Origin: Diplocarpon mali
Lineage: Eukaryota > Ascomycota > Leotiomycetes > Helotiales > Drepanopezizaceae
Direction of reading: 5' to 3'
NCBI GenBank assembly: GCA_024741835.1
Contig: JAENRP010000327.1
Coordinates: 1 to 49,537 of the forward strand
Length of the DNA: 49,537 nt
A program made the position numbers and the translations under genes. Below, one piece after another: positions 1-49,537 of this stretch. How positions within the stretch are numbered: the first letter of the stretch is position 1; every line of letters begins with the position of its first letter. The notes below the pieces were generated by a model. The model was given only the letters and a program-made list of their open reading frames with translations. It was not told where the DNA came from and did not search any database.

Positions 1-746
1 CCCCCCCCCTCCTTTTCCCCCTACGTGAGGTGAGGAAGCACAGGTCTACCGCTGCAGCGGAAGAGTGAGGTGAGCAGCCCGTGAGAGACGGCAGAGAGAC
101 CTAGAGAGGAACTCCCAACGAGAGAGCAGCTGTTATGCAGTGCGATGCCGATGGGCGCAATCTCCGCGGCGACCTCTTCCCCCCGTGATTTCCCGCCCTC
201 ATTTCAGTCCTGATGCCGCAATCTCTCCATTCCCCGCCCCCATCCCCCTTCCCGATCTCCTCCTGCCAGCTACGCCGTGCCTGACGAGATTCGAGGGGCA
301 CGGGAGCGCGGACGTGGCGCCTGGTGATCCGATAGATGAGCACGTTGGACCTGGGCTCGGGATCGGTCTCGGGGCGGGCAAGGATTCTTTCTCTCGGATC
401 TTTCGCATGATATATAGATGTACTTCGTACAGGGTGTAATAATCTGAGGTTCCCTGTCTGTGCACACTAGATTCTTGGCAATGCTGCTTTTATTAAATTC
501 CTTAGTATTTTGTATGGCCAACTTTTGCGTCAATCACTGCTTTACATCTATTTGGCATTTCCCTAATCAAATCTCTAATTATCTCAACTGTTATTGATTC
601 CTAAGCTTCAAATACCCCTGTCGAAACCCCTGCATAAAAGAAAGTTCTAGTATAGCGCACAGACAGAAAACCTCAGATTATTTCCCCATGGACTAAGTAG
701 ATATAGATATAGATATATATAACTGGCTTGATTGGACGGCACGTGC
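1..746. other. Intergenic DNA, no gene seen
   Basis: Open frames here overlap on both strands and have Arg/Pro/Ser-rich composition without any recognisable motif, so I treat them as chance frames in GC-rich DNA. A short TATA-repeat tract (TAGATATAGATATA-like) lies near 700-722. I see no RNA gene. Confidence 0.5.
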
Positions 747-776
747 GGGACGGGAGCTGGCGGGACGGGAGCTGGC
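747..776. repeat. 15-bp tandem duplication
   Basis: Two exact copies of a 15-bp unit, GGGACGGGAGCTGGC, at 747-761 and 762-776. No coding role is apparent. Confidence 0.85.
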
Positions 777-931
777 GGGGTTCACGTGACTGGCCGGGAC
801 ATCCATCGTCGCATCCAGGCCTGACGAGCCTGGTCGCTGTGGATCAGTCACGTGGGAAGCTCGAAGCCAGTACCCGAGATCCAGACGCCGTGTCGGGAAA
901 TACGAAGCACTGTGCGAGGGTCACAGTCCCC

Positions 932-1048
932 ATCACAAGAGTCCTAGCCCGAGTCACAGTCATGATCACAAGAGGAACATCAGAAGAGGAACATCATAAG
1001 AGTAACACCATAAGGGTAACATCACAAGAGTAACATCACAAGAGGAAT
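932..1048. repeat. 14-bp minisatellite, six in-register units
   Basis: Six consecutive 14-bp units run from 965 to 1048, with consensus ATCACAAGAGKAAC. They start at 965, 979, 993, 1007, 1021 and 1035, with one to three substitutions per unit. A seventh, partial unit (ATCACAAGAGTCCT, 932-945) lies 19 bp upstream, and TCACAGTC is repeated just before each block, so an older longer unit may have seeded the array. 14 is not a multiple of three, so the array would not keep a coding frame. Confidence 0.85.
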
Positions 1049-2742
1049 CGCCAGACTCATGAGAGCAATGATGCCGCATGGCTCGTTCGCATCCGCTTCC
1101 GCACTGGGTCACGGTATGATGGTTCAGATACGAATCCCCAGATGGATGCAAGAATCCGGGACGTCCCTGGCACGTTCTTGCAGTCGCTTGGTTCCAGGGG
1201 CAGAAGAGCCAACCGGCAGGCTTCTGGCCTGGTCGGACCTGCGCGTCGTCTACCGCTGATGACCTTGGGCACCTGGGGTCGGATAGGTCTGGAGCCGCTG
1301 AGGGCAAAAAGACGTCTGGAAGCTCCGAGAGCTCGGCTGGGAGTCACCATGCCCATGGTTGATAAGATGCCAGGAGACGTGTGCGGAGCGGCTGCAACTC
1401 ACGTCGTCGCAGGCCAGACCCTCGCCAGATGAAGGGAGACTCTCCCCGTGCCGACCAGCCCGCAACCCCCCCCCCGCTGCGGATGACGCTGTTGTGGTGC
1501 GGGTTTGGCCTGCGACCAAGGGTCGTACGAAGTGCGAGTACAGCGCTGAAATTGCCCCCCCCCCGCCTGCGAGAGGAGAGTCGAGACAACGGTCGACGAG
1601 GGCCCAGCTGAAAGAAAGAGGCCATCCCCGAATGCACGCAATCCCCGGCATCTCACTGGACGCGGGCCACTCGACCGAGCCGCGGAGGAAGGGTCATCAT
1701 GTGAGAGGGCTCGAAGGCACCCTGCCCGCCAGCGGCCAGGCCAGGCCATGGGGGCAAGCAATCAAAAAGTCCTGGGGGAGACGAGACAGTTCCCCTCGGC
1801 GCCGAGGAAGACAGGCACTTGCGGTGGCAGGAGAGGGCATCGATTGGACCTTGGTGCGCTGGCGAAGCACGTTCGATGGCAGGAGATCCTTGCACGCACG
1901 CAGCCGGTGCAATGGCGTGTTCGGAGTAAAGAAGCTCGTCCAGGACATGTCGTCTTGTTTACCCCGGCCCAGGCGGTGACGCTACTCGTCCGCTGCTCCG
2001 GCTGCACCTCTCTGCTCTCCTCCTGCGTACGCCGTATACCTCGTACTCCACGGGAGAAGTGAGTGCTGTTGGTATCACAGTAGGTGATTGTGCGCACAGC
2101 TGAAGCTTCTTCGAACACGTTGTACTGTAGGCGTGTGTAAATAGCTTGCTCTCGAAGCCATTCCGCGAGAGCGTAGAGTAAATACAGGATTTGCCAAGCC
2201 TCGCTTGTCATGTGCCAAATCACATGACCCATGATCATATGACCTAGATGCCGACAAGTGCAGACCCTCCTGGTGTTCCACCTCCCCGCTGCCCACCTCC
2301 GCTCCGCAACCCCTCCCCATCACCACGCGCGGCCCGAGATCTCTGCGACCCGGGTGTTCGGGTTGGGCGAGACACCGAACGACGAGCAGCCGCGCAGTCG
2401 CCGGCCGGAATCCGGCGCGGCATGGTTCGGGTGCTGATGCGGAGCACGATCCAGACATCTACGAGTGCCGTCTCCCCAGGCCGCGGGGACGGCGCGGTGA
2501 GCGGAAGGGAAAGGGGGGAGGAGGATCCGAATCGTACGAGCACCGGCGGCTGCTTTCTTTGCTTCCGCCCGGCCCGTCGCCTCTCACGATGCGTTGGCCG
2601 CCGGCCCGTCGCCATACGAAGGAGAGCCCCTTGATGTGCTGGAGGATAGCACCCCCGGGACCTGAACTGTAGATCCTCACTCGAAAGAACGCCGGCCTGT
2701 GCTTGAAAGGGGGCTCTTGATTCCCGTCTTCCTAGAGACATG
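1049..2742. other. Intergenic DNA, no convincing gene
   Basis: Frames of 120-206 codons exist here on both strands, for example 1359-1979 plus and 2244-2741 minus. Each is overlapped by equally long frames on the opposite strand and is dominated by Arg, Pro, Ser and Gly. I find no domain motif, secretion signal or intron signature that would single one out. Homopolymer C runs lie near 1468 and 1556. Confidence 0.45.
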
Positions 2743-2750
2743 TATATAAG
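2743..2750 (+). promoter_or_regulatory. Candidate TATA box
   Basis: The sequence TATATAAG is a canonical core-promoter motif. It lies about 260 bp upstream of the weak two-exon ORF at 3009-3254. The direction of transcription is inferred only from that ORF. Confidence 0.35.
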
Positions 2751-3008
2751 CGTCCCTCGACGCCCATTTGAAGTAGCCCTTAGGCCGAGTGCGCAGTGAG
2801 ATCTTCACCGTTGCCGAACCCATCAAGAGAACTGTGCCTGGCTGACGCAAGTCCAAGCTGTATCATCCCGAGATGGTCGACGCTCAAGAGAGGAAGAAGA
2901 GAGCAACCTTGCCACCGTGAATTTCTCGTTCGGCGTGCAAACGGTGAGGAGTCGCCCGAGACATCAATCATCACCAACACGACCACGACCGGCTCACTCC
3001 ACGCGAGC

Positions 3009-3254
3009 ATGTCCGCCGTACAAGGCAAAAGCATCGGAACACCTCGGGAGCCTGAGAGACGGCGAGACGAGGCAAGTTAGACCGAGAGCTCCCGGGCAGA
3101 TGCCGTCCTCTCTCTTCTCTTCTGTCAGCTCGTGTCTGTTTTGCTACCGGTCTAACGCGTACCTGCAGATATCTGCGTGTTTGCTAGATCCGCCTCCTCG
3201 CTGCATGCTTATCCGAGACCGATCTTGGACGAGACGCTCCTACGTTACTGGTGA
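3009..3254 (+). CDS. Candidate 50-aa two-exon ORF of unknown function
   Basis: An ATG with A at -3 opens a frame of 22 codons plus one base (3009-3075). The frame meets a stop unless the interval 3076-3168 is removed as an intron. That interval begins GTTAGA, a weak donor, but ends with a textbook fungal acceptor: CTAAC branch point, eight bases, then CAG. Splicing joins to 3169-3254 and ends at TGA, giving about 50 residues that begin MSAVQGKSIGTPREPERRR and are strongly charged at the N terminus. I recognise no family. The TATA motif at 2743 is consistent with a promoter. The branch point and acceptor are the best evidence; the donor and the coding status are uncertain, and a non-coding spliced transcript is equally possible. 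Confidence 0.2.
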
Positions 3255-4993
3255 GAGTTCATCATACTTGTAGGTACGCAACTTTTAAAGTGCATTCGCT
3301 GACCTTCTCTCCTTCCCTCCGCTCCCTCTGTCCTTGCCGTCTTGCCGTCTTGCCTCCTCCCCTCTTCCACTCCTGCTTACTCGCTCCGCTTCTACTCCCG
3401 CTTCCCTCTATCAAGTACGGTCGATCAAAACCAAGGCAGAAAATCCGGCAAAAAGTAAGGATTCAGCTGCTGAAAAAGTCAACCGAACCCCCTACAACCT
3501 CGGGAAAAAGCAATATTACACTATCTCATTCCACTTGGCTCTTTCCCAAGAACGATAGAACACGCATTAGGCATCCTTGAAGCTATTTGGCATTTAGTGT
3601 GTGTACTTGAAATTTCTATCCTACAGTCTTCATAATCTTGAGGTACGATCTGTAGAATTTCCGATCTACCCTCTAAAAACAAAATTAAAACTCGTCATCA
3701 ACCGCGTTCCGCTGGCGGACAGATGCGTATACCATACACGACACATCCGTCAACTTGGCTCATCCACGGCTGCAGCCGCAACGAGTAAAATGCGTCATGA
3801 GGCTTGCTGTGATTTATGCGTTTGCGTGGAAGCGTCTACACGAATCATGATACCTTTTTTCAATGAGGCTTCCCGGATAAGATCTGTGCAAATACTATAG
3901 ATCATAAAAATGACTTTGACTGAAAATCCACTCTACACCCCCATACTTACCTACAAGACGATGTGGGATGATGTATTTTTCGGGCCTCTCGCTTGCTAAA
4001 TGGTAAACCGTGCTAGAACCGAAAACCCACTGCCTTGTAAGAGTTGGTCAGAGGTCCTAGCAGCTTTTCGAGATCTACTCGGATTCTGCCGAGTTGGTAC
4101 GTTCGGCTTGGATACCTCTTGGACCACTTTGTTGGCTCCACACCTTCGATTCGAAGCTTGCTTGGAGACCTTCGAGATCTTCAGTCAGAAACCTCCTTTG
4201 ACGCCTCCCTCGAGTCAACGCGTCCTTCGATTCAGAACTCAAAACAGGAAATACACTATCTACCACAACAATAGTCGGGTACGGAGGCTCTTCAAAGTGC
4301 GCCATCGGCAATGAGCTAGCGAAAGAAGATAAGCCATCAGAACTACGAGAGGAGACCCAAGTGGGATCTTGGATGATTTCCGCCGATCCTTACAGTGATG
4401 TCCATTATTTGACATTTATACATTCGGTGTAGCTATTGACCATCAAGTTGCGAATCTTCGCACGTGATCTGTATTATGATTCTCTTGATAACTTCCAGTC
4501 ATTTGACAGTTAATAGCCGAAAAAGATACCGTGTATCTGTAGCTGAACTATCATCTCTATGGGAGATGCTGATACTCTTCTCACTAAACTGGGAGGTATT
4601 ATTCTCTGTAGCTCTGAAAAAGAAGCCTGCACTAGAGGTTTGCAATCGTAGAAAGGAGGGGGGATGTCTCTGTCCCAACCTTGCACTCATCCCACGCTAC
4701 TTGTTAGGAATTTTGGCTACTCAGCGCATGGACACACACAGGTAAGTGTATGTTAATCTGTACAGTATATCTGTGGGATTCAAAAGGCGTACACACTAAG
4801 AGGAAGGGAGAATCGATTCTGTTGTTGGTTGTATTCGTCGATGATTATTCTCAGAGGAGGGAGAGGTCTAGGGGAAAGTAATACTGCCTATGCCAAGGCT
4901 TTGCATGTGACCCTCCACGTGACCGATATTCACTAGATTCCTACAATATCAAACAGTCTCTTCTCTGACTCCGATGAAGCCCTCTGCTTCCCC
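3255..4993. other. Intergenic DNA with a pyrimidine-rich tract
   Basis: Bases 3298-3415 are almost entirely C and T (CTTCTCTCC-type runs) and end in TATCAAG, which resembles the CT-rich leader just upstream of fungal transcription starts, but no clear gene follows. At 4202-4432 a stop-free frame of 77 codons (reading ...TIVGYGGSSKCAIGNE...) partly overlaps two other open frames upstream, as a frameshifted gene relic would. I cannot assign it. Nothing else is supportable here. Confidence 0.35.
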
Positions 4994-5632
4994 TCACGCA
5001 AGCGCCGAGGATGTGGCAGCACTCCCACGACCTACCGGCCACCGCGAGCTGAATCCGGCACACATCTCATCATCCATTTTTGCTCCCGGGAAATCATGAG
5101 GCAGAACGTAGGCTCCCCACCTCAACTTGGCCCCGGGTCGGTGAGGGGGAGCGATGCCAGCTTCCAGTCTCCACAGGTCCAGATGCCGAGAGGATACAAT
5201 GCAAAGAGTCTTGAAAAAGTGGGAAAGGGAGACCGCGGTTTCAGCTGCAAAGACTTGGGATGCTTCCGGGCGAGACTCGCAAGGCTGGCCACGCCGAGAT
5301 GGAGCCATGTGTCGGGCACGGCGCGTCACCAGAGCCTCGCCGTTCGTCTCAAGCTCTGCGTTGTTGCATGCAGTCGGCGCAGAGTCCGGATGAGGGGTAA
5401 GATCAGGCGGGGCAAGGGAGACGCCTCGCAACCCATGCCGGTTGTTCGAGGCGTGTTCCCCCTCGACGGGGTCTCGAGTATTCGAGATGCTGGAGATGGA
5501 TGCGAGACTTCGCTTGTCGGTATAGCCGGATTCCCGCGACCAAGATCGCGGGCACAGGTCTGGATAGCAATCGTATTCGGCGCGGAAGCGATTCCAGCGA
5601 GAGATCGCGGAAATCGCCAGCAGGTCCGCCAT
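4994..5632 (-). CDS. Hypothetical 212-aa ORF, weak
   Basis: This is the longest ATG-started frame in this part of the GC-rich segment. It starts at 5632 on the minus strand with MADLLAISAISRWNRF and runs uninterrupted to a TGA at 4994. No domain, signal peptide or membrane segment is visible, and the composition (Ser, Arg, Ala, Pro) is only slightly better than the surrounding noise. A 197-codon frame (5096-5689) runs opposite, so one of the two, or both, must be fortuitous. I list it because it has a proper ATG and an intact frame, not because I recognise it. Confidence 0.18.
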   Translation of the reverse strand: MADLLAISAISRWNRFRAEYDCYPDLCPRSWSRESGYTDKRSLASISSISNTRDPVEGEHASNNRHGLRGVSLAPPDLTPHPDSAPTACNNAELETNGEALVTRRARHMAPSRRGQPCESRPEASQVFAAETAVSLSHFFKTLCIVSSRHLDLWRLEAGIAPPHRPGAKLRWGAYVLPHDFPGAKMDDEMCAGFSSRWPVGRGSAATSSALA

Positions 5633-6717
5633 TGCTTGTTGACTTCGCTTCCGGCTCCTCCTGATCCAGACCCAACCCGAGCAGCATGACCGACGTCGAG
5701 AAGTGGGAGAGCTACGTGGGGGGAGGTTGTACTTTGCTGTCCTCTCTCTCTCTCTCTCCCATACGGAGCCCGCTCACGTCGCCTGCGGCTCCACACATCT
5801 CCAAGGCCCGTCTCGCCGGAGGACCAGCCGGGCAACCATGTTCGAATGTTACAGCTGGACGGTCTCATACGTCAGAGCTATGTATAGTCCGCGTGCAGTC
5901 CAGCCGTCGAGCCCCAGGATTTCTCGGTTCTAAATTGAGGGTTCTTGTTTTGAACCCTCGTCACAGATCCGCGGGGCCAGCTCCCTCGCTACCGCTGACG
6001 ACCACAACACTCGCCCGGCTCTCGGCCAACCGCCGAACGGAAGAATATGCCCTGCGCGACGAGAAAGCAACGCGAAGCCCGACTTGGGCGACTTCCAACC
6101 GTGCGATTCTGGTACCGGCAGGTATATCAACACCGGCTCTTCTTCGGATCTCGCGACACGCCGCGACACCCTCCCGTTTCGGCCAAGTGTCTACCACCTC
6201 TCCTCCCACCTGCGTTCCCCCCCCCCCTCCCCCTCAGATCCAACACAATCCTGACTCGGCGAACATCTATCGAGAACTTCCCAATCCCCATCACGACCCC
6301 CCGCCAGCCCCCCGAGCTGTCATCCAGGTGCTCGCAATGTGGAACGACCGATTTGAGCAATGAGACGATGTGCCCGCAGCCATCCATCTCTCCTCGGATC
6401 GATTCTCGTCAGGATGATGGTCCCGGCTCTGTCTCAGACGGCGCTCCGGCCACATGCCAAACCCGCGAACAGCGAAGTTGTTCGGATGTATTCATACGTC
6501 CCTGCGACCGGACCTTATCCACTGGTGTTTCTAGCAGCGAGTTATCCGTGGTGAACGGGGCGAGCATGCGTCGTCTCGCACTCCCCAGAATACAAGCTAC
6601 CTTGTAAGGCGGGCTCGGATTCGACTTTTAGATGAGGACATCTCCCGTTCCATCGAGTCTTTCTTCCCACCCCCACCATGCACTCAGGTGGCATAGCACA
6701 GCTTCATCAGACGCAAG
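5633..6717. other. Upstream region of the carboxylesterase gene
   Basis: No convincing gene. A (CT)n microsatellite of about 17 bp lies at 5742-5758 and a C-rich tract near 6218-6233. The 6605-6717 stretch directly upstream of the esterase ATG has short CT-rich blocks but no clear TATA box. Open frames on both strands are low-complexity (Pro/Ser/Arg). Confidence 0.4.
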
Positions 6718-8698
6718 ATGTACTCCCTCCTGCGCCTCTTGAGTGTCGTCGCCGTCGTGCTGGCGGTGGTGCGTGGTCAACCTCTCGAGGCCTTGCAGTA
6801 CCCGCGCGTCGACCTGGGGTATGAGATACACCAGGGCCAGTTCAACGTTAGTTTCCCTTGCGTTTTTCCCTTTTTCTCGAGAGGCGGAAACCCCCCTCCA
6901 CAATACCATGGGAGATTTCATACTGACGTTCCACAGGCTACAGGGCAGTTCTACAACTTCTCTAATGTCCGCTACGCCGCTCCTCCTGTTGGTAATCTCC
7001 GCTTCGCACCGCCTGCTGCGCCGTCAGCCGACGGTACAGTCAAGATCAACGATGGCTCCCAGATGCGGGTGTGTCCAAATGCGGTCCCTGCTTGGTCGAC
7101 GGTGGCCACCAAATGGTTGACCGAGGGTATCAACTCGATCAACATCACCGCTGGCTACACGCCTCCCAACCTGAGCCAGAACCCCAGCAGCATTCCGCCA
7201 CCTGTACCCGGGACAGACGAGGATTGCCTGTTCCTGGACGTGCTCGTCCCGAAGGCTGTTTTCGACGAGAACATGAAGTCCCGAGGCGCGCCTGTGTAGG
7301 TACCCCTCCGTCCTTGAGAGTGTAAACGCGACATCAGCTGACTGGCAAAGCGTGGTGTGGATCCATGGCGGGGGATATACCCTGGGTTGGAAGACTCAGT
7401 ATGGAAGCGGTGCTGGTCTTCTCAGCGCAGCGAAGAGCACCGGCAAAGAGGGCGTCATCTACGTCGCAATCAACTACCGTCTTGGTCTCTTCGTAAGCCC
7501 CCTCCCCCTTCTCCTCCATCTCCCCCTTGGACTAACACGCCCAGGGCTTTCTTTCCGGCAACCAGTTCACGCAACAACACGGTACGCCCAACGCTGGGCT
7601 ACTCGACCAACGCTTCGCTCTCGAATGGGTGCAGAAGAACATCGCGAAGTTCGGCGGTGACCCGAATCGTGTCACCGTCATGGGCGAGTCTGCTGGTGGC
7701 GGGAGTATCATGCATCAGATCACCGCGTATGGGGGCAAGAAAGGCAAAGCCCCGTTTCAGCAGGCCATCGTGCAGAGTGGTGCTTTCTTGCCCGTGCCGC
7801 GTGGTGAGCGGGAAGAGGATATTTACGCCAAGTTCTTGAGAGTGGCGGGGGTCCAAAGCCTGGAAGAGGCGCGGGCCTTGTCGACTGAGAAGTTGCGGTC
7901 CGTGAACGAGATCATGGTGGGAGAAGCACCGTATGGAGATTTTGTGTTTAGTGCGTTCCCCTCTACTTCCCCTCTCTCACACATGCACCGATCGTCCGAA
8001 CTAACACCCCTCCCCCAGACCCGGCCGTCGACGGCGTCTTCAACCCCGAACTACCAGGAAAAGCCTTGCTAGACGGCACGTACGACACCTCTCTGAAACT
8101 CCTGATAGGCCACAATCTCAATGAGGGCCTCTACTTCACCTCCCCCTTCGTCTTCACCCCAGAGACATTCAAGGAGAACGTCGTCCTCTCCTTTTTCCCA
8201 AACGCCGATAAGCGCAACGTCTCGGACTACATCCTCAACACGCTCTACCCCGACGACCTCTCTGGCAAGTACGGCTACCGCGACCCCATCGCCCGCGCAG
8301 ACTACATCATCTCCGAGGCCCTCTTCTCGTGCAACGCTCAGTACCTCGCGCAGGCGTTCTCGGCAGAGGGGAGAAATGCTGCCAGCTCGTACCTCTTCAA
8401 CGTCCCACCCGCGCTGCACGGCGAGGATGTCGCCTACACCTTCTTCGAGGGCCCGGCGACGGCCGTGAAGAACGAGACGCTGGCACGCATCATGCAGAGC
8501 TACTTCACGAATTTCGCGATCGGCGGCGATCCGAATGGGCCGGGTTTGCCACAGTTCGGGAAGTACGCGGAGCAGACGGCGCCGGGGGGCAGTGCGAACG
8601 GGGCGGTTCTGGAGCTAGGGATGAACTATACGACAATGAGAGCGAGCGAATTGCCGGTTGAGAGGTGTAATTGGTGGCAGAAGGCTCTTTACGCGTGA
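6718..8698 (+). CDS. Secreted type-B carboxylesterase/lipase (alpha/beta hydrolase), five exons
   Basis: Exons 6718-6846, 6937-7295, 7351-7492, 7545-7950 and 8019-8698 join in frame to 571 residues. Introns of 90, 55, 52 and 68 nt are GT-AG with CTGAC or CTAAC branch points. Residues 1-20 form a hydrophobic signal peptide, and several N-x-S/T sites fit a secreted glycoprotein. Family landmarks sit in order: the EDCLFLDV signature (138-145; Cys89 and Cys140 are the likely conserved disulfide), oxyanion-hole HGGGY (168-172), nucleophile elbow GESAG with Ser259, acid Glu381 in HNLNEG, and His479 in [10 protein letters not shown]. Length matches the family (about 550-600 aa). The product should hydrolyse carboxylic esters outside the cell; the substrate cannot be read from sequence. 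Intron 1 is a multiple of three without stops, so an unspliced form would add 30 residues. The gene is GC-balanced with no RIP-type stops, although mutated repeats begin only 3.3 kb away. Confidence 0.96.
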
Positions 8699-9967
8699 GC
8701 TTCGCCTTGGGTGTGTGATGGAGCAGTTCTGGGCATAACGCTGCCCACACCGCATCGGTACCTGAAATTTGGGTCGAGATGTTGGATAATATAATGTTGG
8801 CTTGACATTGTATTGCCCTCGACTCTCGGGGCCCTGCCTCGTGAAGTCCTAGGCTTTGTCCTGTTAGTAATCTAGTGGTAGACTTACGACACGAATATTT
8901 ACTTCTATTTTGGTTTCGCGCTCTCACTATCTCTGATTCTGGAAAAGTGAAAAGAAGAAGAGAACGTCTCAACAGAGTACTGCTGTGTGATCGGATGGAG
9001 GGCATTCAGCCAGATGCCTCGAGTCGGACAAGGGAGACACAAAAAGTATGCCCTGTACATTCCCTCTGGTATAGAAAACCAGGTCATCCCGATGTGGCTT
9101 CTGGGCTTAGTCTGTGTCTGGGGGGGCGAGATCTTGGGCCAGCTCGTCCGTCTCGGGCATGCTTCCCACCAGTCCCTGCTTTTACCCGACACCGGCCGTC
9201 GCGTTACCTTGGCTGTACAATTTCAACGCCTCCAAACGCAGTGCACCTTTGTCAGAAAAACACCCCGTTACTTCTCCATAATTACATGGCAGCGAGGGTC
9301 GGGCATCGGCTTCGCATCTGCTCCACTGCCTGTTCTGATAGGCTCGAATCAGCGTGGAAGTATAGATCTACAGTTTGCGCTTCACGTCAAGCAGCATGCT
9401 GTAGTGTATCACTGTGTTTGGTAGTCGTAGATGGCAGGGCAAAGGGAGGGCTCGGAGAGCGGAGAGAGAGAAGATCGGAGGGATCCACCGCTGGAAGAGC
9501 CCTGACCCTGAGGAGACAGGTCCTCTGCGGAGGGAGGGTGCTGACAGCGACCCCAGGAGACTGGGCATTCGCTGCCCAGGGATTGGAGTCAGATCAAGCA
9601 AGCCAAGCGTCATGGTATCACTGCTGAAAGCTTCTTTTTCGAGACTCGCGGAACTCATTCGTGCTGTCAAGTTCGCCAAAGCTGATATTTCTCTCGAGGC
9701 CAAACAGCCAGCACATGAGGGTGTATTCAACCTTGTGAATGCACCCGATTGATACCACGTGATCAATCCATCGGTGTGAGTTGTGTTCGGCCGGCGACGA
9801 AGTAGGAAGAAGGAAAAACGTCGTCAGGCCAGCCCTTAAGCTCGAACCCTGAAGATCGCTGGCGCTTGATTATCAAGCGATACTGTCCGTGTCCTGTGTC
9901 AACTCCCGGATGAAATTATCGATACATCTTCCGCGCCCGCTTTTTTCAGACAGAAAATAATAAAATA
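8699..9967. other. Intergenic region after the esterase
   Basis: The first 130 bp are AT-enriched around GATAATATAATG (about 8785-8797), a plausible 3'-end or polyadenylation region for the esterase. Further on, a 136-codon frame with an ATG (9014-9424 plus) has fairly ordinary amino-acid composition but no motif, and a longer frame there (8875-9627) lacks an ATG. I do not call either. No RNA gene seen. Confidence 0.4.
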
Positions 9968-10219
9968 ATGGTCGAAGCAGGCTTGATGCATGTGGTTGCG
10001 GACTTCGGCCCGTCAGACGAATCGCGCAGCCTCGCGAAAGAGTTCGCATCCCATTCTGTACCATGCGTGGATGGATCGAATATAGACTGCGCTTCATGCC
10101 TCAAGGGGCGATGGTATGGGATGTTTGGTGCCAATGACGCGTGGGACAGCGGCGAGAGGAATCTAGCACCGTTTTTGCAGGCTGTACGCTCCGTACGACT
10201 TGGCGTGAGGTGGTGCTGA
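9968..10219 (+). CDS. Hypothetical 83-aa ORF
   Basis: The frame starts at an ATG in strong context (ATAATGG: A at -3, G at +4) and runs to TGA. The 83-residue product begins MVEAGLMHVVADFGPSDESR and has balanced composition, with Cys at four positions (two as a C-x2-C, CASC) and two Trp. It has no signal peptide, no membrane span and no family I recognise. It is more gene-like than the neighbouring frames because of its start context and composition, but minus-strand frames of similar size overlap it. It could also be one exon of a larger gene. Confidence 0.3.
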   Translation: MVEAGLMHVVADFGPSDESRSLAKEFASHSVPCVDGSNIDCASCLKGRWYGMFGANDAWDSGERNLAPFLQAVRSVRLGVRWC

Positions 10220-10386
10220 CTATCCACCGACATGAGATACAGTGGCGGTACCCTCGCGGCACGGGAAAAATCTCTGCTCTTTATTCACCTTTCAACCAGA
10301 AAACGCGTGCTATATTCGTTGTGTTAAGGCAATTTCGTTTCCTTGTGGCAGGTAACATTTGAGTACCACTGCACCTATTCCCTACG

Positions 10387-10393
10387 TATATAT
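10387..10393 (+). promoter_or_regulatory. Candidate TATA box
   Basis: TATATAT lies 104 bp upstream of the ATG of the membrane microprotein ORF at 10497, a spacing compatible with a short fungal 5' leader. Confidence 0.3.
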
Positions 10394-10496
10394 CTCGACA
10401 CTCTAGCCTACCGCCCTCTCGCCCGTCATTACTTCGAAGCTTTCCCTCTATCGTGACAGCCAGCGATTCGCCGCGACAAGACAGGCATCGGCAAAG

Positions 10497-10616
10497 ATGT
10501 TGGAAACGCTCCCAATCGTCTTGATTGTCCTCTGCGCGGTCATCCTCGCCATCGGATTCTCGGCGCTGATGAATATCGTTCTGAAGAACAGGAACGCGAG
10601 ACCATCTGCCGTTTGA
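10497..10616 (+). CDS. Candidate single-pass membrane microprotein, 39 aa
   Basis: ATG to TGA encodes 39 residues. After a short acidic N terminus (MLETLP) comes one long hydrophobic stretch at about residues 5-22 (IVLIVLCAVILAIGFSAL), then a basic tail (KNRNARPSAV). That is a canonical membrane-spanning helix with a positively charged end, unlike anything produced by the other frames nearby. The start has A at -3 and a TATA motif 104 bp upstream. I do not recognise a named family; the layout recalls small subunits of membrane complexes. A 199-codon frame covers the opposite strand but is Arg/Ser-rich and featureless. Evidence is limited to the physicochemical pattern and start context. Confidence 0.4.
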   Translation: MLETLPIVLIVLCAVILAIGFSALMNIVLKNRNARPSAV

Positions 10617-11362
10617 GTGAGAGGGCGCCGAAGAAGCAACAACCAGGGTCTGGCGCTCACATGCAAGGAAAAAGGATACATGAGGATTGTTCTGCGTGAT
10701 GGATGGAAGGGAGCGAGGCAGGATCATGCGACTACCTACGATGGGCATGAGTCCGTTCACGACAGGGACAACCAACGAGCAGCAGCGGATCTTGGTTGCC
10801 TCCCTCGAGTTGCATATCGCGACTTCTGATACTGATGAGACGGACTGCACTCCACCGCGATCACGAAGCAGGTATCGCACTCCCTCAAGATGCGTTTCTG
10901 CGTGCGGTATCTACCCCATTTTCAAAAACAGCCCGTCTTTTGTCTCCTAGCAACGAAATCTCCACATGGATCTACGAACGACACTGCAGGCGATGTAGCT
11001 TTGGGATCATAACAACAAGGCTCTTGGATTGCTATATCGTCAAAGGGTAGAGGATATGAAGCTATGGCATATAGCGAAACGATTGACAGCCACCCGCAAC
11101 ATCAAAACTCGAGAAGCATGCTTTGCTGATGATGGACGACATGTACTCGCTGAGAACGGGAGTGGCACTTTCGAACTGACAATAATCGGCTGGGCATACA
11201 GGTGAAGCGTCTGCATATCTGGCATCGCTCTGCGGGTTGGGACTTGAACTTGAGTTTAGTCCGACAAAGGTGCCACCGTAAAAGCTAAGAATAAATACCT
11301 TCGAACCCATGCGAAGTATCTCTCTAGATGTAATATGGCGTCATACAGTGCCATTCTTTTCT
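10617..11362. other. Intergenic DNA, no gene seen
   Basis: Several frames of 60-95 codons lie on both strands without motifs. Base composition stays similar to the preceding single-copy DNA, with no RIP-type pattern. Confidence 0.35.
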
Positions 11363-11710
11363 CTACATCCGTGCCCCGTGCTGACGGGCGCGGAAAGACA
11401 GTTGAGAACAGTGCTTCCCGGACCAGGCATATTCGAGTGCGGCGTCGCTCTTCGGAAAAGAGGAAAAGTAAATCTTCCACACTGCAGCTTTTGACTCCTT
11501 GGGTGCTACGGTGATGAGCCTCCGCCACTGACTGTGTCGAGTATCCACCCAAGCCTCCACATCATCCCCTGCCAAAGTAACTTCCAAGAAGTTCTCTTCC
11601 CCGGGGACGGCCTGAGTAATATTCCAACCCTAACAGTTACAACTACGTTACGGTCCCGATCATCACCCGCTGTTATTTCGAAGAGCCAGGGTCTTGCAGA
11701 TCTGCTAGAC
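11363..11710 (-). pseudogene. Possible frameshifted gene remnant, minus strand
   Basis: Two consecutive minus-strand frames read like one protein broken by a single-base loss near 11630. The first contains WLFEITAGDDRDRNVVVTV and the second continues NITQAVPGEENFLEVTLAGD, then DDVEAWVDTRHSQW, to a TAG at 11363. The alternating hydrophobic pattern suggests beta strands. There is no start codon in frame and I recognise no family. It lies about 250 bp from the edge of the AT-rich repeat block, where gene debris is common. The alternative is two unrelated chance frames. Confidence 0.22.
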
Positions 11711-12647
11711 AAACTGGGAATCCGAGTGTGATTTTGTTAGGCCGCTGATTACTCTAATCAACGCTCTGTCCCCTTATTCCTAGGATCATCTTGTGATGTA
11801 CATCATATGGAGTCGGGCACGTTTTGTAAGGACTGTGCACGGGTTTCTAGCCGAGGACCTCGGCGGGGATAGCATTGAAAGGCTTAGAGGAATCGAGAAG
11901 GGAAGGCGATTCGGGGGTATAAAAGGTACGATGCAGGCCCTTGGTAGAAGGGCAGATTTATATTATGATTGTAATTTACTGTCTTATCTTATGCTATTTT
12001 ATTATAAAATATCAATACTAGTATTACACCTATGCTAGTTAATGTTACTTTAATACTAGAGATAGCAAGGTTTTTATCAAAGAATTAGCAACGACGCAGA
12101 ACCGCCGGTGTGGCAGGATCCTCTTGTAATATATCAACGAATACAACCAAGAACAGGATCGACGCTATTAGTATGCACACCCTGTGAAACCAACAGATTG
12201 CCTAAGGATTATTTGATACAGCATATAAAGAAGGAAAAGAGTAGCCCTCAGACTAGCTAGAATCACAAGCCAGAGAAGTACCCGAGTCTACTCTAGCTCA
12301 GACTATAAGAGCCATGATAAAAGCAACCTTACTACTGAGTGAGTTGCGGCAAACGCTATACGCGCAGCCTACTCCAAAAATAATATAGCGGAAACCGGAT
12401 ATGACTCGCTTGAGGGAGGAATACCTAAATAAGTTAATAGATCACAAGACACCCGATATAACGCGGATACCCCAAGATAAACAATCGAGCAATATAACGC
12501 CGAAGATCTACTAAATCAACCCTGATACGCGGGAGGTCTAGCAATGCACTATTCGGATATTCTGAATCCGGTACTAGCACTAATAGATTTCCTGCACAGT
12601 GGTTTAATTGTAGAGTACGCCTCATATGCCAGAACTTCTTCGTTTAG
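11711..12647. other. Edge of the single-copy region and AT-rich debris
   Basis: The base composition falls abruptly near 11,955, where GC-balanced DNA gives way to TTATATTATGATTG-type sequence. From 12,060 to 12,630 the composition is intermediate, with frames such as 12,315-12,490 plus (reading ...LSELRQTLYAQPTPK...) that look like decayed retroelement gag but cannot be assigned. Confidence 0.4.
12087..12106 (-). repeat. Possible LTR-end fragment
   Basis: The stretch AACGACGCAGAACCGC matches the terminal bases of the inverted LTR at 12648 (TGTAACGACGCAGAACCGC). Downstream of these 16-17 bases the similarity is lost, so this is either a truncated LTR end or an insertion footprint. Confidence 0.35.
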
Positions 12648-12953
12648 TGTAACGACGCAGAACCGCTAAGATGCAAGATCAAGTATGGGAGCGAGAAGGA
12701 GGTGCAAGGGCGTATTCTATAGGTCTAATACAAAAGAAACGAAGAAATTGGAGAACCCTCTTTAAAAGAGAGCCATTTCTCCTTAAATACATCAGCTAAA
12801 AGCTTTTTAGCCTATTTATATAATATCATATAAGAATATCCTTATATACCTTATTAAGGTCGATTCGAGGTAGCCCTGCCTCGACCGAGATTGCAAACCT
12901 AAAACGCTATACTCCAAGATATCCTAGAGTAACCTAAAGGTGCTATTGTTATA
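12648..12953 (-). repeat. Gypsy LTR, minus orientation
   Basis: 306 bp. Begins TGTAACGACGCAGAACCGC in the plus reading and ends GTTATA. It is the reverse complement of the LTR at 13570-13872 and homologous to the 317-bp LTRs of the element at 15615-23163. Confidence 0.85.
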
Positions 12954-13253
12954 CTACCCTCCCCCTTTGAGAGAGCTTGCCCTCAAGCTTGTCTATAGTT
13001 GGTGACGAATTTTCGTAGTGACGTAGGTCGCTTGTTGCTATAAGAACAATGGCGTTCTGGTATTAGACAGTCGCGATATGCACTCAACTTTGTTTTTTTC
13101 CCCCTATAGAGTCTCCCTTCCTTAGCACAACAACTACCGACAATCGCATATGTCCCCTACTTCTACTATTATAGCGCGGTGCTATTGCATAGTATAGTAG
13201 CAAAAGAAAAACCACTACTAGTACTACTAATATCATTAGTAAGTTTACCCTAG

Positions 13254-13569
13254 ACCAGGGTCGATTCGAGGCTAATTCGTATAGTGCCGATCCCGTTGCC
13301 GTCGGGCGCGCTCGCCGCGGCCCACCGTGTTTGTTGTTGCCGGTGCGTGCGGCGCTTTGTGCGCGACATTGTACACGAGTGCGACTTCGAGTCCACTCGA
13401 AGTAAGAAATGCTACTGGTGCCAGGACCAGAAGGCGGAGCGTGTTCCCGTAAGTGCATCGAATCGATCTTGTAATTGTCCTCTTAGCTAATAGTGATTTG
13501 CAGCTGCCCTCCTATGAAGGGGAGGAGTACGCGGCGTTGACCGCGGCTCTCGAGGAGTGGCGGGGGTAG
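13254..13569 (+). CDS. Partial intron-containing Cys-rich ORF, antisense to the parent retroelement
   Basis: A stop-free frame from 13254 reads ...CCCRCVRRFVRDIVHECDFE... and then CYWC, a C-rich pattern (C-x-C, C, C-x2-C) like a small zinc-binding module. At 13449 it meets a perfect donor (GTAAGT). An intron of 55 nt with branch point GCTAATA ends TTGCAG at 13503. The second exon continues LPSYEGEEYAALTAALEEW and stops at TAG, 13567-13569, exactly at the junction with the LTR. In the parent element this region lies antisense to gag-pol (22228-22560), where donor, acceptor and Cys codons can still be aligned through the RIP changes. No upstream start was found, so the 5' part is missing or spliced in from elsewhere. 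The function is unknown. Confidence 0.5.
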
Positions 13570-13872
13570 TATAACGATAGCACCCCGAGGTTACTCTAGG
13601 ATATCTTAGAGTACGGTATCTTAGGTTTGCAATCTTGATCAAGGCAGGGTTACCTCGAATCGACCCTAAGAAGGTATACAAGGATATTCTTATATAATAT
13701 CATATGAATAGGCTAAAGAGCTTCTAGCTGATATATTTAAGGAAGAAGGGCTCTCTCTTAAAGAGGGTTCTCTACCTTCTTCGTTTCTTTCGTATTAGAC
13801 CTATAGAATACGCCCTTGCACCTCCTTGCTCCCATACTTGATCTTGCATCTTAGCGGTTCTGCGTCGTTACA
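13570..13872 (+). repeat. Gypsy LTR, plus orientation
   Basis: 303 bp, from TATAACGATAGCACC to GCGTCGTTACA. Its 3' end is unmutated TG...CA type, whereas the 5' end carries TA for TG. It is preceded by GGCGGGGGTAG, a polypurine-like tract. Confidence 0.85.
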
Positions 13873-14034
13873 CCTCATATGCCAGATTACTCTGAACTCC
13901 TCCCTCTATACAAAGCCTTTTATATAAAGGTAATCATAGACAGATTCCTAGATTCGCATCACGCGCCCGGACCCCTTTGATCGACACCGAAGCAGCTACG
14001 TTTCGGTACTGCCTTTCATTAGGCATAAATAACA
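13873..14034. other. Spacer between inverted-LTR element and gag fragment
   Basis: Mixed composition; begins with the second copy of CCTCATATGCCAGA. No gene. Confidence 0.4.
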
Positions 14035-14735
14035 ATGCCATCCGGATCATGCGCTCCTACACAGAGCGTGCCCCCCGACTTTCTCCTACTCCTATCGGGT
14101 CGCGTACAGAGGAGACCTGTAAAAGGGAAGAGTAGCGCTACCAAGGATTTGAGAGACTTTCAGGATCCGGACGTGATACGGGGCGTAGTACAACGCCTTG
14201 AGCAACAACGACAAGAGGACACCGAGGACCTTCGGAGATTGATCCATGAAACACCAATTTCACTAGAGGAATCTCCTTAAGAACCCGAATGAGCTCCGGT
14301 AACACCCTGACCCTAGCACTCACCGAACGAGAGAGATCATCTTTCTCGGGAACGGATACACGATATGACTCGCGTGAACCGAGCCACGCTGCCGAAACGG
14401 GAGTGATCTGGAAAAGTAAGGATCGGCTTACCGACAATATCCTTTCTCTGGATAACGGCTCGGATCCTACGTATGGTTAATACATAGCCTCGGCTACGGA
14501 CCAACTTGAAGTCAATCCGAGTCCTACCCGAGTTAGCAAGCTCGCCGAGCTTTTATTGAGGGTTCTACTACCAGCTTGGCCCGAAGCTACCTCGGGCCGA
14601 ACTATCTTTTGACCACAGATCCCTTCCGTATTGCTAAGCAGAGGATAAATCTGCTCGGAAACTAATTCCTTACTGGACAGGAAGTCGACTCTAGATCAGC
14701 CTTCCATGACATGACTATGGGAGAGCCTAAGCACC
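14035..14735 (+). pseudogene. Truncated Gypsy-type gag fragment
   Basis: An ATG at 14035 opens 81 codons, followed after a stop by a second open frame (14289-14480) and further coding-like sequence. Bases about 14500-14735 align with 16770-16985 of the complete chromovirus, for example GCAAGCTCGCCGAGC in both copies and matching intervals beyond. It is a gag piece from the same or a sister family. It is GC-balanced and largely free of RIP-type stops, so it was either inserted after RIP acted on the neighbours or is too short to be targeted. There is no LTR or pol next to it. Confidence 0.6.
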
Positions 14736-15609
14736 CCCCTTCGTAAACCGCACCTCTATACTACCTCCAATCACAAACATCCCCGATACCGCAAAACGAT
14801 TATCAGGCCCTTGGGCAGCGTGCGATCCGTCCGAGAGCTAACGGCTCGGGCGAAGCTGGGCACGTCGTCAGGACGCAGACATGCGCTGAGACCGCCTGCT
14901 GTGAAGATTCTTGCGAAGAGTGTAGAGGGATAGTTGTACTTGGCTCGAAATGGCGCGTTGTCTTTTGGCCTTTGGTCTATCTGATTATGTACAAGTTCTT
15001 CACTGGAACTGCTTTGGACATGGTGGAATCTAGAGTATTAATAGCAGCGTCTTGGAATACGTTATAGTAGGAAAGTAAGCTGTGCAAATGTAAGATTTAC
15101 TGCGGAAGAATAGACAGAAGAATAGATAGAAGTAAAGAGAGAAAACAACAGCGTCAGTACGTGCCGCTGTCAAGATGGCGGTCGAAAGTTCCGGTCGTGT
15201 GCTCTTAATATCGAACCCGCCGCTAAGCCACGAAGCCGCGGCGGGTCCAGGTCGTACGTCAGGAAGTAGACTCACTGAGCCGCAAATTATGTAGCTTTCA
15301 ACCCCATAAATTCCCTTCCACGAAGCAGATATTATCTCACATTTCGGTGACAAGGAAAGTCTGCCGTCGTTGAGAAGCCCGGTATCAGAAAAGACAGGTA
15401 TAAAATCCAATTGTCGAGCATCGCTTCCAGCCCATCAACAAGAAGCGCAGGTCAATAATGCGATTAGATCGTCTGCCCGAAACGTAGGGGTGGTAATACC
15501 TTAGAAAAGGGGAAAAAGGTTATTGTATTAGGTATAGTATAGCTATGAGTTTTATCCCTCCTATACTAGTGCCTATGTGCTCTACTCTAGCCTATTCCAG
15601 ACTAGCACT
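14736..15609. other. GC-balanced island between repeats
   Basis: Not similar to the flanking retroelements as far as I can see. A minus-strand frame at 15030-15410 (reading ...SDARQLDFIPVFSDTGLL...) is open for over 120 codons without an ATG; its 3' half becomes Phe/Leu/Tyr-rich and looks fortuitous. This may be single-copy DNA trapped between insertions. RIP-type AT-rich sequence resumes at about 15,490. Confidence 0.35.
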
Positions 15610-15614
15610 CTATA

Positions 15615-15931
15615 TGTAACGGCTGCACCCCCAACTGATGCAATTACCTAGGAGTACGGCGTTTACGGCGTTTTAAGGTTTTGCAATCTCGATTCGATGC
15701 AGGGTTATTTCGAATCGACCCCGAAGGTGCAAAAGGATATTCTTATATAATATCATATAAATGGGCAAAGAGCCTTAAGCTGCTGATATATATAAAGGGA
15801 GAAGGGCTCTCTTATAAGGAGGGCTCTCTAACTTCTTCGTTTCCTTTGTATTAGACCTATAGAATATGCCTTTTGTACTACTTCTTGCTTTTATACTTAA
15901 TCTCGCACTTTAGTAGTTCTATATTATTATA
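15615..15931 (+). repeat. 5' LTR of the chromovirus
   Basis: 317 bp beginning TGTAACGGCTGCACC, with the terminal TG intact. The 3' end reads TTATATTATTATA, a mutated form of GTTACA. It contains AGGAGGGCTCTCTAACTTCT and the TATTAGACCTATAGAAT block shared by all family LTRs in the window. Confidence 0.92.
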
Positions 15932-15959
15932 TTAAATAAAGAAGTTCTTCTCCGCTAGG

Positions 15960-17560
15960 GACGGCTTTTAATAATATTTTACCCCTTTTGAAATTCGATT
16001 TGCGGTTGTTTCGACTTTTAGCAGAGTTAGGATCCTAGAGATCTCTTAGATAAATTAAGAGCTTGAGTATAGCTTATTAACTAGTATAATTAAGGAACGC
16101 TTTTATTAGCCGGATTTTCTTAACTACTCCTTTTATAAAAGTGCTATAGGCAGAAGTTAGGAGAGTACTACGCTATTAGAACCCTTTTTCTATAGAATCC
16201 CTTTTTAATTGAATTACTATTAAAACCAAAATCGGTAAAATGAATTCCCTACTAGCTAGAAGTTAGCAAATATAGAATATACCCGGTTCGTTTAAGGAAC
16301 TAGCTTCTATAGGGAGTACCCTTACCCTAGCCCTTAAGGGCGGACCTTCCTTTGCCGCTAAGGGTAAGAGACTATAATGCTATAGTTAAGCTAATTGAGA
16401 TAATCGAGACTTTTCGAACCTAAACGTCTTATAAGGAATAGTCTTAGGTTTAGAGGAATCCTTATAACGCTAAGATTAATCTAATTGATAATTGTAAAGC
16501 GAGATTAGCAGGATTGCTTAAGCTATCTTTAGCCTAAAGACCCTAGCTTATTAAAGCTAAGAAACGGCTTAGCGCATATATTAGACTATTAAGCAAGAAT
16601 CTACCTACCCTTGCTAAAGCGAGTCTTAGCCTCCTTTAGAAGTCGATATAGATATAAAATAGTTAAAAATTTAGCTAATTGAAAAGATCACCCCCTTTAA
16701 TAATAAGACCTCCTTAATATATAAGCAGTAGTTAGCTTTAGTCTAAGACTAATTGCAAGTTAATACTAACCTATATCCGAATGAGCAAGCTCGCCGAGCC
16801 CTTATTTAAAGATCTACTATAGGATAAGCTTAAATGTACCTCGAACCTTAGTACCTTTTAAAGACTAACCCTTTTTAAAACTATTAAGAAATAGTAGAAC
16901 TACTAAGCAATTACTTTTTAATTAGCTAAGAGGTAGACCTATTCTAATCTACTTTCTACTACTTCTATATAGGAGAAGCCGGTTATTCTAAAGAAACTTT
17001 CCCTTAGTTTTAAGCCCGATTTTAATTAGCTGCGATTTAAAGAGAGGTCTTAAGATCTAAGTAATTCTTCTTTATATAGAATAAGATTACCCCTTAGCTT
17101 AGAGCAGCCTACGCTTTAGCTAAGGCCTCTTAAGGGAAGGATTATACTATTATAGTTAATCAATTGAACGCCTTTAATACCGAATATTAAAGTAATCAAC
17201 TTCTTAACCCTTTGACTAGAAGCAAGGCGACCTTAGCATTATACTAGAAGATATCCGGTTCGCTTCTTAATAAGACCGCTTGCGGTCTAAGCGCTAGAAG
17301 TACTACTTGAGTTCCTAGGCCATTAGCCCTAAAGCCTACTACCCCTTTTCGCTAAGACCCGCTAGCTAAGGCTAGTTCTTCTGCTTTACCCTTTAAGTAA
17401 GCTACCTATTAGACCTATAGTAAAACTAATTACTATAAGACCGAGTGCCCTTTTATAGGTAAGATTAATACCTTAGAAGATATAGAGGAAGCTAACCCAA
17501 CTTTAGACTTAATTAAGAATAAGGTCGAAACAGAGGAAGATTAGAAAAACGAAGAGGCCT
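15960..17560 (+). pseudogene. Chromovirus gag, RIP-inactivated
   Basis: Coding-like sequence with frequent TAA/TAG runs between the 5' LTR and pol. Near its end a CCHC zinc knuckle can be read at 17407-17448 once RIP changes are taken into account: codons TAT, TAT, TAC and TGC stand at the C, C, H and C positions with C-x2-C-x4-H-x4-C spacing, followed by YKTECP. Such knuckles bind the RNA genome in the Gag particle. The middle part is homologous to the gag fragment at 14500-14735. No functional product is possible. Confidence 0.7.
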
Positions 17561-17579
17561 AGGAAAAGACTCTTACTTA

Positions 17580-20500
17580 GGCCTGCGAAAGTGCGATTTA
17601 TTAAAGCTAGATTTTAACTCTTTAATAAAAGGGAAGCAATTCCTAACCTCTTATACTATTAGTATAAATGGACTTAGAGTATTATTATTAGCTTTAGTAG
17701 ATACTAAAGCCTTTAGTTACCTTTTTTTAAATTATTCCCTTTTTATATATCTTTTAAGAGCAACTGGCTTTAAAATTCTTCCTCTTCTAGCTCTTATTCC
17801 TATCTATAGATTTTAAAATACTATTTATATATAAGCTATGCATTATATACGCTTTTACTTAATAATTAATAGAAGGTGTATCTATAATTGCCTTTAGGTT
17901 ATTCTTAACCTTAGCTAGCGCGATGCTATTATTAAAGTCAAATGAATATGCCGATTCTAACTTAAACTTAATTTAAAGGAAAACCGATTTGTATAGCCTT
18001 TATATTACCCTTTATCTCCCTAATTTGCAAAGGAAATTGTCATTTGTCTTCCTCCTTTTAAAGGACTTCGGATCCGATCCAATTATTAAGCCGATATCAA
18101 TTATAGAGAATAGGAAATAGCTATAGACAAAGCTTAATAGATTAATAGAAGATAGTCTAGCGTTAATTTAATAGTCTTAGCTAAGCGCGAGATCCCTATT
18201 GCTATTACTAGGCCAGCGCTTCTGCTTATAATTAAGCCGGATCTAAGAAAATAGTCTAATACGAATCAACTACATTTTGACCCTATTTGCAAATGCCCTA
18301 AAGCTGCGGTTCCTATTTGCAAAATTAGCGCTAATGCCTTTTATTATAATATAAAGCGTAAGAAGACTAAGTTCTTTTAAATTAGTATTTATAAAGTAGA
18401 TAGGATTTTAAAGGAAAGATATAAGCTTAAGAATCCTAATATCGAAAAGCTAATTAACGATTAACTCTTGAAATAGTACTAATTGCTAAGATAAGCCTTT
18501 TTAAAAAGGGATGCAGATACCCTCCCTTCCTATCGGTATTATAATTATAAGATATAGCTAAAAGGGCCCTTGCCTAATGCCTATTCGCCCCTCTACTATC
18601 AATCTACTAAGGAGCTTAAGGTTATAAAGGAGTACTTACTTAAGAATTTAAACAAAGGCTTTATTAAGATAAGTATTAGCCCCTTTGCTTCGCTAGTGCT
18701 ATTTATAAAGAAGGCCGATAGTAGCCTTCGATTTTATATAAACTACCGGAAGTTAAATGTACTAACTCGGAAAGACGCTTACCCGATTCCGAGGATAGAC
18801 GAGCTTTTAAGGTAAGTATCTAAAGCTAAAATTTTTATAAAACTAGATATTTAGGCCGCTTTCAATCGAATACGAATGGACCTCGAATTAGAGGAATATA
18901 CCACCTTTCGAATAAGGTACAGATCCTATAAATGCAAGGTTCTCCTATTCGGCCTCTATAATAGACTTAATACTTACTAATAGTATATAAATAATATTCT
19001 TTTAAATTACTTAAATGATTTTTGCATAGTATACTTAAATGATATTTTAATTTACTTTAAGAATATTAAAGAGCACTAGGGTTATATTGAAAAGGTGCTA
19101 AAACGACTCTTAAAGGCTGGCCTTTAAGCAGATATTAGGAAATGCGAGTTTTATATTACTTAAACTCAATATCTTAAATACATTTTAATAATAACTAAGA
19201 TTAAACTAGACCTTAAAAAGGTCGAACTATTGCGCAATTGGAAGTACTTAAAAACTATTACTAAAGTAAAGTCCTACTTAAGATTTTACAGATTCTATTA
19301 ATAATTTATTTGCAACTTTAGGCTAATCGCCAAACCCCTCTTTATTTTAACCTAACCGATAGTACCTTAGAATTAGATGGAAGAGTACCGAATCGCTTTT
19401 AAAGAGCTTTGCAAGCAGTTACTATTAATTTAGCAGATTTACTATTTTGACCTCGACTTACTTATAAAGCTGGAAACTAATGCTTTTAATAGCATTATCG
19501 CTAGAGTACTTTCTTAATAACACTTTAATAAGCAATAGTACCCTATCGGCTTTTATTCGCATGTATTCTTAAGTTATAAACCTAATTAGGAAATATATAA
19601 TAAGGAACTCTTTGCTATTATTAAATCCTACTATAAATAGAGACCAGAGCTTATATTATTTAAGGAGCGAGTTGATATTTACTTAGATCACCGCTCCCTT
19701 AAGTACTTTATAACTATTAAGGTTCTAACTGCGAAATAATACTAATAGATAGAATTTTTATCTAACTTCAATTTTCAAATTGTATATACTCTTAGCAAAG
19801 ACAATTAGAAGGCTAATATTCTTAGCTGCTAAAAGTAGAATATGCCAGTTTATAAATAAGCGAAGCTAGATAGCCGATCCTAAGTTTTGCTTTCTCCTAC
19901 CTAGTTAGATACTTGAATCAATACCGAACTAGCTGATAAATTTCTTGCCAAATCTATTAAAGGCACCCTAGCCCTAATATTAACCGATACTCCTAATTCG
20001 ACCCTAAATCGATCTAAGGATTCTTTTAATTTGATTGAAAAGCTTTATTAAAACAACTGCGAATCCTTTTAAGAGATTCGCGCCGACCTCTTTAAGAACT
20101 ACTCCTTAAAAGACAGATTGCTTTACTTTAAGGAGCGTCTTTGCATATGCTGTAATACTCTCTTATATACTTATTTAATCTAAGAAGCTTATAACCAACC
20201 TTTAAGCGCGCACCTTAGTAGCTTAAAGACCTATTAGCTACTCGCTCCTAAGTACTATTAAGTTAGGATAGGTTCAGATTGCAAAAGATTCGTTGCAAAC
20301 TATAGACCTTATTAATTCTCGCATTTAAAGATAACTAAGCAACTAGGTCTCCTATAGCCCCTTCCTATTCCTAACTATCTTATATAGCACTTATATATAG
20401 ATTTTAAGGATTTCCCTCTTAATAAGTATAGCTTTGATCGAATCCTGGTTTTTATAAACCGATTTAATAAGAGTGCCATTACAATTCCTTATTAAAAAGA

Positions 20501-21530
20501 TATTAACACTTAAGGAATTGCCCGACTATTTATTTAGTGGATTTATCGATTTAGCTATACTCTAAAGACAATTACCTCAGACTAAGGCCCTTAATTTATC
20601 TCCTTATTTTAAAGAGAGTTCTACTATATTATTAGTATTAAGATCAAACTCTCTATAGTATACTATAAGGAGACTAACGGCCAAATGGAAATTATAAATA
20701 AGTATATTAATTTAAAGCTAAGGCCTTTTATTAATTACTATTAAGATAATTAGAGTAAGCTAATTCTATTAATAGATTGTACGCAATCTACCCTCCTTTA
20801 CGCTTCTATTAGTATAACCTTATATTAGCTTAAGTATAAAGTTGTACTTTAAATAAGTTAGGACTAGATCTTTTTAAAACTATCCAGTCTATAAGAGAGA
20901 TTAAATTAAGCAGAGGCTAGGCTAATAGTAGAGAGGATGCACTTAGCCTAGGAAGTAGCAAAAGGCAATATAAAACGCGCTTAAGAGAAAATGCGTAAGT
21001 CGACGAATTAATATTAAAAGGAGATTAATTAGAAACCTAGAGATATAGTCTACCTTTTAATAAAAAATCTTAAGAACTACTACCCTAGCTAGAAACTGGC
21101 TAATTAATAGGATAGCCCTTTCGAGGTTCTTAAGAAGGTAGGCAATTTATATTAGATCAAACTACCTATAGGTTCTATAATATATAATATCTTTGCGTTA
21201 AAGCTACTATTTAAGGATCCGCAGAACCCTTTGCTAGGTTAAGAACAACCCTGGCCTACTATAGAAAAGATCATAAGGTAGGAAGAGTATAAAGTATTTA
21301 AAATACTAAGTATATGCCTATCTTAAAGGAAACTAGAGTACTAGGTCAAATGGATTAGTTATAACCCTAATTCAAGTTAGTATTGCGCTTTAAATTTTAT
21401 AAGATCTTTATATAAGATTTGCGACTTTTATTAGGCTAATCCTATAAAGCTAGGACTACTTCAGAACTTATAAGCTTAGCTAAAGGCTTAGGAAAGCGGT
21501 ATAAATGATTATAGTCACTTAAAAGATAAT
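17580..21530 (+). pseudogene. Chromovirus pol (protease-RT-RNase H-integrase-chromodomain), RIP-inactivated
   Basis: Domains in order. Aspartic protease: ALVDTKAF near 17,690-17,712, from a DTG motif. Reverse transcriptase about 18,540-19,120: LRFYINYRKLN, then YPIPRID, and the catalytic YLND at 19032-19043, from YLDD. RNase H about 19,430-19,840: YNKELFAII, YLDHRSLKYF. Integrase about 20,130-20,900: a mutated HHCC region, VDFKDFP-like and TSD-GPQF motifs, then KETNGQMEIINKYI. Chromodomain about 21,270-21,450: EEYKVFKIL, KLEYQVKW. One 82-codon piece (18570-18815) remains open by chance. Chromodomain integrases direct insertion toward heterochromatin, which suits the repeat-rich location. Confidence 0.88.
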
Positions 21531-21549
21531 AGGCTAAATGTAAAACAGG

Positions 21550-21942
21550 TTGGCAAATAAATCTAAAAATATAAATAAAAAATATAAAAATAATAATACT
21601 AGGCCTATTGCCTTTTCCCCTTACAACTCCTCCGACCCCTCCTCCTTTACGCTTAAGGAGATAAGCTCTAACTCTATTCTAGAGCTAGAGCTCGCCTCTT
21701 ATCCATACCCCCGCCTAGAACAACCCCGACCTCCTTTTGCTGCTACTAGCGCTGCCCTACTAGCCGCTGCGCCCGACGCTACCCTTATTATTATAAACCC
21801 CCCTTCCCTTATAAGAGACTCTGCCGCTATAGCAGTCCGCTCTGCTAACGCAGCGATAGACCCTAGGAGGCCTAGTATAGTTCGACTGGATTGCTTTAAC
21901 CTTACTAGCCGAGATTTGATAAGGTCGCCGCGCTCCTATTAG
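21550..21942 (+). CDS. 130-codon open frame between pol and 3' LTR of the chromovirus
   Basis: This frame is intact in an element whose other frames are full of RIP stops. It begins MANKSKNINKKYKNNN, a Lys/Asn-rich start that continues pol-end sequence, and passes into a GC-richer Pro/Ser/Ala/Leu-rich section (...RPPFAATSAALLAAAPDATL...). No domain is recognised. It may stay open only because the frame is poor in CAA, CAG, CGA and TGG codons. Alternatively the coding strand is the other one: this is the 5'-ward continuation of the region that is antisense-coding in the inverted-LTR element. I lean to a non-functional relic. Confidence 0.3.
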   Translation: MANKSKNINKKYKNNNTRPIAFSPYNSSDPSSFTLKEISSNSILELELASYPYPRLEQPRPPFAATSAALLAAAPDATLIIINPPSLIRDSAAIAVRSANAAIDPRRPSIVRLDCFNLTSRDLIRSPRSY

Positions 21943-22227
21943 AAAGTCAGCGATTAATTCGATACTAATTCGAGTTGAACTTATAGCAACTATCGCCTAG
22001 ACCCCTTCCAGCTAGCTTACTATAGCCTTAGCTATAGAGTAGAGCTTCGCAAGGCTAGTACGCTCCAGTTAGGAGCAGCTAATCGGAGCCTTTATACTAG
22101 CTATTAGTAGGAGGTTAACGAAGATCTAGGCGCGCTAGACCGCCTCTTAACGGAATATCTTACGATTCCCTATCAAAACCGCATGCGCGTTGTCGTCGTC
22201 TTTATTATTATCCTCCTCTTACTACTA

Positions 22228-22560
22228 AAGAGCCTCCCCCCGCCACTCCTTAAAGGCCGCAGATAGCATTGCAAACTCCTTACTAATATAAGAGGGAAGC
22301 TATAAATAAGTATTAGTATAATTAAAACTTTAGACTTAATTCAAGGTACTTATAAGGATGCACTCTGCCTTTTGCTCCTAGTACTAGTAGCACTTCTTAC
22401 TACACTCCGATTCAAACTCGCATTTATACGCGATATTACGCATAAGACACCGCACGTATTAGTAATAATAAACGCAGTAGGCTACCGCAAGGGCGCCTAA
22501 TAGCAAAGGGATCGGCACTATGCGTATTAAATGCGATTCGACTCTAGACTAGGATAAACT
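22228..22560 (-). pseudogene. RIP-mutated copy of the antisense intron-containing ORF
   Basis: Read on the minus strand, this segment aligns with 13261-13569 of the inverted-LTR element across both exons and the intron. CCCCCGCCACTCCT matches at the 3' end, the mutated donor and acceptor are at matching places, and the CCGATTCAAACTCG section corresponds to the Cys-rich exon. Stops are now frequent. Its position 290 bp upstream of the 3' LTR, antisense to gag-pol, shows that the ORF belongs to the element family and not to the derivative alone. Confidence 0.5.
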
Positions 22561-22831
22561 TACTTATAGTAGTTAATAGTAGTAGTAGTAATTATTTCTA
22601 CTACTATACATTAGCCCTGCGCTATAATAGTAGGAGTAGGAGACCTATATAGTTATATATAGTTATTATACTAAAGAAGGAAGATCCTATAAGAGGAAAA
22701 ACAAATTTGAGTATATAATACAACTTACGCTAAACTAAATATAGAATAGTACCGTTTGTATAATAACGCGCTAAGTACATTACTATATAAAAATCGTTAC
22801 AACCTACTAACGCTTATAAGCAAGCGTTCTT

Positions 22832-22846
22832 AAAAGGGGGGGGTAG
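22832..22846 (+). promoter_or_regulatory. Polypurine tract of the chromovirus
   Basis: AAAAGGGGGGGGTAG directly abuts the 3' LTR start. Polypurine tracts prime plus-strand DNA synthesis during reverse transcription. Confidence 0.85.
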
Positions 22847-23163
22847 TATAATAGCTATACCCCTAATTGATACAATTACCTAGGAGTACGGCGTTTATAG
22901 CGTTTTAAGGTTTTATAATCTCGATTTAATATAGGGTTATTTCGAATCGACCCTAAAGGTGCAAAAGGATATTCTTATATAATATTACATAAACGGGCAA
23001 AGAGCCTTAAGCTGCTGATGTATATAAAGGGAGAAGGGCTCTCCTATAAGGAGGGCTCTCTAACTTCTTCATTTCCTTCGTATTAGACCTATAGAATACG
23101 CCTTTTGCACCACTTCTTGCTCCCATACTTGATCTCGCACTTCGGCGGTTCTATATCGTTATA
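22847..23163 (+). repeat. 3' LTR of the chromovirus
   Basis: 317 bp, the same length as the 5' LTR. Its outer ends are mutated (TATAAT for TGTAAC at the start, GTTATA for GTTACA at the end). Confidence 0.92.
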
Positions 23164-23168
23164 CTATA

Positions 23169-23420
23169 AGCCCTATAATAAGAACAAGAGCCCCTTAAGC
23201 TATTGCAAGTTTATATATATATACTAGTTATACTCTCCTATTTTATAGAACTTTTCCTCTCCCTCTTCTTTTCGTCTTATCGAGCTAGCAACCTTAAGCT
23301 TTTAGTATTTGCAGATTCTTGCCCTAGAGACTGTTTCCCTTCTTTCCTCCTTCTCTTGCCTAGTTCTTCTGACCTCTTAAGGCAGGGAATGGACTGATTT
23401 CCTAGCTTTTAAGTTCTAAT
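23169..23420. other. Short AT-rich spacer
   Basis: A 64-codon plus-strand frame (23203-23397) is Leu/Phe/Tyr-rich, typical of chance frames in pyrimidine-rich RIP DNA. No gene called. Confidence 0.4.
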
Positions 23421-25785
23421 ATACTAGAATACGCTCTTCCTACTTAGAAATAAGGTAAGAAGTTCGGAGGTAAAAGGGCTTTAGCTAGTTAATATAAAAG
23501 TGCCTTGCGATTCGTACGCTATTAATCTGCTTAAGCTTATATAATTTCCTATGCTCCCCCCCTTCTCTAGTGATTCGAAATAGGCCTCTTTAAGAAGGTC
23601 GAAGTTTTTAGCCAAAGGCTCTTGCGTTATATAGCATTACTATAGAGCTAGGGAGGAAGCTCTTCTCCTTTCTAATAAACCGCGCAGCGCTCCTTTTATA
23701 TAGCTCCTTTCTTTTATACTCTAATAGCGTCCTAACTTTGTCTTAGACACCTTCTTGCGTTATAATATACTTAAGAATAGCGTTGCTCTATGCTTTATAT
23801 AATTGCGAATCAGCTCCTTATAAGGCTTTAAGGAACCCTTAGTTAGTAAGAGTTTAGTAGATTATATATATATAGTAAGTAGGGAATGATAAATCGATAG
23901 AGGCTTTAAGCTAATAGCCTTAATAGATATTAAAAGGGGAGTATCCTAGGAAAGAGATCTCTCTAGCGTTTACTTCAAATAGCACCTTTTGCAACTTTTC
24001 TTCAAATAAGCCTTAAGACTTAGCTATCGCTTATTAGAAGATATTAACTGCCTTCTCTACTATACCTATACTCTTCTTAGATGCCGATAGGGAGTTAGTC
24101 TATAGGACTCCCCTCTTCCTAGCAAACTAGCGTACCTACTCTTTGAAATGACTGCCTAGATTGATATAGAAGCCGATAGGAACGCCCTCGGTCTGGAAAA
24201 GCCTTTCTAAGCTTCGAATAATATAAATAGAACTTAGTATAGGGCACGGAAAAGCCTAGATAAAGCGAGAAAAGTAATCGATAACTATTAGGATATGCTT
24301 ATACTCCTTTAGTATACTAGGAAAGGGTCTGCAAAAATCGGCGCCGAGAAGTTCTATAGGCCTAGAAACAACTACGCTCGATAGAGGTTATGATCTTTAA
24401 GCAGGACTATATTTTGCGCACTAAAGGCACCCTAAGATATATAAGGAAATATCCCTTATTATCGAAGGCTAGTAGACGTTTCTCAGCTTCCTAAGGGTAG
24501 TAGTAGAAGTAAAATGGCCTCCTTTATTATAAGTAGCAAATAGGGCATTAGAGATCTGGCCTAGGACTAAGCAAGCCTTGTATTTTCCTCTCTAGTAGTA
24601 CCAAAGAGTATTATTCTCCTATTTGTACTTAAGGCCCTTCTACTAGAGGCTCCTCTTTCCCACTTAGTCCATTCTATTAGAAAACTCCTAGTATAGAAGA
24701 TATCTTATCACCTTACTATATTAAGGGTATTATAGAAAGGCCTATAGAGCTTCTTATATCTTAGCATCTGCTATTAGGTCGGCATTTGCTAGCAGATATA
24801 TAATATTAGGAGTTATGGCTAATTTAGCTGGAATTCCTAAGAAGGGAGATATAAGTTAGAGGCCGATATCTAACTCTACTTCTACAACTTGGTAGAGAGC
24901 TGCTATAAACGATATATCTTCTTCTCTATTCCTAGTATATCCTAGCACCTTTAAAGGGTAAAGCATTTCCTATACAGTTCTTAGCTTTAAGTGTTTATTC
25001 TTAAGCAGTAGGTCGGCGATATCTTTAAATAGCTATTTATAGCCTCCTTTCCTATCTTTCTAAACCTAAACACTATTCCGATCTGCCGCTACTTATATAT
25101 ATCCGTATTTCAAGTAGTCTCCCTTATCACAATTGTCCTTTAGAAAGATGGTTCTTAATAAGGCGTCTACGACCTTATTTCTCTCGCCTTTAATATAGGT
25201 AATTATAATATTAAAGAGGCGTAGCTCTGCAGCCTATTAAGTATAGATTCCTTCTTATATAAAGCTTGAACTTAAGAAAAAGGTAAGCGGCTAATAGTTA
25301 GTATAAATAATGCTAGTTTTCTCTCCCCTAAGGAAATAGTAGTATTTTCGGCAGAACTCGACAATAGTCAGAAGTTCTCGTTTATAAATGCTATACTACC
25401 TTTAGGTATAAGAAAAGGTAAAACTATTAAAAAGTATTAGTACTATAGCAGATTCCCTAGCTTAAAATTAGGTAATATAGCACCCTCTTGCGTAGCTACT
25501 CGCGTTAATATATATAAAGACCGGCTCTGATAGTATATGGCCAGATCGTTTAATAACTGCAAAGCAATACTCCTTAAGTAGTGAGAAGGAAAGGGCCTTT
25601 GCTTTTAACTACCTCTACTCCACTACTCCTATTAGGCAATTCAAAGGCCTTACTATCTCTGCGAAGTTCTTAGTCCAATTCCAGGTGATCTATATAGCGC
25701 CTAAGAATCGTCGTACCTCTATTGCGTTTTAAGGTATTAGCTAAAGCTTAATATTTTCCGATCTCTCTAGCTTTATAATAGTCTT
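23421..25785 (-). mobile_element. 3' part of a second, minus-strand Gypsy element, truncated within RT
   Basis: Reading the minus strand from 25785 downward gives the RT thumb (NAIEVRRFLGAI, then NFAEIVRPLN; about 25,600-25,785). RNase H follows (FIYINASSYARG, KRELLTIVEF, then VVDALLRT; about 25,130-25,560), and then an integrase core (VIDYFSRFI and GVPIGFYINLGSHF; about 24,120-24,380). RIP stops interrupt every domain. The RT palm is missing: the sequence stops at 25,785, exactly where the Copia LTR-like repeat starts, so the remainder probably lies beyond the right end of the window. No 3' LTR of this element was identified between 23,169 and 24,100. Confidence 0.75.
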
Positions 25786-26170
25786 TATAGGTTCTATACC
25801 GGTAATCGATATTCATATGAATATAATTAAGTACTTATTATTAAAAAGAATCTATTATAATATCTGTCTATCTCTATATAACCGAGATAGTACCTTTATA
25901 CTTATAAATATCCTCCTTCCTATAGTCCCTCCTAGCCGTATATAGATATCCTTCTAAAGTCCTCCGGCTAAATAGCTGTAGGTTCTATACCGGTAATCGA
26001 TATTCATATGAATATAGTTAAGTACTTATTATTAAAAAGAATCTATTATAATATCTGTCTATCTTTATATAACTGAGATAGTACCTTTATACCTATAAAT
26101 GTCCTCCCTTTTATAGTCCCTCTTAGCCATATATAGATATCCTTCTAAGGTCCTCTGGCTGAATAGCTGT
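25786..26170 (-). repeat. Tandemly duplicated ~191-bp LTR-terminal segment
   Basis: Two head-to-tail copies (25790-25980 and 25981-26170) both begin GGTTCTATACCGGTAATCG and end AATAGCTGT. They differ mostly at C/T and G/A positions. A third copy starts at 49456-49461 and runs off the window end. The matching left edges of the first and last copies suggest the outer end of the minus-strand Copia LTR on the left and the inner end of its partner on the right. Confidence 0.7.
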
Positions 26171-28029
26171 TTGAAATATATATGAAACCCCTTATATCGC
26201 ATATGGTATAGCTATATAAGATGACCTTAAGAATAAGGACAGCTTACCTCCTATATAAGAATCTGTATACTAATACTAGCAGTACTTTCTTTTAAAAAGA
26301 CCTTTTCAACTCGCATAAGGAAGTATATAGAATAGGTATATAATAGAGGCAGATTAGTAGCAAATAATCAAATGGTAATAAAGAATAAAATAGCAAAGAC
26401 AAATAGCTTAATAGCAAAAAAAGGTATAACAAGTGATAAGGATAGTATATAGGAAGTAGAATAGCAAAGATAAGGTCAAATAGTAAAGAGGGAAAGGAAA
26501 GGTATTTAAGTAATAGAAGCAATCTAAAGTCTTTATTCGAGCCTTATAGTAGTGCGATTATAGTCCAGTTGCGTTTTAATAGGTTTGAGACTCTTTATTA
26601 AAGAGTCATCTGGAGTTGTAATCTATTATAGCTATAAATTATAATAATCTATAAAAGGGAAAAGAGGGGCCTTTAAGAAGGCATATATATTAAGCTTCCC
26701 TCCTCCTTTAATCTCTCAACTCTAACTCCCACTTCTTATAAGTAGGTCGATTCCCCTTCTTACTTTTAAGTTGATTAACCCTTTAATAGATCTTATCTTA
26801 TATTATCTTATTACTAATATTATTATTATTAGTAAGTGCCCTAATAGTTGGCCGACCCCCTTTGATATATATATTGCTGACTTAGATAGTACTCGAATGC
26901 AACTTAAAAGATCTGCCTAAGGCCTTTTAAATACTATGCGTATATTATACGCATATGATATTAAAAAAGGAGGCTAATAAGAATAATACCGGCTATATAT
27001 ACGCCTTTAATACTCTTACTTTTAAGAAGTATAACTACTATATTACGCAATAGGCAAAGTATATCTTAGTAAGTGCCCTTTAATATCCTCTTACTTTAAT
27101 AACCTTTAATAGATATTCGTTTTAAATACCTATCTAAGCTTAAGATAAGTATATTATCCTTTAAAATGCTTAAGTTAGCGGTAATATTAAAGCAATCTAA
27201 GAGATAGCCTAAATCCTATTTAAAAAGACTTAGATATAAATCTCTATAGTCCCGAAGACTTAAGATGTCCTTTAGCTAGCCTAGCTAAATAAAGCTTATG
27301 CCCTTTACTATAGTATCGACCTTGCGAACACTTAGTAAGCTATAAGTGCCCTTGAATCTATCTAATATTAATAACTAACTATTTGCAAGATCTATTGCGT
27401 ACTGTCTAAGGTAATAATATTACCCTTAGGCGTCTTAAAACTTAAGGCGCTAAGGTGCTCGGCTCCCTTTAGCATATAAAGAGGCTATCTAGCTTAGCTA
27501 AAGGCCGCTCTTAAGCTCTCTTTAATAATATCTGCCGCTAAAAGGGCAAGGGCAGATAGGTCCCTTTTAAAGGCTCTCTAAAGGGCAGGGATCTAAATCT
27601 TAATAATTTAGATAAACCGAATCTAAAGGAGATCGCAGCCGCTCTTACTTAAGTGTAAGCTTAAAAGGAGCAGGCCAACTTAATTGCTATTTCAAGTAAT
27701 AAGGCCTCTAGGACTTAAAGGGCTAAGGATCTACGCCCTAGAAATCCTAGTACTTAAGATAGGTACTTATTAAAGGTAGAATCATTAGTAGATCGTTATC
27801 TTTAGTAATATAATAATTGCTGCTTTGCTATAACCTCCTTCTTAAGTACTACTTAAGTGATAAAAAATGCAAGTACGCGCAGGTAAGTAAGAAAAGATAA
27901 AAAGAAGGTAGTAATAGCAAGTATAGGAATATAGTAAGAAAAGATAAAAAAAGAAGGTAATAATAGCAAGTATAGGAATATATCTTATAGTAAAATAAAA
28001 AAATAAAAAAAATTACTAATAGCTTATAA
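26171..28029. other. AT-rich RIP-mutated sequence, not assigned
   Basis: Lies between the duplicated LTR-end segment and the Copia RNase H. It may hold the rest of a long Copia LTR plus 3' non-coding sequence. The region 26,900-27,800 reads on the plus strand like decayed coding sequence (...ALKLSLIISAAKRARADRSL...), perhaps an older transposase or gag, but I cannot name it. A minus-strand 76-codon frame at 26292-26522 is Leu/Tyr/Ser low-complexity and not called. Confidence 0.3.
27886..27981. repeat. Tandem duplication of a ~47-bp unit
   Basis: AGTAAGAAAAGATAAAAAG... to ...GCAAGTATAGGAATAT occurs twice (27886-27932 and 27933-27981), with a few substitutions and two extra A residues in the second copy. 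Confidence 0.8.
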
Positions 28030-31000
28030 TTAAAAATATTAAATATTATTAATCTAGGACCTTTTTAGGTTTAGTTATGCCCTAATAGGCCTTTGTACCT
28101 ATCCCTCCTTCTTAATAGTTATCGAATTAGTATCTATTAGTTGCTAAAGGGCCTGATTTGGATTGGCTTTTATTATAGTATTAGCGGGGTTGCTAGTGCT
28201 ATTGATCTAATATATCTTTATAAGCTCCTTATTCTTATACGATTGTCAAATAGCTATTATATCGATTATTAATCGCTTCTCCTTTATAGTGCCCAATTTG
28301 ATAATACACTTATATAAGGAGAGGGAATCTGTATATATAACAGTAGGGAGGCGGGGTAGACTTAGCTTAGCTATTACTATATCGATTATTATAGCTATAG
28401 AAACTAGCATATCAATACCTGCTACTATAGCGTATAGTTTAAAGGCTAGTATAGCTCTTATCACTCTCTTACACTTTGTCAAGCTATAGTATAGAATATT
28501 GCCTTTTAAAGTAAACTGCGATTCTCCTTCCTCTTTTATAGCTAGTATAATAATATAGCCGATCTGCGAGCTTAAATCCTTATTATTAGTAAAAGATCTA
28601 TTAATAAATGCAAATAGCTTAGCGTTCTATAAATTAATAGCAAGGTAGGTTAGGCCTCTTTTAAGGTTGTTTCAGATCTATTTAAGTCGCTTATTCAAAT
28701 TCTCTATATCTTAAACTATTAGATCCTAGTATTAGGCTATAGCTAACAAATCGAAGGAAGCTTTTAGCTGGCAGATTATAGCTAAATAAGCTCCCCTTGC
28801 TCTTTGCTTTAGGTATTATTGCTTATAGCCCTCTTAAGAAGTATTAACTAGTTCCAGCCTTTGGCCTTAGCCCTTTTATTATATATGTACTATATCCCTT
28901 TCCTAAGAAATAATACACTTATTGAAAGCTAGTGATTTAGTGCTCGATAGGTATTATATTAGCTTTATAAGGAATCCTACCCTTTTGATCTTATCCTCCT
29001 CCTTTTTCAAGAAGTCTGCTTCTTTAAGTATTAAAGTATTATCCATTTATATTCCTACTATACTAAAAAAGGGAGAAGTGCTTAAGGTTAATAATAGATA
29101 AGGGTCATAAGTTGAGTTAGCTATATTAAGATTGCTGCGATAGTACTTATAGTAAGTGCTAAACTAATGATTTCCTAATTCGGGAATGCTATAGAGTAGT
29201 AGCACCACTTTAAAGACCGTACTTATAGGGAATAGCTTAGTAATATCTTATAAGAGAAATACAAATATATTGCATAATAGCTTTAAAGCTACTTAAGTAT
29301 ACGCTTATATAATATCCTATAGGCTGAGAATGCCCTTCTTGCCCTATTCTTTAAAGTATTCTTAGATTGATGCCAAAAGTGATATTAAAAGGCGTTAGCT
29401 TACTTATTAGATAGTTAAGGATTAAGTGATTATGCCTTCTTCCTTTTTACTAGTATCGTTCTAAGCCTATATAACTAGGCGTGATTTCTTAAATAGGTGA
29501 TCTATCTCCTTCCCTTTTATCTTATTAACTATTCTTAATTTAAAAATCCTCTTGCCTTTTATAGTAGGGTCATTTTTATTTATTAGTATAAATACCCCCT
29601 TATTTATTAGCCTTTAGTACTCCTTTAGGCGAGATTGCTAGAAAGGGCGCTTAAGAGTAGTAATCTTACCTTTTGCCTATAGCTTTTGCGATAGTTCCTA
29701 GTCCTTATTCTCCTTCTCTATTAGGAATACCTCTGATTTGGCTATATATAGCTTATTATCTACTCTAAAGGATATCTATATCTTAGTATTATAATTATTA
29801 TCGATTATAAGAAGGCTGGAAATAGGCTTAATAAAGGGAACCTCTACTCTTAATAATTGCTTATAGCTATTAAGTTGCGGCTTAACTAAGCGAGATAGCT
29901 CTACTTCTTTATTAACGTCAGTTGTATTCTACCCCCTTTTAATAGTTATTCGATCCTTAGGTTTAATTCCTTTAGTTTCCTTTAAGCAGTTTTCTTTATT
30001 ATCGATTTTAAATAGGCGTACGCTTATTAACCTAAAGTACTTTATTCTACTGCTAATATTGACTATATAGGTTTTGTTCTTTAAGCCTAGGAACTCAAAT
30101 AGGCCTATCTATCCTCCCTTCTCCTAATATACTAATACTAGGTCTTTCAGCCTTAAATTGTAGATATAAGTGGTTCTAAGGCTATTCCTTATACCTAAAG
30201 TATCGTTGACCTTATAAGTAGTATAGATCTTCCTAACTTCCTTTATAGCCTTTTTAATTATCGCTACCCTCTATTCTACTAATAGATTTAGTAGATCTAG
30301 TTCAATTAGCCTTAAATATGCCCTAAAAATGAGTAGGGTAGGAATTATCCTATTAGGCCCTATTATATCGTTAACTGCTTTAATAGCTATTTGCAGCCTC
30401 TTATTATCGCTCAATTAGGGCTATTTAGCTGTCATTATCTTAAAGGCATATTTTAAAAGGCGATAATACCGTTCGACCTTACTAATAAAGTGGTACGCTT
30501 CTATAGGAACTAGTTTAAGGGTTATTCCTATAGATCTTAAAGAGCTTCTAAACTCTGCTAAGTTGAAGTTAGTACTATAGTTATATATTATAAAATTAAA
30601 AGGTCTAATATACGTATCCAATTAAGCCAATTTAAGGGCTTAAAATACTACGTCGGCCGAATATGCTCCTATTCCCTTTTATAAGAACCTTACGGCTCTA
30701 AATCCCGTCGCTTTATTAACTATATAAAGGGCGTTCCTTCTACCAAACTAAGCAATATCGATATATATAATATAATTAAAGTCGATATTATCTTATAGCT
30801 TAAATCGGAATCTATAAAGAGCATTAGCGTAAAGTTGATAATATTAGCATATTTCCCTTACTCTTACTATAATACTAGAGTCAATGTTATAACCGGCCTA
30901 GTTCAAGAGGTATTTAAAGCGCTTTACTAAAGGATATCCGAATCTTTTATATAGCCTTCGGATCTCTATTTCTATTAAGTAGTATATATTAATTATACCC

Positions 31001-31346
31001 TTTAAAGTTATTAGAAGTTGCTTTATTATATCAAGTAAGAGCTATAGGTACCTATGTTTTTTAATAATTAAGTATTTTTCCTTACTGATTATAAGCAAAT
31101 TGCGCAGATTATTATATTTAGCTCTTATTTTATCAAGTTATTATAAGCAGACTAAAAACGGTATATCTGCCTTTACAATTAAGAACTCTATAAGGCCTGC
31201 CGGTATTTGAATAGTTGTCTTACCGATTGCATTTCGCAAACCTGCCCTAAAGGTAATTTTATACTTTTCAGCGCTAAGTAGAGCTAAAACTGCGTCCTAT
31301 ATATTTTATAAGGCTTTAAATTAATTAATTCCTCTTATATTTTTAT
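28030..31346 (-). pseudogene. Copia pol (integrase-RT-RNase H), RIP-inactivated
   Basis: On the minus strand, from 31,346 downward. Integrase about 31,000-30,420: ATGFRAVRFL, then YIRPFNFI, and LVPIEAYHFISKVERYYRLL, which preserves the conserved Glu (...KVERY). Reverse transcriptase about 29,450-28,600, with a DNTLILKEADFLKKEE stretch corresponding to the VDDTLILA-type active site, Asp changed to Asn. RNase H about 28,480-28,190: VIYTDSLSLYKC and LGTIKEKRLIIDI, a signature of fungal Copia elements. One piece (28246-28482) is still open for 78 codons. Copia pol is normally one frame with gag; here gag lies across the insertion at 47.1-48.9 kb. Confidence 0.8.
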
Positions 31347-31593
31347 TATAGAGACCTGAGATGGATAGGTCTTGTGATATATATCACATGATCGGCGTAG
31401 GCCGGTAGGAGGATAAAAGGGCCACCTTTTGTATATAGAGACAGCGCGTGTCGCTATAGTACTAAATATACTCTATACTTAGGACTTATCCCTAATATCT
31501 TATCTAGGAGAGCCCGCTTATAGTACTTCCTCCTCTTGTTTTTAAGTCTTCCCTTAGGCCTATTCTTATATTATCTCCTTTTTAAGTTTTATA
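31347..31593 (+). repeat. 5' LTR of the giant element
   Basis: 247 bp, TATAGAGACC... to ...AAGTTTTATA, a mutated TG...CA. It contains GGATAAAAGGGCCACC as a TATA-like core, followed by GTATATAGAGACAGCGC. Confidence 0.85.
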
Positions 31594-31879
31594 TTAGTGA
31601 CCTATATAAGGACTGATTTCTTAAGATTTCTATCCCTATACGACCTTATCGATCTCTTAGTTTATAGATAAGAGACCGGCCTTTGAAATACGTCTTTAAA
31701 ACACTTATAGCATTTTAATTAACTTTAAAACCCTTATCCTTAATCGCTTAGTTATTTAAAACTATCGATTTTCGTTTAGTAACTATTAATAACCTTAGAC
31801 TTTCCCTTTTCAGCTCTGCTCCGAAAACCCCTATTCTCTTCCTTAACTCTGAGATTTTCGGAATTTTCGGCTTCCTAGT

Positions 31880-34800
31880 ATGAAAAGTTTGGCGAACCTT
31901 ATAATAGCAATCTTAAATAGCAGTAGTTTTGAGTACTCGAGTAATACCAAGCGCAAACTCTAACTAGAAGTGCCTCCTTAGAATCCTTAGAAATCCGAAT
32001 CTGATAATTCAGCCGCCTTAGCTTAATAAAACTCTAAAAATTGCCTTAGAATCGTCTTTAAAGACCCCTTTATTCTAAGGACCAATAGGAATTGGCTTAA
32101 AGGCTAAGAAGAATCTTAGATATAAACCTTATCTTAGAAATTAGTCCTTAATTAAGTAAACCTTATCTTATTATAATTAGTTGCAACGCTCTTATTAGCT
32201 GTTTAATACCTACTTAAAATCTCTTAGCAAACTTAGATTAAACTTTTAATAGAATCCGGAATTCTACTCTTAAGCCTAGCCTATAAGTAGGAGGATAAAA
32301 AGATATCCTTAAACAACTTAAGACTGCTACCTACTTTTTTAATATTAATACTAGAAAATACTAAAAATAATAACAATTTTAAACTTTTTACTAACCCTTT
32401 ATCTAAATCTTTTTAAACTCGTCTTAGTCACTTTAAGATTGACTTGGATTTTAAACGTTCTTTAAGCCCTTTTGAATTTCGAAGTACTCCTTTTAGCAAT
32501 TAATCTCGCAATATTAAAGCTTTCCCTTTGCCTCTTATAGATTCTATCAACCTAGATAGTTAGTATAAAACGATAATGGCCGCATTTAAGGCTATTACTA
32601 ATCACTTTCCCCTCCCTAATTCCCTTAGCGCTCCTCACTTTATAAGCGCCAATATTACTAATTTCCTTAAGTAATATAAGGAAACTTATTACGATTTTGG
32701 TATTATATAAGAGGATATGATTTCTCGACTTCCTTACTATTATAACTATATAAGCAAAGATATTATCAAATCCCTCCCTAAATAGAAAATGCATAGTTTA
32801 TAAGAACTCCTTATCAAGGCTCTTAAGTCTGAATTCCGAGAATTTGATAAATAGTAGATTCGCAATACCTTAGCTTTCTTAAAGGAATTTATTCTAATCA
32901 CTCGTACTCTTAAGGAACTTAAAAACTACTATCGGACTTTTACTTATATATCAAACACCTTAATTAGCTAGAAAATACTTAGCGAAGTTAAAAGAGGCCG
33001 CCTTTTCTTACTTAGATTATCTACTAGCCTTTAAAACAAAATTATTAAGCATTTCAAGATCGATAAGTAAGACCTTATAACCTTTATCTCATTTAAGGAA
33101 TTCTCAGCCTTTGCTTTAAAATCAGATCTTAGTAAGAGAACCATTAATGCTATAGAGTAGGAAAAAGCCCTTACTCCTTCCTATACTAAAGACCTTAAGA
33201 GCCTGGTCTAAGAATACTTAAAAGCTTTAAAAGTTATAAAAGAGGTAAAGAAGAACCTAGTAGTCATACCTTTCACTTATAGGCCTAACCTAAGAATAAG
33301 ATCCAACTCCAGAATTAAGGAACTTAAGACCTAATTTGCAAAACTCCGAATTTAAAGCTTAGAAACTAAGATTAATAATCTCTTATAGGAAAAATAGTAT
33401 ATTCCTTAATTTAGTAATAGATAAAACTCGGCTATTATAAGCCAATTTAATAGTTCCTATTATTAGACTCCTGCTTCTTATCATTTGGAACAACTAGCTA
33501 ATATAAGAACGCAATAGCTGGCTAAAGAAGGAGGAATTGATCCTAACTAGCACTCTGCCAATATCAATGCTATAAGGTACTAAGGAAATAGCAATAGAAG
33601 ACGACTAACCTACAACTTTTGCAATAATAAAGAACCCAACTATACTCTATATAAGTATCGCAATAATTGCCCTCTTTTCCTTCGTTTTATTAATACTAGG
33701 GTTATATATATTAATAAGTATAGGATGCTTTACATTAGGGATCCTAGGCTAAAAGCTATCCCTATTAAAAAGCACTAGAATCGCTTATAGTTATAAACTA
33801 TTCGAACGATAATATATAGTATAAAATAGGATAAGAATTTAATCGAACGATAGTATATTATAAATATAAACGCTAAAATCCCAACTTATATATATATAGG
33901 TCCAACTAGTAATCTACCTAAAGGAGTTCTTAAGGACCTAGCTTCTAATCAAATAGCTATAGAAGTTAAAGGCATCTCTATCTTAAGATAGGTTAATAAT
34001 AATATTTCAGCTGATATTAATACTGCTTCTATATCTAAGAACCCTTGGAATTCTCAGCGTCCTTTTAGATCTTCTACTCTATTAATACTAATAAAACCAG
34101 CCAAAGTCCAGAAATCAGCATATATAACTTAGGAATCTTAATATAGAGTCTAAATGTTAAAAGATACCTAATAATCTAAAACTATAATAGATAAAGATAA
34201 AGCTAATATAGTAAATAAATTGATTAGAGATATAATAGACGAAGATAGCTTTAAGCTTAAAGATTAAGAAATTGAAGTTATTACGCAGACTCTTAACCTT
34301 AAGCGAAAGAGATAGATATTAAAATAGGAAAAATTTATTAATAAATACGCTAGTTCAACCGCAATAGAGAAAGCTATAGAGAATATTATAGCTTAGCAAA
34401 TTAACCTTATATTTAAAGACCTATTTAGTTTAATTAGACGCTTTAATAAAGTTCTAGGAAAGCATATCCTAATAGCTTTTAAAGATTTGAATAATAATAA
34501 GGAAATGGAAATTGTAATGTAAAAGAACTCTGAGAAGCACTTAGCCTTAATCAAATGTCTTTAGATTATAAAAAATAAAGGAACCTAGAGGTACTATAAT
34601 ATTATAGCAATAGCTTTAATATCTTAGAATATTAATCGAAATTGTTTAATAGTTATAATAAAAAGCCCTATTATTATTTATTTAATAGAAGAATCAATTA
34701 AAGCAAAGGCTTTAATCGATTATAGTTCAGAAGTTAATATAATAATTAGAAAAGTGGTAGAAATAGCTCAATTGATAATCGTTAGCGATCGACTCCTTAT

Positions 34801-35161
34801 TTATTCGACTGTCTTTAGATTAAAATACAATTTTAATAGATAGGTGAAAAATGTAAAGGTTAAAGTTAAAGGAATTGTTAATTATATTAACTTTCTAATA
34901 ATAGAGAATTCTTCAAATGATATTCTTTTAAAAATGCCCTTTATTTTAAAATCTTAGCTAATATTTAACTATCCTAGAGATAGGCTTATAAAAGCTAGCC
35001 TTTAGAATATAGATTAATCCTTAAAAGGATAAATGGTTATTATAAGAGATATAGCCGAATTCTAAAATAAGGTTTTAGGAAACGATTAGCTAATATAAGG
35101 GCTAGGCTTAATGCTAATAAAGGAGGGCACTTAGCAAGGAGTTATAGCAAAAGAAAGGTAA
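31880..35161 (+). pseudogene. Gag-protease frame of the giant element, RIP-inactivated
   Basis: A single codon phase can be followed from ATG 31880 to TAA 35159-35161, about 1,093 codons, broken only by RIP-type stops. The middle part reads as a retroviral-like Gag (TLISQKILSEVKRG-like, then FISFKEFSAFALKSDL). A Cys/His cluster near 33,610-33,665 (FCNNKEPNYTLYK..NNC) is a plausible mutated zinc knuckle. An aspartic protease follows with ALIDYSSEVNII at about 34,709-34,744, from a DxGS active site, then NDILLKMPF. No palindromic repeat was seen in this frame, unlike the rest of the element. Confidence 0.7.
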
Positions 35162-35189
35162 GTTTATCGATTTTAAATAATAGTAATTT

Positions 35190-35214
35190 GACTCGCGGTC
35201 CTAGACTAGGAGTC
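35190..35214. repeat. In-frame palindrome 1 (protease-RT linker)
   Basis: Arms GACTC...GAGTC with central TCCTAGA. In the pol frame it reads LTRGPRLGVK. The flank AAATCTGGAATTTTAAAA is shared with palindrome 5. Confidence 0.75.
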
Positions 35215-35351
35215 AAATCTGGAATTTTAAAAAATAATGCAATTAGCGTTTTATCGGCTTAATAATTAAGAAAAAAGAAAAATAAGGTAAAGAAGAGAGT
35301 TTATTTTATAAATTTCGATAATTTACTAATCATTTTAAAAAACCTAAAAAC

Positions 35352-35375
35352 CACTTATAGGCCGGACCTGCGAGT
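35352..35375. repeat. In-frame palindrome 2 (protease-RT linker)
   Basis: Right arm CCTGCGAGT pairs with the left arm ACTTATAGG once RIP changes are reversed. Reads TYRPDLRVK in the pol frame. Confidence 0.75.
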
Positions 35376-37318
35376 AAAAAATAATAAAATTACTAATAAT
35401 ATTTCTATCTACGCACTTTAAATTAATGACTTAGAAAATCTTTTATTTGTTTTTAAAAAGGAAAATTCGGATCGTTTCGCAGGATTTGATAAAAAAGGAA
35501 AGAAGTAGAGAAGTATAGTACTAGCTAATATTCGAACTATATATAAAAGCAAGGCTAATAAAGTACGATCGGTAGATTAGGGAATCTTTAATAGCTTAAA
35601 GCCTAAAGGATTAGATAATTAGTTTAAATAAGATAAGAAGCTTCGACCTTTGAAGCCAAGTAGTAAATTCGATAAGTTTATTATAGGTAGATTTTCTAAT
35701 AAACCTATCGGATATCGACTAATAAAAGAACATTTTAATATATTAAAAATTGGAAAAGACTTAATAAAGTAAGAACGCGAACTATTTTATAAAACCTTAA
35801 TAAATCGAGAGGACACTTTAGCTTTTGACTAGACGGAACTTAGCTAGATTCAAGAAGAGGTTACGCCTTATATTAAGATTAAGATAATACCTTATAAAGC
35901 CTAGCAAAAGAAAACATTTAGGATCCTTAAAGCTCTTTAAGAAAAGGTAATCGAAATATTAAAGGATAGGCTAAAGCAAAGTATTCTCAAGTTCTGTAAT
36001 AGCCCTTATAAGAACAAATAGTTCCTAGTTGCTAAAAAGGAGAAGGGAACTTACAGATTAATAATAGTAGTAGTAAAAATGAACCGAGTAACTATTAAAG
36101 ATGCTAATATTCCTCCGAATATAAATGAATTCTTAAATAAATTCGTAGGATTAACCTATAGCTCTTTTATTAACTTCTTCTTTAGATATAACCAATTCAT
36201 TCTTAACGTTAAATTAAGAGATATAATAGCAATTCAAACCCCTCTCAGGCTACTTCAAATGATAAGATTACCTTAAAGGGCTATAAATTCGATCACTCAA
36301 TTTGTTTAAGTAATCTATAAGATACTAGTAGATTATATACCTAATATTATACTCCTTTATATAGATAATATAAGAGTAAAAGGATTAAGATCATTCTATA
36401 ACTATAAAGAAGTTCTCCTTAGTATATAACGATTTATAATAGAACACATTCAGAACTTAGACTAAGTGCTTATACAATTCGAAAGGGTAGGAGCAACAGT
36501 TGGTCCGAAGTTATAATACTATCTCCTATCAATGGAAATTGTTAGTTTCATTACTAATTCTAATGGCCGAAGTCCTTAAAGGGCTAAAGTACTTAAAATC
36601 GATAAATAGAAGAGGTATAATAATATAGTAAAAGCTCGTACGTTTATTAGAGTTATAGTATACTATCGCATTTGAATTAAGGATTTCGCTAAAAAGGCAG
36701 CACCTATTTATTCCTTATTTTAAAAAGGGGCTGAGTTTTAATAGGAGAAACCTTAAATAAAGGCTATGAAACAACTAAAGTAAGTATTACTTAAGGCGCC
36801 TTATCTGATTAAAATAGACTATAAAGCCAACGCTAGGCCAATTATACTAATAGTTAATACAAGCTTAATCAGATAGGGTGCCATCCTTTAATAAGCTAAC
36901 AGTTAATAGAAAAGACATCTAGCTCACTTTGAAAGTAGTCTTTAGAATCTAATAGAAACAAAGTATAATACTATTAAATAGGAATGCAAAGGCGCCTTAA
37001 AGGCAATGAAAAAGATAAGAAGCGACCTTTATAATACTCACTTCATTCTTAAAACCGATGCTAAAGTGCTAGTAAAACAACTAAATAGAGCTATAAGCGA
37101 CCTATTAAAAGCCTTACTAATAAAATGGATTGCTTAAATAAGACTAATAGACTTTAAAGTTAAATATATTCTAAGAATAAAAAACACCGCTGCCGACGGC
37201 CTTTTAAGAAGAACTCAGCCCTACCCCTCTAATTTAATTAAAGAAGATAAAACAGATATTAATAAGTAGGTAAAAAACGAAGTTAGTTATCTATTAATAT
37301 ATCGCCTTAAAGGGATTC

Positions 37319-37343
37319 GACTTGTAAGCCTAGCCTATAAGTC
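37319..37343. repeat. Palindrome 3 (RNase H-integrase linker), different frame
   Basis: GACTTGTAAG, centre CCTAG, then CCTATAAGTC. The pol frame reads it as RLVSLAYKSNK, so here the palindrome is shifted relative to the common peptide phase but stays open. Confidence 0.75.
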
Positions 37344-38753
37344 AAATAAGAGAATTTTATTACCTAACTACTTAAGTGACTCCAAAGAAATCGCAAAGTT
37401 TTTAATCATACTTAAACGATTAAAGATAGTTACTCCTAAGGATTTTCAGAAATTCAAAGCTAAAGCTTTGATTTATCTAGTATAAGGAAGACGATTATTT
37501 AAAAGGAGCGATAACTTATTCCTTATATAACTCTGCTTAAACGATGAAAAACTAAGGGCTAAGGCTATTTAAGATATTTATAAGGAAACTAGCTATTAAG
37601 AAGCTAAGTCCACTTACTACTAACTCTTAAGAAAATTCTTTTAAAAAGGCTCTTTTAAGGACTGTAAAGCTTTTATAAAGAGTTGCATCCTCTATTAGAA
37701 ATAAAAACCTAGTTATAAGGAAAATCCCTTATTCCTAACCTAGCCATTAGGCCTTTTCTATAAAGTCAGCCTTGATATTATATAAGTACTAACTACTAAG
37801 AATAAGATAATATATTTTATTTTAGCAAAAGAAGACTTATTAGGATAGCCTAAAGGACGACCTTTAAGATCTGCTAACTCTAAATCTATTATAAAGTTCC
37901 TTTAAGAAGATATAGTCTATTACTATAGACTTTTTAATAGATTAACTATTAATAGAGGCCTTAAAAACAAAGGAGTAGTTGAAGCTTTCTTATAAAAATA
38001 TAACATTAAATAGGTTCAAATCTCAGCGTATAACTTAAAAGCTAATAAAGTAGTAGAATAAGGATACTATAACATTCTTGATAGTCTATCCAAAGTTACT
38101 TATAGAGGATTTAAGGATTAGATAAAACGCTTTTATAAAATACTTTTTACTTATTGAATAATAATCTATAAACCGACTAGAGTTATACTATTCTTCCTTA
38201 TCTATAGCAGAAAGGCATAGCTCCTTCTTAAATCCTAATAGCCTATTTAAAGATTGTTTAACTATAGTCAAATTCGGAACCGTTCTAATTTGCTTATAAT
38301 AAGATGCCGATAACTTAAACTCTAAGATATAAATATAAAGGAAATCATTCTACGAAAGAAACAATATTAGGAAAAAGCTAAAGAAGCGTAGGCTACTTCT
38401 AAAGTACTTAAAACGTACCCTATTCGAAAAGATAATCTTATCTTAGTCTATAATATTATAAAAAGTATTAATATATTAGTAAATACTAAACTTGACTATC
38501 GATAGCTTAGTCTATTTAAGGTTAAATCCAAGTAGAAAGAAAAGGGATACTATTCTCTTTAGGAACTTAATAGAATCAATATTAAAAGAACCTTCGCAGC
38601 CAATCGATTAAAGCGCTTTTATTAATACAACCAGACCTTATTCCCTTTAGAAGACGAATCAGAAATTGATATAACCTTTAAATCCTTTATAAGAACCGAC
38701 GGCGATATAAGCAATTTTGAACCCTTAGATAAAGACTAAGATTTTTCCAATTT

Positions 38754-38777
38754 GACCTATAAGCCAGTCTTGCGAGT
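38754..38777. repeat. In-frame palindrome 4 (pol C terminus)
   Basis: Right arm CTTGCGAGT; left arm ACCTATAAG. Reads LTYKPVLRVK close to the end of the integrase frame. Confidence 0.7.
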
Positions 38778-38802
38778 AAAGAATATTAAAATACTTAACT
38801 AA

Positions 38803-39171
38803 TCGCAACTTTAAATCATTATTCTTAAAATATTTAAAGAATATAAGCGGGAATACTAAACGATTTCTTAGCCTATCAATTGTCTTACCTTCCTTTAATC
38901 CTTATTTTTACATTTTCAGCAAGGTCGCCTCCTTTATTATTTAAGATATAGATCTTTTAAGATCACTTTAAATTCTTGCCTACTCTGACTTATTTTGCAT
39001 TTTTAATATTAACCTTTAATTATAATATTCCTATTACTTTCCTTAAATAATAAATAAAAAGTCCAATTTCCTTAATATATATATAGCAAACCTATTGCAG
39101 CTTATATGCCCTTTTAATTCTTATACCCTATTAAACTCTCTTATTTATACTACCTATCTTTTATAAGCAAT
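38803..39171. other. AT-rich spacer between pol and accessory ORF 1
   Basis: Low-complexity RIP DNA with no clear frame. The pol frame may extend a little into it if TAA 38800 was originally CAA. Confidence 0.4.
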
Positions 39172-40016
39172 ATGCCTTTAAAGAACTTACAAATGGTTTT
39201 ATCTATTATAATAAAGGATAAATAAGCATTAGTTATAAACTTCTCTTAGGATAGTAGAGCTATTACATTATTAAAGAGCTTTAAATCGACCTACGCAGCC
39301 TTAGGAGATATAGAGCAATAAAAACTCCTTTCAGCTTACGCGAATGCTATTAGTAACCTTTTAACCTAGGTAGCCTCTAGAATTCTCTAATTTAACGACT
39401 TCTTAACTAAAGAATTAAGACTAAAGGGAATCTTTAAAGAGGAATTCTTAGCTAATGCAGATTAATATATAACCTTGGCTAACACTTTTAAAATGGACTA
39501 AGATAAAAGAGAAGAATCTATTTAACGATTGGATAATTTAGCTACTAATAAGAGAGGACTCCTATTTTATTCGCGCTTTCTAATAAATATTAATTTTAAT
39601 AATAGAAGACGAGTATTATTAAAAATTCTTAAGAAAAACACTCCTACCGCTTAAGCTATTCAGATTCTCAATTTCTTTATTATTTAAGAAAGAGTAGTAA
39701 AATTCCGAGGCAATCGAATTTGCAATTGCAGATTTATAGGCCTATCTAATGCAGTACTTATAGCAGCTGATAGGGCTATAAAAAGATTAAATTAGGCTAT
39801 AGATATTACCCTACCTAATAGTACTATTATTAATATACTAGGGCTTTGCGCTTCTGCTTATAGTTTGCTTATTTTAAAAGAGAACTGGACTCTTATAATA
39901 GGGTTTAAACGAGATTTTTTTAATAATAAAGAAGGGAATTGGTTATTTATAATTAAGCCTGCTTTAAAATTCGCTTCTTAACCTAAAGATATAATAAGTG
40001 TTAAACTATATGATTT

Positions 40017-40041
40017 GACTTGCGATCCTAGATTAGGAATT
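40017..40041. repeat. In-frame palindrome 5 (accessory ORF 1, first)
   Basis: GACTTGCGATCCTAG core; reads LTCDPRLGIK. Sits at the position matching palindrome 8 in accessory ORF 2. Confidence 0.75.
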
Positions 40042-41402
40042 AAAAATGAGAATTTTAAAACTGGACCTAACTTGCCTTTTGCTAAAATAATTCTAGAAAC
40101 CGCTATCGAATAAACTGCCCAAACGCTTAGCATAGCCTTTTTAGAATTTTCAAAATCTTTAAGGGACTCTCCTTTAGCTAAACAACCTATTTTAGCTTGA
40201 CCTTTAAAAAGGATAGATCGTTTAATAGCTACTTTAGCTAATTTGCAATTTAAAACCAAAGGATTGCGCGCTCGCTTAGACTCCTTTTTTAATAACTTAA
40301 AAGAGCTAGTTCTTAACTTCTTTATATCTATATGCAACCGTTTTAGAAATAATAATATAAGGGAAGACCTTATTCTTACTACTTTAAAGATAACTAAGAG
40401 AGCTATTAGATAGATTTAATAGCTTATCTTAAATGAGTTCGCCTTTATAGATATTATTTAATTCTTTAATAATTATAGAAGTTAAAAACCTAGTCTCTCG
40501 GATGCTAAGCAAGACTATTTTATCTTATAAGAAAGAGAATGCGAAGAGGAATCTATTAATTAGGACATTTGTAATTATAGCAATATGCTTCAATCGGTCA
40601 TTCTTAACCTTAAGCTTAGAGAATAATATAACATTTAGGTATCTTTTATAATAAAGACTCGCTTTCGATAGTATCTTCTTAGCGCAGGGATTAAAGGGAG
40701 AAGACTTTGCAACCTTTATATTCGCTCTCTTTCGGTTTACTATAGTCTTAATTATAAAGGATTTAATATTAATAAAACTATTAAATACCTCGAACTTCTT
40801 TATATAGTAGAAGATATTGATCTTTTTCTAATCTACCTTAATAATTAGTTCTTTGTCTCTTTAAAGATATGTAAATCCAACCTATTAATAATAGAGGCAT
40901 CTCTAGGTGCTATAAAATTTAAGGCTGATCCTAAAGCCTTAAAGGCATTAGAGCCGATTAAATAGAATAATTCTTTCTTTTCGATATTATTAAGTAATAA
41001 ATAGCAAGAGGAAATAAAAGAAGAAGGGTCAATTATAATGCTTAAACCCTTCAGATGCCGCTTCTTAACCGACAATTTTACTATTAATAATAGTGCTTTT
41101 ATAAGTATATTCCTCTCTATTATAAGATAAGAAGTAAAGATATACCTTTATCACTTCTGCCCTATGGATAACGCGACCTTTATACCTTCTTATTTTCTTT
41201 ATAATATAATATTCAGCCTTACTTAATAAGTCCTTCAGATATATTATAAACTCTACCTCTTAGCTATAATAGCAAAAAGTAAAGGAGCCTATTAGCTTAT
41301 AGCCTACTTTAAACCTCTTTAATTAATTGGCCTTAGTCTTTATAATTAAGTTGTTTTAATAAAGAAAGATATAAGTGCTACTAATAAAGAAATTCCGATT
41401 TT

Positions 41403-41427
41403 CACTTGCGATCCTAGCCCGCGAGTC
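41403..41427. repeat. In-frame palindrome 6 (accessory ORF 1, second)
   Basis: Right arm GCCCGCGAGTC is unmutated; reads FTCDPSPRVN. Matches palindrome 10 in ORF 2 by position. Confidence 0.8.
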
Positions 41428-42287
41428 AATTTTATTAGAAAGTAAGTCTTAGATTATCAGATCCTATTAATCGGATAAGGGCCAGCTTTTAAAAGCCTTA
41501 ATAGGTAGGTTAGCTTTTAATCAATTATAAAACTCACTCTATCTGCAAAGAAGATAAGTCGATAGACTTCCTAGGCATTTGGTTTAAAATCTCAACTAGC
41601 TTAAATGATCGCAAAGTTAAAGCGAAAGGAGATCTTGCGACCTATTACTAATAATAGTAATCTAATTATAGTAATAATAAAATAGAAACACCTTTTTAAA
41701 ATGCTTTTAGACAATTCTTATAGGACTAGTGGTTTTATAGCCTTTTGCAATAACTATATAACCATCCTTAATAAGAATACCTTAGAAAATAAGACTTGAA
41801 TCTCCGATTTTATCTTTTCAATCTCTACTTTAAAGCAACCTCTAATACCTTAATAGATTAATGCAAGTAGAACCACTATACCTTTTAAGGCAGCTTTTCA
41901 TCTTAAGAACTATAGTAGCCTTTTTAAAGCTATTATTAGTCGACGCTCTTAAATAGATCTATTAGTTATAATCGAAGTATAAGAGTTATTTCTTCTTAAT
42001 AAAGACGAATTGAAAATCCACCTTATAGAATATAATTAGAAGCTCTTTAATACCCTTATTAAGGCCTAGATAAACGTTATAAACACTAAGTCGCTTCTTT
42101 ATAGACTCAAGTCTTAAAGATAGCGCAATAAAGTAAATGCTATCCAAGAGCCTAATGCACTAATTAATAAAGGCATTATTGTAAGGAAATTCGGAAAAGA
42201 GATAAACCAAGACTCTAGTATAGTATTAGACCTTGATTTAGGAACCAATCCCCTGTTTTTACCCTTAAGCTTAGAAACGCTAAGACT

Positions 42288-42311
42288 GACTTATAAGCCT
42301 AGCCCGCGAGT
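42288..42311. repeat. In-frame palindrome 7 (accessory ORF 1, third)
   Basis: GACTTATAAGC, CTA, GCCCGCGAGT; reads LTYKPSPRVR. Matches palindrome 11 in ORF 2 by position. Confidence 0.8.
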
Positions 42312-42489
42312 AAGGTTAGACTCAGCTGGCTTAAGCCTATAAGATAGTTCAGATGAACCTCGGTTACTAAATCTAGGGGTACTAATAGAAGATCCTTTAA
42401 AAGAGGTCCCTAAAGCTGAGAAATCGCTAAGAAATAAGAACTAATATAAGAGAAGAAGACTCCAAAGTAATAATAGAACTAATAATTGA

Positions 42490-43082
42490 GTCGACTTAAG
42501 CCTAGAGAATCAAGTCTACTACCCCCCCCCTTAAATACCATTTAAAGAGATTGCAAATTAAAAGTTGAATTTTTTTAAAGATTATCTACTTTTTATATAC
42601 CTATACCTCTTTATTCTCAACCTATTGTTTTATTCTATATATATTCTTTATTTACTTTACTCTTTATATAATTCATTCTTTAATTATTCCCTTTATATGC
42701 AACTTTCTAACGCTTACCTTTGAAATATCTTCCTCACCTTTAACAATTATCATTCACTAATTATAGGTCCTTATATATATTACACCCTACTTTTATTCCT
42801 ACTTCCAAGCTTATTATACCCACTTTTCCTATATGCACTAGCGCGATTTCAAACTCTATAAATAAGCCTCTCCCCGCACTACGATTTTACTTTTTTTACT
42901 TTTTTTATAACCCTATTAGACCTATAATACCAGCATTACTACTATTATCTTTTATTATCAATCTTTTCTAGTATAAGCCTCTTATATTATTAATCTTTCT
43001 TAAATAATCATCTCTTTATTTAAAACTACTCCTCCCTACTAAATAATTCATTATAGCACTACTAAGCTTAAGCAAAAGAGCC
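42490..43082. other. Spacer between the two accessory ORFs
   Basis: Contains a C9-10 run near 42,522-42,531, then T-rich AT DNA. No frame is supported. Its length (about 0.6 kb) and composition resemble the 38.8-39.2 kb spacer before accessory ORF 1, as expected if the ORF was duplicated together with its upstream flank. Confidence 0.4.
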
Positions 43083-43939
43083 ATACCTAAGAAGAATATA
43101 TCAGTTATAGCTTTAGGCAGCAAACCCTTAAACACTACTAATAATAAACTAATATTAAAGGGTAACTTTTCATAAGATAGAAAAGCTCTAAGATTATTAG
43201 AAGATATAGTAAGCACCTATAGAACGTTAGGTAAAATAGAATAGCAAGTATTCCTAAACTTATCTATAGAAGTATTAAACTATAGAATTTCTACTATAAA
43301 AGAAGGATTTTTAGGCTTCGATGATTTTCTTAAGAATAAGCTTAAGACAAAAGGGATCGATTATGAAAAATTTCTATAGGAATATCAAAGGTATACTAAT
43401 TCAATAGATTTATTTTAAAAAAATCGAAACAAGAAGAATAAGTGTATGAAAAGATTATTGCAATTTATAAGTAGTACCTATAATACACTTTTCCAAACCT
43501 ACTTCATAACTGACATTATTACTAATAACGCCCTATAGAGGCTTGGCAAAATCTTTAAGATATACTAACCTATAGCAAAGGCCATATAGGTATTAAATCA
43601 TTTCACTATTTAAGAAGGTATAAAGAAGCTATAAGGAAACAGTATTAAAGGCAGAAACTTTATTAGGTTCTTAAGCACTATTATATACTCTACCATTCAG
43701 ACTATAAAAGATGAACCCTTATAGTATAATAATTTTGCACTTCCTAACCAAACTATTCTAAATATACTTAGCCTCCAATAGTCGCAATATAGTCTACTTA
43801 TTATAAAAGAAAAGATAACTTATCTCGCCGAGTATACTATGAATTACTTTGATAATAAGTTAGAAAGATAGGAGTTTATTATCCCTATTACTTTAAAAAT
43901 GCTACCACCCTTAGTAGGAATAACTGATAAAGAGAATTT

Positions 43940-43963
43940 GACTTATAGGCCTGGCCTATAAGT
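43940..43963. repeat. In-frame palindrome 8 (accessory ORF 2, first)
   Basis: ACTTATAGGCC and GGCCTATAAGT around one T: perfect 11-bp arms even after mutation. Reads LTYRPGL, RIP stop, V. Confidence 0.85.
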
Positions 43964-44125
43964 GGAATTAGCATATAAGGAGAATGTCCTTAAGCCAAAG
44001 GTGCCTATAATACTAGGAACTCAAGCAGCTGACCTGCCCGACTACTATTCCTCCGACTCAGACGAATTTAAGTCATTATCCTTAAAAATGCCTTAAACAC
44101 CCTAAATACTAGTAGCAAAGAAAAT

Positions 44126-44150
44126 GACTCGCGGGCCTAGCCTATAGGTT
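44126..44150. repeat. In-frame palindrome 9 (accessory ORF 2, extra copy)
   Basis: Left arm GACTCGCGGGC is unmutated; right arm GCCTATAGGTT. Reads MTRGPSL, RIP stop, VN. No counterpart was seen in accessory ORF 1. Confidence 0.8.
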
Positions 44151-45355
44151 AATATATATAACGTTATAAACTTAGAAGATGAATTATCTAATAAAGAAAT
44201 AGGCACTATTACTAATGTATTAGAAATTTTTAATAATATTAAGAAGGATACCGCCGATATTATACAATCTTTCCTTAATAACTTATAAAAATTTATTCTC
44301 AAATTCTATAAGTTAATAATAAAGCGTTTAAGAAAAGAAGGTTAGGAAGAAGTCTTATTAGCATAAGAAGGGATAATAAGAGCTATTAAGCAAATTATAA
44401 AACTGCTATAAGATGAATTTTCTATAGATAATATCATATAGTTCTTTATTAAGTATAAGAAATTAAAGGATGACTTTTATATTCTTAAGGAGAAATCCAA
44501 AGTTAATATAAATATTATCTCTATAGAATGTTATTAGGTCCCCTTTAATATAAAGATAATACTATAGCATAGCAATAGTTTTAAGATAGTAGTAATATTA
44601 AAAATGAAGATAAGACTTGCAAAGTTTATAATAGGAATATTTAAGGACTTTAATTTTGAAAAGTTCTACGCCCTTTATAAATGCTAATATATATAATACT
44701 ATAGATTGGCAACAATAGGCCTTACTAATAAAGATATATCGTCTAATATCTACAAATTTTACACTGCTCTTAACCTAACCTTGTTTTTATTACATCTAGG
44801 AAATCATACAATTATAGCCACTAGCAATAGAATAGCAAGCCAAGTTAAGAAGGATATATTGTTAGGCTTTTCTAAGTTCAAAGTAGCACCTAAAGCCCTT
44901 AAATTATTCTATAATATCGCATAGACCCCTGCTTAGTATAATGCTATACTAACTATTAACAACTTTATATCATTCCGCAGCAAAGGCTTTTTAAATATAC
45001 CTAAGTTGTTTAGCTGCGCCTTTTTAAGCGCTGTATATATATATAATCATAGTAATTATAAAAAGAATTCATTTTTAACATTAGCATAAGAAGAACTAGA
45101 AATATACTAATACCACTTCTAGACCTTAGATAAGAAGCCAAACCCCCCCTCTACCTACCTTTATAATATGACTTATAGCTTAATACAATAGATACTAAGG
45201 ATATATTATAAATTATACCTAAGTGCTTTACTAACTTGATATAAGTCTTTATATAAACTAGTAATATATTCTAAGCCTATATAGTTTATTAGAATTAACT
45301 ACTACTTAAGAGTTATTGCTACTAAGATTAATACTAATATAAGATTTATAAGATT

Positions 45356-45380
45356 GACTCTTAGGCCTAGCTCGCGGGTC
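45356..45380. repeat. In-frame palindrome 10 (accessory ORF 2)
   Basis: GACTCTTAGGC, CTA, GCTCGCGGGTC; reads LTLRPSSRVN. Confidence 0.8.
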
Positions 45381-46177
45381 AATCCACCTGATAATAGAAC
45401 TATTGACTACTATATGATTCCAGCAGTTAAACAATCGACTAGAGAATTCGCTATTTAAGAAAAATCCTATAAATTATCAAATCTCATACCCTAACGCCCT
45501 AAGAATGCTTAATAGATCTTACTAAATCTAGCTCGAAATATAGTATAATAGAAAGAATTAAACACTAGAGAGAAGATACTTCTAAAGGAGTATATCTCTA
45601 ATAAGATAACTCCGTTCTCTATATTTACTAAATAAGGCATATTCGTTAATATAGAATCTGCTAAAGAACTAGGAAAAGGTAGCTTTCTTACTATTAGCAA
45701 TAACTATATAAAAGTTATTAGTAATAACTTATTAGAGAATAGCATAGACCTAGAAGATTTTCTTATTAATTCTATTAGTATAAAGAGACCTAGTACTGCA
45801 AGATAGAGTATTACTAGAGAATCGTTAGCCAAATTTCATATAACACTTAGCATAACAAAAGGAGGCCTACTATCAGAGGCACTCGTAGGGAAACGGCTAT
45901 AGAACAATCCATTAGTAGTAATAATAGTAAAGGAGTTATTCTCTAAAGATATGACTTAATTGATAATATATCTAAAGAAGCATAAGTAGGAACTTTTTAA
46001 TAATTTCACCTATACCTAGAAGCTAATTCAATAGTTAGAGCTACAACTGTATAGGGATAAGTCCTAGACTAAGACAAAAGGCACTAATGATAATATTAAG
46101 GCTAATAATATAATTAATAAGATAATTCTTCTCGAAAAGTATAGCATTAAGAAACCTTATGCTAAACCCTTTAATAC

Positions 46178-46202
46178 AACTCCTAGGCCTAGCCCGCAAC
46201 TT
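46178..46202. repeat. In-frame palindrome 11 (accessory ORF 2)
   Basis: Core CCTAGGCCTAGCCCGC; reads TTPRPSPQL. The most degenerate of the in-frame copies. Confidence 0.65.
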
Positions 46203-46526
46203 ATATCAACTAAAGGCAAAGAAAAGGAAGTATTATTTATTAAATTGCCCGCCTTATCCTCCTCTACAGTAGAAGACTCTTTAAAGGATAATAATAATAA
46301 TAAAGAGGATAATAATAATAACGCTATAATATAAGTCTCCCTTCTTATTAGCAAAAGCCGTCAAACTATACTAGCATCTTTATAAAATACTAAAGCTCTT
46401 GCAATACTAAGACCGGACTCTTCTAATACTAATAGTAAACTATTAAGAAGAAGTAGGCGCTCTATAAAGAGAGTATTATCTAATAATAGTTCTCCCTATC
46501 TCCTAAAGAGAACTAAGGAAAATTGA

Positions 46527-46823
46527 TATTTAAGTTAGTACTATTTTTAATTATTTTTATAACTCTATAGCTTATTTGTTTATTTTACTAGTTTCGTTTT
46601 CTGACTCCTAGGCCCGGCCTATAGGTGAAAAGTATATAAAAAAAACTCTTTTTTTTTCCTTTTACCTTTAATAATAATATAGCCCTAGTTTAGGCCTTTT
46701 AATATATTAGTTTTCTCGCACTTAGGGTTTGCTAATAATTGATATGCTATTGCCTTAACTTATATTATTTTATATTCTTTACTAATAGTAGTAGGGGCTA
46801 CTACTTTTATTATTTAGGATATA
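46527..46823. other. 3' untranslated region of the giant element
   Basis: AT-rich, with one palindrome copy at 46603-46626 outside any frame. The polypurine tract is weak: AGTAGTAGGGG at about 46,785-46,796 is the best candidate, about 25 bp before the LTR. Confidence 0.4.
46603..46626. repeat. Palindrome 12, non-coding copy in the 3' UTR
   Basis: GACTCCTAGGCC then CGGCCTATAGGT, 77 bp after the stop of accessory ORF 2 and about 200 bp before the LTR, outside any frame I can support. Confidence 0.7.
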
Positions 46824-47070
46824 TATAAAGACCTAAGATAGATAGGTCTTATAATATATATCATATAATCGGCGCAAGCCGGTAGGAGGATAAAAGGGCC
46901 ACCTTCTATATATAAAGACAGCGCGTATCGCCATAGTATTGAATATACTTTATACTTAGGACTTATCCCTAACATCTTATCTAAGAGAGCCCGCTTATAG
47001 TGCTTCCTCCTCTTGTTTTTAGGTCTTCCCTTAGGCCTATTCTTGTATTGTCTCCTCCCCAAGTTTTATA
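46824..47070 (+). repeat. 3' LTR of the giant element
   Basis: 247 bp, TATAAAGACC... to ...AAGTTTTATA, the same length as the 5' LTR and differing mainly at C/T and G/A positions. Confidence 0.85.
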
Positions 47071-49455
47071 TTATTTAAGGCGCCTATATTAATTAGGAAT
47101 CCTTAGAAGAACTGATCTATCTACTAGGTTATAAACACCTTAGGGTCCGTTTATATCAGTTTATTAACCCTTATTATTAAAAGGTATTTAGCCTTCTGCT
47201 TTTTAAGCTAGTTAAGCATAGTTCTCGAGTCATATTCCTTTTCAAAAGCTAGGAATACTATTATAAAGTTGATATTACTATCCTTAGGGTTACTAATTGC
47301 TTAATCCTCTTCTTCTAAAGACGTTTCCTATTCCTTCTTATTAGTCCTATTGCCCTTTAAATATACTCCTTTATCTTCCTATAAGAGGTATGCCTTATAT
47401 ATTTTATCTATTAGCTTATACCCTTCGGCTCGTTAGCTTACTATATAGCAAGACTTCTAAGCGGCTCTTTCTTCTTTTAAGTGCTTACTACTATAGTAGT
47501 CCTTTTTCTAGCATATAATACACCTTATATAGCCTGGTTTTAATTAAAAGGTTGTTCCTCTCTTATTACCTTAAGCAAACTTCATCTTTCTATTCGAAAA
47601 GTATACTATAGATTGCCCTTACTCCTTAGCTAAATAATATCAAAGTCTATTAGTAGCTAAACTAGAATGCTAAGGTCTAAATAGTCTGTCCTAGGCAACT
47701 ACTCTTACGCAAGCTTATAAGCTATCTAATAAAGCTAAGAACGTCGCTAGTAGCTTAAAAAGTGCTATTTGGAATAGCCAATTCTTAGAAACGCCTTATA
47801 TAAGTCTATCTCTAATCGATCGATCGTTCCTTATATTAGTATATAGGCCTAATTACAGGTTTTATAGCTCCTTAGTATAATTCTCAAATTAGGTTAGGAT
47901 CGGTTTCTCCCTCTAATAGTCCTCTTATTAGAATAGGTCAAATGTCAGCCGAAACCACCTCCTTAGGAATCTGCTACTTCTCTCTTCGGTCTTATAATTG
48001 GCCCGAATAGCCTCTATTAGCTTAGCAAACTTAAAGTTCTTATTTTATAAGTACTAATAGTAGTATATTAAGGCCGAGTCTTATAGTATAAATAGAAAAG
48101 CTTAATACTATATACTCTAGTCTATAAAGGCTCTTTAATATAAATCGGCAAATATATAAAGCTTCTTATTAAGGTGATCTTTCCCACTTAAGTACTAAGT
48201 CTTTTTAGTATATATCTTACTTAAATTTACAAGGGTTTTAGCCTAATCTAAAGTCAAAGGTTCTATAATATACTAGAATAGTTAAGCGTCGCTCTAATTA
48301 AAGTCTAGAAGCGCTCCTAGACCCCTCCCTATAGCAAAGGGTAGTAATAATCCGTCTTTTAATTAGATCAGCAGCATCAGTATTAGATTCAGGATCTCCA
48401 GGTATTACAAGACTAGTATTCGTCCTAATCGGAATTAATAAAGTATTCTTTTAAAGTTATATCATTCGGTTATTTATCTTAAAGTATCTACTTTATATAA
48501 GTTATCTTACAAAGTATTATTATATCTAAGGTATCCTTACCAAAGCGAGTCTTAGTGTAATGCCTCCTATTTAGCTATAGTAACCCTTTAAGCGAGTAGC
48601 TCGCTTATTCGCATAGATTTGGCAAATTCTAAAGTAGACTTTATTCTATATCTCGGAGATTATACTATAACCGAGTTCAGTACTTCTTAAGTCTATAACT
48701 CTAACTGATCTTCTAGCTACTCATTTCCTTCTTAGTATACTATATTGAAAAGTGCCTAGCCGATTGAAACGCCCTTCCTATACTAAATATATACTCTATA
48801 ATACTAAAGGTTATCCTTTAAGCGTTATCGAACGTCCTTATCTAGCGATTTAAAGTCGCTAATTATCTAATCTTAAAACTCCTTTCAAAAGTCCTTAGTA
48901 AGGTATAGCCCTCTCCTTTTACTATCTTATAATATCTTTTGGAAGTTCTTTATATATTAATCTTTTAATCTAAGGGCCTCTTCGCTAAGTTGATCCTCTT
49001 AGGGTCTTATATCCCTTTTAAGGTCCCTTAATATCTAAGGTTGCCTTAAATTAAGTAGTATTAATAGTCCTCCCTTAATCATTTCCTAATATTATCTAGA
49101 TATTACTTTACGCCCTAATAGGGTTTAAAAGAAGTCTAATATAGTTGTATTTTACATATTATTATACTATTATCTAATTATAGTTGGGATACCGATTGCA
49201 CTCCGGTTTTGCCCTAATTATAATACGTAATAGAATATAGGTAAAAGAGGATAGTATCTACCTTTAAAGTAATAACTCTGACTTATTTCGCGTACCTTTT
49301 GCCTTTTCCCCTTTAATAGTAACTGATATTACTTCATATATTTAAGTTAGTATTTAAGGTAAGCCGGAAATACAATTAAGTACTCTTTAAATCAAAAAAG
49401 AATTCTTTAGTTTAATAACCTTGCTATCTATAGTAAAGGTGCTACTACTAATTAG
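47071..49455 (-). pseudogene. Copia gag and 5' internal region, RIP-inactivated
   Basis: On the minus strand this continues the Copia element interrupted at 31346. Near the insertion it reads KEYDSRTMLN then LKKQKAKYL, pre-integrase or gag C-terminal sequence. Around 47,480-47,560 a degenerate zinc knuckle (KVYYMLEKGLLQ..ALKRRK) corresponds to a Cys/His box of the type seen in fungal Copia gag. Coding-like sequence (KFAKLIEAIRANYKTE near 48,000-48,030) extends toward about 48,900. The last 500 bp before the LTR-like repeat at 49456 have no clear frame and would be the 5' leader. Confidence 0.6.
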
Positions 49456-49537
49456 TATAGGTTCTATATTAGTAATCGATATTTATATAAATATAATTAA
49501 GTACTTATTATTAAAAAGAATTTATTATAATATCTAT
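49456..49537 (-). repeat. Start of right-hand Copia LTR, cut by window end
   Basis: TATAGGTTCTATATTAGTAATCG... matches the left-edge sequence at 25786 for the remaining 82 bp. Confidence 0.7.

What the first reader, a model, noticed from the sequence alone, without database searches (positions are those of the whole stretch)
35190..46626. Family of ~25-bp palindromes inserted in one reading frame through a retrotransposon
At least twelve copies of a palindrome (inferred ancestral arms GACTCGCGGGC and GCCCGCGAGTC around CTA) lie at 35190, 35352, 37319, 38754, 40017, 41403, 42288, 43940, 44126, 45356, 46178 and 46603. The ACT codon starts are phase 1 in pol and accessory ORF 1 and phase 0 in accessory ORF 2. 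So ten copies are translated alike, as a T-R-G-P-S-P-R-V-like peptide, in three different ORFs. A palindrome that keeps both DNA symmetry and an open frame recalls the Rickettsia palindromic elements that insert in-frame into bacterial genes. I know of no such element in a eukaryotic LTR retrotransposon. Copies 3 (other frame) and 12 (non-coding) suggest that spread acts on DNA or RNA and not only on the peptide.
Basis: partly seen in the sequence, partly recalled or inferred. Interest (0 to 1): 0.9.

Follow-up and report, generated by a model that had tools for sequence, protein, structure and literature searches.

The report
Palindromes spreading through fungal retrotransposons
A 25-letter near-palindrome sits, nearly always in the same reading frame, in at least four different retrotransposon families of a fungus whose closest matches are to the apple-blotch fungus, and nearly all of the related elements from other sources that were checked lack it, so it likely spreads from one jumping gene to another like a parasite of parasites.

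Summary
In detail: all twelve palindromes are where stated, ten share one reading frame, one lies in pol in another frame and one is probably non-coding; two more are at 32265 and 33274. But the setting is wider than one retrotransposon. In the 49.4-Mb genome a degenerate 25-mer matches 1296 times forward and 1281 times reverse (reversed-pattern control 0). The loci sampled fall into 21 contexts in at least four LTR families, two Ty3 and two copia. At 17 of 18 coding sites the codon phase is the same; intact proteins read T-P-G-P-G-P-R-V or T-R-E-P-G-P-G-V. Spacings of neighbouring copies are multiples of 3 in 31 of 31 coding pairs and 3 of 10 pairs judged non-coding. The common form is asymmetric and occurs in both orientations in one copia element. 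A sister copia protein from Rhynchosporium graminicola lacks the inserted block. Against: inside the window's element every row that could be checked is filled, one probe for an empty site found none, and arm pairing hardly exceeds shuffles. Best reading: an RPE-like insertion element whose hosts are retrotransposons. How it moves is unproven; template switching during reverse transcription is my guess.

The parts
31347..31596 (+). 5' LTR of the Ty3-like element (A)
   Evidence: 250-nt direct repeat, 89% to 46824-47073
46824..47073 (+). 3' LTR of element A
32201..34700 (+). gag region (approximate), codon starts = 2 mod 3, with many stops
   Evidence: stop profile and translation; no Pfam hit for a 300-aa piece; called gag by position
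34801..38990 (+). pol region (approximate), codon starts = 1 mod 3, many stops; RNase H recognised, integrase zinc domain just under its cut-off
   Evidence: 44% identity over 1085 columns to P0001 at 35527-38745
39001..42400 (+). accessory region 1 (approximate), same frame as pol
   Evidence: 29% identity over 1038 aligned columns to accessory region 2, E 4e-67
42702..46500 (+). accessory region 2 (approximate), codon starts = 0 mod 3
32265..32289 (+). palindrome copy, start of gag region or leader; if coding, other phase
33274..33298 (+). palindrome copy in gag region, reads TYRPNLRI
35190..35214 (+). palindrome copy, reads TRGPRLGV
35352..35376 (+). palindrome copy, reads TYRPDLRV
37319..37343 (+). 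palindrome copy between RNase H and integrase zinc domain, other phase (LVSLAYKS)
38754..38778 (+). palindrome copy, reads TYKPVLRV
40017..40041 (+). palindrome copy, reads TCDPRLGI; aligns with 43940 in the paralogous region
41403..41427 (+). palindrome copy, reads TCDPSPRV; aligns with 45356
42288..42312 (+). palindrome copy, reads TYKPSPRV
43940..43964 (+). palindrome copy, TYRPGL*V
44126..44150 (+). palindrome copy, TRGPSL*V; no counterpart in accessory region 1
45356..45380 (+). palindrome copy, reads TLRPSSRV
46178..46202 (+). palindrome copy, reads TPRPSPQL
46603..46627 (+). palindrome copy shortly before the 3' LTR, probably non-coding

Best explanation
The repeat is a family of 25-bp quasi-palindromes that sits in at least four different Ty3 and copia LTR-retrotransposon families of this fungus and likely spreads between them as a tiny insertion element, being kept, it seems, where it leaves the reading frame open. 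Shown by calls: genome-wide dispersal, several retrotransposon hosts, one codon phase at 17 of 18 coding sites, positions mostly between recognised domains, both orientations in coding phase within one copia element, variable tandem numbers, and absence of the block from a sister copia protein. Inferred: each site began as an insertion; copies out of frame were lost by selection; tandem copies arose by local duplication; the halves are sometimes homogenised or flipped by hairpin template switching; copies before 3' LTRs are non-coding. Guessed: movement between families happens during reverse transcription, when unlike RNAs share one particle and the polymerase jumps at hairpins. The peptide is probably passive linker filling.
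For: Degenerate 25-mer: 1296 forward and 1281 reverse matches in 49.4 Mb, some places on both strands, reversed control 0. 95 palindrome loci plus the window: 21 flank clusters, which I assigned to Ty3 elements A and B, copia elements D and E and a gag-LTR relative of A. Families are far apart: P0134 (copia D) to E 24% aa; P0001 (relative of A) to B 23% aa. One codon phase at 17 of 18 coding sites (A; B, D, E): binomial 7e-5 if two phases are open and equal, 5e-4 for 14 of 15 with paralogous pairs counted once. Spacings divisible by 3: 31 of 31 coding pairs, 3 of 10 non-coding; as distinct cluster-spacing combinations 11 of 11 and 2 of 5. Locus L022 has the asymmetric form in both orientations relative to its coding strand. 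Diplocarpon coronariae copia protein P0134 has TREPGPGV twice between Gag and Pol_BBD and TPGPGPRV three times between the SH3 domain and RT; its Rhynchosporium relative P0135 (59% identity, 1391 columns) lacks the first block between alignable flanks and lacks the motif at the second. Ty3 B: four D. coronariae proteins carry the motif; of the other 129 proteins returned (one search listed 120 of 628) only P0019 fits the loose pattern. One B site has one copy at 3 and two copies at 4 of seven places.
Against: No empty DNA site in this genome: one flank-joined probe gave 56 matches, of which seven places were read; six hold the palindrome and one its right half. All aligned rows of A are filled, including the 53 that were not fetched for that site. 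Pairing hardly exceeds shuffles. Target-site duplication is inconclusive: flank direct repeats exceed permuted flanks weakly (p 0.012), and AATT-rich flanks are self-complementary. Linkers vary in length anyway, so for A and B absence in relatives is not proof of insertion. Both orientations could come from in-place flipping. P0016 (LTREPGARV) and P0019 (TPEPSPQV), from unnamed sources, have similar peptides in the same linker, so traces may exist elsewhere. If 32265 is coding, the phase count is 17 of 19. No enzyme or intermediate was found.
Confidence: 0.6

Rival explanations
1. A functional linker peptide: TPGPGPRV-like repeats are protease sites or flexible spacers of retrotransposon polyproteins, and the palindrome is a by-product of codon choice.
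For: Copies lie between Gag and PR and between IN and RT (copia D), between RNase H and IN (A, B) and, by my reading of the translations, between PR and RT (B) and PR and IN (E); one phase at 17 of 18 coding sites.
Against: A copy after the pol stop of copia D, and probably non-coding copies near the 3' ends of A, E and a gag-LTR relative; another phase at 37319; the reverse orientation gives a different peptide (TREPGPGV); copies in Gag's N-terminus and in accessory regions; nearly all relatives do without it.
Confidence: 0.15
2. Seeding by ordinary recombination: the 25-mer arose once, was carried between families by gene conversion or chimeric reverse transcripts of longer segments, and multiplied as a minisatellite; it has no mobility of its own.
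For: Tandem units of 39-90 bp with shared spacers; at C280 the left half is replaced by a neighbouring minisatellite-like sequence.
Against: Flanks of different families fall into separate clusters with no shared DNA found at the sites, so little more than 25 bp seems to have travelled.
Confidence: 0.2
3. A cis-acting nucleic-acid signal (packaging, dimerisation or protein-binding hairpin) acquired by several elements.
For: 5 of 8 folded copies have shuffle z-scores of -2.65 or lower; copies near 3' ends in several families.
Against: Up to 14 copies per element, many decayed; 3 of 8 fold with z from -1.9 to 0.3; no clear covariation; the other LTR element of the window, 15617-23148, has none.
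Confidence: 0.05

Closest known systems
Rickettsia palindromic elements (RPE) and Wolbachia palindromic elements
   Same: Palindromic repeats that sit inside protein-coding genes without breaking the frame, and also elsewhere (PMC10969869 and PMC3767692, passages seen).
   Different: RPEs are 100-150 bp, bacterial, in chromosomal genes; these are 25 bp, in a fungal genome, and every sampled locus that I could assign is an LTR retrotransposon or a relative.
[quoted passage not shown]
   Same: Coding repeats with dyad symmetry, variable tandem numbers, association with mobile elements in some taxa (PMC2996958, abstract and passages seen).
   Different: PARCELs encode a 25-residue (75-nt) amphipathic domain in bacteria and some algae; these encode an 8-residue Pro/Gly-rich peptide.
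Quasi-palindrome template switching in yeast genes
   Same: A known process that homogenises inverted-repeat arms and inverts spacers in fungal coding DNA (PMC8604942, abstract; PMC3820800, search listing); it could produce the minority symmetric forms.
   Different: It changes existing repeats and does not by itself spread them between families.
Mobile GC clusters and double-hairpin elements of fungal mitochondria (recalled, not looked up)
   Same: Short, GC-rich, palindromic, dispersed in AT-rich DNA.
   Different: Organellar; not known to me from nuclear LTR retrotransposons.

Membership tests
Rickettsia palindromic elements | dyad-symmetric repeat family | tested here: met
   78.9% of arm cells pair, against 22-40% for slid partners; but one pair is open in 22 of 28 sites
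Rickettsia palindromic elements | located in open reading frames without destroying the frame | tested here: met
   18 coding sites, 17 in one phase; annotated proteins P0014, P0015, P0025, P0134 read through it
Rickettsia palindromic elements | length 100-150 bp | tested here: not met
   25 bp; flanks differ between sites
Rickettsia palindromic elements | genes of Rickettsia or Wolbachia as hosts | tested here: not met
   LTR retrotransposons of a fungal genome
PARCEL | 25-residue amphipathic tandem domain | tested here: not met
   8-residue Pro/Gly motif, units of 13-30 codons
PARCEL | dyad symmetry of the coding DNA and variable tandem number | tested here: met
MITE | target-site duplication | tested here: inconclusive
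   weak excess of flank direct repeats, p 0.012, confounded by AATT flanks
MITE | mobilised by the transposase of a related full-length DNA transposon | not tested
   no search for such a transposon was made

The most novel reading that the evidence does not exclude
A micro-parasite of retrotransposons: a 25-bp protein-coding quasi-palindrome that jumps between unrelated Ty3 and copia retrotransposons, in either orientation, and survives in polyprotein linkers because it reads open in phase both ways. It would be, to my knowledge, the first RPE-like element in LTR retrotransposons of a eukaryotic nuclear genome and the first whose hosts are themselves mobile elements, moved by reverse transcription inside shared particles.
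Probability: 0.45. Interest if true: 0.85.

Novelty: new variant of a known kind. Interest (0 to 1): 0.75.

Why it matters
In-frame palindromic elements have been discussed as a source of new protein sequence mainly in a few bacteria. Here the same principle appears in a eukaryote, with several hundred copies or more, several host families, annotated proteins that read through it and a sister protein without the block, so origin, orientation, frame choice and local growth can be studied together. If the element moves during reverse transcription, it would show that unlike LTR retrotransposons exchange very short sequences, and that transposons carry smaller parasites of their own.

Tried and rejected
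Empty sites inside the genome: one flank-joined probe at the Ty3 B gag site, 56 matches reported. C557 and C280 seemed to span the junction; I read these and five others. Six hold the palindrome; C280 holds its right half. Compensatory pairing: not established. Base frequencies by codon position (one search failed with a script error) looked favourable, but the scan that found the copies already demanded those bases, so the test is circular and not used. Target-site duplication: inconclusive. Known RNA families: 0 Rfam matches at gathering scores in the window and L108. Single element as explanation: rejected. Literature: eight searches; in the listings I saw no description of such an element in LTR retrotransposons; only open-licence PMC papers are covered. 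An early label of mine (B_gagPR) is wrong: in P0025 that motif lies in Gag's N-terminus, residues 52-59, before the zinc knuckle. One search was a first refiling that lacked fields and was not taken.
Full report
Observation. The twelve 25-mers are at the stated coordinates. A scan of the window finds 17 hits, against 0-4 in ten Markov-shuffled windows; the hits beyond the twelve are 32265, 33274, a weak 36140, and two low-scoring ones at 5261 and 5966 in GC-rich DNA. The twelve lie in one LTR element, 31347-47073, whose frames are broken by many stops in an AT-rich, RIP-like region. RNase H domains (above their cut-offs) and an integrase zinc domain (slightly below its cut-off) are recognisable. 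Ten of the twelve, plus the gag-region copy, are read in one codon phase, 37319 is read in another, and 46603 is probably non-coding.

Not one retrotransposon. The window is contig C327 of a 49.4-Mb assembly. A degenerate 25-mer matches 1296 times forward and 1281 times reverse (some places on both strands) with 0 in the reversed control; a strict symmetric pattern with up to 3 mismatches matches 96 and 98 times. I used 55 loci fetched by pattern (first or best listed matches, not a random sample; some overlap) and 40 short stretches that I chose from the listings to reach other contexts. Flank clustering of 208 hits (some from overlapping loci, a few weak) gave 21 contexts. Twelve clusters are sites of the window's element A (14 sites), three belong to Ty3 element B, three to copia D, two to copia E and one to a gag-LTR relative of A (my assignments). 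Seven large contigs with no listed match (2.69 Mb) have GC 0.45-0.61 in 19 of 20 sampled stretches and 0.27 in one, whereas the 95 palindrome loci have GC 0.26-0.43. The other LTR element of the window (15617-23148; 33% aa identity to B's protein P0014) has none.

Host. The best protein hits of B and D are Diplocarpon coronariae proteins. The fifteen commonest differences between B and P0014 are all of the kind that C-to-T or G-to-A changes give, so B here looks like a mutated copy of that element; proteins without stops are annotated in that species. The published D. coronariae genome is 51.2 Mb with 20.7% copia and 5.7% Ty3 elements, and the main text of that paper has no word beginning with palindrom (PMC11527701, passages). 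I take the host to be D. coronariae or a close relative (inference).

Form. Within a matched pattern set the asymmetric form (ACTCC....CGAGT or its reverse complement) has 694 places, the symmetric G..C form 62 and the symmetric C..G form 24. The model form reads TPGPGPRV in one orientation and TRGPGPGV in the other; with a CTA centre one of the three phases closes. In an alignment of 28 copies from different sites or array units, arms pair in 78.9% of cells, far above slid partners (22-40%) but about equal to partners shuffled between sites (78.0%; 143 of 500 as high). The covariation score is reached by 25 of 500 shuffles and the number of double changes by 35 of 500; the pair at columns 6-20 is open in 22 of 28. 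Of eight single copies folded, five have z from -2.65 to -5.62, one -1.91 and two about 0.25. So the symmetry is a family trait; selection for pairing is not established.

Frame and place. Of 18 coding sites (A 12, B 3, D 2, E 1), 17 use the same codon phase (A; others). I left out 32265, whose coding status is unsure; with it the count is 17 of 19. If the three accessory-region pairs count once (two are aligned, the third lies near both ends), it is 14 of 15. In D. coronariae proteins the motif lies between Retrotran_gag_2 and Pol_BBD and between SH3_retrovirus and RVT_2 (P0134), between the RNase H and integrase zinc domains (P0014, P0015) and in Gag's N-terminus (P0025). Spacings between neighbouring copies are multiples of 3 in 31 of 31 coding pairs and 3 of 10 non-coding pairs; as distinct cluster-spacing combinations, 11 of 11 and 2 of 5. 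Duplicate pairs and pairs with a spurious hit were dropped, and coding status was assigned by me per cluster. Selection on the frame would explain this. One copia D copy lies after the stop that matches the end of P0134; copies near the 3' ends of A, E and the gag-LTR relative are probably non-coding.

Orientation. In L022, whose coding strand is minus, the gag-PR copy and the IN-RT copies have the asymmetric form in opposite orientations. P0134 shows the two corresponding peptides, TREPGPGV twice and TPGPGPRV three times (its DNA was not seen).

Insertion. P0135 of Rhynchosporium graminicola is 59% identical to P0134 over 1391 columns. At the gag-PR junction P0134 has about two dozen extra residues that hold both TREPGPGV copies, between alignable flanks; at the IN-RT linker P0135 has its own sequence without the motif. 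For B, four D. coronariae proteins carry the motif; among the other 129 proteins returned (120 of 628 listed) only P0019 fits a loose pattern, with TPEPSPQV. Of 26 proteins aligned over the RNase H-integrase linker, 3 of them D. coronariae, P0016 shows LTREPGARV and P0019's TPEPSPQV lies in the same linker. These two may be traces or chance. Inside A, 97 of 97 aligned rows have the site filled; 44 of these were fetched for that site, and the 53 others are within 0-2 mismatches of the degenerate motif. A flank-joined probe found no empty site for one B site. So insertions would be older than the copies now present. The two accessory regions of A are paralogous (29% identity, E 4e-67); 40017 aligns with 43940 and 41403 with 45356, while 44126 has no counterpart. 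The flank repeat test gave p 0.012, which self-complementary AATT flanks could also produce.

Growth. At the B linker seven places have one (3) or two (4) copies; C29 shows three hits at 45-bp steps, context not checked. The copia D IN-RT linker has two to four copies in the five loci (one cut by the locus end), and copia E's array has seven and eight in two loci.

Mechanism. Insertion followed by frame selection and tandem duplication is my best account (0.6). Movement by template switching in reverse transcription is a guess that fits the LTR-element contexts; no intermediate was seen. Arm homogenisation and spacer inversion by template switching are documented in yeast coding DNA (PMC8604942, abstract) and would explain the minority symmetric forms and perhaps the flips.

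Comparison. It works like Rickettsia palindromic elements (PMC10969869, PMC3767692, passages) but fails their length and host; it resembles PARCELs (PMC2996958, abstract and passages) but lacks their domain. I file it as a new variant of coding palindromic elements, not as a member of either family.

Noticed in passing
window 39001-46500: Two long accessory regions after integrase are paralogous (29% identity over 1038 aligned columns); two 300-aa pieces and one 114-aa piece had no Pfam hit at E 0.01.
   Followed up: partly
window 15617-23148: A second Ty3-type LTR element with 300-nt LTRs and no palindromes.
   Followed up: partly
window 25786-26417 and 49456-49535: Stretches 90-94% identical to one end of L107, with a 191-nt tandem duplication at 25788-26169; perhaps remains of copia D.
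   Followed up: no
L107:984-1290: Matches the LTRs of the window element 15617-23148 (85-89%) and interrupts the match to P0134, apparently a lone LTR inside a copia D copy.
   Followed up: no
L054:948-1142, L104:194-388, L105:4213-4407, L106:2446-2638: A shared stretch of about 195 bp (85-93%), perhaps a lone LTR of copia E inside a B copy.
   Followed up: no
P0016 and P0019, RNase H-integrase linker: LTREPGARV and TPEPSPQV in relatives from unnamed sources, similar to the palindrome peptides.
   Followed up: no
L054, after its second palindrome in coding direction: A third unit keeps the start of the palindrome but seems to lack about 15 bp inside it (read by eye).
   Followed up: no
L097 (C280:40340-40940): The left half of the palindrome is replaced by an upstream minisatellite-like sequence; the right half remains.
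   Followed up: partly
L103: A gag region related to A lies close to an A-like LTR with two palindromes between, perhaps a non-autonomous relative.
   Followed up: partly
elements A, D, E and the gag-LTR relative: All four carry palindromes near their 3' ends, apparently after the last ORF; a possible entry point of the element.
   Followed up: no
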